Assembly (NCBI GenBank): GCA_016223085.1
Contig: JACRPS010000020.1
Span: 62,001 to 126,000, forward strand
Source of the DNA: Chloroflexota bacterium
GTDB taxonomy: Bacteria > Chloroflexota > Anaerolineae > Aggregatilineales > Phototrophicaceae
Length of the DNA: 64,000 nucleotides
Direction: 5' to 3'
Shown: positions 1 to 64,000 of the stretch, one piece after another
Position numbering within the stretch: position 1 is the first letter of the stretch
Layout: every line of letters begins with the position of its first letter
The notes under the pieces: model-generated
What the model saw: the letters and a program-made list of their open reading frames with translations, nothing else
The model's database searches: none
What the model was told of the DNA's origin: nothing
Position numbers and translations under genes: made by a program

Positions 1-1037
1 TCATCCAGCAGGGCGACATCGAAGCGCGCTATCTGCCGTACCTGATGCTGGGGCTGTCCATCTTCGCCGGTCTGCTTCACGCCGTGTATCTGTACCAGCT
101 TGGGTTGATTGACACCGGCAAAATTGTTGCGTTCATGGGGCAGATTTTCCTGTTTGGCTTCCCGGTATTCACGTCCATGCGGTCGCTATCGCAGGTAGCG
201 CTGGGGTACGCCAGCGCGAGCCGCATCCTGAACATAATCAACACCGAAACCGACCTTGACCAGAACCGCAGCGGCCACAACCAGCCGATACAGGGCGCGG
301 TGGAATTTAAACATGTGACGTTCGGCTATGTGGAAGGCAACCCGGTGCTGCACGACGTGTCGTTTAAGATCGAACCGGGGCAGACGGTCGCTATCGTGGG
401 GCAGACCGGCGCGGGCAAAAGCACCGTCACCAAACTGCTGAATCGTATCTATGATGTAGACGCCGGGCAGGTATGCGTGGACGACGTGGACGTGCGTGAC
501 TGGAATCTGGCCGGGCTGCGATCGCAGATCAGCGTCATCGAGCAAGATATTTTCCTGTTCAGCCGGACGATTGCGGAGAACATCGCGTTCAGCAAGCCGG
601 ACGCGACGCAGGAACAGATCGAAGACGCGGCGCGGAAGGCCCAGGCGCACGAGTTCATTACGAGCTTTGCCGACGGTTACCAGACGGTCGTCGGGCAACG
701 CGGCGTCACGTTAAGCGGCGGGCAGCGCCAGCGGCTGGCGATTGCGCGCGCGTTCCTGAGCGACCCGCCGATTCTGGTACTGGACGACAGCACCAGCGCG
801 ATTGACAGCGCCACCGAAGACCTGATTCAGCGGGCGATCTGGGCGGCCTCGCGGGGCCGGACGACGATTCTCATCACACACCGTCTGTCGCAAATTCGGT
901 GGGCGGACCACATCATCGTGCTGCGGCAGGGGCGGGTGGTGGCGCAGGGCAAACACGACGACCTGCTGCGCACGTCGGAAGCCTACCGCCGTATCTTCGC
1001 GCGGTATGAGAAGCCGGTGGAGAAGGTGGTTTCGTAA
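1..1037 (+). CDS. ABC exporter subunit, permease-ATPase (5' end outside window)
   Basis: C-terminal part of a half-size ABC exporter: last transmembrane helices, then a full nucleotide-binding domain. The frame is open from base 3, so the true start lies upstream. Visible motifs are Walker [10 protein letters not shown] (near 401-427), signature LSGGQ (near 712-726), Walker B ending [11 protein letters not shown] (near 775-810) and the H-loop ITHRLS. The catalytic Glu after Walker B is replaced by Asp, which in heterodimeric exporters of the TM287/288, BmrCD and LmrCD type marks the subunit that supplies the degenerate ATP site. The next gene is the matching partner. Substrate cannot be told from sequence; drugs, lipids or peptides are possible. 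Confidence 0.93.
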
Positions 1038-1040
1038 AGT

Positions 1041-1175
1041 CGCCGGACGCTGAAAGCCGGACGGCTGAATGAAGAAAGCCACCTGAAGGTGGCTGGACAG
1101 ACTGTGTGCAAGGGTGTACAGCCCGTTGAAAGCAGGCTTACCAAAGTGGTTCAACCAGGGAGCTTCCAGCCCTGG
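1041..1175. repeat. Dispersed hairpin repeat, copy 1
   Basis: Fills most of the gap between the two ABC genes. It begins with the GCCGGACGCTGAAAGCC-like unit and holds a perfect stem AGCCACCT/AGGTGGCT (1077-1094). Closely related copies lie at 13804-13925 and 25518-25617. No transposase is associated. Confidence 0.75.
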
Positions 1176-1267
1176 CGGTGCAAACGGTTAGTCCGGTTCA
1201 TATGGGGCGCACGGCGGAGCGCCCTATAAAAAACCGTCACCGAAATTGAAGATCAGCACGAAACGGA

Positions 1268-3115
1268 ATGGGTATGGGTTTCTTTGGCTCGCTTGAACAG
1301 GAAAAATACGACCGGCAGTACGGCGACGCCTATCTGCTGAAGCGCATCGGGCAGTATCTGTTCCAGTACCGCCGCTGGCTGCTGACCATGATCGGGGCGT
1401 TGATTGGCATCTCGTTTATCGGTTCGCTGTACCCGATTCTCGTTTCTGCGACGGTGGACGCACTGGAAGCGGACAACGCCGCGCAAATCGTCCCGCTGCT
1501 GCTAGGGGCGCTGCTGCTCACGGCGCTGTTCGACTACGCGCTGGCCTGGACGCGCCGCGCGGCGACCAGCCGGTTAATCGGCCACGCGGTCAGCCAGATG
1601 CGTAAGGATGCGTTCGCCGCCGCCGTTAACCGCGATCTGGCGTTTTACGATGAGGAGAAGTCCGGCAAGGTGGTCAGCCGCATCACCAGCGACACGCAGG
1701 AATTTGGGCAGGTGCTGGTGCTGACGGGCGACATTCTGACCCAGTTTATTGAACTGATCGTGCTGGTGGTGGTGCTGTTCACCCGTGACTGGCGGCTGAC
1801 GCTGCTGCTGATGCTGTGGATCCCGGTATTTCTGGGGCTGTCGCTGTTCTTCCGCTGGCTGGCGCGCAAGGCCGGACGGCAGGGGGCGCGGGCGATGGCC
1901 GCCGTCAACGACAACATTCAGGAGAGTGTGTCCGGCATCAGCGTTGCCAAAAACTTCCGCCGCGAGGCGATGATCTACGACGAATTTACGGAGATCAACC
2001 GCCAGTCGTACCGCATCAACCTGCGGCGGGGTTTTGTGCTGGCGCTGATCTTCCCGGTGATGAACGCGCTGACCGGCGTGGGCACGGCCACCGTCGTCTA
2101 TTTTGGCGCGCTGGCCGCGATTGACGGCATCATCAACGTCGGGTCGTGGTATCTGTTCATCCAGAGCATTGACCGGTTCTGGTTTCCGTTCACCAACCTG
2201 GCCGGGTTCTGGAGCCAGATTCAGCAGGGGCTAAGCGCGGCGGAACGTATCTTCTCGCTGATCGACTCGGAAAATACGGTGAAGCAGACAGACAACCAGC
2301 CAGCCGGGACGCTGCGCGGGCGCATCGAGTTCGATGACGTGACGTTTGAATACAAACCGGGTTCGCCGATACTGGAACATTTTAACCTGACGATTGAGCC
2401 GGGGCAGAGCGTGGCGTTTGTGGGGCATACGGGCGCGGGCAAAAGTACGATTGCCAAGCTGATCGCGCGGTTTTACGAGTTCCAGGCGGGGCAAATCCGC
2501 GTGGACGGGCGTGATATTCGCACGCTTGATCTGCAAGCATACCGCAGCCAGCTTGGGATTGTGCCGCAGCAGCCGTTTTTGTTCAGCGGCACGATTGCCG
2601 ACAACATTCGTTATAGCAAGCCGGAGGCGACCGACGCCGAAATCGAAGCAATCGCCTACAGTATCGGCGGCGGCGAATGGCTGGAGACGCTGCCCAATGG
2701 CCTGGAAACCGACGTAGGCGAACGCGGCGCGCGCCTGAGCATGGGGCAGCGGCAACTTGTCAGCCTGCTGCGGGTGCTGGTGCAGCGCCCGGCGATTTTT
2801 GTGCTGGACGAGGCGACCGCCAGTATTGACCCGTTCACCGAGACGCAGATTCAGGAGGCGCTGGATTTAATCCTGGCGCGTTCGACTTCGATTTTGATCG
2901 CGCACCGTCTGAGCACGGTTCGCAGCGCGGACCGGATTATCGTGCTGCGGGAAGGCCATATCATTGAGGAAGGCAGCCACGCTGAACTGATGCGGCAGGG
3001 CGGCCACTATGCCGAACTGTACAACACCTACTTCCGCCACCAGAGTTTGAGTTACATCGAAAACGCGAAGCAGTTCTTTGATACGCAGGAAATGAAGCGG
3101 GTGGGGGCGGATTAA
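1268..3115 (+). CDS. ABC exporter subunit, permease-ATPase (partner of upstream gene)
   Basis: Complete half-exporter of 615 aa: six-helix ABC membrane domain (about residues 35-335) followed by an ATPase domain. Walker A GHTGAGKST and Walker B VLDEATASID are intact with the catalytic Glu, but the signature reads LSMGQ instead of LSGGQ. With the upstream subunit (LSGGQ, but Asp in Walker B) this predicts one canonical and one degenerate ATP site, the textbook layout of heterodimeric exporters. The gap to the upstream gene is 230 bp and mostly repeat. The start could be ATG 1268 or ATG 1274; neither has a strong ribosome site. It ends 3 bp from the convergent toxin gene. Confidence 0.93.
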   Translation: MGMGFFGSLEQEKYDRQYGDAYLLKRIGQYLFQYRRWLLTMIGALIGISFIGSLYPILVSATVDALEADNAAQIVPLLLGALLLTALFDYALAWTRRAATSRLIGHAVSQMRKDAFAAAVNRDLAFYDEEKSGKVVSRITSDTQEFGQVLVLTGDILTQFIELIVLVVVLFTRDWRLTLLLMLWIPVFLGLSLFFRWLARKAGRQGARAMAAVNDNIQESVSGISVAKNFRREAMIYDEFTEINRQSYRINLRRGFVLALIFPVMNALTGVGTATVVYFGALAAIDGIINVGSWYLFIQSIDRFWFPFTNLAGFWSQIQQGLSAAERIFSLIDSENTVKQTDNQPAGTLRGRIEFDDVTFEYKPGSPILEHFNLTIEPGQSVAFVGHTGAGKSTIAKLIARFYEFQAGQIRVDGRDIRTLDLQAYRSQLGIVPQQPFLFSGTIADNIRYSKPEATDAEIEAIAYSIGGGEWLETLPNGLETDVGERGARLSMGQRQLVSLLRVLVQRPAIFVLDEATASIDPFTETQIQEALDLILARSTSILIAHRLSTVRSADRIIVLREGHIIEEGSHAELMRQGGHYAELYNTYFRHQSLSYIENAKQFFDTQEMKRVGAD

Positions 3116-3118
3116 CGT

Positions 3119-3562
3119 CTACTCAAGCTCATCCAGTACCAGAATTCGAAGTTCGGTGACACGCTTAAGTCCGATGTCGTTGGTCAGAAACGCTTCACAC
3201 TGACTTTTAAGGGCGGTTGCTACATGTAGAGCATCAGGCGTTCGTAAATTATATCGAGCGCGCAAGTGGGCGGCAGATTCGGCTGTTGCCGCATCAACTG
3301 GCAGCAAGGCTAAATGATTGCTCGAAAGCAATATACCCAGATATTTCTGCTGAAGATCGGTTCTGCTTTGTTGTATTGGTTGCTGCAAGACTTCAGTCAG
3401 AGTAATCACTGAGCTGATAACTTCAAGCGAATTATCTTCGATGAACTGAAACACAGCCTCCATTTTTTCTACATAAGTTGGATTCTCTTCAACGTAGTAG
3501 ATTAATGGTGCAGTGTCAATATATAATTGCTTCAAATCTACCAGGACATCACGAATTTGCAT
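3119..3562 (-). CDS. PIN-domain ribonuclease toxin (VapC-like)
   Basis: PIN-fold protein of 147 aa, predicted Mg2+-dependent RNase toxin. The conserved acidic residues are visible: Asp in YIDTAPLIYYVE near the N-terminus, Glu in TLTEVL, Asp in RTPDALHVA and Asp in FLTNDIGL. The start is set at 3562 because this ATG overlaps the antitoxin stop codon by one base (TAATG), typical of coupled toxin-antitoxin pairs; a further ATG at 3577 lies inside the antitoxin gene. Base composition is lower in GC than its neighbours, which fits a mobile module. The cellular target is unknown. Confidence 0.88.
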   Translation of the reverse strand: MQIRDVLVDLKQLYIDTAPLIYYVEENPTYVEKMEAVFQFIEDNSLEVISSVITLTEVLQQPIQQSRTDLQQKYLGILLSSNHLALLPVDAATAESAAHLRARYNLRTPDALHVATALKSQCEAFLTNDIGLKRVTELRILVLDELE

Positions 3563-3780
3563 TATCGTGTATCCCATTCGTCGCGCAGTTTGTTTACGTA
3601 CTCCTGGGCGTCAATCCCTTCCCAAATCTCCTTACCAAGACCACGAAGTTCTCGCAGACTGTGGTGTTTCTTTGATGGTTCAGCAGGTTCGGCCAGCGTA
3701 TCCACCATCAGCTTCATTAATTGCTTGCGCTCCTCCAAAGAGAGCGCCCGGATTTCTTCGAGAAGTTCCAGTACCGACAT
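3562..3780 (-). CDS. Antitoxin of the PIN toxin
   Basis: 72 aa, acidic and helical, immediately upstream of and overlapping the PIN gene. The N-terminal segment LLEEIRALSLEERKQLMKLM resembles the short helical leader of addiction-module antidotes of the CHP02574/DUF2281 kind rather than an AbrB- or RHH-type VapB; no DNA-binding fold is obvious. The C-terminal half (RGLGKEIWEGIDAQEYVNKLRDEW) resembles the toxin-wrapping tail seen in PIN antitoxins. The role comes mainly from context and the TAATG coupling. Confidence 0.75.
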   Translation of the reverse strand: MSVLELLEEIRALSLEERKQLMKLMVDTLAEPAEPSKKHHSLRELRGLGKEIWEGIDAQEYVNKLRDEWDTR

Positions 3781-3873
3781 GACAGTAATCCTCTATAGAT
3801 TGCACATTCTATAATGATTATACAAGATAAGACGACAACATGCAGAAGTGGTAGCTGATGAGGGGACGTGACT

Positions 3874-4260
3874 ATGAAACTTGCGGACTTATCACCTGAA
3901 GTTATCGAAAAAATCAAAACACTGCGTTATGACCGGATTCTGGAGAAACACGAAGGCCCGTGGAAATGGGCATCGGTGCTGGAATACTATGACCCTGAAT
4001 TGATGCTGATAGACAGTAGATACGTTTTGCTTCCGCTGGAACGAGAGCAACACCCGAATATCAGCGTTCTGCGGTCTATTGTCAGTGCAGATGGTAACAC
4101 GCTAACCTTGTTTCTCAAGGACACAACTTATTACCCCGAATATGAGTCAGAGATGGATACCGGGCGGTTAGCAATCTGCGAAAAGCTAGCCGGTGCCGAC
4201 TTTTATATTACGACCGTTTATCATGAATGGTTTGTAGTCAAGAATGACGGTTTGATGTAG
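3874..4260 (+). CDS. Hypothetical protein, 128 aa
   Basis: Not recognised. A soluble acidic protein of about 128 aa with no signal peptide, membrane helix or repeats. It ends in a tyrosine- and tryptophan-rich stretch (DFYITTVYHEWFVVKN). ATG 3874 is preferred over GTG 3868 because AGGGG (3861-3865) sits 8 bp upstream of it. It diverges from the toxin-antitoxin pair across 93 bp and is less GC-rich than the housekeeping genes, so it may belong to the same accessory patch. Confidence 0.7.
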   Translation: MKLADLSPEVIEKIKTLRYDRILEKHEGPWKWASVLEYYDPELMLIDSRYVLLPLEREQHPNISVLRSIVSADGNTLTLFLKDTTYYPEYESEMDTGRLAICEKLAGADFYITTVYHEWFVVKNDGLM

Positions 4261-4304
4261 GGCGTTGTTGCCCAATACGCGCCCGTTGTCTACAATCTCC
4301 CCTC

Positions 4305-6557
4305 ATGTCCAATCCTAATCTCCTCAACCGTATCCTGCGTGACCGGCTGCCCCTGGCGATTATCCTCGTGGCATTTGTCCTGCTGGCGCTTGTGTACATG
4401 GGGGCGACGCCGCCGCTGGAAGCCAGCGACGAACTGTGGCACGTGGGCATGATTCAGTACATCGCGGAAACGGGTGAACTGCCGGTGCAGGTCGTCGGCG
4501 TGGAGACGATCTACGAGCAGGAAGGCAGCCAACCGCCGCTGTATTATCTGCTGGCCGCCGCGCTGGTGCAGCCGATTGACCGGAGCGATTTTGAAACGCT
4601 GCGCCAGCCGAATCCGCACGTCATTGCCGGCGTGCCGGGCAATGTCGGCAATAAGAATCTCGTGCTGCATGAGACAGCCGCGCCGCTGCGAGGGTCGGTG
4701 CTGGCCGTATACGTCGTGCGGCTGTTCAGCATCGCGCTTGGGTGCGTGACGGTGGTGGCGGTGTATGGGTCGGCACAGGCGCTTGTAGGGACACGATATA
4801 TCGTGTCCCTACGAACGATTCCCATCCTTGCCGCCGGGCTGACGGCGTTTAACCCGATGTTCCTGTTTATCAGCGCGTCGGTCAACAACGATAATCTGGT
4901 GACGGCGCTGAACAGCGTCATCATCTGGCAGATGCTGACGATGGTACGCGACGGTTTCAACTTCCGGCGCAGCCTGCTGATCGCGGTACTGATCGCGTTC
5001 GCGTCGTTGAGCAAACTCAGCGGTCTGGTGCCGGTGCCGGTGGTGGCGCTGGCGGCGCTGTGGCTGGCCTATCGGTCGCGGGACTGGCGCAGGCTGGTGA
5101 CGCTGGGCGCGCTGATGCTGGCGGCGTGGGTGGTGATCGCAGGGTGGTGGTACGTGCGGAACATGCAGCTTTACGGCGATCTGTTCGGCACGCACACGAT
5201 GGCGCTGGTGGCCGGGGCGCGGGAAACGCCGTTCACGCTGCAAACGCTGCTGGACGAATTCCAGGGCTTCCGCTTCGGTTACTGGGGCGTGTTCGGCGCG
5301 TTTAATATCATGACGTTCCGCCCGTATTACGACGTGATGGATGCACTCACCATGCTGGCGCTGGTCGGGCTGGCGCTGCATCTGTGGTGGAATCGCCAGA
5401 GCCAAGATTATATTGTGCGCCTGCTGCTGCCCGGCCTGATTGTTATCATCGGTGCGGTAGCGATCATCAACTGGACGGCGCAAACCTACGCCTCGCAGGG
5501 ACGGCTGCTGTTCCCGTATGTCGCGGCGATCAGCCCGCTGCTGGCGGTGGGGCTGCTCCAAATAACATGGTCGGTAGGGGCGCGGCATGCCGTGCCCCTA
5601 CAAATGATATTTGTGACATTGTTCGCCCTGTTCGCCCTGATCGTGCCGTTTGCCAGCATCGCGCCGCAGTATGCCCCGCCCGTGCCGCTGGAGAAGCTGC
5701 CGGACAGCGCGCGTCCGGTGTATGCGCGTTTTGGCGGCGTGGAACTGATCGGCTACGAAACGCCTGACCGCCGCTATGCGCCGGGGGACAGCGCACCGGT
5801 GACGCTGTACTGGCGCGTTTTGGAACAGTCGGAGCGCGATTTGAGCCTGTGGCTGCACGCGGTGCTGCTGGATGGGACGGTGATCGGGAAGGTGGATAGC
5901 TATCCCGGCGCGGGACGGCTGCGAACGACAACGTGGCAGCCGGGAGCGATTTATGCCGATATGTATGCGATTCCGCTGAATCCCCCACCCCCGGCCTCTC
6001 TCCCCGAGGGAGAGGGGCGAAACAAGTCGCTGACCGCTTCAAAGCTGAGGATACAGGTTGGCTGGTGGCACTACGCCAGCGAAAGCCACGTGCCGCCGAC
6101 GCTGGAAGATGGCGCGCCGCTGGATGTGGTGATGCTGGATGCCGGTGGGTTTGCCGATGGTGTGAGGGTAGTTGTGCCAGCCGAGGCGGTTCCAGCCGAC
6201 GCAGTGTTTGGCGGGCAGATTCGGCTGCTGGCGTACCAGCGCAAGGGGGACAGCCTGACGCTGTACTGGGAAACGCTGGCGCAGCCGAGTGCCGATTACA
6301 CGGTGTTCGCGCAGGTGCTGGACGAGGCCAATACCGTGGTGGGACAGGGCGACGCGCCGCCAGATTTGCCAACGCGCTTCTGGCTGCCGGGCGAACGCTA
6401 CGCCACGCGGCACAGGCTAGTCTACCCTGCGCCGCCCGCGCCGGGGGATTACCGGTTAATGATTGGCTGGTACAACCCGGTAGACAACCGGCGGCTGGAC
6501 ACCGACGCGCCCGACGACGCGCTGCTGCTGGAAACAATCAGCTTACCTTATGGATGA
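4305..6557 (+). CDS. GT-C-type membrane glycosyltransferase-like protein with in-frame palindromes
   Basis: 750 aa with about eleven membrane helices in the first ~440 residues, then a C-terminal soluble region made of two repeats of a YAPGDSAPVTLYWRVLE-like beta domain. The first outer loop carries EASDELWH, matching the acidic motif of PMT/ArnT-type GT-C enzymes that use polyprenyl-phosphate sugars; donor and acceptor are unknown. Two genome palindromes are translated in frame (VGTRYIVSLRT at 4785-4812; VGARHAVPLQ at 5574-5601), and a GC-rich hairpin is read through near residue 560-570. That the frame survives three insertions suggests these loops tolerate change. Confidence 0.8.
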   Translation: MSNPNLLNRILRDRLPLAIILVAFVLLALVYMGATPPLEASDELWHVGMIQYIAETGELPVQVVGVETIYEQEGSQPPLYYLLAAALVQPIDRSDFETLRQPNPHVIAGVPGNVGNKNLVLHETAAPLRGSVLAVYVVRLFSIALGCVTVVAVYGSAQALVGTRYIVSLRTIPILAAGLTAFNPMFLFISASVNNDNLVTALNSVIIWQMLTMVRDGFNFRRSLLIAVLIAFASLSKLSGLVPVPVVALAALWLAYRSRDWRRLVTLGALMLAAWVVIAGWWYVRNMQLYGDLFGTHTMALVAGARETPFTLQTLLDEFQGFRFGYWGVFGAFNIMTFRPYYDVMDALTMLALVGLALHLWWNRQSQDYIVRLLLPGLIVIIGAVAIINWTAQTYASQGRLLFPYVAAISPLLAVGLLQITWSVGARHAVPLQMIFVTLFALFALIVPFASIAPQYAPPVPLEKLPDSARPVYARFGGVELIGYETPDRRYAPGDSAPVTLYWRVLEQSERDLSLWLHAVLLDGTVIGKVDSYPGAGRLRTTTWQPGAIYADMYAIPLNPPPPASLPEGEGRNKSLTASKLRIQVGWWHYASESHVPPTLEDGAPLDVVMLDAGGFADGVRVVVPAEAVPADAVFGGQIRLLAYQRKGDSLTLYWETLAQPSADYTVFAQVLDEANTVVGQGDAPPDLPTRFWLPGERYATRHRLVYPAPPAPGDYRLMIGWYNPVDNRRLDTDAPDDALLLETISLPYG
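4785..4812. repeat. 28-bp perfect palindrome inside a CDS
   Basis: GTAGGGACACGATA followed directly by its exact reverse complement. It is read in frame as VGTRYIVSLRT within the membrane glycosyltransferase. Identical copies lie at 14708-14735 and 16592-16619. Confidence 0.9.
5574..5601. repeat. 28-bp palindrome inside a CDS
   Basis: GTAGGGGCGCGGCA / TGCCGTGCCCCTAC, one mismatch from a perfect palindrome. Read in frame as VGARHAVPLQ in the same gene as the copy at 4785. Confidence 0.88.
5981..6020. repeat. GC-rich hairpin repeat inside a CDS
   Basis: CCCCCACCCCCGGCCTC then CTCTCCCCGAGGGAGAG. It encodes a low-complexity NPPPPASLPEGEGRN linker in the glycosyltransferase. The same family recurs at 9961, 11783, 20377 and 55338. 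Confidence 0.6.
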
Positions 6558-6578
6558 CCGAAAACAGATTCAAAGAAT

Positions 6579-6607
6579 GTAGGGGCGAACCGCCGGTTCG
6601 CCTCTAC
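6579..6607. repeat. 29-bp palindrome, CGAACC-core variant
   Basis: GTAGGGGCGAACC..GGTTCGCCTCTAC, lying 22 bp after the glycosyltransferase stop. It shares its core with the in-gene copy at 55306. Confidence 0.85.
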
Positions 6608-6644
6608 GAAAAATCCATGTATTGGTTTTCATTTAACCATTAGT

Positions 6645-6718
6645 CTCTATCCATAACCCCTTCGCAGGGGCACGGCATGCCGTGCCCCTACCGACAGATA
6701 AAAGCGGTTTACAGATAG
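6645..6718. repeat. Composite repeat element, copy 1
   Basis: CCATAACCCCTT, then the 28-bp palindrome GCAGGGGCACGGCA/TGCCGTGCCCCTAC (6664-6691), then CCGACAGATAAAAG..GTTTACAGATAG. The flanks match those of the element at 51158-51240 in inverted orientation and partly those at 25612-25690, so the repeat unit is larger than the palindrome. Confidence 0.7.
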
Positions 6719-6722
6719 GTTT

Positions 6723-7076
6723 TTAACGCATCAGATGGCGCAGTATATCCGTCTCATCATCAAAGCTATCACGTATCTCTCCATCCTCATCCAGCCGCAG
6801 GCGTTTAGGTTTTTCGTAACGGTCGAGCGCGCGCTGGTAGCGTTCATAAACGAGGAACGAGGCAAGCTGCGACAGGAAGATCACCGTCCACACGGCCAGA
6901 ATGATGAGTAAATCGCCCGTATTGGGCAGTGTCATGTACTGCCGCCAGAAAGCCGGATTCAGGAAGAAAATGATACACAGGACAGCAAAGCCGATGTACA
7001 GCACGGCATGAGTCGCAAACCGGCGGCGTTTCTCGTACCATTCGTGCAGCCTGTGATCGGCTGACTCGTAAGCCAT
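6723..7076 (-). CDS. 2TM-domain membrane protein
   Basis: 117 aa. A basic N-terminal cytoplasmic stretch (HEWYEKRRRFATH) is followed by two membrane helices (about residues 23-43 and 58-80) and an acidic C-terminal tail. The layout matches the 2TM-domain family (PF13239), often found fused to regulators or next to them; function is unknown. The start is set at ATG 7076 because GGAGG lies 8 bp upstream. The last gene on this strand before the glycosyltransferase cluster. Confidence 0.75.
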   Translation of the reverse strand: MAYESADHRLHEWYEKRRRFATHAVLYIGFAVLCIIFFLNPAFWRQYMTLPNTGDLLIILAVWTVIFLSQLASFLVYERYQRALDRYEKPKRLRLDEDGEIRDSFDDETDILRHLMR

Positions 7077-7129
7077 CGTCCATTCCTCCACGATCTGTTT
7101 CCATTATATGTCACTCGGAGCGCAAATGA

Positions 7130-9046
7130 TTAAGGTGCTGATGCAAGCGGAATATCCAGCCACGTCCCAACCGGATTGCCGGCTGTGTCCAGTACCGGAG
7201 TGTTGACGAAAGCGCCGTTGTCCAGCGTGTACAGGCCGACGCGCAGGACGGCTGTTTCTGCCGGAATGTCCGCATCAGCCCACGTTATTAAGCGGTCGCC
7301 TTTGCACCAGTAGCGCCCCGGCCACAGCATGTTATCGCGCTGGCCGATCTTCTCCCCATCAGCGTTGAGGAAATGGCCGAAATAGTGGTAATCGCCGTCC
7401 ACATGCCCTGGCAAGCGCCAGTCCAAATACAGACGGTTTTCATCGAGGGTATAGCCGGTTAGCTGGATACCGCTGCTGAAAGCGGTCGGTGGCAGCGGGG
7501 TCAGCGGCGGGCCATCCCATGCCGGGGCGTGGTCAAAAGTGGTAAGGCGGTACGTGCCTTCACCCGGTCGCAGCGGGAAAAGCTGTGCGTTGGCCGTTTC
7601 GTAAAGGCCGCCAACCGGATTGCCCGGCGCGTTGGGAGCGGTCAGCACGGCGAACGGCTGCGCCGGAAATACTGCCACGCCACTGCCGGTTAAAGCGCGC
7701 ACACAGCGTTTATCCCGCAGCATGGCCGACCAGATGGCCGGTTCCTGATCGTAGAGAATCTCAACACCGTCCGTCAGAATCACCACATCTTCAAACGGGC
7801 GCAGCGCCTCACGGGCGGCATATACGTAATGAATCGGTGTGCCGAAGCCGCCGGGCGTGGCGGTGGTATCCAGATACCGCAGCAGGCCGCGCCACCATAC
7901 GGCCTGCGTCAGCACAACGACGGCGAATGCGGTCAGCACCCCAGCGCGGCGACAGGGTTTGCCGGGTACCGCTTCAAGCAGCGCCGCCACGCCAATACCC
8001 AGCAGCAGGCATAGCGCCGGGATGCTGGCGATCAGATAGTGGGGATAGACGGGTGTCCACGAGACGGAAAAGACCAGCAGCGGCACGACTACCCAGGCGA
8101 TCAGCAGCGGCGCGAAGCGGCGGCGCGCGGGGATGGCCAGCAGCGCGATCAGGCCGAGCAGTGCCAGCACGCCGACCAGCGACCACAGAGCGGGATGCGG
8201 CGGCACCTGCGCCAGCAGATCAGGCATCTGTTCCGGCGCGACAACCGTTTCCAGACCGAGGCCGGTGGCAAAGCGGGCGGTCGTCAGCAGCGCGTCGGGC
8301 GTGAGCAGCAGCGGCGCGGTGTTCCGGTTGAGCGCGCTGGTGATGCGGTTGGGGTCGGCTTGCAGCGTTTGCGACAGGCCGAGCAGGAAAGGAACGAGCG
8401 TCAGCACGGCCAGTACGATGCTGACCAGCAGCGCAGGCAGGGAAACGTTTCTCCGCCCCAGCCACAGCAGAACCCCGAACACGGGCAGCAGCGCCCAGGC
8501 CGCGAAGTGGATTTGCAGCGCGAAGATCAGCACCGGCAGGCACAGCACCTGTGCCCAGCGTTTGCCTTCCACAAAGCCATGCAGCCCCAGCAGCACGGCC
8601 AGCAGCACCAGCGGCGTGTGAAAGTCCTGCGCCCAGAGTTTGCGGCTGTACAGCACCGCCCAGGGACTTGCGGCATAGACCAAACCGGCGACGAGCGCAA
8701 CGGTACGGCCAACATAACGATGCGCGATCAGCCACAGCAGGCCAACGCCGAGCACATTCATCGCGGCGACAAACAGCGTGGCTGCCTGCGGGTCAGCGCC
8801 AAAGGCATATGGCAGCGCCATGACGTAGACGCTGGCAGGTGGGTTGGGGATGCCAACCGACGAGGGGATGCCCGTCAGCGGGAAAGTCCTGCCGGCGGCC
8901 ATGTCCTGCGCCAGCAGCGACAGCATGGCTTCGTCGTGCCGAAATTCAACGATGCCGGGTTCGCCCAGCCGCAGCAGCGCGGCCACCAGCAGAATCAGCA
9001 GCAGTGCCAACGCATCGCGCCGGGTGACAGGCGTTAACGTGAGCAT
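7130..9046 (-). CDS. GT-C-type membrane glycosyltransferase (GT39/ArnT-like)
   Basis: 638 aa with about eleven or twelve membrane helices in the first ~400 residues. The motif FRHDEAMLS in the first periplasmic loop fits the metal/donor acidic motif of the PMT/ArnT superfamily, predicting transfer of a sugar from a polyprenyl phosphate. The C-terminal soluble domain repeats the YTLDENRLYLDWRLPG-like beta unit also seen in the neighbouring genes at 4305 and 9034. The ATG overlaps the end of the upstream gene by 13 bp, so the two are co-transcribed and probably work together. Confidence 0.82.
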   Translation of the reverse strand: MLTLTPVTRRDALALLLILLVAALLRLGEPGIVEFRHDEAMLSLLAQDMAAGRTFPLTGIPSSVGIPNPPASVYVMALPYAFGADPQAATLFVAAMNVLGVGLLWLIAHRYVGRTVALVAGLVYAASPWAVLYSRKLWAQDFHTPLVLLAVLLGLHGFVEGKRWAQVLCLPVLIFALQIHFAAWALLPVFGVLLWLGRRNVSLPALLVSIVLAVLTLVPFLLGLSQTLQADPNRITSALNRNTAPLLLTPDALLTTARFATGLGLETVVAPEQMPDLLAQVPPHPALWSLVGVLALLGLIALLAIPARRRFAPLLIAWVVVPLLVFSVSWTPVYPHYLIASIPALCLLLGIGVAALLEAVPGKPCRRAGVLTAFAVVVLTQAVWWRGLLRYLDTTATPGGFGTPIHYVYAAREALRPFEDVVILTDGVEILYDQEPAIWSAMLRDKRCVRALTGSGVAVFPAQPFAVLTAPNAPGNPVGGLYETANAQLFPLRPGEGTYRLTTFDHAPAWDGPPLTPLPPTAFSSGIQLTGYTLDENRLYLDWRLPGHVDGDYHYFGHFLNADGEKIGQRDNMLWPGRYWCKGDRLITWADADIPAETAVLRVGLYTLDNGAFVNTPVLDTAGNPVGTWLDIPLASAP

Positions 9047-11763
9047 GAGTTCTCGTCCAGCGCCAGTAGCACGCGGTTATCCGGCACAGGCTGGCTGTCA
9101 CGCGTGACCGTCAGGCGGCGTTCCGGCGTGTACAGGCCGATGGCGATCAACTGAATCCGGTCATCCCATAGGAGCGTATGGTGGTCAAGCAAGGTCTGTC
9201 CCGGCTGCCACAACGACGCAGGATAATCCAGCCCCAGCGGCGGCGAGTCGTTCTGTTCGACCGGCTGGCCATTCGCGCCAAGGCCGTGAACAAACACGGT
9301 TACGTCCTGCGCGGGGGTTTGTAACACGCGCCAGCCGAGATCAATGGTAAGTGTATCACCTTCGCGCTGAATAGTGGCACAGGCCAGTTCAACGGCATCA
9401 TCAAAACGATAGTTCAGGACTGGGGGTAATGCTGCGCCCGCGCCGGTGACGCGAATCAGCGGCGGCAGCAGCAGACGGTCGCTGCCGTCCGGCAGGCGCA
9501 AAGGGTCGCCCGTGCCGCTGTCTACCATCTGCACGCTGATGCGCCCGACGTAGGGCGGCGCATCCGGGAACAGGCGCAGCGCGTGAACATCCGAGGCGAA
9601 ACGGTCAGGCGTATAGGTCGTGGTTTTGCCGCCGCCAGGGAACAGCGGTTCGCTAACCGCCCAGGCTGCCGTTTGTGACAGGTTCACCAACTGCACCACC
9701 GGACGATATTCCTTATCCACCGGCTGAAGCGCGCGCCAGTACAGCGTGACCGGCAGCAGGCCGCCCGGCGCGGTGCTGGTCTGCTCAAGCGTGTAGCCCA
9801 GCAGAGCAAACGTATCGCCAAAGCGGACGTTGACCGGCGTTTGCATGGCGGCGGGCTGGTCAGGTGGCGACTGCCGCCGGAACAGGAGCGTGTGCGGCGT
9901 GATGATAAAACTGTTCACCAGCGTGAAGGCGACAATGGCAAGCGCGAACAGGGCAGCGGGGCGGGGAGGGAAGGCCCGCGCCGGCGTACCCCCCTCTCCC
10001 TCATGGAAAAGGCGTTCAGTAAGGGAGGGTCTCAGACCCTCCCCTATGTGATTACGGGAATAAACCATCAGGACAATCGCCACGCCAATGCTCGCCAGCG
10101 TGACCAGCGCGCCGACGGCCTGCGCGGTCGTGCCGGTGTAGGCCAGCGCGATGAGATGCGTGCCTTCCGGCACGTCTACCGTGATCTGCCCGAGTTCCGG
10201 TTCGGGATAGATGGGCACGGGCTGGCCGTCGAGGAGGGCGGTCCAGCCGGGGAAATAAAACTGGCGAAAGCGTACCGGACGCGCGCCGGTGACGGTGACG
10301 CGCACGGTTGCTGCGTCCACCTGCTCCACCTGCAAATCCGGCCACTGGCGAATCATGTCCAGCCGGTTGACCACGATTCGCAGTGGATTGTTGACGTATT
10401 CCTCCGGCTCAACCGCGGGGTCCCAGCCGGGTTTTTCGCCCCACACGGGGTTAAATTCGTCGTAGCTGGTTGAACCCCAGGTATGTTCGGTTTCTTCCAT
10501 ACGGATTTCGTCCAGCGCGGACAGATTCGGCCAGTTCACAAAAGGACGGCTGGGGTAGGCCATCGGCAAACCGGCGGCAATCACGAGGATAAGCCCGCCA
10601 GCCAGCCCGGCCATCTGCCAGCGCCGGGGGAACAGGAGCAGACTCGCGCCGCTGCCAAGTGCCAGGAAGACCGCCGCCACCCGCAGAAAACGCTCCGGGA
10701 AACGAAGCTGCGCCATAAACGGCACGGCCTGCCACACGGGGAGCGAAAGTTCGACCATCATCAACAGGGCGAACGCCAGCGCCGCAACCAGCGCCGCCAG
10801 CAAGCCCCAGCGCCGGGTCCTGACCAGCGCCAGCAGTCCCAGCGCACACAGGATACCGCCGGCTAAACCGAGCGTGGTGGGCAGTTTGTAACGCAGATCG
10901 GTTAAGTCCACCGGTGGCGGCTGGATAAAGAGCTGCCCCGGCTGGAGAAAATTGCTGCGTAAGTATGGAATCACGTCGGGGGCTTCGGCGGCAGCCTGCA
11001 CGTATTTCAATTCCAGTGCCAGCGGAATCAGGAAGATGGCGGCCAGCCCTGCGCCGAGCGCCAGCCCGCCGATCACACAGGCGAAGCGGCGCGCAAAGGT
11101 GCGCCGGTCGCGCCACGACGCGGCCAGCGGGAGCACGAGCGCCGCCGGCGCGATAAACAGACCGGTAATCAGCGTGATGGGCTGGTGCGAGAGAATCATG
11201 CCGGCGGTGGGCAGCGCCAGCGCCAGCAGGCTGCGTCTGGAAGGGTTTTGGGCCGCCAGCGTCAGACCGAGGAATATCCAGGGAACGCAGGCCGCTGCCA
11301 GCATCTGCGGCAGGCTGCCCTGATCCCACACCTCGTACAAGCGCGAAGGGGCATAGGCCCACAGCGCCGCTGCCAGCAGCGCGCCGGACACGGGCAGAAA
11401 GCGTTTCGCCAGCGCATAAGTGCCCATGCTGCCGAGTATCCACGCCAGCGCCGCCACGAGGTTAAACGCCAGCGGGATTGAGACGCCGATCAAACCCAGC
11501 AGCCCGCCCAGGTAAAACACACCCGGCGGGTAGAAGTTAAACACCGGGTAGCCGTAACCGAGATGAAACCACGATACCCAGCGCGGCCACAGGTGGCCGT
11601 GTTCCAGCAGGACAGACATGGCGTAGATGCGCTGGACGTGCAGCGGGCCGTCGGCGGTTTTGATGATGCCGTCGCCAAACGTCGGGATGAGGCCGATCAG
11701 CGGCAGCAGCGCCGTGACGAGCAGGCCGGGGTCAAAGGAAAGGTACGGGCGGCGCAGGCGCAT
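9034..11763 (-). CDS. Large membrane protein, PTPS-related/YfhO-like
   Basis: 909 aa. The N-terminal half is a polytopic membrane domain with an early TADGPLHVQRIYAMSVLLEHG motif (an acidic residue in the first outer loop, GT-C style), of the kind annotated 6-pyruvoyl-tetrahydropterin-synthase-related integral membrane domain (PF10131). It then has an outer beta domain, another helix and further beta domains with the GGLLPVTLYWRAL unit shared with neighbours. A GC-rich repeat (about 9961-10046) is translated in the linker around residues 570-600. The next gene overlaps it by 13 bp. Catalytic activity is not demonstrable from sequence. Confidence 0.78.
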   Translation of the reverse strand: MRLRRPYLSFDPGLLVTALLPLIGLIPTFGDGIIKTADGPLHVQRIYAMSVLLEHGHLWPRWVSWFHLGYGYPVFNFYPPGVFYLGGLLGLIGVSIPLAFNLVAALAWILGSMGTYALAKRFLPVSGALLAAALWAYAPSRLYEVWDQGSLPQMLAAACVPWIFLGLTLAAQNPSRRSLLALALPTAGMILSHQPITLITGLFIAPAALVLPLAASWRDRRTFARRFACVIGGLALGAGLAAIFLIPLALELKYVQAAAEAPDVIPYLRSNFLQPGQLFIQPPPVDLTDLRYKLPTTLGLAGGILCALGLLALVRTRRWGLLAALVAALAFALLMMVELSLPVWQAVPFMAQLRFPERFLRVAAVFLALGSGASLLLFPRRWQMAGLAGGLILVIAAGLPMAYPSRPFVNWPNLSALDEIRMEETEHTWGSTSYDEFNPVWGEKPGWDPAVEPEEYVNNPLRIVVNRLDMIRQWPDLQVEQVDAATVRVTVTGARPVRFRQFYFPGWTALLDGQPVPIYPEPELGQITVDVPEGTHLIALAYTGTTAQAVGALVTLASIGVAIVLMVYSRNHIGEGLRPSLTERLFHEGEGGTPARAFPPRPAALFALAIVAFTLVNSFIITPHTLLFRRQSPPDQPAAMQTPVNVRFGDTFALLGYTLEQTSTAPGGLLPVTLYWRALQPVDKEYRPVVQLVNLSQTAAWAVSEPLFPGGGKTTTYTPDRFASDVHALRLFPDAPPYVGRISVQMVDSGTGDPLRLPDGSDRLLLPPLIRVTGAGAALPPVLNYRFDDAVELACATIQREGDTLTIDLGWRVLQTPAQDVTVFVHGLGANGQPVEQNDSPPLGLDYPASLWQPGQTLLDHHTLLWDDRIQLIAIGLYTPERRLTVTRDSQPVPDNRVLLALDENSCSR
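9961..10046. repeat. GC-rich repeat translated inside a CDS
   Basis: GGGGAGGGAAGGCCCGCGCC ... GGGAGGGTCTCAGACCCTCCC; the last part is a perfect hairpin GGGAGGGTCT/AGACCCTCCC. Read on the minus strand it gives GEGLRPSLTERLFHEGEGG in a linker of the 909-aa membrane protein, with no frame loss. Confidence 0.65.
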
Positions 11764-11782
11764 AATGGGGTGAGTATCCGTT

Positions 11783-11880
11783 AACCCCTCCCCCCAACCC
11801 CCTCTCCGTACACGGAGAGGGGGAGAAAGGCGTTTTTAAGTCCCCTCTCCGTAGGCGGGGAGGGATTTAGGGAGGGGTTT
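11783..11880. repeat. GC-rich inverted repeat element between genes
   Basis: Outer arms AACCCCTCC (11783-11791) and GGAGGGGTT (11871-11879) enclose an inner hairpin CCTCTCCGT/ACGGAGAGG and a further CCCTCTCC..GGGGAGGG. It occupies nearly all of the space between the thiolase stop and the start of the 909-aa gene and could act as a transcription barrier. Confidence 0.65.
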
Positions 11881-11885
11881 CTGAT

Positions 11886-13100
11886 CTATTCGATTTCCAC
11901 CGCCAGCGCGACGGCTTCCGAGCCACCCAGGCACAGCGAGGCGAGGCCGCGCCTAAGGCCGCGCGCCCGCAGGGCGTGGATGAGCGTAATCAGCACGCGC
12001 GCGCCGCTAGCGCCAATGGGGTGGCCAAGCGCAATCGCGCCGCCATTGACGTTGAGTTTTTCCATCGGTAAATGATGGCCGTCGCGTTCCAGACCGCGCA
12101 CGTCGGCCAGCACCTGCGCCGCGAAGGCTTCGTTGATCTCAAACAGGTCAACGTCGTCCATCGTCCAGCCGGCGCGCTGCAACGCAATCGGGATGGCCTT
12201 CACCGGCGCGTAAAACAGCCACGCCGGTTCAACCGCCGCCTGCCCGTAGGCGACAACGCGGGCGATGGGCTGATGGCCGTGTTTTTCGGCGTAGTCGCGG
12301 CTGCTGACAACGAGCGCCGCCGCGCCGTCGTTCATGCCGGGCGCGTTGCCGGCGGTCACGCTGCCGTTTTCGTCAAATGCGGGTTTCAGTCTGGACAGGG
12401 CTTCGAGGGTTGTGTCCGGGCGAATCGGCTCGTCCCGGTCAACAATCGTATCGCCCTTTTTGCCGGGGATGGTGACCGGCGTGATTTCCGCCTTAAAGCT
12501 ACCGTTCTCAGTGGCCTGCGCCGCGCGCTGGTGGCTGTTCAACGCCAGTTCGTCCATCGCCGCGCGCGGGACTTCCAACTGGCGGGCGATAAATTCCGCC
12601 GCGCTGCCCATGCTCCAGTCACACAGGGCGCACCACAGGCCATCGTTTTGCAGCGCGTCAATCAACTGGACGTGGCCGTACTTGTTCCCCTGCCGGAGCG
12701 ATTTGTTGAGATAAGGGGCGTTGCTCATGCTTTCCGCGCCGCCGGTGATGTACAGGTCGCCGTCTTGCGCTTTGATCGCGTTAGCCGCCAGCATCACGGT
12801 TTTGAGGCCGCTGCCGCACACCTTGTTGATCGCCACGCCGCCGACCGAGTCAGGGATGCCAGCGCCGATGCTGATCTGCCGGGGCAGCGCCTGGCCGACA
12901 CCGGCGCTGACGACGTTGCCCAGAATCACTTCATCCACATCGGCGGCGTTGATGCCGCTGCGTTCAACGGCGGCTTTGACCGCCGCCTGTCCCAACTGCG
13001 CCGCCGTGAGCGACGCCAGCGCGCCGAGAAATTTGCCCTGCGGCGTGCGGGCGCTGCCGAGGATGACCGCTTCGCGTCCGTGTTTGTGGTTGGTTGGCAT
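11886..13100 (-). CDS. Acetyl-CoA C-acetyltransferase (thiolase)
   Basis: 404 aa, full length for a biosynthetic or degradative thiolase, condensing two acetyl-CoA or cleaving 3-ketoacyl-CoA. The acyl-accepting Cys95 lies in NKVCGSGLK, the catalytic His in [16 protein letters not shown] and the second Cys in [10 protein letters not shown], where most family members read CIGGGMG; the GSEA tail is slightly unusual. The cytoplasmic tetrameric fold is expected from the family. It stands alone between repeats, so no operon context indicates fatty-acid or polyhydroxybutyrate use. The ATG at 13100 follows a GAGAAAGAG purine stretch. Confidence 0.93.
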
Positions 13101-13141
13101 AAACGATTGCTCTTTCTCATGAATTATTTGAATTGCGTGAT

Positions 13142-13171
13142 GTAGGGGCGGGTTTCGAAACCCGCCCCTAC
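13142..13171. repeat. 30-bp perfect palindrome overlapping the HIT gene end
   Basis: GTAGGGGCGGGTTTC followed by its reverse complement. Its right end supplies the TAG stop codon (13168-13170) of the HIT gene. A near-identical copy lies at 19301-19329. Confidence 0.9.
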
Positions 13172-13659
13172 GCTGGATACAGCTCTCGCCAAATCGCCGT
13201 TAATTCCCGGTGAATGTTGTCGAGCGTATCGGGAATGACGCGCGTGTGGCCGATGGTTGTCATGAAGCTGGCGTCGCCCGGCCAGCGCGGAACAACGTGC
13301 AGGTGGTAATGTTCCGCCACGCCCGCGCCCGCCGCTGCGCCCAGGTTCGCACCCAGATTAAACGCGGGCGGATTGTACAACCGGCGCAGCGCGGCCAGCG
13401 CACGATTGGTTGTCACCATCTGGTCGGTCAGCGTTTCGACAGGTAAATCTTCCGGCGAGGCGACGTGCTGGTAGGGAATCACCATCAGGTGGCCGTTGTT
13501 GTACGGATACTTGTTGAGCGTGACGTAGACGTGTTCTGACCGGGCGATCAGCAGGTTGTCCGCTTCGTGCTGCGCCAGATTGCAGAAAATACAGCCGTCT
13601 GCCGGCTTTTTTTCGCCGCGAATGTAGGCCATACGCCAGGGAGTCCACAGGTGTTCCAT
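13168..13659 (-). CDS. HIT-family hydrolase/phosphorylase
   Basis: 163 aa. The histidine triad EHYHLHVVPRW and the GGHLMVIP-like region (NGHLMVIPYQH) identify a HIT protein of the Ap4A hydrolase/phosphorylase-like branch; an N-terminal GCIFCN pair probably binds zinc. It acts on dinucleoside polyphosphates or adenylylated compounds in the cytoplasm. The start is set at ATG 13659 because the conserved EHLWTPWRMAYI begins there; the frame runs further upstream without family similarity. The stop codon lies inside the palindrome at 13142-13171, so the original C-terminus may have been altered by that insertion. Confidence 0.9.
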   Translation of the reverse strand: MEHLWTPWRMAYIRGEKKPADGCIFCNLAQHEADNLLIARSEHVYVTLNKYPYNNGHLMVIPYQHVASPEDLPVETLTDQMVTTNRALAALRRLYNPPAFNLGANLGAAAGAGVAEHYHLHVVPRWPGDASFMTTIGHTRVIPDTLDNIHRELTAIWRELYPA

Positions 13660-13696
13660 TGCGCGTTTTGTTCCAAAAAGAACAACTACAACGCCG

Positions 13697-13725
13697 ATTA
13701 TAAAGAGGCAGGGCGTGGGAAACAA
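13697..13725 (-). promoter_or_regulatory. Predicted sigma-70 promoter of the HIT gene
   Basis: On the minus strand, -35 TTGTTT (13725-13720), a 17-bp spacer, then a consensus -10 TATAAT (13702-13697). Transcription would start about 30 bases before ATG 13659. Confidence 0.55.
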
Positions 13726-13803
13726 GTCAGGAAGGGACGGCGGGCGTGTGATACAATGGCGTGCGAAGTTTTGCCGCAGGTTTTGAAGGCTTGTTCGTAA
13801 ATT

Positions 13804-13925
13804 CGCCACCGGACGCTGGAAGCCGTCCGGCTGAAGGAAAAAGCCACCTGGAAGGTGGCTGGAAAGACGAATGAGCCATGCTTTAGCCTGCTGGAAGCCG
13901 GCTTACCGAGGGTAATTCAGCCAGG
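13804..13925. repeat. Dispersed hairpin repeat, copy 2
   Basis: Holds a perfect stem AGCCACCT-GGA-AGGTGGCT (13842-13860) preceded by a GGACGCTGGAAGCCGTCC hairpin and followed by GCCTGCTGGAAGCCGGC. Closest to the copy at 25518. It fills the gap between the HIT promoter and the biotin ligase gene. Confidence 0.75.
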
Positions 13926-13948
13926 GGCACGGCGCGCCGCGCCCCGAC
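13922..13948. repeat. Degenerate palindrome before the biotin ligase start
   Basis: CAGGGGCACGGCG/CGCCGCGCCCCGAC, a weathered member of the GTAGGGGC family. It ends 1 bp before ATG 13950 and would fold over the ribosome-binding region of that gene. Confidence 0.6.
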
Positions 13949-13949
13949 A

Positions 13950-14705
13950 ATGGATGATCGAATGACGGAACTCTCTGCCGAAACCGTGCAGCGCCGGCTT
14001 GCACCCCGCGCAGTACGGTATTACGACCGCGTGGACAGCACCAACGACGTGGCGCTGGAGTGGCTGCGCACGGGCGCGGCGGCGGGGTCGGCGGTGATTG
14101 CCGACGAGCAGATGAAAGGGCGCGGGCGGCTGGGGCGGACGTGGCACACGCCGCCGGGGGTGGCGCTGGCCGTGTCGGTTGTGCTGCGACCGGAAGCGGC
14201 GCAGGTCGCACAGGTAACGATGCTGGGCGCGCTGGCGATTTATGATCTGCTGGAAGGAACAGGTCTGAACGACCTGGGTATCAAGTGGCCGAACGACGTG
14301 CAGGTGAAGGCGCGCAAAATCTGCGGCGTGCTGCCAGAAGCGGCCTGGGACGGTGACCGGTTGCTGGGCGTGGCGCTGGGCATGGGTGTCAATGTGCGGA
14401 TGGATTTTACAGGCACAGAACTGGAGGACACCGCCATCAGCCTCGAACCGGCGCTGGGACGGTGGGTAAACCGGCTCGATTTGCTGGAGTCGCTCCTGGA
14501 CCGGGTGGATTTCTGGTACGCGCGGCTGGGAACGACGGCATTGTTCGAGGTGTGGAAAAGCCGCCTGACGACGCTGGGGCGCGTGGTCACGATTGAGAAC
14601 GTGCGCGGCGTGGCGGAAAACGTGGATGCGGACGGCGCGCTGCTGGTGCGCGACGACGCGGGCACGCTTCGTCGCCTGCTGGCCGGGGATGTGGCATTTG
14701 GATGA
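13950..14705 (+). CDS. birA: Biotin-[acetyl-CoA carboxylase] ligase
   Basis: 251 aa. Activates biotin with ATP and transfers it to the biotin carboxyl carrier protein. The biotinyl-AMP loop GRGRLGRTW and the KWPNDV motif are intact, followed by the GVALGMGVNV strand and a short C-terminal domain. There is no N-terminal winged helix, so this is the class I ligase without repressor function, unlike E. coli BirA. ATG 13950 or ATG 13962 could be the start; no convincing ribosome site is seen because a palindrome abuts the gene. Confidence 0.9.
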   Translation: MDDRMTELSAETVQRRLAPRAVRYYDRVDSTNDVALEWLRTGAAAGSAVIADEQMKGRGRLGRTWHTPPGVALAVSVVLRPEAAQVAQVTMLGALAIYDLLEGTGLNDLGIKWPNDVQVKARKICGVLPEAAWDGDRLLGVALGMGVNVRMDFTGTELEDTAISLEPALGRWVNRLDLLESLLDRVDFWYARLGTTALFEVWKSRLTTLGRVVTIENVRGVAENVDADGALLVRDDAGTLRRLLAGDVAFG

Positions 14706-14707
14706 AC

Positions 14708-14735
14708 GTAGGGACACGATATATCGTGTCCCTAC
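14708..14735. repeat. 28-bp perfect palindrome
   Basis: GTAGGGACACGATA and its reverse complement, 2 bp after the birA stop codon and 20 bp before the next ATG. Identical to 4785-4812 and 16592-16619. Confidence 0.9.
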
Positions 14736-14755
14736 AGGATGACGGTAGGTAACCT

Positions 14756-16126
14756 ATGAGCATCAAACTCGATTGGGAAATTGAGGCCGAACAGACCCAC
14801 CTCAAAAGCGGCGGCGAAGACCCGGAAACGCGACGCAGGCGGCGGCAGGCGCGGCGGCGTCTGCTGCTGCTGGTGCTGGGCGTGGTGGCGCTGTTTGGCG
14901 CGGTGGTTGGCTTTTTATACCTGCGGCTGGAGCAGGTTGAATATGAGATAGAAGAACTGCTGCGGAACACGGTTGATGCTGAGATCGCGGCGCTGCGGCT
15001 GGGTGATTGGCAGGCGTTTGCGCTGGCACAGCGCAGCGCGTCCGGCGACTGGCTGCAACAGCAGGAGCAAATCTTTCAGGAATACCAGCGGCTGAAGCAG
15101 GAGCACACGGTTGAACTGACCGGGCGCATTCTGGATGCAGCCGTGGACCGGCAGCGGGCGCGGGTGGCGGTGGAAGAAATCATTGACGGCGTGCCCTATA
15201 CGCGGGTGTGGTTCTACTGGCGCTACGACGACGGCTGGCGGCACGTGCCGCCGGATTACACCTTCTGGGGCGAGGTGCAGCGGTACGATGGCCGTCAGGT
15301 GGAGGTACGCTACCGCAGCGTGGACGCGCCGTTTGCTTCGGCGCTGGGGCCAAAGCTGGACGAGTGGTTAACGACCGGCTGCGCGGCGGTTGGCTGCCCA
15401 TCGATTCCGGCGGTGATGGTCGAAATCATCCCGGACGCCGGATTGACCCTCTCCTGGTCAGAAGCGAACCCCTGGCTGCTGCAACTGCCGTCGCCATATC
15501 TGGAGCGGGCGCGCTCCGACCAGCCGTTTGATCTGGAACAGCAGTTTGCCGTTGCCGGTCTGCTGGCGGAACGACTGGTCAACCAGGCGACCAATAACCT
15601 TCAGCCGGTTTATCCCGCCGATGTCTATCATTTACGTTCGGCGGTGGTGAACTGGCTGGTTGGGCGCTTCGTGCAGATGAATACCAACTCGTTCCTCGTT
15701 GCCAGCCTCGCGCAGAACTATGGCGATGCCGCCATAGGACGGCTGCTCCAGGGGATGCAGCCCGATTCCAGTATCGAGATTTTGAACGCCGTGACCGGCG
15801 TGGCGTCATTGGAACAGGCTAATCTTGACTGGCGCGATTACCTAACGTGGCGGCTGGCGACCGAGAATGAACTCATCCAGCGGCGCGACGAAGCGAACTT
15901 CGTGGCTCTGTATGACACCCGCGACGAGCGCGTGCGCGAACTGGCCTACCAGCGCTTTGCCGCCACGCCGCTGAATCTGCAAAAAGTGGTGGTGTCCGCG
16001 CCAGTGGAACAGAGCGCAGACGGCTTGCCGCAGATTCGCGCCGTCGTGCAGGTGGGCGAGGACGCGGCCAGCCGCGAGGAAATTCTGTTCCGGCTGGTGG
16101 ATGGGGTGTGGAAGCGGGCGAGTTAG
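14756..16126 (+). CDS. Hypothetical membrane-anchored protein
   Basis: 456 aa, family not recognised. A very basic stretch (ETRRRRRQARRR) precedes one membrane helix (about residues 35-55), so the large C-terminal part should be outside the cell. A short coiled-coil-like segment (LEQVEYEIEELLRN) follows, then mixed alpha/beta sequence. GGTAGGT lies 6 bp before the ATG. It follows birA with only a palindrome between, and precedes a small membrane protein, but shared function is not evident. Confidence 0.75.
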   Translation: MSIKLDWEIEAEQTHLKSGGEDPETRRRRRQARRRLLLLVLGVVALFGAVVGFLYLRLEQVEYEIEELLRNTVDAEIAALRLGDWQAFALAQRSASGDWLQQQEQIFQEYQRLKQEHTVELTGRILDAAVDRQRARVAVEEIIDGVPYTRVWFYWRYDDGWRHVPPDYTFWGEVQRYDGRQVEVRYRSVDAPFASALGPKLDEWLTTGCAAVGCPSIPAVMVEIIPDAGLTLSWSEANPWLLQLPSPYLERARSDQPFDLEQQFAVAGLLAERLVNQATNNLQPVYPADVYHLRSAVVNWLVGRFVQMNTNSFLVASLAQNYGDAAIGRLLQGMQPDSSIEILNAVTGVASLEQANLDWRDYLTWRLATENELIQRRDEANFVALYDTRDERVRELAYQRFAATPLNLQKVVVSAPVEQSADGLPQIRAVVQVGEDAASREEILFRLVDGVWKRAS

Positions 16127-16135
16127 TTGGAAGTT

Positions 16136-16165
16136 GTCAGTTATCGGTTGTCAGTTTTCAGTTCA
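16136..16165. repeat. Short GTCAGTT tandem repeat
   Basis: Three imperfect units of TTGTCAGTT-like sequence directly after the stop of the 456-aa gene. It is low complexity with no gene assigned. Confidence 0.45.
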
Positions 16166-16262
16166 GGGCAGGAACAATCTTCCGTGAAAATGAGCATGTA
16201 CTGGCGGAAAAATCCGGTAGAATGGGTGTAGTTGAAGCGAGTGTGTTCAAGGAGCAGCCACG

Positions 16263-16484
16263 ATGCTGGATGATCTGCGACGAAGCACCACCCAGGACGA
16301 TTTTGACTTCGAGGAAGAGGACGACAGCGTTTTTGTAGTCGAGGAGGACCCGGAAGAACGGGTGAACAAACTGTTCCTGGGCATGACGGCTGTTGAACGT
16401 ATGTTCCTGTCCATCTTCCTGTTTCTGAATGTGTGTGTGCTGGGGCTGGCGCTGCTGCTGGCAACCGGCAGAATTGTTTTTTAA
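16263..16484 (+). CDS. Small acidic single-pass membrane protein
   Basis: 73 aa. An N-terminal region rich in Asp and Glu (DFDFEEEDDSVFVVEED) is followed by one helix (about residues 49-70, FLSIFLFLNVCVLGLALLLA). AAGGAG lies 8 bp before the ATG, a good ribosome site that supports a real gene despite its size. Function is unknown; the tail-anchor-like layout suggests a small accessory membrane factor. Confidence 0.7.
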   Translation: MLDDLRRSTTQDDFDFEEEDDSVFVVEEDPEERVNKLFLGMTAVERMFLSIFLFLNVCVLGLALLLATGRIVF

Positions 16485-16489
16485 GAGCA

Positions 16490-16526
16490 TAACACAGAGG
16501 CACAGAGGTTCAGAGGCACAGAGAGG
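16490..16526. repeat. CACAGAGG-type short dispersed repeat
   Basis: AACACAGAGGCACAGAGG followed by TTCAGAGGCACAGAG, tandem 9-bp-like units. Inverse-orientation relatives lie at 53336-53365 and 61525-61600. Confidence 0.55.
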
Positions 16527-16591
16527 GGTAGGGGGAGGGTCCCAGTCCAACTCCTACGGATGTCCCACTGGTCAATTGCTTTGGTCGGGCT

Positions 16592-16619
16592 GTAGGGACA
16601 CGATATATCGTGTCCCTAC
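16592..16619. repeat. 28-bp perfect palindrome
   Basis: GTAGGGACACGATA and its reverse complement, 12 bp beyond the stop of the penicillin-acylase-family gene. It may work as a terminator-like hairpin for that convergent gene, though it has no U-tract. Confidence 0.9.
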
Positions 16620-16631
16620 GATATTCAACAT

Positions 16632-19217
<2,586 letters not shown>

Positions 19218-19300
19218 GGGGTGCTCCGAAATCAAATGTTAAGAAGATTAAAGTCACGGGGGTAGTTGTAACTCGGAAGTGAAAAAGTGTCGAGGTAAAC

Positions 19301-19329
19301 GTGGGGCGGGTTTCGAAACCCGCCCCTAC
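19301..19329. repeat. 29-bp palindrome, TTCGAA core
   Basis: GTGGGGCGGGTTTC/GAAACCCGCCCCTAC, 6 bp past the dioxygenase stop codon. Related to 13142-13171. Confidence 0.88.
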
Positions 19330-19335
19330 ACATGC

Positions 19336-20298
19336 TTATGGCTGTGGAACGCCGATAGGTTTCAGCCCCGCTTCAATCTCCGCCCGGTGCGGTTCGAGGA
19401 AGGGCGGCAGCGCCAGCTTTTGCCCCAGCGTTTCCAGCGGTTCGTCGGCAGTGAAGCCCGGTTCGTCGGTGGCAATCTCAAACAGGATGCCATTGGAAAC
19501 GCGGAAGTAGATCGAACGGAAGTAGAAGCGGTCAATGATCTGTGACACCGGCAGCCGTGCGCTGACCAGCCGCTGCCGCCAGTCGCGCTGCTCGTCATCG
19601 TTGCGCACGCGGAAGGCGACGTGATGCACGCCGCCCGCGCCAAGATCAGCGCGTCGCAGGCCGGGCTGCTCAACCACATGAACTTCCTTGCCCGGCCCGC
19701 CGCCATCCATGCTGTAGATGGCGACGGTTTCGCCAGTGGCGTTTTTCAGGCGCGCGGTTTCCTCCCAGCCAAGAATCTGCGTCAAGATCGGCGCGAGAGT
19801 GGACAGCGCCGGCGTGGACAGTTCCACGCCGTAAAAGCCGCGAATGGCGTGCTCTTCCGGGATGCCTGCGCCGAGCCAGATTTCGCCTTCAAACGGCGCG
19901 CCCCGGTCGTTTACCAGCGTCAGCCGCTGGCCTTCGGGGTCCTCAAACCGCAGCGTATCCCGCCCGTTAAACGCGGTGATGCCTTCGTGTTTCACGCCCA
20001 GTTGGTCGAAACGCGCCACCCAGTAATCGAGCGCGACGCGGCCATTCACGCGGAACAGGGTGTTGGCGATGCTGTCCGTCCCGCGCCGGTTCGGGCCGAT
20101 GTCCGGCCAGTCGAAGAAGGTCATATCCGTGCCGGGGCTGCCCAGTTTATCGGCGTAAAACAGGTGATAGGCCGATACGTCGTCCTGGTTGACCGATTTT
20201 TTCACCAGCCGCAGGCCAAGCGTCTGCGTGTAAAAGGTGACATTGCGCGCGACCTGACCCGTGACCGCCGTCACGTGGTGAACGCCGTGTAACTGCAT
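19336..20298 (-). CDS. Ring-cleaving dioxygenase, MhqO/VOC type
   Basis: 320 aa, two vicinal-oxygen-chelate modules in tandem. Candidate metal ligands are His in GVHHVTAVT near the N-terminus, His in GGVHHVAFRV near residue 220 and Glu in ILFEIATDEPGF near residue 275. Members such as MhqO/MhqA are linked to hydroquinone and quinone detoxification with Fe2+. AAGGAG lies 9 bp before the ATG. It is monocistronic between repeats. Confidence 0.88.
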   Translation of the reverse strand: MQLHGVHHVTAVTGQVARNVTFYTQTLGLRLVKKSVNQDDVSAYHLFYADKLGSPGTDMTFFDWPDIGPNRRGTDSIANTLFRVNGRVALDYWVARFDQLGVKHEGITAFNGRDTLRFEDPEGQRLTLVNDRGAPFEGEIWLGAGIPEEHAIRGFYGVELSTPALSTLAPILTQILGWEETARLKNATGETVAIYSMDGGGPGKEVHVVEQPGLRRADLGAGGVHHVAFRVRNDDEQRDWRQRLVSARLPVSQIIDRFYFRSIYFRVSNGILFEIATDEPGFTADEPLETLGQKLALPPFLEPHRAEIEAGLKPIGVPQP

Positions 20299-20376
20299 AA
20301 CGATAATTCTCCTTCACTGATAGGCTCGTGCTGGTACAGTGATTTGACGCAGGCGAGGGGAAGAACTTACGTCTGA

Positions 20377-20411
20377 CCCCTCCCCATCCCTCCCCGTCAA
20401 CGGGGAGGGGG
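20377..20411. repeat. GC-rich hairpin repeat
   Basis: CCCCTCCCCATCCCTCCCCGT followed by ACGGGGAGGGGGT; the stem CTCCCCGT/ACGGGGAG has a 2-base loop. It lies in the gap between the dioxygenase and the TPR gene. Confidence 0.65.
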
Positions 20412-20481
20412 TAAAATGCACACATCGAACAGTGCTGGCGGGGGAGGCAGGGAGGCGGTCAAACGCAGCGGAGGGCGTGGA

Positions 20482-21807
20482 CTACTCATCCCCCAGCGCG
20501 TCCTGCGCGGCTTCGAGGTCGGCAATCGCCTGTGCCGCCTCTTTGGCGTGGTCGCCATCAGGTGCGAGGTCGAGGTAGCGGCGGAAATCGGCTAAGGCGT
20601 CGTCTCGGGTGGTGAGGCCGGTTTGCAGAATCGAGGCGTACAGCACACCGCGATAATAGTAGGCGTCGGCGTAATCGGGCGCGAGTTCGAGCGAGGTGTT
20701 GTAATCGGCTAACGCTTTGTCCCATTCGTACAGCGCGAGATACATTTGGCCGCGAAGGGTGTAAAGTTCGGGGTTTTCGGGGTCGAGTTCGAGCGCGGCG
20801 GTCAGGTCGGTGATAGCGTCATCGTAGCGTTCGACTAAGGCATAGAGTTGGGCGCGATGGGCAAACGCATTTACTTTTTCAGTGACAGCGTAAGTGGCGT
20901 AATCTGGACTAAATGCGTCTACATAAGCGTTCATTACGCGAAAAGCATCTTCATCAAGTCCAAGTTGGTGATATGTCCAAGCAAGATTGATAGCTGCCTC
21001 GTTTTCAAAAACCAAGTCAGAATCATATAGCGGTATTGCATTCTCAAAATAATTTGCTGCCTGCGATAAATCGCCATTCGTTAGAGCACAATTGCCGAGA
21101 TAAAAGTTGGTGCTTGTTATTCTTGAATCAAGTCCAAACGGTGAATAAACACCATCGTCAGGTATTGCAGCTTTCAGATAAGTTGGTGCTAGGTCGCATC
21201 GTTGCATCGAATAAAGGCTGATTCCAACCAGATAGTTAAAGGTAAGCCTGTCTGTTGTCGTTTTACTGATCGTATTTTGAAAAGCCTCCTTGGAAAGGTG
21301 AGGCACTAAGAACGAAGCTAAGTTCTTTGTCGGAGAGGAAACAATTTCCAAATATAGTGGGTTAGCATCTTCGGAACCGCTGAAAAGCTCAACGTGTATA
21401 TATGCTAACATTCGATCTAAGTCTTGATGAGGAATTGTTTCAACTTTAATAGCATATTTTTGAAGCTCTTTCTGCAACGCTTGGAATATCTCCAAAGAAT
21501 GAAGCTGACTGAGATTCGCGTTATAAGAAATATAAAGTGTAGAAGGTTTGTTTTCTTGCCCCCGCACACCCCCCGCCACGCCAAACACCATTACCAGCGC
21601 GAACAGCAGCGCGCACCAGCGCCAGCGCCGCCAGAAGCGCCGAGGGTTAAAACCCCCGGCTGACCAAAAAGCCAAGCTCACTGAAGGGGCTGAAAGACAA
21701 GGAAGCGCCAGAAAAAGTCCCTTTAGTGGACTTGGTTTGACTGGCAGCCTGACGGCTTTAGCCTGTGGCGGGCAGCTGGCGGAAACCCCGCAATGACGAG
21801 CATCCAT
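20482..21807 (-). CDS. Secreted TPR-repeat protein with a repeat-derived N-terminus
   Basis: 441 aa. The C-terminal third has canonical TPR units (YALVERYDDAITDLTAAL, YEWDKALADYNTSLEL). A hydrophobic segment (about residues 64-80, CALLFALVMVFGVAGG) looks like the export signal, so the true start probably lies inside the first 60 codons. Those codons overlap a dispersed repeat (21645-21790) and are doubtful as protein. The middle (20870-21540) is strikingly AT-rich while the TPR end is GC-rich, suggesting a mosaic gene. No partner gene is evident. Confidence 0.7.
   Translation of the reverse strand: MDARHCGVSASCPPQAKAVRLPVKPSPLKGLFLALPCLSAPSVSLAFWSAGGFNPRRFWRRWRWCALLFALVMVFGVAGGVRGQENKPSTLYISYNANLSQLHSLEIFQALQKELQKYAIKVETIPHQDLDRMLAYIHVELFSGSEDANPLYLEIVSSPTKNLASFLVPHLSKEAFQNTISKTTTDRLTFNYLVGISLYSMQRCDLAPTYLKAAIPDDGVYSPFGLDSRITSTNFYLGNCALTNGDLSQAANYFENAIPLYDSDLVFENEAAINLAWTYHQLGLDEDAFRVMNAYVDAFSPDYATYAVTEKVNAFAHRAQLYALVERYDDAITDLTAALELDPENPELYTLRGQMYLALYEWDKALADYNTSLELAPDYADAYYYRGVLYASILQTGLTTRDDALADFRRYLDLAPDGDHAKEAAQAIADLEAAQDALGDE
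21645..21790. repeat. Dispersed repeat at the 5' end of the TPR gene
   Basis: Contains GGGTTAAAACCCCCGGC, AAGTCCCTTTAGTGGACTT and ACGGCTTTAGCCTGTGGCGG units, related to the CTAAAGCC..CCGGCTG elements at 53111, 53208 and 61433. It overlaps codons assigned to the N-terminus of the TPR protein. Confidence 0.55.
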
Positions 21808-21872
21808 CCTGGCATTGTCTCTCTATTTTTGTTTCCTTGACCTTATTATACCTCCTTTACGCTGTGGCTCGA

Positions 21873-21895
21873 TTATCCCAACCAATTTGGGATAA
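21873..21895. promoter_or_regulatory. Inverted repeat upstream of gyrA
   Basis: Perfect 9-bp arms TTATCCCAA and TTGGGATAA separated by CCAAT, in an AT-rich stretch between the divergent TPR and gyrA genes. The size and symmetry fit a dimeric repressor operator; no regulator is identified. Confidence 0.4.
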
Positions 21896-21953
21896 CTATA
21901 TTAGTGTTTGGGATACAATAGGTTTGGGAGTAGCCTTCGTAAACGTTTTCGGA

Positions 21954-21959
21954 TATAAT
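21954..21959 (+). promoter_or_regulatory. Possible -10 element for gyrA
   Basis: Consensus TATAAT in AT-rich sequence about 118 bp before the gyrA ATG. No good -35 hexamer is seen at 16-18 bp, so an activator or a different sigma factor would be needed. Confidence 0.35.
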
Positions 21960-22076
21960 AGAAGCATGTTTGAGATGTATTGTGATGGACACTCACCCCT
22001 CGCCCCAACGCGCCTTCCGGCGCACGGCAAACCACATAGCAGGAAAGGATAAGCGCATCGTTTCGAGCGCGAAATC

Positions 22077-24599
22077 ATGGTGATGGATGCTGGCACGATT
22101 CGCCCGATAAACATCAACGAAGAAATGCGCGGGAGCTACCTTGATTACGCCATGAGCGTGATCGTCGCGCGCGCGCTGCCGGACGCCCGCGACGGCCTGA
22201 AGCCGGTGCACCGGCGCATCCTGTACGCCATGTACGACATGGGTATTCGCGCCAATTCGTCCTACAAAAAGAGCGCGCGCATCGTCGGCGATGTGCTGGG
22301 TAAATATCACCCGCACGGCGACAGCGCCGTTTACGACGCGATGGCGCGGATGGCGCAGGACTTTTCGCTGCGTTATCCGCTGGTAGACGGTCAGGGCAAC
22401 TTCGGCAGCGTGGACGGTGACAGCCCGGCAGCCATGCGTTACACCGAGGCGCGCCTGTCGCGGATGGCGGAAGAATTACTGGCCGACATCAACATGAACA
22501 CGGTGGACTTTGGCGACAACTACGACGGCACCACCCAGGAGCCGGCGGTGCTGCCGGCGCGGCTGCCGAATCTGCTGCTGAACGGCACCAGCGGTATCGC
22601 CGTTGGTATGGCGACCAACGTGCCGCCGCACAACCTGCGCGAACTGGCACAGGCGATTGCCTATCTGATTGACAACTACGAGACGGCGGACGACATCACC
22701 GTTGACGACCTGATGGAATTCGTCAAAGGGCCGGATTTCCCGACCGGCGCGCAGATCGTCGTCGGCGACGAGTTGAAAGAAGCCTATGCCACCGGGCGCG
22801 GGCGCGTGGTCATGCGCGCCAAATCCGAGATTGAAGAAGCGCGCAGCGGGCGCTTCCGCATCGTGTTCACGGAAATTCCGTATCAGGTGAGCAAAACGGC
22901 GCTGATCGAACGCATCGTGGAACTGGTGCGCGAGGGGCGCTTGCAGCACGTCCACGACCTGCGCGACGAGTCCGACCGGCGCGGGATGCGGCTGGTGGTC
23001 GAACTCAAACCGGCGGGGCAGCCGATGACGGTGCTGAACCAGCTTTACAAATACACGCAGCTTCAGGCGACCTACAGCATTCAAATGCTGGCGCTGGTCA
23101 ACGGCGAGCCGCGCAACCTGAGTTTGAAACGCGCGCTCCAGATTTATATTGACCACCGCTACGAGGTGATCGTCCGCCGCAGCGAATTTGAACTGGAAAA
23201 GCAGCGGGCGCGGGCGCACATCCTGGAAGGGCTGCTGAAGGCGCTCTCCAACCTGGACGCGATTATCCAGACGATTCGCTCGTCCGACGACACCGACGAC
23301 GCCCGGACCAAGCTGATGACCCGCTTCGATCTGAGCGAAGCGCAGGCCAACGCCATCCTCGAAATGCAGCTCCGCCGGCTGGCGGCGCTGGAACGGCAGA
23401 AAATCCAGAACGAATACGACGAAGTGCTGGCGCGGATCGCCTATCTGGAAGACCTGCTGGCTTCACCTGCCAAAATCCGCGATCTGATTCGCAACGACAT
23501 TCTGGAAATGGCGGAGCAGTACGGCGACAACCGCCGGACGGAAATCCTGTACGGCGTGAACACGGAGTTCGACGAAGCCGACCTGGTGCGCGACGAAGAA
23601 GTGGTGATTTCGTTGAGCACGCGCGGCTACATCAAGCGCGTCCCGGCGACGGCCTACCGGGCGCAGCGGCGCGGCGGCAAGGGCGTCATCGGTATGACGA
23701 TGAAAGAAGAAGACGCGCCGTTTGAGATGTTTAGCTGCAACAACCACGACACGATTCTGTTCTTCAGCGACCGGGGCAAGGTGTACTCCGAACGCGCCTT
23801 CCGCATCTGGGAAACGGGGCGGGCGAACCGGGGCACGCTGATTCACACCGTCCTCAACCTTTCGCCCGGCGAACAGATCACGGCCATGCTGCCAGTGTCG
23901 TCATTTGAGCACGATGGCTACTTCATCATGGCGACGGTGAAAGGCCGCATCAAGCGGGTGGCGCTGGAAGAATTCGCGGCGGTACGACCGAGCGGTTTGA
24001 TCGCCATGACGCTGGACGGCGACGATTACCTGGGCTGGGTGAAATACACCGACGGCGACCAGGATGTGATTGTAGTCACGCAGAACGGGCAGAGCATCCG
24101 CTTCCACGAGTCCGAGGTGCGGGTGATGGGCCGCCCGGCGGCAGGCGTGAACGCGATCCGGCTGGAAAGCGGCGACTGGGTGGCCGGCATGGACGTGGTG
24201 TGCGCGCCGCACACCCATATGCTGGTGGTGACACGCAACGGCTTCGGCAAGCGGACGCTGCTGGAAGATTATCGCTCGCAGGGGCGGTACGGCGTGGGCA
24301 TCCGCACCCTGGCGCGCAACGAAAAGACCGGGCCAATCGTGGCGATGCGCTGCATTAACCCCGGCGATGACCTGATGCTCATCACCAAATTCGGTGTGGT
24401 GCTGCGGACTCGGCTGGGCGAAATCCGCGAGGTGGGGCGCAACACGCAGGGCGTGGTCATCATGCACCTGAACGAAGGCGATGAAGTGGTGGCGCTGGCC
24501 GTGATGAGCAACGGCGGCGACAATGGGGGTAATGGTTTGGTGGCTGGTGTGAATGGCGACGGCGAACCGGAAGACGGCAGCGTTCTACCCGGGGAATAA
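22077..24599 (+). CDS. gyrA: DNA gyrase subunit A
   Basis: 840 aa. Breakage-reunion subunit of gyrase, which introduces negative supercoils with GyrB and ATP. The active-site Tyr122 lies in AMRYTEARL, and the quinolone-region Ser83 and Asp87 are present (GDSAVYDAM), at the same numbers as in E. coli and of the sensitive type. The C-terminal domain contains the GyrA-box QRRGGKG, separating it from topoisomerase IV ParC, and later beta-pinwheel blades. The ATG at 22077 is closest to the conserved [11 protein letters not shown] start; no strong ribosome site is seen. gyrB is not in the window. Confidence 0.98.
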
Positions 24600-24608
24600 C
24601 GGCGCGGT

Positions 24609-24636
24609 GTAGGGACACGGCACGCCGTGTCCCTAC
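24609..24636. repeat. 28-bp perfect palindrome after gyrA
   Basis: GTAGGGACACGGCA-type left arm (GTAGGGACACGGCAC meets GCCGTGTCCCTAC) 9 bp beyond the gyrA stop. It combines the arm of the ATATAT type with the core of the GGCATGCC type. Confidence 0.88.
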
Positions 24637-24654
24637 ACGAGATAAGAATCAAAA

Positions 24655-24690
24655 GGGGCGGGTATCATCAAACCCGCCCCTTCGTTTTTT
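24655..24690 (+). terminator. Rho-independent terminator after gyrA
   Basis: Stem GGGGCGGGT (24655-24663) and ACCCGCCCC (24672-24680) with an 8-base loop, followed by TTCGTTTTTT. It sits between convergent gyrA and L25 and may serve both. Confidence 0.85.
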
Positions 24691-24706
24691 ACAACCGCAG
24701 AGGAAG

Positions 24707-25357
24707 TTATTCTTCCCCTTCTTCTTCCTCGGCCTTGCCCTTCGAGATGATTTCCACTTCGGCGGGCGTGGCTTCTTCGGTGGTTTCTTCTTCAACCGCC
24801 GTCGCAATCGGGCTGACGCGGACCACCATTTCGTCCGGGTCGTTGACGATCTGGATGCCTTCGCCCAGGTTCAGGTCGCGGACGTAGAGGGCATCACCGA
24901 CGTTCGCCAGCCGCGACAGGTCAATTTCAATCTGGCTCAACAGTTTGCTGGGCAGGGTTTCAATCGTCAGATTGGTCGTGCCGGCAGCCAGGATACCCAG
25001 GTTGGCCTCCACCGCCGGGCTTTCATTGATGAAGTGCAGCGGCACGTCCACGCGAATCTTGGTGGATTCGTCCACCGCGAAGAAATCCACATGTTTGATG
25101 TCGGCGCGCAGCACGTCGCGCTGGACCTCGCGGGCGAGGACAACCAGCGTATTGCCGTCCACCTGCAAATCAATCAGGTGCGTGCCGCCGGCTTTCATCA
25201 GGGTGACTTCCAGCGGACGGTACGGAATCTGGATATGCACGGGCGCAACCCGCGCGCCGTAGACCACCGCCGGCACTAATCCCTGGCGGCGAAGCTGGCT
25301 GACTTTCTTGCCGGTGATGGTGCGGGGCTGCGCTTCCAAAGTGTATTTATCGGCCAC
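24707..25357 (-). CDS. rplY: 50S ribosomal protein L25/Ctc
   Basis: 216 aa, long (Ctc-like) form. The N-terminal L25 domain binds 5S rRNA, and the C-terminal TL5-type beta domain ends in a Glu-rich acidic tail. The start is GTG 25357, because GAGGAG lies 8 bp upstream and the family N-terminus (ADKYTLEAQPRTITGKK) begins there; the 21 extra upstream codons show no similarity. It is monocistronic, convergent with gyrA. Confidence 0.94.
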   Translation of the reverse strand: MADKYTLEAQPRTITGKKVSQLRRQGLVPAVVYGARVAPVHIQIPYRPLEVTLMKAGGTHLIDLQVDGNTLVVLAREVQRDVLRADIKHVDFFAVDESTKIRVDVPLHFINESPAVEANLGILAAGTTNLTIETLPSKLLSQIEIDLSRLANVGDALYVRDLNLGEGIQIVNDPDEMVVRVSPIATAVEEETTEEATPAEVEIISKGKAEEEEGEE

Positions 25358-25517
25358 GATAGGGACTCCTCTAGCTGTTGGCGTCTGGCTACCGCCCGAT
25401 CCGCCCAGCGATTCACTCAAATAAGGTTATCGGAAGTGTGGTCATTCTAATGGCGGGGCGGGGGTTCGTCAATGGGGAGTCAAAGCGGGTGAGGATGAGA
25501 TATTGGAAGCGGTTGAT

Positions 25518-25617
25518 GCCGGAGGCTGAAAGCCCTCCGGCTGAAGGAAAAAGCCACCTGGAAGGTGGCTGGACAAACGAACTGACCAGTTCCTCAGCGC
25601 GCTGGAAACGGGCTTAG
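25518..25617. repeat. Dispersed hairpin repeat, copy 3
   Basis: GCCGGAGGCTGAAAGCCCTCCGGC hairpin-like unit, then AGCCACCT-GGA-AGGTGGCT (25552-25570), matching copies at 1041 and 13804. Confidence 0.75.
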
Positions 25618-25690
25618 AACCTGTCCATAAACCCTCTTTTATTTACCAGTAGGGCACGGCATGCCGTGCCCCTACGAAGGGTTTATGGAT
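25612..25690. repeat. Composite repeat element, copy 2
   Basis: Perfect 12-bp inverted arms TCCATAAACCCT (25624-25635) and AGGGTTTATGGA (25678-25689) enclose the 27-bp palindrome at 25649-25675. The outer flank GGGCTTAGAACCTGTCC matches, in inverted orientation, the flank of the element at 51158-51240. Confidence 0.75.
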
Positions 25691-25862
25691 AGACACTTAG
25701 CGTAAGGTGTCAGCCAGGGCTTTCCTCCGACAGGGCGCACGTCACCTGAGTGAAGACATCCGATGGCGCACAACAGTTACGTACAGGGGACAGGGTAGCG
25801 GCCTGTCCCTCCGGTATACCCGTGTGATTGCCCGATGTAAACGGCTACGCCTCGTGATTGAA

Positions 25863-28085
<2,223 letters not shown>

Positions 28086-28220
28086 AGTGATGCTGTTCCC
28101 CCGTGTGTGCTGGTTGTCAGCCATGAAGTTGATGTGTGCGTGTGGGTAAACGCCGGTCGCGTCCGGTCTCCGGCGCAGTCTGGTCAGGAGTATCCCGGTC
28201 CCATTTCCCTTACCGGGTTG

Positions 28221-28249
28221 ATTATAACATGCGCCGTGCGGCTGATAAA
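28221..28249 (-). promoter_or_regulatory. Predicted promoter of the phosphofructokinase gene
   Basis: On the minus strand, an extended -10 TGTTATAAT (28229-28221) with a weak -35 TTTATC (28249-28244) at 17 bp. It lies in the divergent gap shared with the GH2 gene and gives a leader of about 130 bases. Confidence 0.55.
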
Positions 28250-28283
28250 GGCGCGACGGCCACCAACAAAAACGTCCGCCAGG

Positions 28284-28292
28284 TGTTACAAT
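28284..28292 (+). promoter_or_regulatory. Possible extended -10 for the GH2 gene
   Basis: TGTTACAAT about 30 bp before ATG 28323, without a recognisable -35 hexamer. Confidence 0.4.
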
Positions 28293-28322
28293 CGTCCTTA
28301 TTTCGACACACAGGAAAAAACC

Positions 28323-30134
28323 ATGTCGCTGCAATCCGTTCGCACCCTTCGTGTTTTGGTCGCTGGCTGGCTGCTGCTGGCCGGCCTCGGCATCGGGCCG
28401 GGCATGGCTCAGGATAGCGGCTGGCAGCCGGGCAACGCGCCGTTGATGACCGCCTGGGCGGAGGAAGTGTCCCCAACCAACATCCACCCGGAATATCCGC
28501 GCCCGCAGATGGCGCGCTCCGACTGGCTGTCGCTCAATGGCCTGTGGCAGCTGGCACCTGCCGCCGAGGGCGACGCGCCGCCGGTTGGGGTTGACCTGCC
28601 AGAAACCATTCTGGTACCGTTTCCGGTGGAATCGGCGCTGTCCGGGGTGATGCGGCACGAGCCGCGCCTGTGGTATCGCCGCCTGTTTGATGTGCCGCGT
28701 GACTGGGACGATCAACGTCTGCTGCTGCACTTCGGCGCGGTGGACTGGGAAACGCGGGTGTACGTGAACGGCGTGCCGGTGGGGGAACATCGCGGCGGTT
28801 ACGATGCGTTCACGTTTGATATTACGGAGGCGCTGGTTGCCAACGGGCCGCAGGAGTTGATCGTCAGCGTGTATGACCCAACCGACACAGGCCAGCAGCC
28901 GCGCGGCAAGCAGGTACTGCGCCCGGAAGGAATCTTCTACAGCCCGAATTCCGGCATCTGGCAGTCAGTCTGGTTAGAACCCGTGCCGGAAACGTATGTG
29001 ACCGGCCTGGAACTGACGCCGGATATTGATAATCAGATGCTGCGGGTGACGGTGGCCGCCAGCGACGAAGCCGGTACAACAGTGGCGGTGGCGGCGCTGG
29101 ACGGCGGGAAAACCGTTGGCGCGGCTGAAGGGAAAATGAGTGAGGTGATCGTCGTGCCGGTCCCGAAACCAAAGCTCTGGTCGCCCGATCAGCCGTTTCT
29201 CTATGATCTGGAAGTAACACTGCGGCGTGATGGTCAGACGATTGACCGAGTAACGAGCTACTTTGGTATGCGCAGCATCGGCCTGGCCGAGGTTGACGGC
29301 TTCACGCGCATCGTCCTGAATGGGCAGATCAGCTTCCAGATCGGGCCGCTGGACCAGGGCTACTGGCCGGATGGCCTGTACACCGCGCCGACCGACGCGG
29401 CGCTGCGGTTTGACATCGAAATCGCCAAACGTTTTGGTTTCAATATGATCCGCAAGCACGTGAAGGTTGAGCCGGAACGGTGGTACTACTGGGCGGACAA
29501 ACTGGGTGTGCTGGTGTGGCAGGACATGCCCAGCGGCAACAACATCGGGGCGGAAGCGCAGCAGCAGTTCGCCGCCGAACTGGAGCAGATGATCGCCGAG
29601 CGGCGCAACCATCCATCCATCATCATGTGGGTGATTTTTAACGAGGCATGGGGACAGCATAATACCGGGGCGTTGACGGCGCGGGTGAAGGCGCTTGACC
29701 CCAGCCGGCTGGTGAACAGCGCCAGCGGCTGGACGAACACCGGCGACGGCGACATCAACGACGTGCATGTCTACGTGGGGCCGGGCGGGCTGCCCGCCGC
29801 CGGCAACCGCGCGTCGGTGCTGGGAGAATACGGCGGGCTGGGGCTGCGGACGCCGGGGTACATGTGGGGCGCGGGTAACTACGCCTACGAATGGGTGCCG
29901 GACTCCGATACGCTGACCGGGCGCTACCTGGAACTGCTCGACCGTCTGTCCGGCATCATCACCAATACCGGGCTGAGCGCCGCCGTGTACACCGAACTGA
30001 CCGATATTGAGAATGAAGTCAACGGCCTGCTGACCTATGACCGCCGCGTGGTGAAGGTGGCAAGTTTTGAAGCGCTGGCGGAAGCGCACCAACGGCTGAT
30101 TCAATCGGTGGCTGCGCTGAGCATGTCCCCGTAG
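28323..30134 (+). CDS. Secreted glycoside hydrolase family 2 protein
   Basis: 603 aa. A signal peptide (about residues 1-31, ending GPGMAQ) directs export. A sugar-binding jelly-roll domain (LNGLWQLAPA ... LWYRRLFDVP, VDWETRVYVNG), an immunoglobulin-like domain and a TIM barrel follow. The predicted acid/base is Glu441 in FNEAWGQ and the nucleophile Glu502 in GEYGG, matching beta-galactosidase, glucuronidase and mannosidase relatives; the substrate is not predictable. The start was chosen at the signal peptide, because the same frame runs a further 2 kb upstream only as antisense to the phosphofructokinase. Confidence 0.9.
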   Translation: MSLQSVRTLRVLVAGWLLLAGLGIGPGMAQDSGWQPGNAPLMTAWAEEVSPTNIHPEYPRPQMARSDWLSLNGLWQLAPAAEGDAPPVGVDLPETILVPFPVESALSGVMRHEPRLWYRRLFDVPRDWDDQRLLLHFGAVDWETRVYVNGVPVGEHRGGYDAFTFDITEALVANGPQELIVSVYDPTDTGQQPRGKQVLRPEGIFYSPNSGIWQSVWLEPVPETYVTGLELTPDIDNQMLRVTVAASDEAGTTVAVAALDGGKTVGAAEGKMSEVIVVPVPKPKLWSPDQPFLYDLEVTLRRDGQTIDRVTSYFGMRSIGLAEVDGFTRIVLNGQISFQIGPLDQGYWPDGLYTAPTDAALRFDIEIAKRFGFNMIRKHVKVEPERWYYWADKLGVLVWQDMPSGNNIGAEAQQQFAAELEQMIAERRNHPSIIMWVIFNEAWGQHNTGALTARVKALDPSRLVNSASGWTNTGDGDINDVHVYVGPGGLPAAGNRASVLGEYGGLGLRTPGYMWGAGNYAYEWVPDSDTLTGRYLELLDRLSGIITNTGLSAAVYTELTDIENEVNGLLTYDRRVVKVASFEALAEAHQRLIQSVAALSMSP

Positions 30135-30219
30135 GGGATGATTGCCACGTGACAGCAGAAGGCTATCCTGACAGCCGCCTGGATTGCCAGCTTCAATACC
30201 GGCGTTGAACCGACAGTGA

Positions 30220-30615
30220 GGCTGTCCCTTCCGACGATCTGACGGTATAAAAGTAGACTGGTACGCCATTCAGTTTCCCCGGCCAGAGACCTTCAACTGT
30301 GTTGAAATGACGAAGGAATGTCCCAACCGGGATGGCGGCTGGTGGACAACGCTCACCGTCGAATGGCTGGATGAACGGGAGCGCTGGCAGCCGGTGGAGG
30401 CGCTGGCGATCACGCCGCCCTACAATTTTAGGGATGTCCCCTATGGCCGCCGACCGTATGGAACCCACGCGCTGACGTTCAGCCCGGTGACGGCGCGCGC
30501 CGTCCGCCTGATCGGGACACCGGGCGGACTCGCGCAATTCACGTCGCTGGCGTACCTGGCGGTGGTGTTTATTTCGAGAACCTACTTTAGCGGGTCGTGG
30601 GACTCGAACCCATAA
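30220..30615 (+). pseudogene. Discoidin (F5/8-type) domain fragment
   Basis: Frame of about 130 codons opening after a TGA at 30217 with no credible start or ribosome site. It reads DGIKVDWYAIQFPRPETFN, then VEWLDERERWQPVEAL, THALTFSPVTARAVRLIG and a final AQFTSLAYLAVV, the C-terminal half of a sugar-binding discoidin domain as found at the ends of secreted Chloroflexi glycosidases. It then runs into the tRNA-like fragment. The N-terminal half of the domain and any catalytic part are missing. It is not in frame with the GH2 gene 85 bp upstream. Confidence 0.6.
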
Positions 30616-30632
30616 CACCCTGTCTGGGAATG
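30590..30632 (-). pseudogene. tRNA-Gly-like 3' fragment
   Basis: Minus-strand sequence ending GGGTTCGAGTCCC then ACGACCCGC resembles the anticodon loop (TTCCCA), T-arm and 3' acceptor half of the tRNA-Gly at 45737-45809. It matches at about 34 of 43 positions by eye, in the same orientation. No 5' half pairs with GACCCGC, so no cloverleaf forms. It lies between the discoidin remnant and the stop of the histidine kinase gene and could be a decayed attachment site. Confidence 0.5.
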
Positions 30633-30657
30633 GTGGTATGCTCGGCGGTCAGACCAC

Positions 30658-31560
30658 CTATGCTGCTGGCAGGCGAATTGTTACCGTTGTCCCTTGACCA
30701 GGCTGGCTTTCAAGAGAAACTTCGCCGTGAGATCGTTTGACAATCATCTGCACCAGCGCGAGGCCGAGGCCACTGCCGGGTATACCCTCCGTGTTTTGAC
30801 CACGATAGAGTTCCTCCCACACGAGTGGCGCATCGGCTGCCAGGATGCCGGGACCCGTATCGCTAACCTGAATCAGCACACTGTTATCGTCATGGAAGGC
30901 GCGCAGTTCAATACGATCTTCTGGCCTGGAAAACTTGAAGGCATTATCAATGAGGTTGTGGATTGCCACCAGCAGCAGGTCACGGTCGCCAACAACGGGC
31001 ACGCTACCTGGCGATGGCAGAACAAGCGAAAGCTGACGCTGATTCTGTTCCAGACGCTCCTGAACGAGTACCACCGTTTCTTCCAGCACCTCTCTCAAGT
31101 CAAAGGGCGTGTCCTCAAGTGGCAGCGTTTCAATTTCCGCGAGTTTCCGCAAGTCGGTCACAAGGCGGCTGAGGCGCATCGTCTGCATTTCCATACTGGT
31201 CAGCACCTGCTGCTGTCCTTCCAAGGTACAGGTTTCCCGTAAATTACTGATACCGACCCGTATCGCCGTCAGCGGATTTTTTAACTCGTGGTCGAGGCGG
31301 CGCAGGAAACGATGATGTTCAGCAAAGGCTTCATTGCGGGCCTGTTCGACACTTTTGTGCCGTAACCGTTCCCATCCCTGCTGTAAGGTCAGGATGGTCA
31401 TTGCCACGAGCACGAGAAGCAGGCCGATGAAAACGATGATCAGATCAAGATCAATTGGGAGCGCAATAAAGAGATTAACGACACCGGCATTAACAATAAG
31501 AGTCCAGAGAATAAATCCTGCTCCAAGCAATAGCAGCAGCATGATTCGGCGTGTGTTCAC
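30658..31560 (-). CDS. Sensor histidine kinase (intramembrane-sensing type)
   Basis: 300 aa. Two membrane helices (about 5-25 and 38-60) with almost no outer loop are followed by a coiled segment, the H-box RRLDHELKNPLTAI, the N-box AIHNLIDNAFKFS and the G-boxes VSDTGPGI and GSGLGLALVQ. So short a sensor suggests that it detects a membrane state or works with another membrane protein. It overlaps the response regulator by 4 bp (ATGA) and is the last gene of the mrp operon, so ion, pH or envelope stress is a plausible signal (inference). Confidence 0.93.
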   Translation of the reverse strand: MNTRRIMLLLLLGAGFILWTLIVNAGVVNLFIALPIDLDLIIVFIGLLLVLVAMTILTLQQGWERLRHKSVEQARNEAFAEHHRFLRRLDHELKNPLTAIRVGISNLRETCTLEGQQQVLTSMEMQTMRLSRLVTDLRKLAEIETLPLEDTPFDLREVLEETVVLVQERLEQNQRQLSLVLPSPGSVPVVGDRDLLLVAIHNLIDNAFKFSRPEDRIELRAFHDDNSVLIQVSDTGPGILAADAPLVWEELYRGQNTEGIPGSGLGLALVQMIVKRSHGEVSLESQPGQGTTVTIRLPAA

Positions 31561-32282
31561 GGTATGGGATTAACCGCACCAATATAGCGGTACCCCTCTC
31601 CGGGGATGGTCACGATGTAACGTGGTTCGGCGGGATCATCCTGAAGCGCCTTGCGTAATTCCGCGATCCGGGTATCAATCACTCGCCCGCCAATGGAATA
31701 GTCCCAACCCCAAACGGTGTTAAGCAGCCGTTCACGGCTAATCAACTCGTCGGCGTGGGTCATCAGGTATTCAAGGATGGCGATGGCTTTGGGCGTCAGC
31801 GAGAGTTCCTGGGAATTGAGCCAGACACGCCGCGCGGTGCGGTCCAGGACGAGCCGTCCGTCGCCAATGCGGCGCGCCGAACTCAACGGCGGCGTTCCAG
31901 GACGAACCCGCCGCAGCACTGCCTGAATGCGGGCAATCAATTCATACGGGTCAAACGGTTTATTCAGATAGTCGTCCGCACCTTCCCACAGTGCCATCGT
32001 GCGTTCCGACGAATCACCGACCTGAGTCAACAGAATCACCGGTGTCCAGTTACCCTGATGCCGCAGCGTTCGCAACATTTCCCGACCATTCAGGCGTGGC
32101 ATTAACACATCGAGGACGATGAGGTCAGGAGTCTGTTCCTGAACCAGCCTAAGACCCTGATTGCCATCAACCGCAATTATAACATCAAAACCGGCTCGTT
32201 CTAAAAGCGGCGACAGATTGGAAGTAATAGCTACTTCGTCGTCAACGATGAGAATTCTGGGTTTTGCGCGCATCGTCATCAT
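31557..32282 (-). CDS. OmpR/PhoB-family response regulator
   Basis: 241 aa. The receiver domain has the acidic pair VDDE, phospho-acceptor Asp58 (LIVLDVLMP), Thr in LLTQV and Lys in LNKPFDPYE. The C-terminal winged helix ends in YIVTIPGEGYRYIG, a typical DNA-binding OmpR ending. Its ATG overlaps the mrpG stop (ATGA) and its stop overlaps the kinase ATG, so it is translationally coupled to both. ATG 32282 or ATG 32273 could be used. It may regulate this operon; no binding site was recognised. Confidence 0.94.
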   Translation of the reverse strand: MMTMRAKPRILIVDDEVAITSNLSPLLERAGFDVIIAVDGNQGLRLVQEQTPDLIVLDVLMPRLNGREMLRTLRHQGNWTPVILLTQVGDSSERTMALWEGADDYLNKPFDPYELIARIQAVLRRVRPGTPPLSSARRIGDGRLVLDRTARRVWLNSQELSLTPKAIAILEYLMTHADELISRERLLNTVWGWDYSIGGRVIDTRIAELRKALQDDPAEPRYIVTIPGEGYRYIGAVNPIP

Positions 32283-32668
32283 CCGGGCTGGTTCACATTG
32301 GTCGATTCGGCGGGCTGGCCCTCAAGACGATGGGTTTCCTCATCATAGCGCCCTTTTAATTCGTCAATTCTGGTTTCCGGCCAAAGCGGCACGCCGGTGA
32401 TATAAGCAGCGCGCCCGATCATATGAGCGGAAACCGGTACGGTGAGGATAATAAAAATGACTATCCCCATCGCGCGGGCAGTCACGCCCAGGTCGTTAAA
32501 GTAAACAGCCGTCGCTACCATAATCAAAATCACACCCAACGTAGCCGCTTTGCTGGTCGCAGACATACGCAGGAATACATCCGGCAGCCGGAGAATGCCA
32601 ATGCCCGCCAGCAGCATGAGCAGCGCTCCCAGCGTCAGCAGAATCGCACTGATTACCGTTTGAATCAT
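32279..32668 (-). CDS. mrpG: Mrp Na+/H+ antiporter subunit G
   Basis: 129 aa with three helices, including the conserved [25 protein letters not shown] segment of MnhG/MrpG and a polar C-terminal tail. It is an accessory subunit of the multi-subunit monovalent cation/proton antiporter. It overlaps mrpF upstream and the response regulator downstream by 4 bp each. Confidence 0.93.
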
Positions 32669-32919
32669 CGCTTGGAACGCTCCAGGTAAAACGCAAAGGC
32701 GACCGTACCCAAAAACGAGATGAGTGCCAGGACAACCGCGATGTCAAGAAACACCGGCTGACCGGTCATCACCGCGTACACGGCGATCAAACCAATGCCA
32801 ATCGTGGTCATCAGATCAAAAGCGACGACCCGGCTTGCCAAGCTTGGGCCTCGTATGAGACGCGCCACGGTCAGGATGAGGCCTAACATCAGAATGATGG
32901 TCGGTAGTTCCAAAATCAT
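32665..32919 (-). CDS. mrpF: Mrp antiporter subunit F
   Basis: 84 aa with three helices; [19 protein letters not shown] is the hallmark of MnhF/MrpF. A small subunit required for assembly of the antiporter in characterised homologues. It overlaps mrpE and mrpG by 4 bp. Confidence 0.93.
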
Positions 32920-33389
32920 CGAAGCAGTTCTCCTACCCGTCGTTCAAATCCCTGCCTGATTTCCTGGCGAAACGCTTCCACATCCGTTACGTTCATCACG
33001 TGGACATACATCACCCGCCGGTCAGACGAGATGTCCAGCGTTAATGTCCCTGGCGTCAGTGTGATCAGGTTCGCGAGCAGGGTGATCTCGGTATTCGTGG
33101 TCACGGTCAGAGGAATCGCTACAATACCAGGGTGGACGTCCATGTCTGGTTTAATGACGACGTAGGCTACCTTCAGTGTAGCACTAACCAGCTCTCGCAG
33201 GAAAAAGAACAGAAAGCTGATGGTCTGCCGGAATTTCTTAAAGTAAGTAGACGGGCCATACAACGGGCTGGCTAACCAGAGCACGAGATAACCCACGATA
33301 AATCCTTCAATCAAGGTATTGGGTGTAAAGGAGCCTGTCAGGAAAGTCCACACGAGCGCCAGCAAAAGATTGATGAACAGAACATTCAT
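32916..33389 (-). CDS. mrpE: Mrp antiporter subunit E
   Basis: 157 aa. Two or three N-terminal helices ([25 protein letters not shown]) are followed by a soluble C-terminal domain with [12 protein letters not shown], typical of MrpE/MnhE. It overlaps its neighbours by 4 bp on both sides, fitting stoichiometric translation of the complex. Confidence 0.92.
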
Positions 33390-34885
33390 GGGGTGCCTCC
33401 CAGGACGGCAGTAACATACTCCGCCGGCGATAACAACTGGCTGGCAGCCTGAGACGAGAGGATAAAGATTGGCTCGGCCAGCAGGCCAATACCAACAATC
33501 AGGCAGGACAGACCCGCAACCGGCAGCAGCAGTTGGAGGCGCACGCTGGTTGACAGCGGCTTTGGCGCGGGCGCTGTCTCAGGGCGATTCTTCCAGAACA
33601 CCTCCGCCCAGATTTTGGTCATTGAAAACAGGGTGAGCAGACTGACACCGAGGGCAACAAACGCGATAACCGGCTGGTTAACTTCCAGGCTGGCGCGTAT
33701 CAGCAGGAATTTGGCCCAGAAACCTGACAGCGGCGGCAGCCCGGCAAGCGACATGGCTGAAATCAAAAATAACAGGCTTAACCCGACATGTGACCGGTAC
33801 AATCCCCCCAGTTTTTTCAGGTGGAAGCTGCCCTGCAACTGGTATACCGCGCCACTCACCAGAAACAGATTGGCCTTGACGATAATGTTGTGAATCAGGA
33901 AGAAAATGGCTCCGGCCAGCGCCAGCGGCGTAAACAGCGCCAGCCCCATAACCATATATCCAATCTGGCTGATGATGTGGGTTGAAAGAATGCGGCGGAA
34001 TTCATTCTGGGCGGCTGCCCCCAACACACCAGTTACCATCGTCAGCGCGCCAATCAGCAGGAGAAGCGCATGGGTAAAACCGATGTCCTGCGTAAACAAC
34101 AGGGTGAAAACCCGAATGAGAGCATAGACTCCCACTTTCGTTAGCAGGCCGGCAAAGAGCGCCGTGATTGCCACCGGCGCAACCGGATACGAAGCGGGCA
34201 GCCAGAAGAACAGCGGAAACAGCGCAGCCTTGATGCCAAAGGCGATCAGGAACAACATGGCGACAACCGTTATCAGTTCGGGCTGCCGTGACTGGGACAG
34301 TTGAACGGAAAGCTGAGCCATATTCAATGTGCCGCTGACGCTGTATAAAACGCCAACCGCCGTTAAAAAGATAGCGGAGGAAACCAGATTAATGGTGACG
34401 TACTTTAAAGCACCTTCAAGCTGCGCCCTTTCGTTCCCCAGCGCCACCAGCACAAACGATGACATCAGCATCACTTCGAACCAGACATACAGGTTGAAGA
34501 TGTCACCCGTCAGGAACGAGCCGGAGATACCCATCATCAGGAACAGCAGCAGCGGATAGTAGCCAAACCGTTCACGCCGGCTATCCACACTGGCATGAGA
34601 AAAGATCACAACGGCAACAGCGATAATGCCCCCCAGTACGGTCATGATGGCGCTGAACAAATCCGCGACAAAGGTGATGCCAAACGGCGCAGGCCAGTTG
34701 CCCACCTGAACGACCTGAATGCCACCACGCCACACTACCAGGAGAAGGACAAGCGCCGATACTAACAGGCCAATTGAACCAGCCAGCGCCAAGGCCCGCT
34801 GGATACGGCGGCGGCGCCAGGTCAGCAGCGCCAGTGCAGCGGTGACAAATGGAATCAGGAGCGGCAGAAGCAGTAGCAATCCCAT
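33386..34885 (-). CDS. mrpD: Mrp antiporter subunit D (NuoM/N-like)
   Basis: 499 aa with about fourteen helices, homologous to the proton-pumping subunits of complex I. Seen are the helix-break segment [21 protein letters not shown], followed by KVGVYALIR, and internal TKIW. The start is set at ATG 34885: AAGGAGAG lies 10 bp upstream and overlaps the mrpC end; the frame extends further only inside mrpC. With MrpA it forms the ion-translocating pair in the cytoplasmic membrane. Confidence 0.95.
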
Positions 34886-34889
34886 TGAA

Positions 34890-35243
34890 TCACAACTCTC
34901 CTTCGATGCCGCGCAGGTTGTTACTGTCGTCGGTTCCAACCGACCGGTGCGTCTGCTCGATCAGGACGACGGCAAAGGCCAGGACGCCAAAACTAATCAC
35001 GATAGCGGTTAAGATCAGCGCCTGCGGCACCGGGTCGGCAAACGGAACCGGAGGCTCGCTCACACCGGCAGGAACGATGGGCGGGGCAGCGCGGGTTAAA
35101 CCGCCGACGGTAAAAATGAGCAGGGTGGTGGCATAACTCAATAAGATTAACCCCATAATCAGTTTCACAATGCTGCGCCGCATCATCATATAAAGACCAC
35201 CCGCGTATAACCCGCCAACCAAAAACGCCAGCACGATGGTCAT
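34890..35243 (-). CDS. mrpC: Mrp antiporter subunit C (NuoK-like)
   Basis: 117 aa with three helices; [29 protein letters not shown] and [20 protein letters not shown] match MrpC/MnhC and NuoK. It is spaced 1 bp from mrpB and 4 bp from mrpD. A proline-rich outer loop ([20 protein letters not shown]) is as expected. Confidence 0.95.
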
Positions 35244-35244
35244 G

Positions 35245-35682
35245 TTATTCCTCCATCAGTTCAAAGACGATCTGGAGTACCATACCCAGAACCGTGATAA
35301 ACACACCGATATCGAAAATGCCCGGCGTGCCAACTTTCCCGATGACGGGCACTTCCACAACGCTCCAAATTCCGGTCATAAAGGGTCGCCTATAAAACAG
35401 CGAAAACAGGCCACTGCCTACCGCGACCAGCAGGCCGATGCCAATTAATACTCGCGGCGGAAACCGGAGCAGCCGCCGGGCGTCATGAACGGTATGGGCG
35501 ATGCCATAGAGGGCAAAGGCCGCCCCCGCAACCAGCCCGCCGACGAACCCGCCGCCCGGCTCGTTGTGTCCTCGGGTTAACAAAAACAGCGAAAACAGCA
35601 GCAGAACCGGAACGAGATAGCGGGTAGCCGTTAGAAGAATGAGCGACGGTATGGTGTTATCCTTTTCTGCCGGTTTCATCAC
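35245..35682 (-). CDS. mrpB: Mrp antiporter subunit B
   Basis: 145 aa with four helices and the MnhB motif [22 protein letters not shown], then [17 protein letters not shown]. The separate short B subunit means that the MrpA C-terminus must carry the remaining MbhD/E-like helices, and its length agrees. It overlaps mrpA by 4 bp. Confidence 0.95.
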
Positions 35683-38045
35683 ATGGCCTCTACTTCTTTG
35701 GATTTATCCTGTTCGGCCACCAATTCTGTTTCGACCGTAGCCGTTAAGTCAACTTTCCGCTGTGAAGGCGTCCGCAGCCGGAGGAGCGCGTAAACACCCA
35801 GCGCCGCAATGCCCAACACCGTGATTTCACCCAGCGTGTCCAATCCTCGGAAATCCACAAGGATGACATTCACAATATTGCGTCCTTTCGCCGCTGGCAC
35901 GCTGTTTTCCGCGAAGTAAGACGTCAGCAGGGTCGGTTGAGTAACCGTCGTGGAAACCAGGACAAGTGTCGTTATTAACGCGCCGACGGATAAGGCAATG
36001 ACAGCATCGCGTATACGCTGGCCTCTTGAGGAAAACGTTGCAAAGGGTGGCAGGCGGTACAGGATAAGCACCATCAGGATCACGGTCAGCGTTTCGATGG
36101 CAAACTGGGTCATCGCCAGGTCTGGCGCGCCGAAGAACACAAAGATGAGCGCGATGCCGTAACCGACCACGCCCAGGGACACAACCGCCGCCAGCCTGGA
36201 CCGGGCAAACAGGACAACGATCATCGCCACCGCAATAATCGCGGCAATTACCGCCTCGTGAACGCGAAGGTCTGTGGAGGGAAGTTGCCCGGCAAAATCA
36301 TGCTTGGTCACCAGCGTCAGGCCAACCAGGACGAAAAATACCAGGTTTATCGTCAGCAGATAAATACGCAGATAACCGTGCTGGAGGACGCGCGTTTGCA
36401 GCCGCCCCAGCGACAGCATCGCCTCAAGCCCAAACTCGTACCATTTGGCTGGCCCCCATTGCCTACCCATGTCAAGCCGGTTGCTGATTCGCCGGTAACT
36501 GTGCCGATAGCGATAAACAACCAGCCCCCCCAGAACGGTTAGTATGCTCAAAATCAGCATTGGATTGACGCCGTGCCAGAGCGCCAGTTTCACGGCTGTT
36601 GGTCTGGCAACAACGGCGCTGACCGCCGGAGCGATCAAGATTGCCCCTACCTGCGCCAGCACCAGCCCTGCCGCCAGGCTGCCCAGCCCCAGCGCCAGCG
36701 GGCCTAACCACAAGCCGAGTGGCACGGCGTGGGGCTGCTGAGGCGTTTCGACAAGCTGACCGGTGAAGGGTCGGACAAACACCAGCACCGCCACCGCCAC
36801 CATCATCATATTGGCGATCACCGCCAGGGTGGTGAACAGGATGGCATTGTCCTGAAGCCCCAGTGTGGTTTCGTAAAGCAGTTCTTTGCTGACGAACCCA
36901 AAAAAGGGCGGTATCCCGGCCATTGACAGCGCAGCAAAACCCGCTGCCAAAGCGACAAGGGGCATTATCCGCGCCAAGCCGCCGAGCGCCGTAACGTCGC
37001 GGGTGCCGGTTTCATGTTCGAGGATACCGGCGATCAAAAACAGCGCGCCTTTGTACATCGAATGAACGATCAAAAAAACAATCGCCGCCTGAGCTGCCAG
37101 AGGTATATCCAGACCTAACAGGAAAACCAGCGCCCCCAGCGAACTGATGGTTGAATAGGCGAGAATCCGTTTCAAATCAACCTGGCGCAGCGACAGATAC
37201 GCGCCAACAAGCATCGTCAACCCGCCCACAGCGGGCAGGAGCAGATGCCAGAGAGCCGTTCCGCCCAAAATAGGCGTGAAGCGGGCCAGAAGATAGATGC
37301 CGGCTTTAACCATCGTCGCCGAGTGCAGGTAAGCGCTGACCGGAGATGGCGCTGTCATCGCGCCCGGCAGCCAGAAATGAAACGGAACCTGAGCCGACTT
37401 GGTGAACGCTCCGGCCAGTATCAGCAGCAGGGTGGGAACGTAAAATGGATGTTCAGTAAGACACTCTCCAGCCACCAGGGCGGAAATCTCGAAGCTGTTT
37501 CCGGCCAGTCCCAGCAGGATCAGACCAGCCATCAGCGCCAGGCCGCCGCCGCTGGTTATAAGCAGCGCCTGTAAAGCTGCTTTACGGGCTGCCTCATCCT
37601 TGTGCTTGAAGCCGATCAACAGATAGGAACTGAAACTGGTTAACTCCCAGAATATAAAGAGGGTGAGCAGATTGTCCGCCAGTACCAGTCCCAGCATGGA
37701 CGCCATAAAAATCAGAATATAGGCGTAAAAGCGGCCAATGAGTGGTTCATCAGCCATATACGCGCCAGCATAGATAAAGATGAAGATACCTGTGCCGCTC
37801 ACTAACAGGGCAAACAACCAGCTCAGGCCATCCAGGTAAAACGAAAGCTGAATACCCAGGCTGGGTACCCAGTTATACGAAGCCGTAATGGCCTCGCCGG
37901 TCATAACCGCTGGCGTGAAGGACAGGAAATAAAGGGTCAGCAGCAGGGGCAAAAGCGCAAACAGCCACCCGCGCAACCGACCAACCCGGACAGCCCAGGG
38001 TGCAGCAAGCGACAGCCCAAAACCCGAAAGAACCGCTACCAGCAT
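35679..38045 (-). CDS. mrpA: Mrp antiporter subunit A (NuoL-like)
   Basis: 788 aa, normal length for MrpA. The first ~500 residues are the NuoL-like antiporter core, with [19 protein letters not shown], then HSATMVKAG, and [20 protein letters not shown]. The C-terminal ~200 residues hold the extra helices of the MrpA-type extension, with [19 protein letters not shown] and a terminal [20 protein letters not shown] segment. It is the first gene of a nine-gene operon (mrpABCDEFG, regulator, kinase). The complex exchanges Na+ (or Li+, K+) for H+, driven by proton motive force. Confidence 0.96.
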
Positions 38046-38598
38046 AAACCTAAAACTTCCTGTGCAGGAAACCGGATAAAATCATGTCACGTGAGAATAC
38101 CGACCGGACCGTATGATAACTTTTCAGCATGTTCTGTGTGCTTCGTCCGATCAAGCTCTTGACGATCTGAAATCCTCCCCGTCAGCAGGGAGGGAGAAAG
38201 ACGGGATTTGCCGGGCAGAAGGGTAACGACTTGCCGGATGAAGCATTTGTATGAAGTTTAGTTTTTTGGAGGGATAGATTGCAATATAAAGGGGTTACAA
38301 ATCCGAGACAGTCTGTGACAGTTCTGTGAGAATACCTCAATTGGGGGCTGTTTGTCACTGCGACCCCTGATAGGAAATTTCTGCTGTGACTCGTGCCGTT
38401 TAGACGGCAAACACCCAAAACACAACAAATCCCGACAGACTAATCTGCTAAAGAACCAACCAATTCCTTTTTTTAACACATGGGAAAGTTTCCTAACTTT
38501 CTCCGGGATATTTTCCCAACCAGAACATGATCCCATCTCATGACAACAGGACTGTTCGTTGTGTACGGTAGAGAAGTCGCAAACGAGCAGGAAGGAAG
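38046..38598. other. Divergent intergenic region mrpA / cupredoxin
   Basis: 553 bp without a credible gene. It holds copy A of the ~218-bp repeat (38137-38355) and then AT-richer sequence leading to the cupredoxin ribosome site. Promoters for both operons should lie here, but no convincing -35/-10 pair was found. The minus-strand frame at 38258-38653 has no coding features. Confidence 0.6.
38137..38355. repeat. ~218-bp long repeat, copy A
   Basis: Begins GTGCTTCGTCCGATCAAGC and ends GGGGGCTGTTTGT. It aligns along its whole length with 45449-45667 in the same orientation, roughly 75% identical by eye. Shared landmarks are GACGATCYGAAA, a CCTCCC/GGGAGG hairpin, ACGACTTGCCGG, GGTTACAAATCCG and CAGTTCYGTGAGA. 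It could be a structured RNA, a regulatory region or an element end. Confidence 0.75.
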
Positions 38599-39648
38599 AT
38601 GGGTATGTCAGGTATGTGGAGTAACGTTCGAACACGATTGGGCTGGTTGGCAATCGGCAGCGCCCTGTTTAGTGGTATGATTGCAGGCATCTTTATCCCC
38701 CAGGTTACGGCTCAGGCGCAGGATGCAGAACCGCAAACCTATACGGTGCTCGCCGGAGGGGCTGACGTATTCAACACGGCGGTTCTGGCTTTCGCGCCGC
38801 AATCGCTGAAAGTTCACCGGGGTGATACGGTTCAATGGCTGATTTCCGGCTTCCACAACATCCATTTTGCGGAGACGCCGACCGAACTCATTATCGCGCC
38901 GGAAGTGAACGGCCAGCCACTCCCTCAGATGAATCCAGCCGTTGCCTTCCCCAATATCGAAAATGGTGGTGTCTTCCAGGGTGGCGACGCCAACAGCGGG
39001 ATTGGGCTTGATCCGACAAACCCTACGGTGACTTTTTCGCTGGTGATGGATGTCGAACCGGGGACATACACCTACGTTTGTGATATTCATCCCGGGATGG
39101 TGGCTACGATTACCGTCGTAGATGATGCGACTGCCATCCCCGCGCCTGCTGAAGTACTGGCTACCGGGGCGGCTGAGCAGGCTATGAATGCGGGTACGGG
39201 CGTACAGGCAGCGGTGAAAGCGGCGATGCAGCCTCCGTCTGGCGCTGAAAATGGTGAGCAACAGGTCAAGGCGGGTCTACAGCCCGGCGTGGCAGCCGTG
39301 CTCCAGTTCTTCCCTTCGATTTCGGTTATCGAGGCCGGGCAGAGCGTCACCTGGAGCGTTCCTCCTGGTATGGAACCGCATACCGTTACCTGGCCGCCAC
39401 CGCCTCCCGGTTCAGATTTTACGTTGATTCCGCAGGATGCAGGAAATCCTATCCTGGCGCTGGGGGAAGCCGCGTTCCCATCGGCAGAAAGCGGCGCAGA
39501 GATCGGAACGGGTGACAATTTTAACAGCGGAATCATGATGCCCGGCCAGAGCTACACACTCAAGTTCACTGAACCCGGCGTCTACAACTATATCTGTTTC
39601 CTCCATCCCGGAATGCAAGGTGCTGTCGTCGTGATGCCCTCGTCGTAA
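38599..39648 (+). CDS. Two-domain cupredoxin (plastocyanin-like copper protein)
   Basis: 349 aa. A signal peptide (about 1-40, ending VTAQAQ) exports it. Two cupredoxin folds follow, each with a type-1 copper site: domain 1 His86 or His89 (FHNIHF) with Cys161-His164-Met167 (CDIHPGM), and domain 2 His261 with Cys333-His336-Met339 (CFLHPGM). Both sites look complete, so it may carry electrons or hold copper outside the cell. GGAAGG lies before the ATG. First gene of a seven-gene operon ending in a sensor kinase and regulator. Domain 1 and domain 2 are clearly related, probably by internal duplication. Confidence 0.92.
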   Translation: MGMSGMWSNVRTRLGWLAIGSALFSGMIAGIFIPQVTAQAQDAEPQTYTVLAGGADVFNTAVLAFAPQSLKVHRGDTVQWLISGFHNIHFAETPTELIIAPEVNGQPLPQMNPAVAFPNIENGGVFQGGDANSGIGLDPTNPTVTFSLVMDVEPGTYTYVCDIHPGMVATITVVDDATAIPAPAEVLATGAAEQAMNAGTGVQAAVKAAMQPPSGAENGEQQVKAGLQPGVAAVLQFFPSISVIEAGQSVTWSVPPGMEPHTVTWPPPPPGSDFTLIPQDAGNPILALGEAAFPSAESGAEIGTGDNFNSGIMMPGQSYTLKFTEPGVYNYICFLHPGMQGAVVVMPSS

Positions 39649-39681
39649 GCGCCGGTATTACCCAACAGACAGGGTGGGGCT

Positions 39682-40788
39682 ATGGCCGGTTTCAGTCCCA
39701 CCCTGGAGACGGGCATGAAGCGGAACACGAGCACCAGGAAGGGCAAGACCTGGAATGTATCGGCCAGATTCTACGATAGTGGCGAGGGTATGATGAACAG
39801 GATTTTTATCTCGACCAACGGCAGCAGGCTGGCACGAGCGGAGTGTGGCACAAACAGTCAGTGGTCAGTCGAATTCCTGCTTGAAGGCGAGAAGGTGCGC
39901 TGCCTTGCAGCAGACCCGCACAACGCGAATGTGGTCTATGCCGGGACGCAGGGAAACGGCGTGGTTCGATCTGAAGACCGGGGCAAATCTTGGCAACGCT
40001 CCGGGATGGAGGGGCACATCGTCAAATCCATTGCCGTCAGTTACAGTGAACCCGGCACCGTCTACGCCGGGACGCGGCCTGCGCTGATCTTCGTTTCGCG
40101 CGATAGCGGCGCGCACTGGGAAGAACTCAGCACGTTCCGGCGCATCTTTTCGCGGCGCTTCTGGTTTTCACCCGCCGAGCCGCCATTCATCGGCTATGTG
40201 CAGGGCATCGCGCTCTCGCCCACCGACCCCAACGTAATCCTGGCTGGAATCGAGTTTGGCGCGGTGGTTCGCAGCACGGACAAAGGCAAAACCTGGCAGG
40301 GGCACCGCAAGGGGGCGCTGCGGGACTGCCACTCGATCACGTTCCACGCCACCAACGGCGATTGGGTCTACGAAGGTGGTGGAACGGGCGCTGGAGTTGC
40401 GTTCAGCCGCGACGCCGGAAACACCTGGACGCAGGCCAAGCAGGGTCTTGATCGCCACTACGGCTGGGCAGCCGCCGCAGACCCGGCGCGCCCGGAGGTG
40501 ATGTATGTCTCGGTGTCGCCCGGCCCGATGAAGGCACACAGCGCAGACAATGCCCAAGCGTCCATTTTCCGCTCGATGGGCGGCAGCACATGGGAAAAGC
40601 TGAACGGCGGCCTGCCGCAGCCCTTAAACCACATGCCCTACGCGCTGCTCACCGACCGCAACACACCGGGTCATCTTTATGCCGGTTTGAGCAACGGCGA
40701 TGTCTGGCATACGGCGGATTACGGCGATCACTGGCAGCAGCTTCCCTTGAATCTCGGAAATATCTGGACAGCGATGATTATGCTTTGA
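39682..40788 (+). CDS. Asp-box/BNR beta-propeller protein
   Basis: Up to 368 aa. Five or six Asp-box repeats (RSEDRGKSWQ, VSRDSGAHWEE, RSTDKGKTWQG, FSRDAGNTWTQ, FRSMGGSTWEK, TADYGDHWQQ) define a sialidase-like or VPS10-like propeller. The catalytic residues of sialidases (Arg triad, Tyr/Glu) are not evident, so a binding or sensing role is more likely. No signal peptide is seen. The start is uncertain: ATG 39682 is 33 bp after the cupredoxin stop, while ATG 39790/39793 follow a GAGGG that is too close. It lies in the cupredoxin operon. Confidence 0.82.
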   Translation: MAGFSPTLETGMKRNTSTRKGKTWNVSARFYDSGEGMMNRIFISTNGSRLARAECGTNSQWSVEFLLEGEKVRCLAADPHNANVVYAGTQGNGVVRSEDRGKSWQRSGMEGHIVKSIAVSYSEPGTVYAGTRPALIFVSRDSGAHWEELSTFRRIFSRRFWFSPAEPPFIGYVQGIALSPTDPNVILAGIEFGAVVRSTDKGKTWQGHRKGALRDCHSITFHATNGDWVYEGGGTGAGVAFSRDAGNTWTQAKQGLDRHYGWAAAADPARPEVMYVSVSPGPMKAHSADNAQASIFRSMGGSTWEKLNGGLPQPLNHMPYALLTDRNTPGHLYAGLSNGDVWHTADYGDHWQQLPLNLGNIWTAMIML

Positions 40789-40804
40789 TGGATAGGAGGA
40801 CAGG

Positions 40805-41224
40805 ATGGAGTCGAGAGAACGATTCTCCCGCTATGCTTATGCCGCCGTCGCGTGGCTCTTTGTGGCCGGGATTTTGATGCAGGTATTTCTGATTGGGTTG
40901 ACCTTTTTAGGCGGACGCCCGAGCCTGCAAACCCACGCCGGGTTGGGTCATGGTTTAGCAATCGCACCGCTGCTGATGGTTGTTCTGGCTTACACAGGCC
41001 GATTGCCTAGCCCGATGAAACCGTTTACGTGGCTCGCCCTTGTTGTCTATGTTCTGCTGGCGGATGTCGTCATTTTCTTGCGAGGGTCAGCGCCAATCAT
41101 CGCTGCATTGCATCCGGTGCTGGCGGTGCTGCTCTTCGGCGTTGCCGGATTTCTGGCGGTGCGCGCATGGCGACTGGTGCGCGAGGTACGGACAGCAGTT
41201 CTGGTGAAGTCTCCCGCTGTATAG
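40805..41224 (+). CDS. Four-helix membrane protein, DUF6220-like
   Basis: 139 aa with four membrane helices and His residues near membrane faces (QTHAGLGHGLAIAPLL, AALHPVLAV), resembling DUF6220 proteins of unknown function. The paired histidines could bind heme or copper, but this is conjecture. GGAGGACAGG lies just before the ATG, and the gene starts 16 bp after the propeller gene. Confidence 0.8.
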   Translation: MESRERFSRYAYAAVAWLFVAGILMQVFLIGLTFLGGRPSLQTHAGLGHGLAIAPLLMVVLAYTGRLPSPMKPFTWLALVVYVLLADVVIFLRGSAPIIAALHPVLAVLLFGVAGFLAVRAWRLVREVRTAVLVKSPAV

Positions 41225-41260
41225 TCAAGGAAATTCATCGGTTATCACAGGAGGAAAAAT

Positions 41261-41800
41261 ATGGCTCAATCAGGCAGCGAAATCCTGAACTCGCGTACCG
41301 GGCAGCGTACCATCTTTCTCCGAACCGCCGCCGATACCGGTGGTGCTTACCTTCGCACCGAAACCTTCCATCCACCGCACCAACCCGCAGAACCGGAGCA
41401 TGTACATCCGTTCCAGGAGAGTCGCTGCGAGGTGCTGTCTGGAAAACTGCACTTTTGTATCGCTGGTAACGAGCGGATAGTGGGACCCGGCCAGGCAGTA
41501 GACATTCCCCGTAACGTTCCGCATTACTTCTGGAATGACAGCGACGAAGAGGTGCACGCCATTCAGGAATTTCGCCCGGCGCTCAAGATCGAAGACTTCT
41601 TCGATACCTACTTTGCTCTCGCCAGGGCAGGAAAACTCAATGAGAAGGGAATACCTGCCAATGTATTCCATATGGCCGTTTTGATACGGGAGTACGATCA
41701 GGTCATGCGGGTGACGAAGCCACCACGTCCTGTGCAACTGCTGCTGATGGGGCTTGCGCCTTTCGGACGACTCCTGGGTTATCAGGGGACTTTTCGGTAA
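41261..41800 (+). CDS. Cupin-domain protein
   Basis: 179 aa. A single cupin barrel: metal-site motif EHVHPFQESRCEVLSG in the first half and PRNVPHYFWNDSDEEVHAIQEF in the second, giving a typical 2-His/Glu plus His metal site. The C-terminal helix region ends in a hydrophobic LLLMGLAPFGRLLGY stretch. Enzyme or sensor role unknown. GGAGG lies 9 bp before the ATG; it sits in the middle of the cupredoxin operon. Confidence 0.85.
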   Translation: MAQSGSEILNSRTGQRTIFLRTAADTGGAYLRTETFHPPHQPAEPEHVHPFQESRCEVLSGKLHFCIAGNERIVGPGQAVDIPRNVPHYFWNDSDEEVHAIQEFRPALKIEDFFDTYFALARAGKLNEKGIPANVFHMAVLIREYDQVMRVTKPPRPVQLLLMGLAPFGRLLGYQGTFR

Positions 41801-41817
41801 CGTAGAGGAGAAGCAGC

Positions 41818-42459
41818 ATGAGAACCTGGACCATGTCCCGGAACGGCGCTATCACACTCACGGCCATTATCGCTATTGGCATTGGTCTGGTAATCCTGAG
41901 TGGAATGGTTAACCAGGGTTTATCAGAACGTACCGCCGCAGGTAGCCTGCTTGCTCTGAGTTTTGTTGTGTTTGGGTTTGGCGGCATGCTCTACTTCGGT
42001 AGAGCAATCTCAAAGTGGCAAATCGAGGAGGCTTCTCATCTGATCTGGGAACGAGGTTTTGTCGTCGCGGCGGTTCTGGCAACCGTGCTGGGGCTAGTGC
42101 TGCTGGACGATATGCTGCACGCTGCCGGAGATTCGATCTTCGCGCGGTTGGGCATGGCGGCTTATTTTTTCGGCGCGGTGGTTGTAGTGGCAGCCGAAAC
42201 TGCGTATCTTGGCAAGCGTGATTGGCTCAATCCTCAGATTGTGCTGTATGTCATCATGGCTTTCCTGGCTCAGGCGTCTTTTGGTGTATCGCTTCTGCAA
42301 ACCGGACTGGTGGCAGGCTGGGTAGGATGGGTGACGATCATCTGGAATCTGGGCTGGTTACTGGTCATGCTCATCGTTCGCCCGCGTGACATCTACTATC
42401 CCGTACTTCATCATGTCGCGCCGCTCATCATTGGAATTGCGCTGCTGACTCAGCGGTAG
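41818..42459 (+). CDS. Polytopic membrane protein, unknown family
   Basis: 213 aa with about seven predicted helices and short loops. His and Asp occur near helix ends (DDMLHAAGD, LHHVAPLII). No family was recognised; it looks like a small integral membrane sensor or redox partner. AGAGGAGAAGC precedes the ATG and it starts 17 bp after the cupin stop, clearly within the same operon, 82 bp before the sensor kinase. Confidence 0.75.
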   Translation: MRTWTMSRNGAITLTAIIAIGIGLVILSGMVNQGLSERTAAGSLLALSFVVFGFGGMLYFGRAISKWQIEEASHLIWERGFVVAAVLATVLGLVLLDDMLHAAGDSIFARLGMAAYFFGAVVVVAAETAYLGKRDWLNPQIVLYVIMAFLAQASFGVSLLQTGLVAGWVGWVTIIWNLGWLLVMLIVRPRDIYYPVLHHVAPLIIGIALLTQR

Positions 42460-42541
42460 GCAGCACCGGCGCGCAATCAACCGGCGCTTCATGATACTAT
42501 TAGCACAAGCATGAGTGCGACAAGTTCAGGGTGAAAAAGCC

Positions 42542-44659
42542 ATGAGCGAAAAAACTGCCCAGCGGCTGTCCTGGTCAATCGCTGTGTTCTCCGTTCTATT
42601 GGTCATAACCGGGCTGGTCATCAGCATCCTTGCGCTGGTAGTCAGTGGACGCGGCGTGACCTTCAGCCACCAGTTCTTCACACCCGTGCTGACGCTCACC
42701 TATGGCGTGGTCGGGGCGCTGGTCGCGTCGCGTCACCCACGTAATCCGATAGGCTGGATATTCAGCGCCATCGGGTTTCTCAGCGCGCTGAATATGCTAT
42801 CGGCGGGATACGCTTCGTACGACAAACTTGTCCTGATGAACGTGTCACTGCCGGGGACAGTAATGGTCGGTTGGTTAAGTACCTGGATATGGATTCCGAA
42901 CGCGCTGCTGCCCATAACGTTTACCCTGCTCCTGTTCCCGGACGGAAAACTCCTGTCCACGCGCTGGCGTCCGGTCGCCTGGGCAGCAGGGTTGGGCATC
43001 GCCGTATACACCTTCAGCATGGCTATTTATCCTGACTCGCTGGAGGGGATGAGGTTTATAGGATTCCATCCCTTTGGAATTGAGGACCCTGCGGACTTCA
43101 GGAACGCACTGATGACAGTTGCTGCCCCGCTGCTTCTGTTAGGTATATTCGGCTCAATCGCCTCCATCGTCGTTCGTTTTCGTAAAGCTGCCGGGATAGA
43201 ACGCGCTCAATTAAAGTGGCTGACAATCGCGGGAGTCATCGTGGTTGCGGGTAATATTCTGGGTGCTATCCCTTGGTTGATCTGGGGGGATAGTCCGATA
43301 ACCCAGGAGTTGTGGATTGTTATTATTGACATTACGCTTGTTAACATTGTCATCGCTACTGGGTTTGCAATCCTGCGCTACCAGCTATGGGACATTCACA
43401 TTCTCGTTAATCGCACGCTGGTCTACGGGTCGCTGACAGCCCTCGTTGTTGTCCTCTATGTTGTCATCGTCGGTGCATTGGGGATGTTGCTTCAGACAGG
43501 CGGCAGTCTGCCGATTTCGCTCTTTGGAACGGGCATCGTCGCCATCTCGTTTCAACCACTGCGGGAGCGCTTACAACGCGGCGTGAACCGGCTGATGTAC
43601 GGTGAACGCGACGATCCATACGCCGTGTTAGGTCGGCTCTCCGAACGCCTCGAAGTCGTAGTCGCGTCGCAATCGGTTCTCCCGACGATTGTGGAAACCG
43701 TTGCCGAAGCCCTCAAGCTGCCCTATGCAGCTATCGCTCTGAAGGATGGTGATTACTTTAAGGTGGTCGCAGAATACACACGCAGTTCTGGATATAACCA
43801 TGTACTCGCAGATGAAACGGAAACCCTCCCACTGGTTTATCAGACAGAACCCATCGGTCAGATGATTCTTGCGCCGCGCACGCTAGGTGAATCGTTCTCT
43901 CTGACTGACAGGCGACTGTTGGAAACCATCGCGCGGCAGGCGGGAATTGCTGCCTATAATGTGCGTCTGACGCAGGATTTGCAGCGTTCCCGCGAACGGC
44001 TGGTGACAACCCGCGAAGAAGAGCGCCGACGCCTTCGACGTGACCTGCATGATGGGCTTGGCCCGGTGCTGGCCGCGATGTCGTTCAAACTCGATGCAGT
44101 TCATAATCTGGCGGACAGTAATCCAATTGCCATAAAGAAAATGGCTGTGGAACTCAAAACGGAGATGCAGGAGGCGCTGGCGGACATCCGGCGCATCGCC
44201 TATGATCTACGACCACCCGCCCTGGATGAACTTGGATTGGTCGGCGCATTGAAAGAGCATATCGCTTCAAACAATCAGGTGCAGGGGGTGCAAATCACCC
44301 TGGAAGCACCCGAAAGCACACCGCCACTCCCGGCAGCCGTTGAAGTCGCTGCCTATCGTATCGCACTTGAAGCCATGACCAACGTAAGCCGTCATGCTGC
44401 GGCGGAACACTGTTGCGTCCGGCTTTCGCTCTCCGGCGACTTATGTTTGGAAGTCACCGACGATGGACGAGGGCTGCCCAATGTTATTCGGGCAGGCGTG
44501 GGACTGACCTCGATGCGGGAGCGCGCCGAGGAATTAGGGGGAACGTGTATCACTGAAGCGCTGCCGCATGGGGGAACAGGGGTGATGGCCCGTCTACCTC
44601 TATCATCTGGGCATACCATAGCGACTGAGGGAGTCGAATGGAAACAATCCGGGTATTAA
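42542..44659 (+). CDS. NarL-type sensor histidine kinase (HisKA_3) with membrane input and GAF-like region
   Basis: 705 aa. Seven or eight N-terminal helices (about 10-300) are followed by a GAF-like region (about 365-465, LSERLEVVVASQSVLPTIVETVAEALKL), then the HisKA_3 dimer helix with RRLRRDLHDGLGPVLA and an ATPase domain (EAMTNVSRHA, VTDDGRGLP, GVGLTSMRERAEELGG). Such LiaS/DegS/NarX relatives phosphorylate LuxR-type regulators. ATG 42542 is preferred over the upstream GTG 42515 because AGGGTG precedes it. It overlaps the regulator gene by 22 bp, so they are a cognate pair. Confidence 0.92.
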   Translation: MSEKTAQRLSWSIAVFSVLLVITGLVISILALVVSGRGVTFSHQFFTPVLTLTYGVVGALVASRHPRNPIGWIFSAIGFLSALNMLSAGYASYDKLVLMNVSLPGTVMVGWLSTWIWIPNALLPITFTLLLFPDGKLLSTRWRPVAWAAGLGIAVYTFSMAIYPDSLEGMRFIGFHPFGIEDPADFRNALMTVAAPLLLLGIFGSIASIVVRFRKAAGIERAQLKWLTIAGVIVVAGNILGAIPWLIWGDSPITQELWIVIIDITLVNIVIATGFAILRYQLWDIHILVNRTLVYGSLTALVVVLYVVIVGALGMLLQTGGSLPISLFGTGIVAISFQPLRERLQRGVNRLMYGERDDPYAVLGRLSERLEVVVASQSVLPTIVETVAEALKLPYAAIALKDGDYFKVVAEYTRSSGYNHVLADETETLPLVYQTEPIGQMILAPRTLGESFSLTDRRLLETIARQAGIAAYNVRLTQDLQRSRERLVTTREEERRRLRRDLHDGLGPVLAAMSFKLDAVHNLADSNPIAIKKMAVELKTEMQEALADIRRIAYDLRPPALDELGLVGALKEHIASNNQVQGVQITLEAPESTPPLPAAVEVAAYRIALEAMTNVSRHAAAEHCCVRLSLSGDLCLEVTDDGRGLPNVIRAGVGLTSMRERAEELGGTCITEALPHGGTGVMARLPLSSGHTIATEGVEWKQSGY

Positions 44660-45318
44660 TCGCCGATGACCACACCCTGTTTCGAGACGGCTTGCGGGCG
44701 CTGTTGGCCTCCATCCCGGATATTGAAATCGTGGGCGAGGCAGCTAGTGGCAAGGAAGTACTCAGGCTGGCAAGGGAACTTCAACCCGACGTGATTCTGA
44801 TGGATATTCAAATGCCCGACATCAACGGTATTGAGGCGACACGCCAGATTCTACGTACCAGCCCGCATGTGGGCATCATCGTGCTGACGATGTTCCAGGA
44901 TGATGACTCGGTGTTTGCGGTGATGCGCGCCGGAGCGCGTGGATATGTGTTAAAGGGCGCTGACCAGGCTGTGCTGCTGCGCGCGGTGCGAGCGGTGGCG
45001 AATGGGGAATCGCTGTTCAGTCCTGAAATCGCGGCACGCCTGATGCAGTTCTTTGCCAATCTTCAGCCAGCATCACGACCAGAGCTTTTCCCGGAACTGA
45101 CCGAGCGCGAGCGGGAAATCCTGTCGCTTATCGCCGATGGACAAACCAATGCGGAAATTGCTGAAAAGCTGGTCATCAGCATGAAAACGGTACGTAACTA
45201 TGTATCCAATATTTTCAGCAAGTTGCAGGTTGCCGACCGGGCACAGGCGGCGATTCGAGCGCGTGAAGCCGGATTAGGGAGTATGCAATCTTCGAGCCGT
45301 CCAGATGATAACCGCTAA
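44638..45318 (+). CDS. NarL/FixJ-family response regulator
   Basis: 226 aa. Receiver with ADDH, phospho-acceptor Asp56 (VILMDIQMPD), Thr in LTMFQDD and Lys in VLKGA. The LuxR-type helix-turn-helix is LTEREREILSLIADGQTN with EIAEKLVISMKTVRNYVSNI. It starts inside the kinase gene and is the last gene of the cupredoxin operon, so it may control the same promoter; the paired ~218-bp repeats on either side are candidate targets (inference). Confidence 0.95.
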   Translation: METIRVLIADDHTLFRDGLRALLASIPDIEIVGEAASGKEVLRLARELQPDVILMDIQMPDINGIEATRQILRTSPHVGIIVLTMFQDDDSVFAVMRAGARGYVLKGADQAVLLRAVRAVANGESLFSPEIAARLMQFFANLQPASRPELFPELTEREREILSLIADGQTNAEIAEKLVISMKTVRNYVSNIFSKLQVADRAQAAIRAREAGLGSMQSSSRPDDNR

Positions 45319-45448
45319 TATCGTTTGTCAAAAATACTTGCACCTGTTCAACCAGTGATGCGCTTGATGTGGCATCACTCAATTGCCTTACAGAAGTGGT
45401 GATGCTTCAGTAGTCATGATGGCTTGAACAGTATGCAGAATACATTAG

Positions 45449-45667
45449 TGCTTCGTCTGATCAAGCCCTTTGACGATCCGAAACCCTTCCTGCCAGCAGG
45501 GGGGGGAGAATGACAGGATTAGCGGGGCAGAAGTTAAACGACTTGCCGGGTGGAGCAGTCGTATGATGTTTTTGCAAATTATAATATAATATTAGGGTAT
45601 AAAGAGGTTACAAATCCGCGATAGCATCTCACAGTTCCGTGAGATTACCTCCGTTGAGGGCTGTTTG
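45449..45667. repeat. ~218-bp long repeat, copy B
   Basis: Same orientation as copy A at 38137-38355. In this copy CTCACAGTTCCGTGAG forms a perfect 5-bp-armed inverted repeat and an AT-rich stretch (ATAATATAATATTAGGG) replaces GTTTAGTTTTTTGG. The two copies flank the cupredoxin operon. Confidence 0.75.
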
Positions 45668-45698
45668 GTTACGGATTGGTGTCCCTGGTTTCAAAAGC

Positions 45699-45728
45699 AA
45701 AAACCGCCCTGTGTCTGAGGCGGTTTTT
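45699..45728 (-). terminator. Rho-independent terminator of tRNA-Gly
   Basis: Perfect 10-bp stem AAAAACCGCC/GGCGGTTTTT with a 10-base loop, 8 bp downstream of the tRNA on the minus strand. Its T-run works in both directions. Confidence 0.88.
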
Positions 45729-45736
45729 GGTTGAGG

Positions 45737-45809
45737 AGCGGGTAACGGGATTCGAACCCGTGACACCTTGCTTGGGAAGCAAGTGCTCTACCAACTGAGC
45801 TACACCCGC
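45737..45809 (-). tRNA. tRNA-Gly (CCC)
   Basis: 73 nt with discriminator. Acceptor GCGGGTG pairs with TACCCGC, D-arm GCTC/GAGC, anticodon stem CTTGC/GCAAG around loop TTCCCAA giving anticodon CCC, T-arm ACGGG/CCCGT with TTCGAAT. CCA is not encoded. It reads GGG codons, useful in this GC-rich genome. Confidence 0.97.
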
Positions 45810-45820
45810 GTTTGATGGTA

Positions 45821-45848
45821 ATTATAGCATGGCGGCAGGCGCTGTCAA
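45821..45848 (-). promoter_or_regulatory. Consensus sigma-70 promoter of tRNA-Gly
   Basis: TTGACA (45848-45843), a 16-bp spacer, then TATAAT (45826-45821) preceded by TGC, an extended -10. Transcription would start about 5 bases before the tRNA. Confidence 0.87.
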
Positions 45849-45893
45849 GCAGGGGGCGACCGTGTTTGGGCCGCCCCACCAACTGCTGCGGGC

Positions 45894-48800
45894 TTAGCCT
45901 TCCGCCGTCGCCTCCGGCTGTTCGGTTGCTTCCGGTGTTGTTTCGCTAATTACATCGCCGGTAAGAACACCACTTTCGACGGTCACTTCCGGCGTGAATT
46001 CCAGAATAATGCCGCCGTTCTGGCTACCGTCCACCGCCGGGACATCCAGGCGCGGGAAGGGCACAAATTGCAGCAGCCGCCCGGAACCGGCGTCGGCAAC
46101 CCATACGTTGCCGCCGGCATCCGCTGCGATGCCGCCGATGCTGGCAAATTCCGACGCGCCCGGCCCTTCGCGGTTCAACTGCCCGAACGAGCCAACACAC
46201 GCGCCGTTCAGATCATACACCAGCACACGCCCGGCGTCGGGGTCGGTGACGTACAGCAAATTCTGCCGTCCGTCCGCTGCCAGATAGGGGCGGTTGCCCA
46301 GGTCATCAAACCAGGCGCGCACGCGGAAGTTGTTCGTCAGCGTCCCATCGGACGCTGCAAACAGGTTCGCCGGGCTGCCGTCCAGATTAAACACCGAGAT
46401 GCGGCGGTTCCAGGTGTCGGCCACGTACAGCAGATTGTTCGGGCCAATTGCCAGACCGGACGGCTCGTCAAGCTGGCCGTTGCCGCTGCCGCCGGAACCG
46501 ATGTCGCGCAGCCACTGGCCGTCAGCAGTATAGACACGGACGCGCTTGTTGCCCGTGTCAGCCACGTACACCTGTCCCTCGCTGTCCACCGCCACCGCGC
46601 GCGGCCCCCAGAAACCATCGGTCGGCTCAGCCTGCGCCGCCGCGCCGTACTCGCCGCGCTGTCCCCAACTGGTCACGTACTCGCCTTCCGGCGTGAACTT
46701 CTGCACGCGGTAGTTCCAGGTATCCGCCACATAAATGCTACCATCCGGCGCGACCGCAACACCGTTCGGTCGCTCGAAGTACGGCCCGGGCTGGCTGCCT
46801 TGCTGGCCGAAGCTGAACGCCAGCGTGCCATCCGGGTTAAACACGGAGATACGGTAGTTAAACTCCTCGGCGACGACAATCCTGCCGTCGGGCGCGACCG
46901 TCACCTGACGGGGGCTGTTCAACTGCCCCTGCGCCGCGCCAATGCCGCCGACCACGCGGCTCGCCATCAACTGCTGCCAGTTGGCGGTACACAGATTGGC
47001 CTGCGTGGATTCGGTCAGCGGATTGGCCGCCGAACCTTCGCCGACACCCAGATTCCAGATTTGCGAAGCTACATCCTTGCGGATGAACACGTACATCCGA
47101 TCGGCTACCGGCCACGACGTGACCTTAAACTCCTTGCCCACCGCTTCGCCATAGGTGGTGTAATCGCGCCACCACCAGATGTCGAAGATGCCCCGGCGGG
47201 TCTGCGCGGCGACGGTGTTTCCCGGTGAGAAGTCGAAGGTGCTGACGACGCGCTGCGGCGTCAGACCAAAATAATCCTGCATCGGCCACCACAGCCGCAG
47301 ATAGTCGAAGCGGAAGTAGCGGTCTTCCAGCGCGGCTTCGACCGCGGCGCGGTTTTCATCACCCACGATGACCGCGACCGCGTCTTCCATCGTGCGCGGG
47401 CTGACACTTTCGCCCATGTAAACCGCATTGGTGAAGTGGCGGAAGTACCAGGCGCCCGGCCACGAGATTTTGTAATCGTAGGCGAATTTCATGTCCAGAC
47501 CGCCGGTGATACGGCGGCTCATTTCTTCGAGTTGTTCGGTGACAAACTTGTTGGCTGGCGCGCCGTGGGCGTAGACGAGGTATTCCGTCGCCAGATCGTA
47601 GTTGATAAACGAGGCCATCCAGGCGGAGCGCAGCGTGATAAACGCCAGCACGGCGAAGGTGGCCACGCCGACCATCAGCCGGAGCTGTCCCCAGCCAGTG
47701 CGGCGCGCCAGCCGATACAGGGCGTAAATGACAATCACGGCGATCACCAACCCGGCGATCCACTGGTAGGTACGGGCAAGCTGCGCCTGCTGCAAGCCAC
47801 CGACCGGCGGCCCGACCAGAACCGGCGACAGCACCTGCGCCAGCGCCACAAACAGAATCGGGAACAGCAGCGGATACAGCCAGCCGTCCTGCAGGAAGGC
47901 CGGCAGGCGGACACGCTCAAAGACACGCCCGAAGAACCACGCCGCCAGGAAGATCAGCGGCACGGTCAGGTGCGTGCCCAGCCAGGGCATTTTTTCACCG
48001 GCCAGCGTCAGCGCAATGTGCATGAAGATCGCCCACCATGACACAAAGATGAGGAACGAAGGCCGCGTCAGCCGTTCGGCATCGGCCACGACATCCGTGC
48101 CGCCGAGAGCGTACAGGGGGCGACGCCTGCGTTTGGGTTTTTCGTCCAATGCGGTGACCGGGGCGTCGTCCGGCGCTGCCACCACGACCACGTCGCCCGC
48201 GCCGTTTGCCAGCTCCTCCGGCGGCAGCGTTGCCACCCGGTCGGCGGCTTCGGCCTCGGCCTCGCCGGCTTCCAGCCGTTCGCGGCGGAAGCGCCAGAAA
48301 TAAGCCAACCCGGCGATCATCGCCAGAATGCTGCCGATGATGGGTAAAAATTCGTAAAACGGCATGATGAGGATGAGATAATAATACTGCGGCTGGTTGC
48401 CGCGCCGGACAGCCTGCTGCTCCAGCCAGTAATCGAGGCTGGTGTACAGACCGGACAGCCCGGCCATGTTGGTAAACACAGTCGTGAAGAAAAACACGTA
48501 CAACAGGTGATAAATGCCGCTGGCAATCGCCCAGCGTTTGGCGTTCCAGACCAGCCCCGCCGTGATCGCAACGGCAAACATCGGGATAACAAACTGGAGG
48601 GCGAGGAAGGTTTTGCCGATGGCATCTGGCGTGGATACCGGCAGGATGCTCTTGATAAACTCCGGCGCGGCCTGACCGATGGCGGTATAGTCGGACGCGG
48701 TGACACCGGTCAACGATACCAGGAACGGCGTTAGCCAGGGCAAAACCAGCGTGCCCATCAACCACAGGATGTCCAGTTCGCGGAAGCGGTACAGCGTCCA

Positions 48801-49973
48801 CCACCAGCCCCGGCGGGCGGTGAAGATCAGGAAGGCGATCAGCACAAGCGCACCGGCATAGGTAGCGTACAGCACACCCGGACGGAAGCCAGCGCTGGCC
48901 GTCGTTGCTGTCCCTTCCTGTCCGGGAATCGCGGGCGCGGCGGGGGCAGCGCCGCTCTGGGTGGTGACGTGCGACCGTTCTTCGATGTAGATGAAGAAGG
49001 CGCAAACGGCCACGATCAGCACGATCAGCAGCAGCAGATCGCCCCAGACGATACGCGGCATACTGCGGCGCCGGTAGGCCCACAGCAGCGTGCCGAGAAT
49101 CAGCAGGAAAGTCGCGCCGAAGGTCAGCCCTGACCAGGTGATGAGAGTCGTAAATTCCAGCGTCCCCGCGCCCAGCGCCAGCGCCGTATCCAACGGATTA
49201 ACCGAAAGCACCACATACATACCCAGCGCGGCCACGCCGGACAGCAGCACGGCCAGCGACAGGAAATAGAAGATGGTGCGCCCCGGCAGTTTAAAGAAGT
49301 ACTGCCCCAGCCGCACCAGCCAGTACAGCGTCAGCACACTGCCGAAAATGGCGATGTACATAAACGCCACTTCCTTCGACGCCATGCTGGCAAGCATCGC
49401 AGCGGCGAAGATGTACAGCCAGCGCGCCTTGCGCCGCAGGTGGCGTGGTCCATCCAGGTACACAAAGGTACAATACACCATGATGAGGGTGTAGAAGATC
49501 GAGGGCGTATCCTCGCGGATGTAACGGTTGTAATACAGCAGCAGCGGTGAGATCAGGATCATGATCGAGGCCAGAATCGCGCCCCAGCGTCCCAACCAGC
49601 GTTTGAGCAGGAGGGGATACATCACCATCAACACACCCAGCACGGCGGGATAAATCCGCGCGGTGAAGTCGTTGTCCCCGAACAGCGTGTACATCAGCGC
49701 CGTCATGTGGAACAGCAGCGGCCCGTGCATCAGCGGTGTATGCTGGAAGATGCCGTCGCTATACAGGTCATACGAAAACTTGGTGTGCAGGCTTTCGTCA
49801 TGGCTCATCACGCGGTCCCCCAGGATGTAAAACCGCGTGAAGATCGCCAGCAGGAGAATCACCAGATAGACGGCGACTTCCCAGTTGAAGGTGAACGACC
49901 GCCCCAGCAGACGGCTGGCCGGCGGCGTTTCGGTTTCGATCAGGTCAGCAGGTGATTGGTGAATCGTCGTCAT
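45894..49973 (-). CDS. Agl23/TIGR03663-like glycosyltransferase fused to an NHL beta-propeller
   Basis: 1359 aa. The N-terminal ~620 residues form a GT-C membrane domain starting MSHDESLHTKFSYDLYSDG, the TIGR03663 (flippase-associated Agl23) signature. More helices and a soluble region follow, with an acidic loop and PKRRRRP cytoplasmic segment around 600-625. The last ~330 residues are NHL repeats (SPRQVTVAPDGRIVVAEEFN, RISVFNPDGTLAFSFG, NGVAVAPDGSIYVADTWNYR), an outer propeller. The C-terminus is Thr/Glu rich. The 5' end overlaps the anti-sigma gene by 4 bp. Predicted role: polyprenol-linked sugar transfer for surface glycosylation. Confidence 0.85.
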   Translation of the reverse strand: MTTIHQSPADLIETETPPASRLLGRSFTFNWEVAVYLVILLLAIFTRFYILGDRVMSHDESLHTKFSYDLYSDGIFQHTPLMHGPLLFHMTALMYTLFGDNDFTARIYPAVLGVLMVMYPLLLKRWLGRWGAILASIMILISPLLLYYNRYIREDTPSIFYTLIMVYCTFVYLDGPRHLRRKARWLYIFAAAMLASMASKEVAFMYIAIFGSVLTLYWLVRLGQYFFKLPGRTIFYFLSLAVLLSGVAALGMYVVLSVNPLDTALALGAGTLEFTTLITWSGLTFGATFLLILGTLLWAYRRRSMPRIVWGDLLLLIVLIVAVCAFFIYIEERSHVTTQSGAAPAAPAIPGQEGTATTASAGFRPGVLYATYAGALVLIAFLIFTARRGWWWTLYRFRELDILWLMGTLVLPWLTPFLVSLTGVTASDYTAIGQAAPEFIKSILPVSTPDAIGKTFLALQFVIPMFAVAITAGLVWNAKRWAIASGIYHLLYVFFFTTVFTNMAGLSGLYTSLDYWLEQQAVRRGNQPQYYYLILIMPFYEFLPIIGSILAMIAGLAYFWRFRRERLEAGEAEAEAADRVATLPPEELANGAGDVVVVAAPDDAPVTALDEKPKRRRRPLYALGGTDVVADAERLTRPSFLIFVSWWAIFMHIALTLAGEKMPWLGTHLTVPLIFLAAWFFGRVFERVRLPAFLQDGWLYPLLFPILFVALAQVLSPVLVGPPVGGLQQAQLARTYQWIAGLVIAVIVIYALYRLARRTGWGQLRLMVGVATFAVLAFITLRSAWMASFINYDLATEYLVYAHGAPANKFVTEQLEEMSRRITGGLDMKFAYDYKISWPGAWYFRHFTNAVYMGESVSPRTMEDAVAVIVGDENRAAVEAALEDRYFRFDYLRLWWPMQDYFGLTPQRVVSTFDFSPGNTVAAQTRRGIFDIWWWRDYTTYGEAVGKEFKVTSWPVADRMYVFIRKDVASQIWNLGVGEGSAANPLTESTQANLCTANWQQLMASRVVGGIGAAQGQLNSPRQVTVAPDGRIVVAEEFNYRISVFNPDGTLAFSFGQQGSQPGPYFERPNGVAVAPDGSIYVADTWNYRVQKFTPEGEYVTSWGQRGEYGAAAQAEPTDGFWGPRAVAVDSEGQVYVADTGNKRVRVYTADGQWLRDIGSGGSGNGQLDEPSGLAIGPNNLLYVADTWNRRISVFNLDGSPANLFAASDGTLTNNFRVRAWFDDLGNRPYLAADGRQNLLYVTDPDAGRVLVYDLNGACVGSFGQLNREGPGASEFASIGGIAADAGGNVWVADAGSGRLLQFVPFPRLDVPAVDGSQNGGIILEFTPEVTVESGVLTGDVISETTPEATEQPEATAEG

Positions 49974-50503
49974 AGTCCCTCATCATCAGGAGCAGCGGTC
50001 GCGCCGGGGGCGGGCAGGCCGCGGGGTTGAGCTTCCGGGGTAGCCGGGCCGTCATTCAGGGTCACGGACAGGGCGACCGCTGTGCCCGCTGGCAGCGGCG
50101 CGGTCACACCTGCCGTTTGCACCGCCAGCAGCGGCGCGGGCTGGGTGGGAGGCGCGGCCAGTGTTACGTCATGGCCGCTGAACACCCAGGGGAACAGCAG
50201 CGTCAGGGCAGCGGCCAGCATCGCCAGACCGTAACGCGCCTGGTAAAAAAGCGGCGTCCGGCGCGGCTGCGCCAGATCGGCCTGCACCGCTGCCCAGACG
50301 CGGTTCAGGCGCGGCTGGCTGCCCCGCCCGATCAGCGGCACGGCGTTCTGCAGGTCGCGCGCCAGATCGCGCTGCCAGACGTACACGGCGTAACACACCG
50401 GGCAGTCGTCCAGATGATAGGCCACGCGCCGCCGCAGGTGCGGCGAGAGTTCGTTATGCAGGTAGGCGACCAGATGCGCCTGGCAGTTTCGACACGTCAT
50501 CAT
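49970..50503 (-). CDS. Zinc-finger anti-sigma factor
   Basis: 177 aa. An N-terminal zf-HC2 zinc motif (CRNCQAHLVAYLHNELSPHL, then His and CPVC) binds the sigma factor. One membrane helix (about 90-108, YGLAMLAAALTLLFPWVF) separates it from an outer Ala/Pro/Thr-rich tail. This is the standard membrane-tethered anti-sigma layout. It overlaps the sigma gene (ATGA, 50500-50503) and the glycosyltransferase gene (49970-49973), so all three are translated together. Confidence 0.88.
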   Translation of the reverse strand: MMTCRNCQAHLVAYLHNELSPHLRRRVAYHLDDCPVCYAVYVWQRDLARDLQNAVPLIGRGSQPRLNRVWAAVQADLAQPRRTPLFYQARYGLAMLAAALTLLFPWVFSGHDVTLAAPPTQPAPLLAVQTAGVTAPLPAGTAVALSVTLNDGPATPEAQPRGLPAPGATAAPDDEGL

Positions 50504-51093
50504 GATAATTCAAGGCCGACCCATTCTTCCAGTACACTTTCGGATGATAAACGCCCGCGCAGCCGATCATGCGCCAATCGGACGCGGCTTTCCGCCGTTT
50601 TCTGCGGGCAGCCCAGCACATCTGCCATTTCGCGGTAGGTCAGGCCGTGCCCGTAGCGCAGAATGACGGCTTCACGCAGGGTAGGCGACAGCTCCTTGAG
50701 CGCCGCCAGCAGCGCGGCATGAACGTCCCGCTGCGCCAGCGTGGTTTCCGGCATCTCCGACCGGGGCGCGGGCAGATCGGTCGAGAGCAGCAGCGAAAAG
50801 TTGAGCAGCGGCAGCCGTTTGCGCCGGTACAGGTTGCGGCAGCGGCTAAGGGCAATCGTAAACAGCCAGGTTTTAAACGCCGCCCGCGCCGCGTCGTAGC
50901 GGTGCAGGTTGCGGAAGGCGTAAACAAACGCCTCCTGCACCACATCCTCGGCGTCCTGCCGGTCGAGCAGCAGGCTGTAACACAGGCGATAAACGGCAGG
51001 CGCGTACCGGTCGTACAGTTCGGCAAAACCGCCCTGATCGCCCTGCAGACAGCGCCCGATCAGCGCCTCGATGGTTTCCGGCTCGGTCATCAT
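50500..51093 (-). CDS. ECF sigma factor (RpoE/SigE-like)
   Basis: 197 aa with sigma-2 (FAELYDRYAPAVYRLCYSLL, DAEDVVQEAFVYAFRNL) and sigma-4 (LSPTLREAVILRYGHGLTYR, then EMADVLGCPQKTAESRVRLA) regions and no extra domain. It directs RNA polymerase to stress or envelope promoters and should be held by the downstream anti-sigma factor. Genes of this type usually control their own operon, which here includes the 1359-aa glycosyltransferase. Confidence 0.94.
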   Translation of the reverse strand: MMTEPETIEALIGRCLQGDQGGFAELYDRYAPAVYRLCYSLLLDRQDAEDVVQEAFVYAFRNLHRYDAARAAFKTWLFTIALSRCRNLYRRKRLPLLNFSLLLSTDLPAPRSEMPETTLAQRDVHAALLAALKELSPTLREAVILRYGHGLTYREMADVLGCPQKTAESRVRLAHDRLRGRLSSESVLEEWVGLELS

Positions 51094-51122
51094 TTGCCTC
51101 GGTTGGTTGCAACTACCCGGTG

Positions 51123-51128
51123 ATTATA
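51123..51128 (-). promoter_or_regulatory. Possible -10 element of the sigma operon
   Basis: Minus-strand TATAAT 29 bp before ATG 51093. No matching housekeeping -35 is seen; a GGAAAC lies further upstream (near 51149-51144), but the spacing does not suit an ECF promoter. Confidence 0.35.
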
Positions 51129-51157
51129 CACGCCGCGCTGCCCGTTTCCGTAGTATC

Positions 51158-51240
51158 TATCCGTAAACCTCTTCTGTCTGTCGGCAGGGGCACGGCATGC
51201 CGTGCCCCTACGGAGGGTTTATGGACAAGGTTCCTAGCCC
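51158..51240. repeat. Composite repeat element, copy 3
   Basis: TCCGTAAACCT (51160-51170) and AGGGTTTATGGA (51214-51225) enclose the 28-bp palindrome GCAGGGGCACGGCA/TGCCGTGCCCCTAC (51184-51211). The right flank AAGGTTCCTAGCCCG matches the left flank of 25612-25690 inverted. Its TAG supplies the stop codon of the next gene. Confidence 0.75.
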
Positions 51241-53093
51241 GTAAATGCTTCAAACGGCACGCCGTTATAAATATCCTGCCGCAGCCACAGCACAATCCGT
51301 TGCAGCGGCGCGGGGCGCGTCCGCACTTCACGCTGCAACCACCAGGCCGGATAGTCCGCCAGCCGGACGGTCTGCGAACTCCACCCACGCGTGATCGTAA
51401 ACGTCTGACCGACGTAACTGCCGCCCAAATCCGGCGGCTCCACCAGTTCCGGCAGCAGGACAATCGGCTGCGTCCGCGCTTCGCTCACATCCCGGATAAA
51501 GCGTGTGTTATGATAATCCCGCAGCAGCCAGGCCACCGCGCCATCCGGCGGCGCCAGTACGCTGATCTCGATAGCCGGGAAGCCGCCGCTTTCACGGTCG
51601 GAAAGTTCTGCCAGCGTTTGCCGCAGCAGAAACGTGTCGCGGCTGGTCGGCTGGGTGTGCCAGAACTCGACCGGGTTATCGGCGTCATAAACGGCGGCGT
51701 TCCAGCCCGCGCCCAGGCTCGTCACCAGCCCGAACGCCAGCAGGCCGAGCGCCCAGCCGCGTATCGCCGTGCCCGCGCCCCACACACTGCCAGCCATAAA
51801 GTAGCCAGTGACGATAAACAGCAGCGCCACCAGCACCCACACGGCGCTGCGGGCGTCCACCTGGTTGATCTGCACCGCGCCTTCGGGCGATTTGAGCAGC
51901 GCGCGGCCCAGCGCCTGCGTATGCACGGACAGCACCACCAGCAGCCCGACCAGCGCCAGCGCCAGCGCCCATTTGGCCCAACCGGGCGCGTACCAGTACA
52001 GCCGGTCGGTGTCGCGCAGCAGTTCGATGACAATGCGGGACGTGAGTCCCGCCAGCGGCAGCACCAGCCACAGCGCGTTGTCCGCGCCCGCGCCGGCGTA
52101 CAGCACCGAAGCGACGACGCCGAAGATCAGCCAGCCGGTGAAGAAGCGTTCGATCAAGCCCAGTTGGCCGTTGCGTGCCAGCCAGACCGCGCCAGCGACG
52201 CCAAACAGCAGCAGCACCGGCTCGTAAAACAGGGTAATCCAGATGGGGTAGAGGGTATACGCGCCTGGCTGCGGAGCTGTCAGCCCGCGCACGCTGCTGC
52301 CCAGCAGAGCGCCAACCGCGCTTAAACCGGCAGGATAGGTCAAAAACAGCGTGCTGACGATCACAACTACCAGCCCGGCCAGCAGCAGCCCCGACAGCCA
52401 GACCCTGCCACTTAACCGTTCCTGCGCCAGTGCCAGCCCATTGTTAACGTCATCGTCCGTTCGCGTTCGCCACAGCGCAAATGCCGCCGCACCCAGCAGA
52501 ATCAGCGCGAAGACCGGCGCGGTTGGGTCGGTCAGCAGCAGCGCCGCCGCGAACAGCACGGTTGTCAGGAGAGCATACCCGCCTCGCCGCGTGTTCCAGT
52601 AGCGCCACAACGCCCACAACCCCAGCGCGGTGACAAGCATTGTCCACACAACCGGGCTGTCAGCCCGCGAGGCGATCAGCAGCGACGGTGAGAAAAACAG
52701 CAGCAGACTGAAAACCAGCGCCCGCGTTCGTCCCAGCAGGTCGCGGAATAGCAGCGGCGACAGGATGAGCGCCACGCCCGCCAGCGCCGTAAACAGCCGT
52801 GCCGTGAACTCACTGCCGCCCAGCGTGCTGAAGCTAAACACGTGCAGCGCGAACAGCAGCGGACTGTTCGGCACGATGGCCTCACCCGGCGCGCTCGGCC
52901 AGGCAACGCGCCATGCTGCCAGCGCCTGCCGCGCTTCGGCATCGGACAGCGGTACGGTGTCCAGTTCCGCCAACCGCAGCACCAGCGCCAGCAGCGCCAG
53001 CGCAATATACGCTGCCACTTCCAGCGGCAGTGTCAACCGCCGGGGCTGCGGCGCCTCCCGGTCGTCAACCAGCCTGTTTCGAGTCAGTTCCAT
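51234..53093 (-). CDS. GT-C-type membrane glycosyltransferase-like protein
   Basis: 619 aa with about twelve helices. The first outer loop has LSDAEARQALAAW, an acidic pair in the GT-C position, and SPLLFALHVFSF resembles the TIGR03663 pattern of the 1359-aa protein, so it is probably a paralogue without the propeller. The C-terminal ~130 residues are soluble (FLLRQTLAELSDRESGGFPA, WLLRDYHNTRF). The stop codon lies in a dispersed element, so the last few residues (FEAFTG) may be recent. It is upstream of the sigma operon on the same strand. Confidence 0.78.
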   Translation of the reverse strand: MELTRNRLVDDREAPQPRRLTLPLEVAAYIALALLALVLRLAELDTVPLSDAEARQALAAWRVAWPSAPGEAIVPNSPLLFALHVFSFSTLGGSEFTARLFTALAGVALILSPLLFRDLLGRTRALVFSLLLFFSPSLLIASRADSPVVWTMLVTALGLWALWRYWNTRRGGYALLTTVLFAAALLLTDPTAPVFALILLGAAAFALWRTRTDDDVNNGLALAQERLSGRVWLSGLLLAGLVVVIVSTLFLTYPAGLSAVGALLGSSVRGLTAPQPGAYTLYPIWITLFYEPVLLLFGVAGAVWLARNGQLGLIERFFTGWLIFGVVASVLYAGAGADNALWLVLPLAGLTSRIVIELLRDTDRLYWYAPGWAKWALALALVGLLVVLSVHTQALGRALLKSPEGAVQINQVDARSAVWVLVALLFIVTGYFMAGSVWGAGTAIRGWALGLLAFGLVTSLGAGWNAAVYDADNPVEFWHTQPTSRDTFLLRQTLAELSDRESGGFPAIEISVLAPPDGAVAWLLRDYHNTRFIRDVSEARTQPIVLLPELVEPPDLGGSYVGQTFTITRGWSSQTVRLADYPAWWLQREVRTRPAPLQRIVLWLRQDIYNGVPFEAFTG

Positions 53094-53110
53094 GATCGTT
53101 TTGCGCCTTA

Positions 53111-53170
53111 CCGCCGGAGGCTAAAGCCGGCCGGCTGACTGTTCCGGTGGGAAGTCGGCTGAAGCCGACA
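53111..53170. repeat. Dispersed hairpin repeat, copy 4
   Basis: CGCCGGAGGCTAAAGCC..GGCCGGCTGACTGTTCCGG, then the perfect hairpin GTCGGCTGAAGCCGAC. The same order recurs at 53208 and 61433. Confidence 0.72.
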
Positions 53171-53207
53171 ACCCTGTGGTTGCTCATTCCCCTGGACCTC
53201 TGTTGAT

Positions 53208-53281
53208 CGCCGGAGGCTAAAGCCGTCCGGCTGACTGTTCCGGCGGGAAGTCGGCTGAAGCCGACTCCAACCCGCCGGGAA
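53208..53281. repeat. Dispersed hairpin repeat, copy 5
   Basis: CGCCGGAGGCTAAAGCCGTCC, then CCGGCGGG, GTCGGCTGAAGCCGAC and a closing CCCGCCGG. It is 40 bp from copy 4 in the same orientation, so local duplication is likely. Confidence 0.72.
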
Positions 53282-53370
53282 AACACATCAGGTGTTCGTT
53301 TCATAAGTAGCTGCAAACCATATTGTTGATAAAACTCTGTGTCTCTGAACCTCTGTGTTACGCTTTTCCT

Positions 53371-56028
53371 CTATTCGCTGGCGGTCTGCACCGCCTCCGG
53401 CGTCACCCGGTAGAAGCGGCTGTCGCCCACGTCGCACACCGGCTGCAAAAACTCCTGGAATTTCTCCTCGCCGGTCGAACCGTAGGTCGAGCGTTCGCTG
53501 CTGCCGTAGAAGATGTAATTAATGCCGTAACGCTGGATGATCTGCTGCGCATTTTCCCAGCGCAGATCGCTGTACAACTGGCGGATGTCCTCCGCCCGCG
53601 ACCCGGCAGCCGCGTCATAGGTTGGGCCGCGCCACTGGCGTTCATGGTTCTCCCAGCCGATGAGAACCGGAACGCCCGTTAGCGACGCCACACGCCCGAA
53701 GGCCGGATTATACGGGCCGCCAACGGCTTCGGCCACAATCACATCATCGCCCGGTACCTGCTGGTTAAAACACTGAATCGCCTCGATGTCGCTGCGGGCG
53801 ATACCAAACGCGGTCGCGCCGTCCAGCGTCAGGGGGCGGTTGTCGTCATTGCGGGCGCGACCGGTTTCGATGAACATACGATTGTGAATCGCCAGCACCG
53901 GGTAGACCATGCCCAGCGCCAGCGCCACCAGCGCCAGCGCGCTGAAGGCCGTTCGCTGAACCGGGGTGGGCGTTCGACGTGGGCTGCCAGCCAGCACCCG
54001 GTACACGGCGTAGGCGCTGGCAAGGCTGAACAGCAGCCAGGACGCGTAATAAAACTTAAAGATGGTATTGATGCGCGTGCCAAAATTGTCGCGCAGGTAG
54101 AAAAACTCCGGCACGAGCGTCAGGCCAATGCCGAGCGCCACCAGCAGCAGCGCGAAGCCGGTGGAGGGGAAGGTCGTCGGGATCACCGCCGCTGCTTCTT
54201 CCGCCGGGGGCAGCGGGCGGGGGAACAGCCGCGCCACGATCACAACCAGCCCGGCCAGCAGCAGCAGCAGCGTGGGCAGGGCTTCCAGCCGGCGCCCCAG
54301 CAGGGCAGGCAGCACCGCGCCGAAGCCGCCGTTTTCGTCCACGAAGCGCAGGGCGACGCCGCGTAACTCCGGCACGAACTGCGCCAGCAGCACCAGCCCC
54401 AGCAAAACGACCACCAGCGCCAGCAGCACCAGTCCAGCGGCCTGCAAACCGGCGCGCCAGTTCATGCTGTGTCCGGCCCGCGCCGCCTGCCCGATCAGAA
54501 ACGGCGTCAGAATCAGAATAAACGGCCCGAACATCAGGAAGTAATGCGGCAGGAAGGTGGGGTAAATCAGGTTTGGCAGCAAACCCGACGCCTGCGACCG
54601 GAAGCCGATGATAAACGGCAGGTAAAAAATCAGCGTCAGCACACCCAGCGACAGCAGCAGATTAAACATCCACCACCAGTCCACCGGTCGCAGCCAGCCG
54701 CGCCGCAGCAGCCGCCGCAGCCCATCGGCGCCGACCAGCGCCAGCATGTAAATCGGGCCGTCCCAGGTGTTGAGGAACACCAACGCGCCGACGCACAGCG
54801 CGTAAAACAGCACGTCGCCGCGCGTGGGGTCGCGCCCGGCCAGCAGCAGATTGAGCGCCAGCCCCAGCGCCAGCGCCGCGAACGGCAGCGCCATCACATG
54901 CGGGTGATTATCCGACAGCAGGAAGCTGAACTGCGGGAACTCGTCAATCGGCTGCGCGCCCGGCGCGAGCGTGCCGTCCAGACTGTAATCGGTCAGCACG
55001 CGGCTGGCGCGGAACCACCACCAGTAGGTTGATCCGGCGTTGGCCGGATCGAGGATGTCTACCGGAAACAATGTCACCGGCTGGTTATCCGGGATGCCGG
55101 CGGCGCGGGCCTGTTCGCGTTCGGGATAGGCCATACGCTCCTGCGTGCCCCAGAAGCGCAGATACCACTCCGGGGCGGTGCGTGTCCAGTAGGGGATTTC
55201 GATGAGCGCGGCCTGGAAGTTGCCCATCAGCACGACCATGACTGCTGCCAGCAGCCCGGTCAGCAGCGCCGGACGATGTGATGGGATGTTATGTTTATTG
55301 TGGCTGTAGGGGCGAATCGTCGGTTCGCCCCTACCTTCCCCCCCACTTATTGGAGTGGGGGGCAGGGGGTGAGGATGCAGCATCCGCGCCCGCACCAGGT
55401 TATTAACCACGCCAAACGCGGTCAGGCCGGTGAGCGCGAACAGCATGGCGTTCCACAGGTTGTAGCCGATGGTGCTGGCAACACCGCTGAGGGTGGACAG
55501 CATCGCGGCCAGCGTGTAGCCGAAATAGTAGTAGCTGATGGCGTAACCGGCCAGCCAGCCGTCGTTGGGTGGGAAGGTGTCGCTGCGCATGATGCTGCTG
55601 ATAAACAGCAAATCCATCGGCTTTTCGGTCGTGCGCAGTTCCGGCTGGTGCGCCCGCACGACAGCCCAGCCGAGGAACAGCGCCGCAAACAGCAGTTCAC
55701 CGGCGATCACCACCGGGCGATTATCGCGCCACCAGGCGCGCCAGTCCAGCGGCTGCCGCGCCTGCGCCGCCAGCCCAACCACCAGCACGATCAGCCACGC
55801 CAGCAGGATGCTGCCCGGCGTGTTCTGCAAAAAGCCCAGGCTCGCCAGCAGCCAGAAGGTGTAACCGACCAGCAGCAGACCGGCGGCGCGCGCCAGCGTA
55901 TAACCCTTATCGGGCAAGCCGTTGAGCACACGCGCGCACAGCGGGAAGGCCGCCAGCCCTGCCGCCGCCGCCAACGCCCACCAGCTAATCATCATCCAGC
56001 CCTCGCGGGCGAGCCAGTCCAAAATCAC
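53371..56028 (-). CDS. DUF2298 / Chlor_Arch_YYY membrane protein
   Basis: 885 aa with about fourteen helices. The motif EKPMDLLFISSIMRSDTFPP, followed by DGWLAGYAISYYYFGY (the YYY triple tyrosine), identifies the Chlor_Arch_YYY (TIGR03662/DUF2298) family. It is a GT-C-like integral membrane protein usually found beside TIGR03663 genes. The first helix has a periplasmic N-terminus, and the last ~120 residues form a soluble domain. Two repeat sequences are translated in frame (GGEGRGEPTIRPYSHN, 55306-55370). Function unknown; glycan assembly is inferred from neighbours. Confidence 0.88.
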   Translation of the reverse strand: MILDWLAREGWMMISWWALAAAAGLAAFPLCARVLNGLPDKGYTLARAAGLLLVGYTFWLLASLGFLQNTPGSILLAWLIVLVVGLAAQARQPLDWRAWWRDNRPVVIAGELLFAALFLGWAVVRAHQPELRTTEKPMDLLFISSIMRSDTFPPNDGWLAGYAISYYYFGYTLAAMLSTLSGVASTIGYNLWNAMLFALTGLTAFGVVNNLVRARMLHPHPLPPTPISGGEGRGEPTIRPYSHNKHNIPSHRPALLTGLLAAVMVVLMGNFQAALIEIPYWTRTAPEWYLRFWGTQERMAYPEREQARAAGIPDNQPVTLFPVDILDPANAGSTYWWWFRASRVLTDYSLDGTLAPGAQPIDEFPQFSFLLSDNHPHVMALPFAALALGLALNLLLAGRDPTRGDVLFYALCVGALVFLNTWDGPIYMLALVGADGLRRLLRRGWLRPVDWWWMFNLLLSLGVLTLIFYLPFIIGFRSQASGLLPNLIYPTFLPHYFLMFGPFILILTPFLIGQAARAGHSMNWRAGLQAAGLVLLALVVVLLGLVLLAQFVPELRGVALRFVDENGGFGAVLPALLGRRLEALPTLLLLLAGLVVIVARLFPRPLPPAEEAAAVIPTTFPSTGFALLLVALGIGLTLVPEFFYLRDNFGTRINTIFKFYYASWLLFSLASAYAVYRVLAGSPRRTPTPVQRTAFSALALVALALGMVYPVLAIHNRMFIETGRARNDDNRPLTLDGATAFGIARSDIEAIQCFNQQVPGDDVIVAEAVGGPYNPAFGRVASLTGVPVLIGWENHERQWRGPTYDAAAGSRAEDIRQLYSDLRWENAQQIIQRYGINYIFYGSSERSTYGSTGEEKFQEFLQPVCDVGDSRFYRVTPEAVQTASE
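55306..55334. repeat. 29-bp palindrome inside a CDS
   Basis: GTAGGGGCGAATC..CGGTTCGCCCCTAC, read in frame on the minus strand as GEPTIRPYS in the YYY protein. Same core class as 6579-6607. Confidence 0.85.
55338..55370. repeat. GC-rich hairpin inside a CDS
   Basis: CCCCCACT/AGTGGGGG stem with a 6-base loop, directly beside the palindrome. It encodes PLPPTPISGGEG on the minus strand. Confidence 0.6.
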
Positions 56029-56071
56029 TGTGAAATCATTCTCGCTTTCAAAGTATTCGCCAAATGCCGGT

Positions 56072-56099
56072 GTAGGGGCACGGCATGCCGTGCCCCTAC
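56072..56099. repeat. 28-bp perfect palindrome
   Basis: GTAGGGGCACGGCA and its reverse complement, 44 bp before the YYY gene start. Confidence 0.9.
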
Positions 56100-56124
56100 G
56101 TTGTACAACCTTTCCAACCTTTTG

Positions 56125-56152
56125 GCAGGGACACGATATATCGTGCCCCTAC
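56125..56152. repeat. 28-bp palindrome, ATATAT core
   Basis: GCAGGGACACGATA/TATCGTGCCCCTAC, 3 bp beyond the stop of the 1750-aa gene. The two arms come from the two palindrome classes (GGGACACG left, CGTGCCCC right), so this copy looks recombinant or compensated by G-U pairing. Confidence 0.85.
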
Positions 56153-56155
56153 GGG

Positions 56156-59100
56156 TTAACCGTTGGCGTTTGTCGCCCGCGCCGTCTGCCTGCCACCCAC
56201 CACGCGGTAAATCACCGAGTTACCCTCTTTATACACCACCTCCAGCAGTCCTTCCTCAACCATCCGGTCGAACCTGGTAAAACTGCTGGCGGGATAATAG
56301 GCACGCTCGAAGTCGCTGACGATGACGTACTCCACGTGGTAGTGTCGCAGGATGGTCATCGCCGTATCCACATCCGGCGTGGTGTAAAAGGCGTTGATGT
56401 TTGCCACGCGCTGCTCCACCATGCGCGGCATCGGGTCAAAGGTGCGCTGCTGCCGCTGGTGGAAGTTCCAGCCGTTGACCGACGGCAGGCCGGTGTAGAT
56501 CGAAATCCGGCTCTCCCAGCGATATTCGCGGTCGGCGCGGCCTTCCATAATCACGGGCGTGCCCTGCACATTCTCCTGCAACCAGCGGATGATATTGTAA
56601 TCGCCGGACAGCGGGAACGGCGCGGCGGACGGGTTGTTTTGCAGCACGTCGGTGCTGCCTTCGTACAGCAGCGCCGTTTTCATATACTCCATGCCGTCCA
56701 GCGTCAGCGGCGTTTCGGCCATACGGTCGAGCGCCCGCCCGCGTGTCGCCATCAAGGGATACAGCGCGGCCATCGTCACCAGCAGGCCACCGACCGCGAA
56801 CCACAGGCTGCGCGTCCAGCCGCCCCAGCGCGCCGCGCTGTGCAACAGCCAGGCGAAGGCCGCGCCACCCGCCACGCTCAACAGCAGCCACGCCTGAATG
56901 TAGAACTTAAACACGGTGTTCTGGCGGCCTACATCGCCTTCCAGCACGATAAATTCCACACCCAGTGACAGACTGAGCGCCAGCCCGGCCAGCGCCAGAA
57001 TGAACTGCATTTCCCGCGACTGCCCCTGCCGGAAGAACAGCACCGCAATCCACAGCAGCAGCGGCGCGGCGATGATTGTCACCGGATAGCCGCCCGCCGC
57101 CAGAATCACGATGCCGGCGAGAATCGCCAGCGCGGCGGCCAGCAGCAGCGCCAGCAGCGTGCCCTTGCCCCGCAGCGACCCGACGTACACGCTCCGCAGC
57201 CAGCGCCCGGTATCCCACACCAGCAGCGACAGGACGAGGAACAGGAACAGCCCGTAAATGGTGATATACGTCCACAAGGGCGAGCGCGGCCCATCCCAGG
57301 GCATCGCCCGCGAGTATACCGAGGCGTACCACGTCGCATATGGCAGCGCCAGCAGAAAGCTGAGGACAACGAATCCGCCCAGCCGCAGCGCCAGGTCAAC
57401 CAGCGAGCGCCGCCCCACCTGCCGCCATGCCAGCCACCAGGCGAAGCCCAGCCCGGCGACGCTCAACAGCATAAACGTAATCCAGTCCCAGGTGTTGGTC
57501 GCCCGCAGCAGGCCAACCGTGCCCGCGCCCAACGCCAGCGCCAGCCATTTTGCCCATCCCCGACGGGTATCGTTCCCGGCCAGCAGCAGTTCGTTGAGGA
57601 CGAAGCCCATCACCAGCAGCATCATGGACATGGAAATCATGTGGGCGTGCAGGTCGCCGTAGAGGAAGGTAAAAAACGGCATTTCGGCTATCGCGCCGCC
57701 GGAACTGACCGGCGGTTCGGACAGGATGCGCGTGGGCGCCCAGTACCAGCGGTTCGGCGGCAGGTCGAGCAGTTCGCCGTCCAGCACCCGGCGCAGGCCG
57801 CGCGCGATGCTGGCGGTGATGTCGTTGGACTCGCGCAGCGCCTGCTCGGCAATCTGCGCCATTGCTTCTGGCGGCGGAGACTCGTTGTTGTGCGCTTCCA
57901 TGTATTCCAGCACCAGCGCGTCCTGCAACGCCGATGGCTGCTGGTAGAAGCCGGTGCGCGTCAGCCCCTCGGCGATAAACACGCGCGGCGTATCCAGATT
58001 GCCCAGCACCACCGCCAGCAGCAGCGCCGCGATACCGGCGACCCACGGGTTGCCGAGGCGGTACGGTTTGTCGGGGTCAAGTGCGTCGGCGCGGCGTTCA
58101 CGCCAGGCAGCCACGACGTTAAATGCCACCGCGAACGCGCCGATGCCGGTCAGCGCGAACAGCGTCGGGATAATCAGGTTATAGGCGATGGACGGGATGA
58201 CGCCGAGCAGCAGCGTCGGCACGCCGACCAGCACGTAGCCCCAGTAGTAGTAGTTGATGAAACCGCCGGCGTGCCAGGGGTCAACCGGCGGGAAGATGGT
58301 GCTGCGCAGGACGCCGTTGAAGTAGGCAAAATCCATCGGCTTTTCGCCGCCAAAGGACGGATGCCACAGGTCAGGATTGGTCAGGCGAATCGCCAGGAAA
58401 AACACAAACGCCAGCAGCGTGATCGCTTCAATTCCGATCAGCCGCGCGGCGTGTTCGCGCACGTAAGCCGCCAGTTCGCCACGCCTACGCCAACCAACCA
58501 GGGCGCTGACCAGCGCCAGCAGCACCAGCCCGGCGAGAATGCCTTGCCGCGACCAGACCGGAAGCCGCGCGCTGGCGGCGTACCATGTCCCCCAACCGAC
58601 GATCAGCATCCCGGCCAGTTTGGCGAAGCCATAGCCCCTGTCCACCAGACCGGGGAACAGCGCAAACAGCAGCGGCCACGCGGCCAGCCCGAAGATGACA
58701 ATGGTCAGCCACCAGCCGATAATCGTCAGCGCCGGCTGGGTGTTGATGGCGCTGCTGGAGTCGAAGCGGTCTGACCAGGTGCCGCCCTCGGTCTGCATTT
58801 TTTGCATATCGGGCGTAAATTCAAGGAAGGTGGGCGCGGCGCTGGCCGGCAGCGAAACCTGCGGCACCACGCCAACCAGCGCCGGGTCGCAGTAATAGGC
58901 GGCGGCGCTTTCCGGGTTCGGCGGCGCGGTGGCAAGCCAGGGGCAGGCGTAGTGCTGCTGCACGTCATACGGTTTGGCGAGTGGCACGCCGTAGAGCAGG
59001 TCGCGCGTTTTCTCTGGCGAATAGGAGTCGCTCTTGCGGAAGATAAACACCGCCGGGTGATCGTAAACGTGGAAGGCTTCTTCGGCCTCGAACTCGTTTA

Positions 59101-61408
59101 ACCACGCGGGCGCGGTGTAGGTCGGCAAATACTGGTCGGACACCCGCAGCGGCCCGAACTCAAAGGTGCGGTGGAAGGTCTGCACCAGCTCAAAGCCGAG
59201 TTCACCGCTGAACAGCGCGTCGTAGTAGGCCATCGTCATTGGCCAGCGCTGCGGGATGCGGGACTGCGAGTCATAGCGGCGATTGGTGCCGATGATGAGG
59301 TAATCGCTGTTATTGAGCACGGTGAGGAAGCGTTCACGCTTATATTCTTCCTCCTCCCAGTACACTTGCAGCTTGTAGCCGTTGATGTGCGCCGACCACA
59401 AATCCGTCCCGCCACAGTCGCGCGGGCCTTTCAGGCCGGGCGGCGGATCGTCGGCCAGCGTCACACCTTCGGGAAAATCACACACCTTTGGCGGAACGGG
59501 TTCGTCCCAGTCGCCTTCCCAGTTAAAAACCGCGCCGGCGCTGATGACCGGTCCGCCGGCGATGACCTGCACCGTGAAGCTGTAGGTTTGCCCGGCTTTG
59601 ACTGCCAGCGGCGGACTTAACGGGATGTCGTAGGCGCTGCCGAGGGGATGCGCCTCACGCGGGAGGTAGCCGTTGATCTCACCTTCGGACAGGCCAACGC
59701 CGCCTTCGGACGAGCCGATGGTGAAGCGCACCAGCGCCGGGCCGCCGGTCGTGTCCATCTGCCCCAGGTGCGGGCTGTGGAGGTGGTTAACCGTGCCGTC
59801 GGCAGGGGCGACAAACGCCGCCACAAAGCTCTGCCCGGCTTCGTAACGCGACGCCTGGAATTCCAGCGCCATGTCGTCGCCGTTAAACTGGTTGACGACG
59901 GGGATGTTGATGATCGTGTCCGACCCTTCGATGGGCAGCGAAAAGTCGGCGGAGACGTTCTCCATAATCCAGTGGCTGGCCGCCGCCGGGCTGAACAGGT
60001 GGCGGTAGATGTTGGTGAACATAACCGCCCACAGCGCCGTGAAGCCGACGACAACCACCGCCAGCGCACGCGCCGCAAATATGCGCCAGCCAATGCCGGA
60101 ACGGTCGGCGCGCCGAGCCAGTTCGACCAATGCCCAGCCTGCCAGCAGCGCGAAGACCGGGTACAGCGGCAGGTAATAGCGCATAGACATGACCCACTGG
60201 TTGCCCAGCCAGCCGAAGTAGACCAGTATCCAGATAAACGGCAGCAGGTTCGCCAGCGCCCTGGCCTGGCCGCGCACCAGCCGCCAGCCGGACCACAGCC
60301 ACGCCGCCCAGCCGGTGAGGCCAAGCGCGATGCCCATGCCCCACAGCACCATGTTATTAAACGCAAACAGGTAGCGCGTGCGCCCGACCCACTGCCAGTT
60401 GGGGGGCGACTCGGCGTTGCCGCTGACGAGGTGCTGCGCTTCGCCCAGGTCCTGCAGCCAGCGCGGGTTGAGCGACAGGCCGAAGAAGCCCGGCCCCATA
60501 AAGGCATAGGGGTTAAAAACGCGGAACACCAGCAGCGTGAAAAAACCGGCGACCACCAGCCCGGCGAAGTTGTGCATGAACAGGCGGTTGCGTTCGCGCC
60601 ACGCCAGCCGGCCATCCAGCGCCGGCAAAAGCTGCACGACCGACGCGACCAGCAGCAGCCCGACCAGCGGCGCGGTGTTGATGCGGCTTGCCAGCGCGGC
60701 GCCACACCACACGCCAAATTCGAGATAGGTGAGGACGTTGCCCCGCTGCTGGACGCGAATGGCCGCCCAGATCGCCAGCGCGACAAACAGGTTCGTAATG
60801 GCGTCCGCCGTCCAGAAGTGCGCCTGCTGAATCGGGAACACGGCGCAGGCGTACAGCGCCGCCGCCACCAGGCCAACGGCGCGCCCGTGCAGCCCGACGC
60901 CGATAAAAAACACCACCAGAATCACGCCCAGCTCGGCAAAGGCGGACAGCGCCCGCCCAACCAGATGAATCGCGGTGTATTCGCTCCACACGGTATCGCC
61001 AGTGGTTTGCGAAACAATATCGGCTGTCCAGCGAACAAGGAAGGTGGGCAGCGTGCCGTACACATACAGGCCGTGCCCAACGTTGTTGGGGTTCAGCAGC
61101 GAACATTCAGCGTCGAAGTAGCCGCCGCGACCACCGGTGTCCGGGTAACGCTGGATGCAGCGGTCGAGCATCTCCTGCGGAAAATCGTTGCTGACGCGGA
61201 AACCCCGGTTGAGCGAGGAGGCCACGTCCGACAGAAACCGTTCGTCCGGGTGGAAGCGCACGAAGTCGTCCCAGTTCTGCCCAACGAACCGGAAGTAGCC
61301 GCCGACGAGCAGAATCAACACCAGCAGCAGGCCGACCAGCACATCGCTGCGGGTTAATCCCAGGCCGCGAACCGTCACCCTCTCCGAACCGGAAACCGCT
61401 TCCACCAT
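56156..61408 (-). CDS. Giant fusion: GT-C glycosyltransferase + DUF2298 (YYY) membrane protein
   Basis: 1750 aa. The N-terminal half is a GT39-like enzyme: FVRFHPDERFLSDVASSLN holds the acidic motif of PMT-type transferases, followed by about ten helices and an outer beta domain (about 480-700). The C-terminal half (about 930-1750) is a complete Chlor_Arch_YYY protein, with FGGEKPMDFAYFNGVLRSTI and GGFINYYYWGYVLVG. The two functions are separate neighbouring genes in other contexts, so the fusion argues that they cooperate. ATG 61408 has AGGGG very close upstream. Expected to sit in the cytoplasmic membrane with more than twenty helices. Confidence 0.88.
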   Translation of the reverse strand: MVEAVSGSERVTVRGLGLTRSDVLVGLLLVLILLVGGYFRFVGQNWDDFVRFHPDERFLSDVASSLNRGFRVSNDFPQEMLDRCIQRYPDTGGRGGYFDAECSLLNPNNVGHGLYVYGTLPTFLVRWTADIVSQTTGDTVWSEYTAIHLVGRALSAFAELGVILVVFFIGVGLHGRAVGLVAAALYACAVFPIQQAHFWTADAITNLFVALAIWAAIRVQQRGNVLTYLEFGVWCGAALASRINTAPLVGLLLVASVVQLLPALDGRLAWRERNRLFMHNFAGLVVAGFFTLLVFRVFNPYAFMGPGFFGLSLNPRWLQDLGEAQHLVSGNAESPPNWQWVGRTRYLFAFNNMVLWGMGIALGLTGWAAWLWSGWRLVRGQARALANLLPFIWILVYFGWLGNQWVMSMRYYLPLYPVFALLAGWALVELARRADRSGIGWRIFAARALAVVVVGFTALWAVMFTNIYRHLFSPAAASHWIMENVSADFSLPIEGSDTIINIPVVNQFNGDDMALEFQASRYEAGQSFVAAFVAPADGTVNHLHSPHLGQMDTTGGPALVRFTIGSSEGGVGLSEGEINGYLPREAHPLGSAYDIPLSPPLAVKAGQTYSFTVQVIAGGPVISAGAVFNWEGDWDEPVPPKVCDFPEGVTLADDPPPGLKGPRDCGGTDLWSAHINGYKLQVYWEEEEYKRERFLTVLNNSDYLIIGTNRRYDSQSRIPQRWPMTMAYYDALFSGELGFELVQTFHRTFEFGPLRVSDQYLPTYTAPAWLNEFEAEEAFHVYDHPAVFIFRKSDSYSPEKTRDLLYGVPLAKPYDVQQHYACPWLATAPPNPESAAAYYCDPALVGVVPQVSLPASAAPTFLEFTPDMQKMQTEGGTWSDRFDSSSAINTQPALTIIGWWLTIVIFGLAAWPLLFALFPGLVDRGYGFAKLAGMLIVGWGTWYAASARLPVWSRQGILAGLVLLALVSALVGWRRRGELAAYVREHAARLIGIEAITLLAFVFFLAIRLTNPDLWHPSFGGEKPMDFAYFNGVLRSTIFPPVDPWHAGGFINYYYWGYVLVGVPTLLLGVIPSIAYNLIIPTLFALTGIGAFAVAFNVVAAWRERRADALDPDKPYRLGNPWVAGIAALLLAVVLGNLDTPRVFIAEGLTRTGFYQQPSALQDALVLEYMEAHNNESPPPEAMAQIAEQALRESNDITASIARGLRRVLDGELLDLPPNRWYWAPTRILSEPPVSSGGAIAEMPFFTFLYGDLHAHMISMSMMLLVMGFVLNELLLAGNDTRRGWAKWLALALGAGTVGLLRATNTWDWITFMLLSVAGLGFAWWLAWRQVGRRSLVDLALRLGGFVVLSFLLALPYATWYASVYSRAMPWDGPRSPLWTYITIYGLFLFLVLSLLVWDTGRWLRSVYVGSLRGKGTLLALLLAAALAILAGIVILAAGGYPVTIIAAPLLLWIAVLFFRQGQSREMQFILALAGLALSLSLGVEFIVLEGDVGRQNTVFKFYIQAWLLLSVAGGAAFAWLLHSAARWGGWTRSLWFAVGGLLVTMAALYPLMATRGRALDRMAETPLTLDGMEYMKTALLYEGSTDVLQNNPSAAPFPLSGDYNIIRWLQENVQGTPVIMEGRADREYRWESRISIYTGLPSVNGWNFHQRQQRTFDPMPRMVEQRVANINAFYTTPDVDTAMTILRHYHVEYVIVSDFERAYYPASSFTRFDRMVEEGLLEVVYKEGNSVIYRVVGGRQTARATNANG

Positions 61409-61432
61409 GCACCCCTGATCTGTTTGCGTAGA

Positions 61433-61505
61433 TCGCCGAACGCTAAAGCCATCCGGCTAAATCTTCCGGCGGGAAGTCGGCTGAAGCCGACTCAAACCCG
61501 CCGGG
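61433..61505. repeat. Dispersed hairpin repeat, copy 6
   Basis: CGCCGAACGCTAAAGCCATCC, CCGGCGGG, GTCGGCTGAAGCCGAC and a closing CCCGCCGG, the same order as 53208-53281. It is located between the last two glycosyltransferase genes. Confidence 0.72.
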
Positions 61506-61524
61506 TCATCTACAACCGATGTAT

Positions 61525-61600
61525 TTCTCCGTGCCTCTGTATCTCTGTGTCTCTGTGTTCCGCTTTTTCGTTGCGCCTTTGCGTTACGCTTTTCTGTTTA
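61525..61600. repeat. CTCTGTGT-type short dispersed repeat
   Basis: Tandem CTCTGTATCTCTGTGTCTC units then TTTGCGTTACGC; inverse relative of 16490-16526 and similar to 53336-53365. Confidence 0.55.
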
Positions 61601-61621
61601 CACCACCGGACGCCGTTTTCC

Positions 61622-64000
61622 TCACCCCGCCGCGCCGGTGCGGACAACAAAATCAATAAAACCTTCCGTGCCCAGCGCCGGCACGCGGTAGATGCGGAAG
61701 TCGTCGTTGGGTTTGCGGCTGTGGACCAACTGGGCGTAACCGTTCGGGAACAGTTCCGACAGCCGCCGGTCTGACCGTTCATCGGCGGGCGAATAAAAGA
61801 ACAGGATGTCCTTTTCCGGGTTGAAGCGGTAGCCGTTGGTGGCCTGCGACGCCAGATACAGGAAGCGCGGCACGTCGTCCGCGGCTGACTGCGGCCCGGA
61901 GTCACCGTCCGGGTCCACAATGCCGTTGGGCCAGTCCATCAACCCGGCTTCGATGCCCACAGCGCGGTGATCCCACCAGTACGGGTAGGCCAGCATGAAG
62001 GCGTTACCAAAACTTCCGCCGCTTTCAGCAAAGCCTTTCAGGAATGCTCCGGCCTCCGAATAGGGGGCAGGGGATGAGATCAAATACGCTTCATGGTAAT
62101 CGGTGAAATACGTCCGGTAGTTGGCGCTGCCCGCCAGCAGCAGCGCGACGCCGGCCAGCGTCCCGCCCGCCAGCAGGCCGCGTTTGCCACGCAGCACCCG
62201 CGCCAGCGACGACGCCAGCAGCGCCAGCGGCAGCGCCGCAAACAGGTAGGCTTCCGGCAGCGTGCCGCTGGTACGGGTGGCGCTGGGGTTTTCAATCGGA
62301 TAGGCAATCGAGAAGGCCGACGGCAGCAGCATGATAAACAGCATGATCGGCAGCAGCCAGTCGGCCACGTCGCGCCGCCGGAACAGCCGCGCCAGCCAGG
62401 CCGCCAGTCCGATGACCAGCAGCGTACCGGTCAGCGGGTCCAGCGCGGGGCGGTTGGGTACGGCGTTAAACCATAGCACATCACCTTTCCAGTTGTACAT
62501 CAGCAGCGCGTTGCGGATGTTGTCCATCAACACCGGCAAATTCTTCTGGAAGGCCGCCACGCGCTCCTGGAGCGTGGCCTGCCGTTCGATCAGCCGTCCG
62601 GCTTCATCCCGCGTGGTAATGACGTCATCCCCCAGCAGCCGCCCGGAGGTGCGCATCCAGAAATAGTCGGGGTACTGGATGGAGAAGGTCAGCAGCGGCA
62701 CAAACGCGACCAGCGCCACCAGCACCAGCATGGCGAAGTTCAGCGCATAGGCACGGCGTTCGAGGAAGTTTCTGGCCTTAAACACAATTGCCAGCCCGAT
62801 GCCAATCAGCACCACAACCGGCAGCATCCGCACCGCCTGGTAGGTGTACAGCCCGAAGCCGAGCGTCAGCCCGGCCAGAATATAATCGCCGCGCCGGTTA
62901 TGCCGCAGCGCCCGCGTCAGGAAAATAATCAGCAGCGCCGTGACCAGCACCGTCAGCACAATGCGCAGTCCCAGGCGGCTGAGCGCGACGTGCCAGTAAC
63001 TGACGGCCACCAGCGCCGCCAGCGCCAGCCCCACCAGATTAGCCAAACGCGGGTTGTCCCTGCCGATGACCTCGCGCCCCATCCACCACAGCACCGGCAG
63101 CGTGAGGATGCCTTCCAGCGCCGACAGCAGCTTGAGCGTGGTGAAGTTCATGCCCAGCCCCGGCACCTGCGACAGCAGCGCCATCGCGTACATCTGGAAC
63201 GGTTCGCGCCCGCCGTTGTTGGGGAAAAACACCTGCGGGTTGCCGTCCAGCACCCGCTGCGCGTCCAGCAGCTTTTCGACGTGGTCGCTGGTCATTTCCG
63301 GCGGCGTCTGGCTGAGCTGATTGAGCCGGAAGAACGCGCCGACGACGAGTATCATGACCAGCGCGTAAAATGTGGCACTGCGCCGGAGGCGAACGGCGCG
63401 AACCGCTGCCCAGCCGCGCCGCCAGTTCCAGTTGCGCGGGGCAACGGCAGCCACCCACAGCACGACGCTGATAAACCAGGCAACCACGCCGTGCGCGGTG
63501 AAGCGGTTGCCGGCATTAAAGGCCGCCGCCATCAAACTGAACGCCAGCCCGGCGCCGGCCAGTACACCGCGTTCCAGCAGCCAGTGACGGGCGGCGGTAG
63601 TCCAGTTGGCCTCGTCCTGAGGGACTTCTGACACTGGTGAAAGGGGCTGGCCCTGCCGCCAGCGGGTGATCGCCGGCCACGAGCCGTAGATTTCGCTCAC
63701 CAGCCACAGCCCAAAGGCCAGCAGCAGATACGGCCCGCCCACGTTCAACCCAAGCTGCTCGGTGCGTTCCAACGCCAGAATGCCGCTGCCGTACAGCCCG
63801 ACGAGCAGCGCGGCCAGCCGCAGCCCGAACTGCACCCCCTCGCGCTGCCGCGCCTGCTGCTGGTCGGCGGACAGCGGCGCGAGGCGTTCGGTCAGCACGG
63901 CGCGCGCGGTGTGCAGCGGCGCAGGTATCACGGCGGGGCGGGGGGCGCGCCGGACGGGAGCATCGGTCGGGCGCAGCGCGGTATCGCCAGTGAGCAACGG
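61622..64000 (-). CDS. GT-C-type membrane glycosyltransferase (5' end outside window)
   Basis: At least 791 aa; the frame stays open to the window edge (only a TTG near 63997), so the start is probably missing. About twelve helices; the outer-loop motif PPEMTSDHVEKLLDAQRVLD and FFPNNGGREPFQMYAMALLS place it among the GT39/PMT-like enzymes of Chloroflexi. The C-terminal ~160 residues are soluble (EAGAFLKGFAESGGSFGNAF) and similar in plan to the ends of the neighbouring proteins. Same strand as the DUF2298 fusion, 213 bp downstream, with only repeats between. Confidence 0.85.
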   Translation of the reverse strand, partial: PLLTGDTALRPTDAPVRRAPRPAVIPAPLHTARAVLTERLAPLSADQQQARQREGVQFGLRLAALLVGLYGSGILALERTEQLGLNVGGPYLLLAFGLWLVSEIYGSWPAITRWRQGQPLSPVSEVPQDEANWTTAARHWLLERGVLAGAGLAFSLMAAAFNAGNRFTAHGVVAWFISVVLWVAAVAPRNWNWRRGWAAVRAVRLRRSATFYALVMILVVGAFFRLNQLSQTPPEMTSDHVEKLLDAQRVLDGNPQVFFPNNGGREPFQMYAMALLSQVPGLGMNFTTLKLLSALEGILTLPVLWWMGREVIGRDNPRLANLVGLALAALVAVSYWHVALSRLGLRIVLTVLVTALLIIFLTRALRHNRRGDYILAGLTLGFGLYTYQAVRMLPVVVLIGIGLAIVFKARNFLERRAYALNFAMLVLVALVAFVPLLTFSIQYPDYFWMRTSGRLLGDDVITTRDEAGRLIERQATLQERVAAFQKNLPVLMDNIRNALLMYNWKGDVLWFNAVPNRPALDPLTGTLLVIGLAAWLARLFRRRDVADWLLPIMLFIMLLPSAFSIAYPIENPSATRTSGTLPEAYLFAALPLALLASSLARVLRGKRGLLAGGTLAGVALLLAGSANYRTYFTDYHEAYLISSPAPYSEAGAFLKGFAESGGSFGNAFMLAYPYWWDHRAVGIEAGLMDWPNGIVDPDGDSGPQSAADDVPRFLYLASQATNGYRFNPEKDILFFYSPADERSDRRLSELFPNGYAQLVHSRKPNDDFRIYRVPALGTEGFIDFVVRTGAAG

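Follow-up and report, generated by a model that had tools for sequence, protein, structure and literature searches.

A constant kinase-regulator core with exchangeable cargo genes and a common upstream box in a Chloroflexota operon

The window analysed here comprises 64,000 nucleotides of contig JACRPS010000020.1 from a Chloroflexota bacterium, and its positions 38599-45318 contain seven open reading frames, all on the same strand, preceded by a conserved box:

38526..38572, + strand: box, conserved putative promoter/operator (matrix score 40.0 bits; blind test in 15 further loci)
38599..39648, + strand: gene A, exchangeable cargo: exported double cupredoxin, both domains of the type-1 copper kind
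39793..40788, + strand: gene B, cytosolic propeller with Asp boxes (start set by conservation; the reading frame itself is open from 39682)
40805..41224, + strand: gene C, DUF6220 protein with four TM segments, accessory
41261..41800, + strand: gene D, cupin, accessory
41818..42459, + strand: gene E, membrane protein of helical type, seven hydrophobic stretches, no Pfam family
42542..44659, + strand: gene F, HisKA_3 histidine kinase, polytopic; the GTG at 42515 is an alternative start
44638..45318, + strand: gene G, response regulator of the NarL family, sharing 22 bases with the end of F

An earlier sequence-only reading of this DNA had proposed seven packed genes separated by 16-82 bp. The genes stand, but the spacing had to be revised: the successive gaps from A to G are 144, 16, 36, 17 and 82 bp, followed by the 22-base overlap of F and G, the A-B gap being 144 and not 33 bp. 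The start of B at 39682 was wrong, as the sequence common to 10 relatives opens at M38 (39793); for F, the ATG at 42542 is most likely the start. A structured RNA at the locus was rejected, Rfam finding only tRNA in 38000-46000, and so was anti-phage defence, as none of A to E matched PADLOC at E 0.001. Among the matches listed in searches of the open-licence PMC literature there was no description of this operon, and a search of the same literature for DUF6220 gave no paper.

Gene A was correctly recognised as an exported protein with two copper sites. It matches the plastocyanin-type family PF00127 in two stretches (61.6 bits, cut-off 21.2), and all eight ligands are present (site 1, H86/C161/H164/M167; site 2, H261/C333/H336/M339), so that the Copper-bind fold and the His-Cys-His-Met ligands together define a type-1 copper cupredoxin. 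The ligands are complete in 11 of 12 aligned A proteins, that of the window included; L061_10 lost site 2. Amicyanins are the best PDB matches (1sfd, E 1.2e-8), and both A domains keep the His-Cys-His-Met set of amicyanin/plastocyanin carriers; A differs from these in joining two domains in one exported protein and stays below the amicyanin equivalog TIGR02657 (54.6 vs cut-off 110.2).

The Asp-box propeller assigned to B was borne out by five Asp-box motifs and by a structure model (3 sequences; pLDDT 75.6, pTM 0.81), which together place it in the BNR/Asp-box beta-propeller fold. Its closest solved fold is the BNR protein Reut_B4987 (PDB 3b7f; Z 31.1, 316 residues, rmsd 3.1), yet the two are only 21% identical, and to our knowledge 3b7f has no known function. 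B does not reach the F510_1955 glycosylhydrolase profile NF045728 (83.8 vs 175), and a PHROGs search with B, C and E returned one unnamed family, for B. Since the conserved start leaves neither a signal peptide nor any hydrophobic segment, B is placed in the cytosol. Residues H171, H180, H185, H249 and C179 are invariant, which predicts a metal or active site; B is probably an enzyme, with a putative role only.

Of the two membrane proteins described as unknown, C turned out to belong to DUF6220 (PF19728; 34.9 bits, cut-off 29.8), with four TM segments, and only E is without a Pfam family, the best E-value across 14 members being 0.037, to unrelated families. D is a cupin, as had been read (47.9 bits, cut-off 27.2), and has no signal peptide or TM segment; with B and D both lacking these features, the label "extracytoplasmic" is not supported for the operon as a whole. 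E carries 7 hydrophobic segments. Its profile gave 13 matches to PDB sequences at E 0.19-1.2, all falling on a single region of an unrelated protein or of constructs derived from it, and these were treated as chance. The E model (4 sequences, pLDDT 68.9) was uninformative as to fold: Foldseek found no match at E <=0.001, and the best match (Z 10.7, rmsd 3.9, 178 residues), to a filament entry, was equalled by those to a receptor and to a designed bundle.

F and G form the kinase/regulator pair of NarL type that had been anticipated, F being a polytopic HisKA_3 histidine kinase and G carrying a GerE (NarL-type) output domain (75.1 bits). Kinase and regulator are of the classes found in NarX/NarL nitrate systems, but both lie below the equivalog cut-offs: F for NarX (71.4 vs 578) and NarQ (70.9 vs 553), G for NarL (161.6 vs 250). 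LiaFSR and VraTSR are three-component envelope-stress systems, which the locus resembles in that a HisKA_3 kinase and a NarL-type regulator follow a small membrane protein, with presumed autoregulation. It differs in its redox and enzymatic cargo; F scores 63.2 against the LiaS cut-off of 450, and E, having no Pfam match in any of 14 members, contains no recognised LiaF domain, which places the operon outside LiaFSR.

Among 98 genomes of the family, 12 loci gave a strong E match, and in 11 of these E, F and G stand together in the same order, a recurrence that is more than chance and upholds the proposed conserved module with its own sensing arm. B lies upstream in 10 of these 11 E-F-G loci; the exception, L024, is truncated by the contig start. 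Strong F matches occur in 12 of the 98 genomes, 11 of them shared with E, and the twelfth, G044, has only 477 bases of contig ahead of its F match. Three fragmented genomes (G006, G015, G027) have B but no strong F, L029 has E without the core, and L019, which does not belong to the family sample, has E behind G. In the other class of the phylum investigated, E adjoins a kinase-regulator pair in 4 of 6 places. From the flanks of the operon in the window (28001-55000), only one ORF, a further response regulator, clusters with ORFs of these loci. Contigs covered twice (L018 and L043, both G306:C190; L017 and L021) were counted once. In Mantel tests on 9 loci, distances correlate between E and F (p 0.0025) and between F and G (p 0.003), but not between E and G (p 0.18) or between B and any of E, F and G (p 0.08-0.14), so that the mirror-tree approach gave no significant support for B or for the pair E and G.

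Against this constant core of E-F-G, usually with B, the cupredoxin, DUF6220 and cupin genes occupy exchangeable slots. Independent scattering in relatives, which would have spoken against a module, is not seen for B-E-F-G and C but partly applies to A and D. Of 5 genomes with a D at >=60% identity, 3 have it inside the module. Relatives of A occur in 18 of the 98 genomes, inside the B-E-F-G module only in the window and in L020, where SCO1 accompanies the cupredoxin. Ten A loci lying elsewhere than in the module were inspected: 6 adjoin SCO1, and 4 of these have cytochrome c too. In seven sister loci the slot is filled by a ScyE-type propeller instead of a cupredoxin, and in four of these cytochrome c accompanies it; the L022 propeller passes NF033206 (151.2, cut-off 80). 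In the other class, a membrane cupredoxin stands beside E in 3 of 5 testable places and B in 2 of 5. A link to periplasmic electron carriers recurs, with cupredoxin, SCO1, cytochrome c and membrane cupredoxin. The ScyD/ScyE family is part of the scytonemin cluster of cyanobacteria, in which a predicted periplasmic propeller is likewise clustered with kinase and regulator genes (PMC4870267); the ScyE-type propeller is, however, absent from the operon in the window, and no further scytonemin gene was incidentally noticed in the loci studied here. The carriers seen in the slot are a double cupredoxin, a membrane cupredoxin and cytochrome c with the ScyE propeller.

The 47-bp box (38526-38572) ends 26 bp upstream of gene A and contains a -35-like ATGACA (38540-38545), an 18-nt spacer and TACGGT (38564-38569). 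It scores 40.0 bits, or 30.1 when left out of the matrix, the best of 5 shuffles reaching 16.8. A 7-seed matrix gave 8 new sites at >=14 bits, 7 of them upstream of operons of this type, and all nine family loci with their upstream end on the contig carry a site. Fourteen sites reach >=17 bits (61 sequences, 761 kb), all preceding operons of this type, the same sites also forming the matrix; L001-L017 and L033-L043 were excluded from the scans with the 7-seed and the full matrix. In a blind test, a 12-site matrix that left out L030 and L044 found 15 sites in 11 of 15 unused related-kinase loci, compared with 3 in 20 Markov replicates, and none in the other 4 loci. Leave-one-out failed for L044 (7.5 bits) and L030 (14.7 bits; best shuffle 16.8), and in the other class a threshold of 9 bits gave nothing in L046 and L047, while L049 reached only 10.3. 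Simple pattern scans stayed near the shuffled background (promoters 9 vs 5.0, terminators 11 vs 7.2) and missed the box. A reading of the box as a 28-bp palindrome was rejected, symmetry reaching only 48%, and the box is therefore given as a consensus. G may bind this putative operator; as the box holds a -35/-10-like promoter, it could instead represent a promoter class.

We regard the locus as a self-regulating signalling cassette anchored in the membrane, whose redox cargo can be swapped and is often periplasmic, and give this reading a probability of roughly 0.55. The membrane protein E, a candidate co-sensor, and the polytopic kinase F would form the sensing arm; F would phosphorylate G, and G would activate the promoter at 38526-38572, by which the operon would induce itself together with its cargo. 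In the window this cargo would be a periplasmic double-copper carrier (A), a cytosolic propeller (B), the DUF6220 membrane protein (C) and a cupin of presumed accessory role (D). In sister loci the same sensor would govern a ScyE-type exported propeller, often with cytochrome c, or a cupredoxin with SCO1, and also SnoaL, SRPBCC or NmrA proteins. The likely purpose would be to deal with electrophilic or redox-active compounds at the envelope, and the carrier would couple a periplasmic reaction to the respiratory chain. If so, one box, one kinase-regulator family and a defined cargo would make up a regulon open to testing, in a phylum for which genetic tools are scarce; E, B, DUF6220 and the ScyE-type propellers, four families so far uncharacterised, would be tied to one regulated process, and interchangeable slot carriers would be a natural experiment on the needs of one periplasmic electron-transfer step.

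More tentatively, and at rather less than even odds, this kinase-regulator family of the Chloroflexota may be a reusable chassis, in which one operator, conserved in at least three paralogous kinase clades, precedes each newly captured cargo operon, the clade of the window having gained the co-sensor E and the propeller enzyme B, and non-homologous carriers having been swapped in one slot under a constant sensor. The kinase tree used 30 of 36 kinases; six without the trimming motif were dropped, among them the three intended outgroups, and the cut-off kinase of L089 was left out. The second-tier kinase loci lack E although most of them have the box, so that not every such kinase needs E.

Alternatively, the operons could be cassettes against xenobiotic, electrophile or quinone stress, which would chiefly make enzymes acting on small molecules (SnoaL, SRPBCC, cupin, NmrA, propeller) and whose carriers would be incidental. 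In L021, L022, L025, L030 and L053 the gene next to the box is indeed SnoaL, and in L023 and L056 it is a Polyketide_cyc2/SRPBCC and an SRPBCC-like gene, respectively; an NmrA protein is found in L028, zinc-type dehydrogenases lie close to the L021 and L030 operons, and one adenylyltransferase-like and one glycosyltransferase-like gene stand beside related kinases. From this enzyme set, however, the operon in the window has only the cupin, besides the propeller, and exported electron carriers recur across two classes; we consider this explanation rather unlikely.

Copper homeostasis, by analogy with CopRS/CusRS, seems improbable: F would sense periplasmic copper, G would induce the cupredoxin as buffer or carrier, and cupin, DUF6220 and E would be accessory. 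The two intact copper sites of A, the neighbouring SCO1 (a copper-handling family) in L020 and the cupredoxins beside related kinases in L044, L046, L049 and L061 would suit it, whereas the seven sister loci replace the cupredoxin with a ScyE-type propeller, the seven genes include no copper efflux pump or copper oxidase, and the copper regulators CusR and CopR are of OmpR type, which G is not. Related kinases sharing the box also control quite different cargo. Of the original "copper or redox system", the regulator with redox cargo is retained; copper as the signal is not supported.

There is similarly little chance that the box marks an alternative sigma factor promoter class ahead of a loose patchwork of separately useful genes, a view favoured by the variable accessory genes and by TAnnnT lying 18 nt after ATGACA in 27 of 27 collected sites (picked by a matrix that includes TAnnnT), but opposed by the 14 strongest sites, themselves matrix members, all preceding such operons in 761 kb with many other genes, and by the 11 of 12 loci that preserve E, F and G in this order.

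The locus at 38599-45318 belongs to a known general type of two-component operon; its membrane partner is unusual, its box family-wide and its redox cargo exchangeable. The neighbourhood that the sequence-only reading had proposed as an undescribed module is real and conserved, and a literature search found no description of it. All seven ORFs (A-G) were found where that reading had placed them in this 6.0-Mb genome. Plastocyanin-type domains occupy two stretches of A, whose two expected copper sites are both intact, and Pfam and NCBIfam likewise returned the anticipated BNR/Sortilin-type propeller for B, a cupin for D, HisKA_3 plus HATPase for the kinase F and receiver plus GerE for the regulator G. 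Among the two membrane proteins taken as unknown, C turned out to be a DUF6220 protein, while E indeed lacks any Pfam or NCBIfam match. The start originally assigned to B is wrong: the sequence common to B and ten relatives opens at the Met matching 39793, which is the first start codon in two of the ten (the rest carry short, unconserved extensions), and GAGGG precedes it. With this start, B has neither signal peptide nor transmembrane segment, and the A-B spacing becomes 144 bp, outside the 16-82 bp given for the gaps of the operon.

E, F and G form a sensor core that stays together. Among 98 sampled genomes of the family, E has a match in 13, of which 12 are strong (the thirteenth, 26%, E 9.4e-4, belongs to a genome without the module B-E-F-G). 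In 11 of the 12 strong loci, L029 being the exception, F and G come after E in the same orientation, which bears out the co-occurrence to be looked for with this 213-aa protein; at most one gene, in four loci an SRPBCC protein, separates E from F. B lies upstream of E in ten of these 11 loci, directly or with one or two intervening genes; at L024 the contig opens at E, and the B of that genome sits on another contig. The N-terminal part of the kinase matches strongly in 12 family genomes, 11 of them with E, and in the twelfth (G044) the contig opens 477 bases before the kinase match. Distances correlate for E-F (Mantel p 0.0025) and F-G (p 0.003); no correlation was found for E-G (p 0.18) or for B with E, F or G (p 0.08-0.14). 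At locus L054 (96-1885), a B-family propeller (about 60%) is preceded by a membrane protein which aligns with E over 42 residues only (hhalign E 1.3e-5), possibly a diverged B-E pair.

In the kinase tree, whose deeper order is made unsure by some long branches, the window's kinase falls into a fully supported clade of 12 (100/100), and the related second-tier kinases lie elsewhere, most of them in two other clades with five and seven members; more than one kind is present in several genomes. The second-tier cargo comprises exported SnoaL, DUF4397/fasciclin, streptomycin adenylyltransferase-like and EryCIII-like glycosyltransferase proteins (one protein of each tested). The window's own genome also has a kinase-regulator locus of this related sort in which the box recurs (L064, G000:C13, 3843-13371; 38.5 bits). 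It encodes a DUF4397/fasciclin protein and an exported protein whose C...HHELGM loop is copper-like, and it includes a streptomycin adenylyltransferase-like gene and one resembling, by eye, the EryCIII-like glycosyltransferase of L094.

One box, in the window a 47-bp sequence upstream of A (38526-38572), is common to operons of this kinase type. When upstream DNA was compared, the window and the sister locus L020 proved to share sequence ahead of A. A matrix of seven seed sites yielded 15 sites at a threshold of 14 bits, namely the seeds and eight new ones, of which seven precede operons of this type, L031 (15.6 bits) being the exception. When rebuilt from 14 sites, L031 being left out, and run over 61 sequences (761 kb), the matrix returned these same 14 at a threshold of 17 bits, the best site in five shuffles reaching 16.8; in leave-one-out, 12 of the 14 still exceeded 16.8, the failures being L030 (14.7) and L044 (7.5). 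Within the family, every one of the nine loci in the window's clade whose contig includes the upstream end has a site. A blind test on 15 second-tier loci new to the matrix (12 earlier sites, threshold 15 bits) gave 15 sites in 11 loci versus three in 20 Markov replicates, the best replicate site scoring 25.3 bits; L089, L090, L091 and L098 had no site, and the contig of L089 ends within the kinase gene. Each blind site lies 1-102 nt upstream of some ORF of at least 60 aa, a low bar, and most, by position, precede kinase-side genes for exported proteins; L101 and L103 each contain one site directed away from the kinase, and several intervening genes are present in L096 and L099. Across 27 sites the strongest columns are C-n-CATGACA-n-CGGGA and TAnnnT, the T, A and T of the latter being invariant. 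L020 has a second exact CATGACAACAGG at position 6356, on the upstream side of the box that precedes A.

The presence of C, D and A varies. C has a match in seven of the 98 family genomes, five of them strong, and in all five it directly follows B, as conserved co-occurrence of this 139-aa protein would have it (in G022 the B-C gap is about 500 bases; in G097 C is cut by the contig end). For the 179-aa D, the same expectation held in part: at 60% identity or more it occurs in five family genomes, inside the module in three of them; the L022 operon also holds a cupin (43%). A reaches at least 65% in three family genomes, inside the module in two and near a contig end in the third (G038), and matches of any strength occur in 18.

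Upstream of B, seven sister loci of the first locus set carry a ScyE-type exported propeller (the single protein tested passes NF033206), accompanied in four by a cytochrome c, by eye a lipoprotein; L020 has A and SCO1 there, and further sister loci have other genes, SnoaL and SRPBCC among them. Outside the module, ten A loci were examined as well: SCO1 stands beside A in six (L032, L058, L059, L062, L063, L068), four of which (L032, L059, L062, L063) also have a cytochrome c; L060 combines two A genes, two cytochromes and a ScyE-type propeller; in L061 the neighbours of A are a related kinase and a regulator; none of these partners accompanies A in L057 or L067. Electron carriers therefore often travel together, and occur in the sensor operon in varying combinations. 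L032 (7778-10244), in the window's own genome (G000:C12), holds a second two-domain cupredoxin copy together with its SCO1 and cytochrome c, without a box site at 9 bits or an F/G match. In L021, as oriented for comparison, one and the same two-gene pair (229/195 aa and 99/100 aa) stands on either side of the operon (4802-5787 and 13568-14454); the arrangement resembles a duplicated mobile-element fragment and may bear on cassette movement.

Beyond the family, the E profile matched in eight of 400 phylum genomes and a broader one in 12. In the class to which G189 and G454 belong, where two E searches covered the same 47 genomes, six strong E places were found in five genomes, and a kinase-regulator pair adjoins E in four of the six. 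Among the five places not cut on the upstream side, E is preceded by a membrane-anchored protein with a C-terminal cupredoxin-like domain in three (L044, L046, L049) and by B in two; L044 also has a C-like gene (42%). L045 and L048, with E but without kinase-regulator pair, membrane cupredoxin or B, count against linkage. The membrane cupredoxin stays below every family cut-off tested, and is assigned from its His...Cys-x2-His-x2-Met pattern and a profile alignment to the second domain of A (E 4.5e-6). It matches, often by the cupredoxin part alone, in 38 of the 400 genomes, the window's not among them; 20 further loci of it have no E, a weak B match in one and a different kinase-regulator pair beside it in three. 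In L081, L082 and L084, from another class of the phylum, such a different pair directly adjoins the membrane-anchored cupredoxin. Two named loci come from beyond the family sample: L019 ('Caldilineaceae'), with the order B-F-G-E, and L018, with E and SnoaL, whose contig ends 260 bases after E and bears a membrane-cupredoxin match 3.8 kb upstream on the same strand-bearing contig (L043). The kinase at 8228-12072 of L046 has weak extra PDZ matches below cut-off, absent from the window's kinase, and is preceded by a second, shorter kinase copy.

The finding of either a cytochrome c or a cupredoxin, double or membrane-anchored, at nearly the same position speaks for a common role in electron transfer rather than in copper storage. 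F together with E would sense an envelope signal, upon which G would bind the box and induce the operon; A may connect the respiratory chain with a periplasmic reaction by shuttling electrons, and B would be a cytosolic enzyme. The fold of B is a propeller with 3b7f as the closest match (Z 31.1), and the invariance of H171, H180, H185, H249 and C179 in 16 B proteins suggests a metal or active site.
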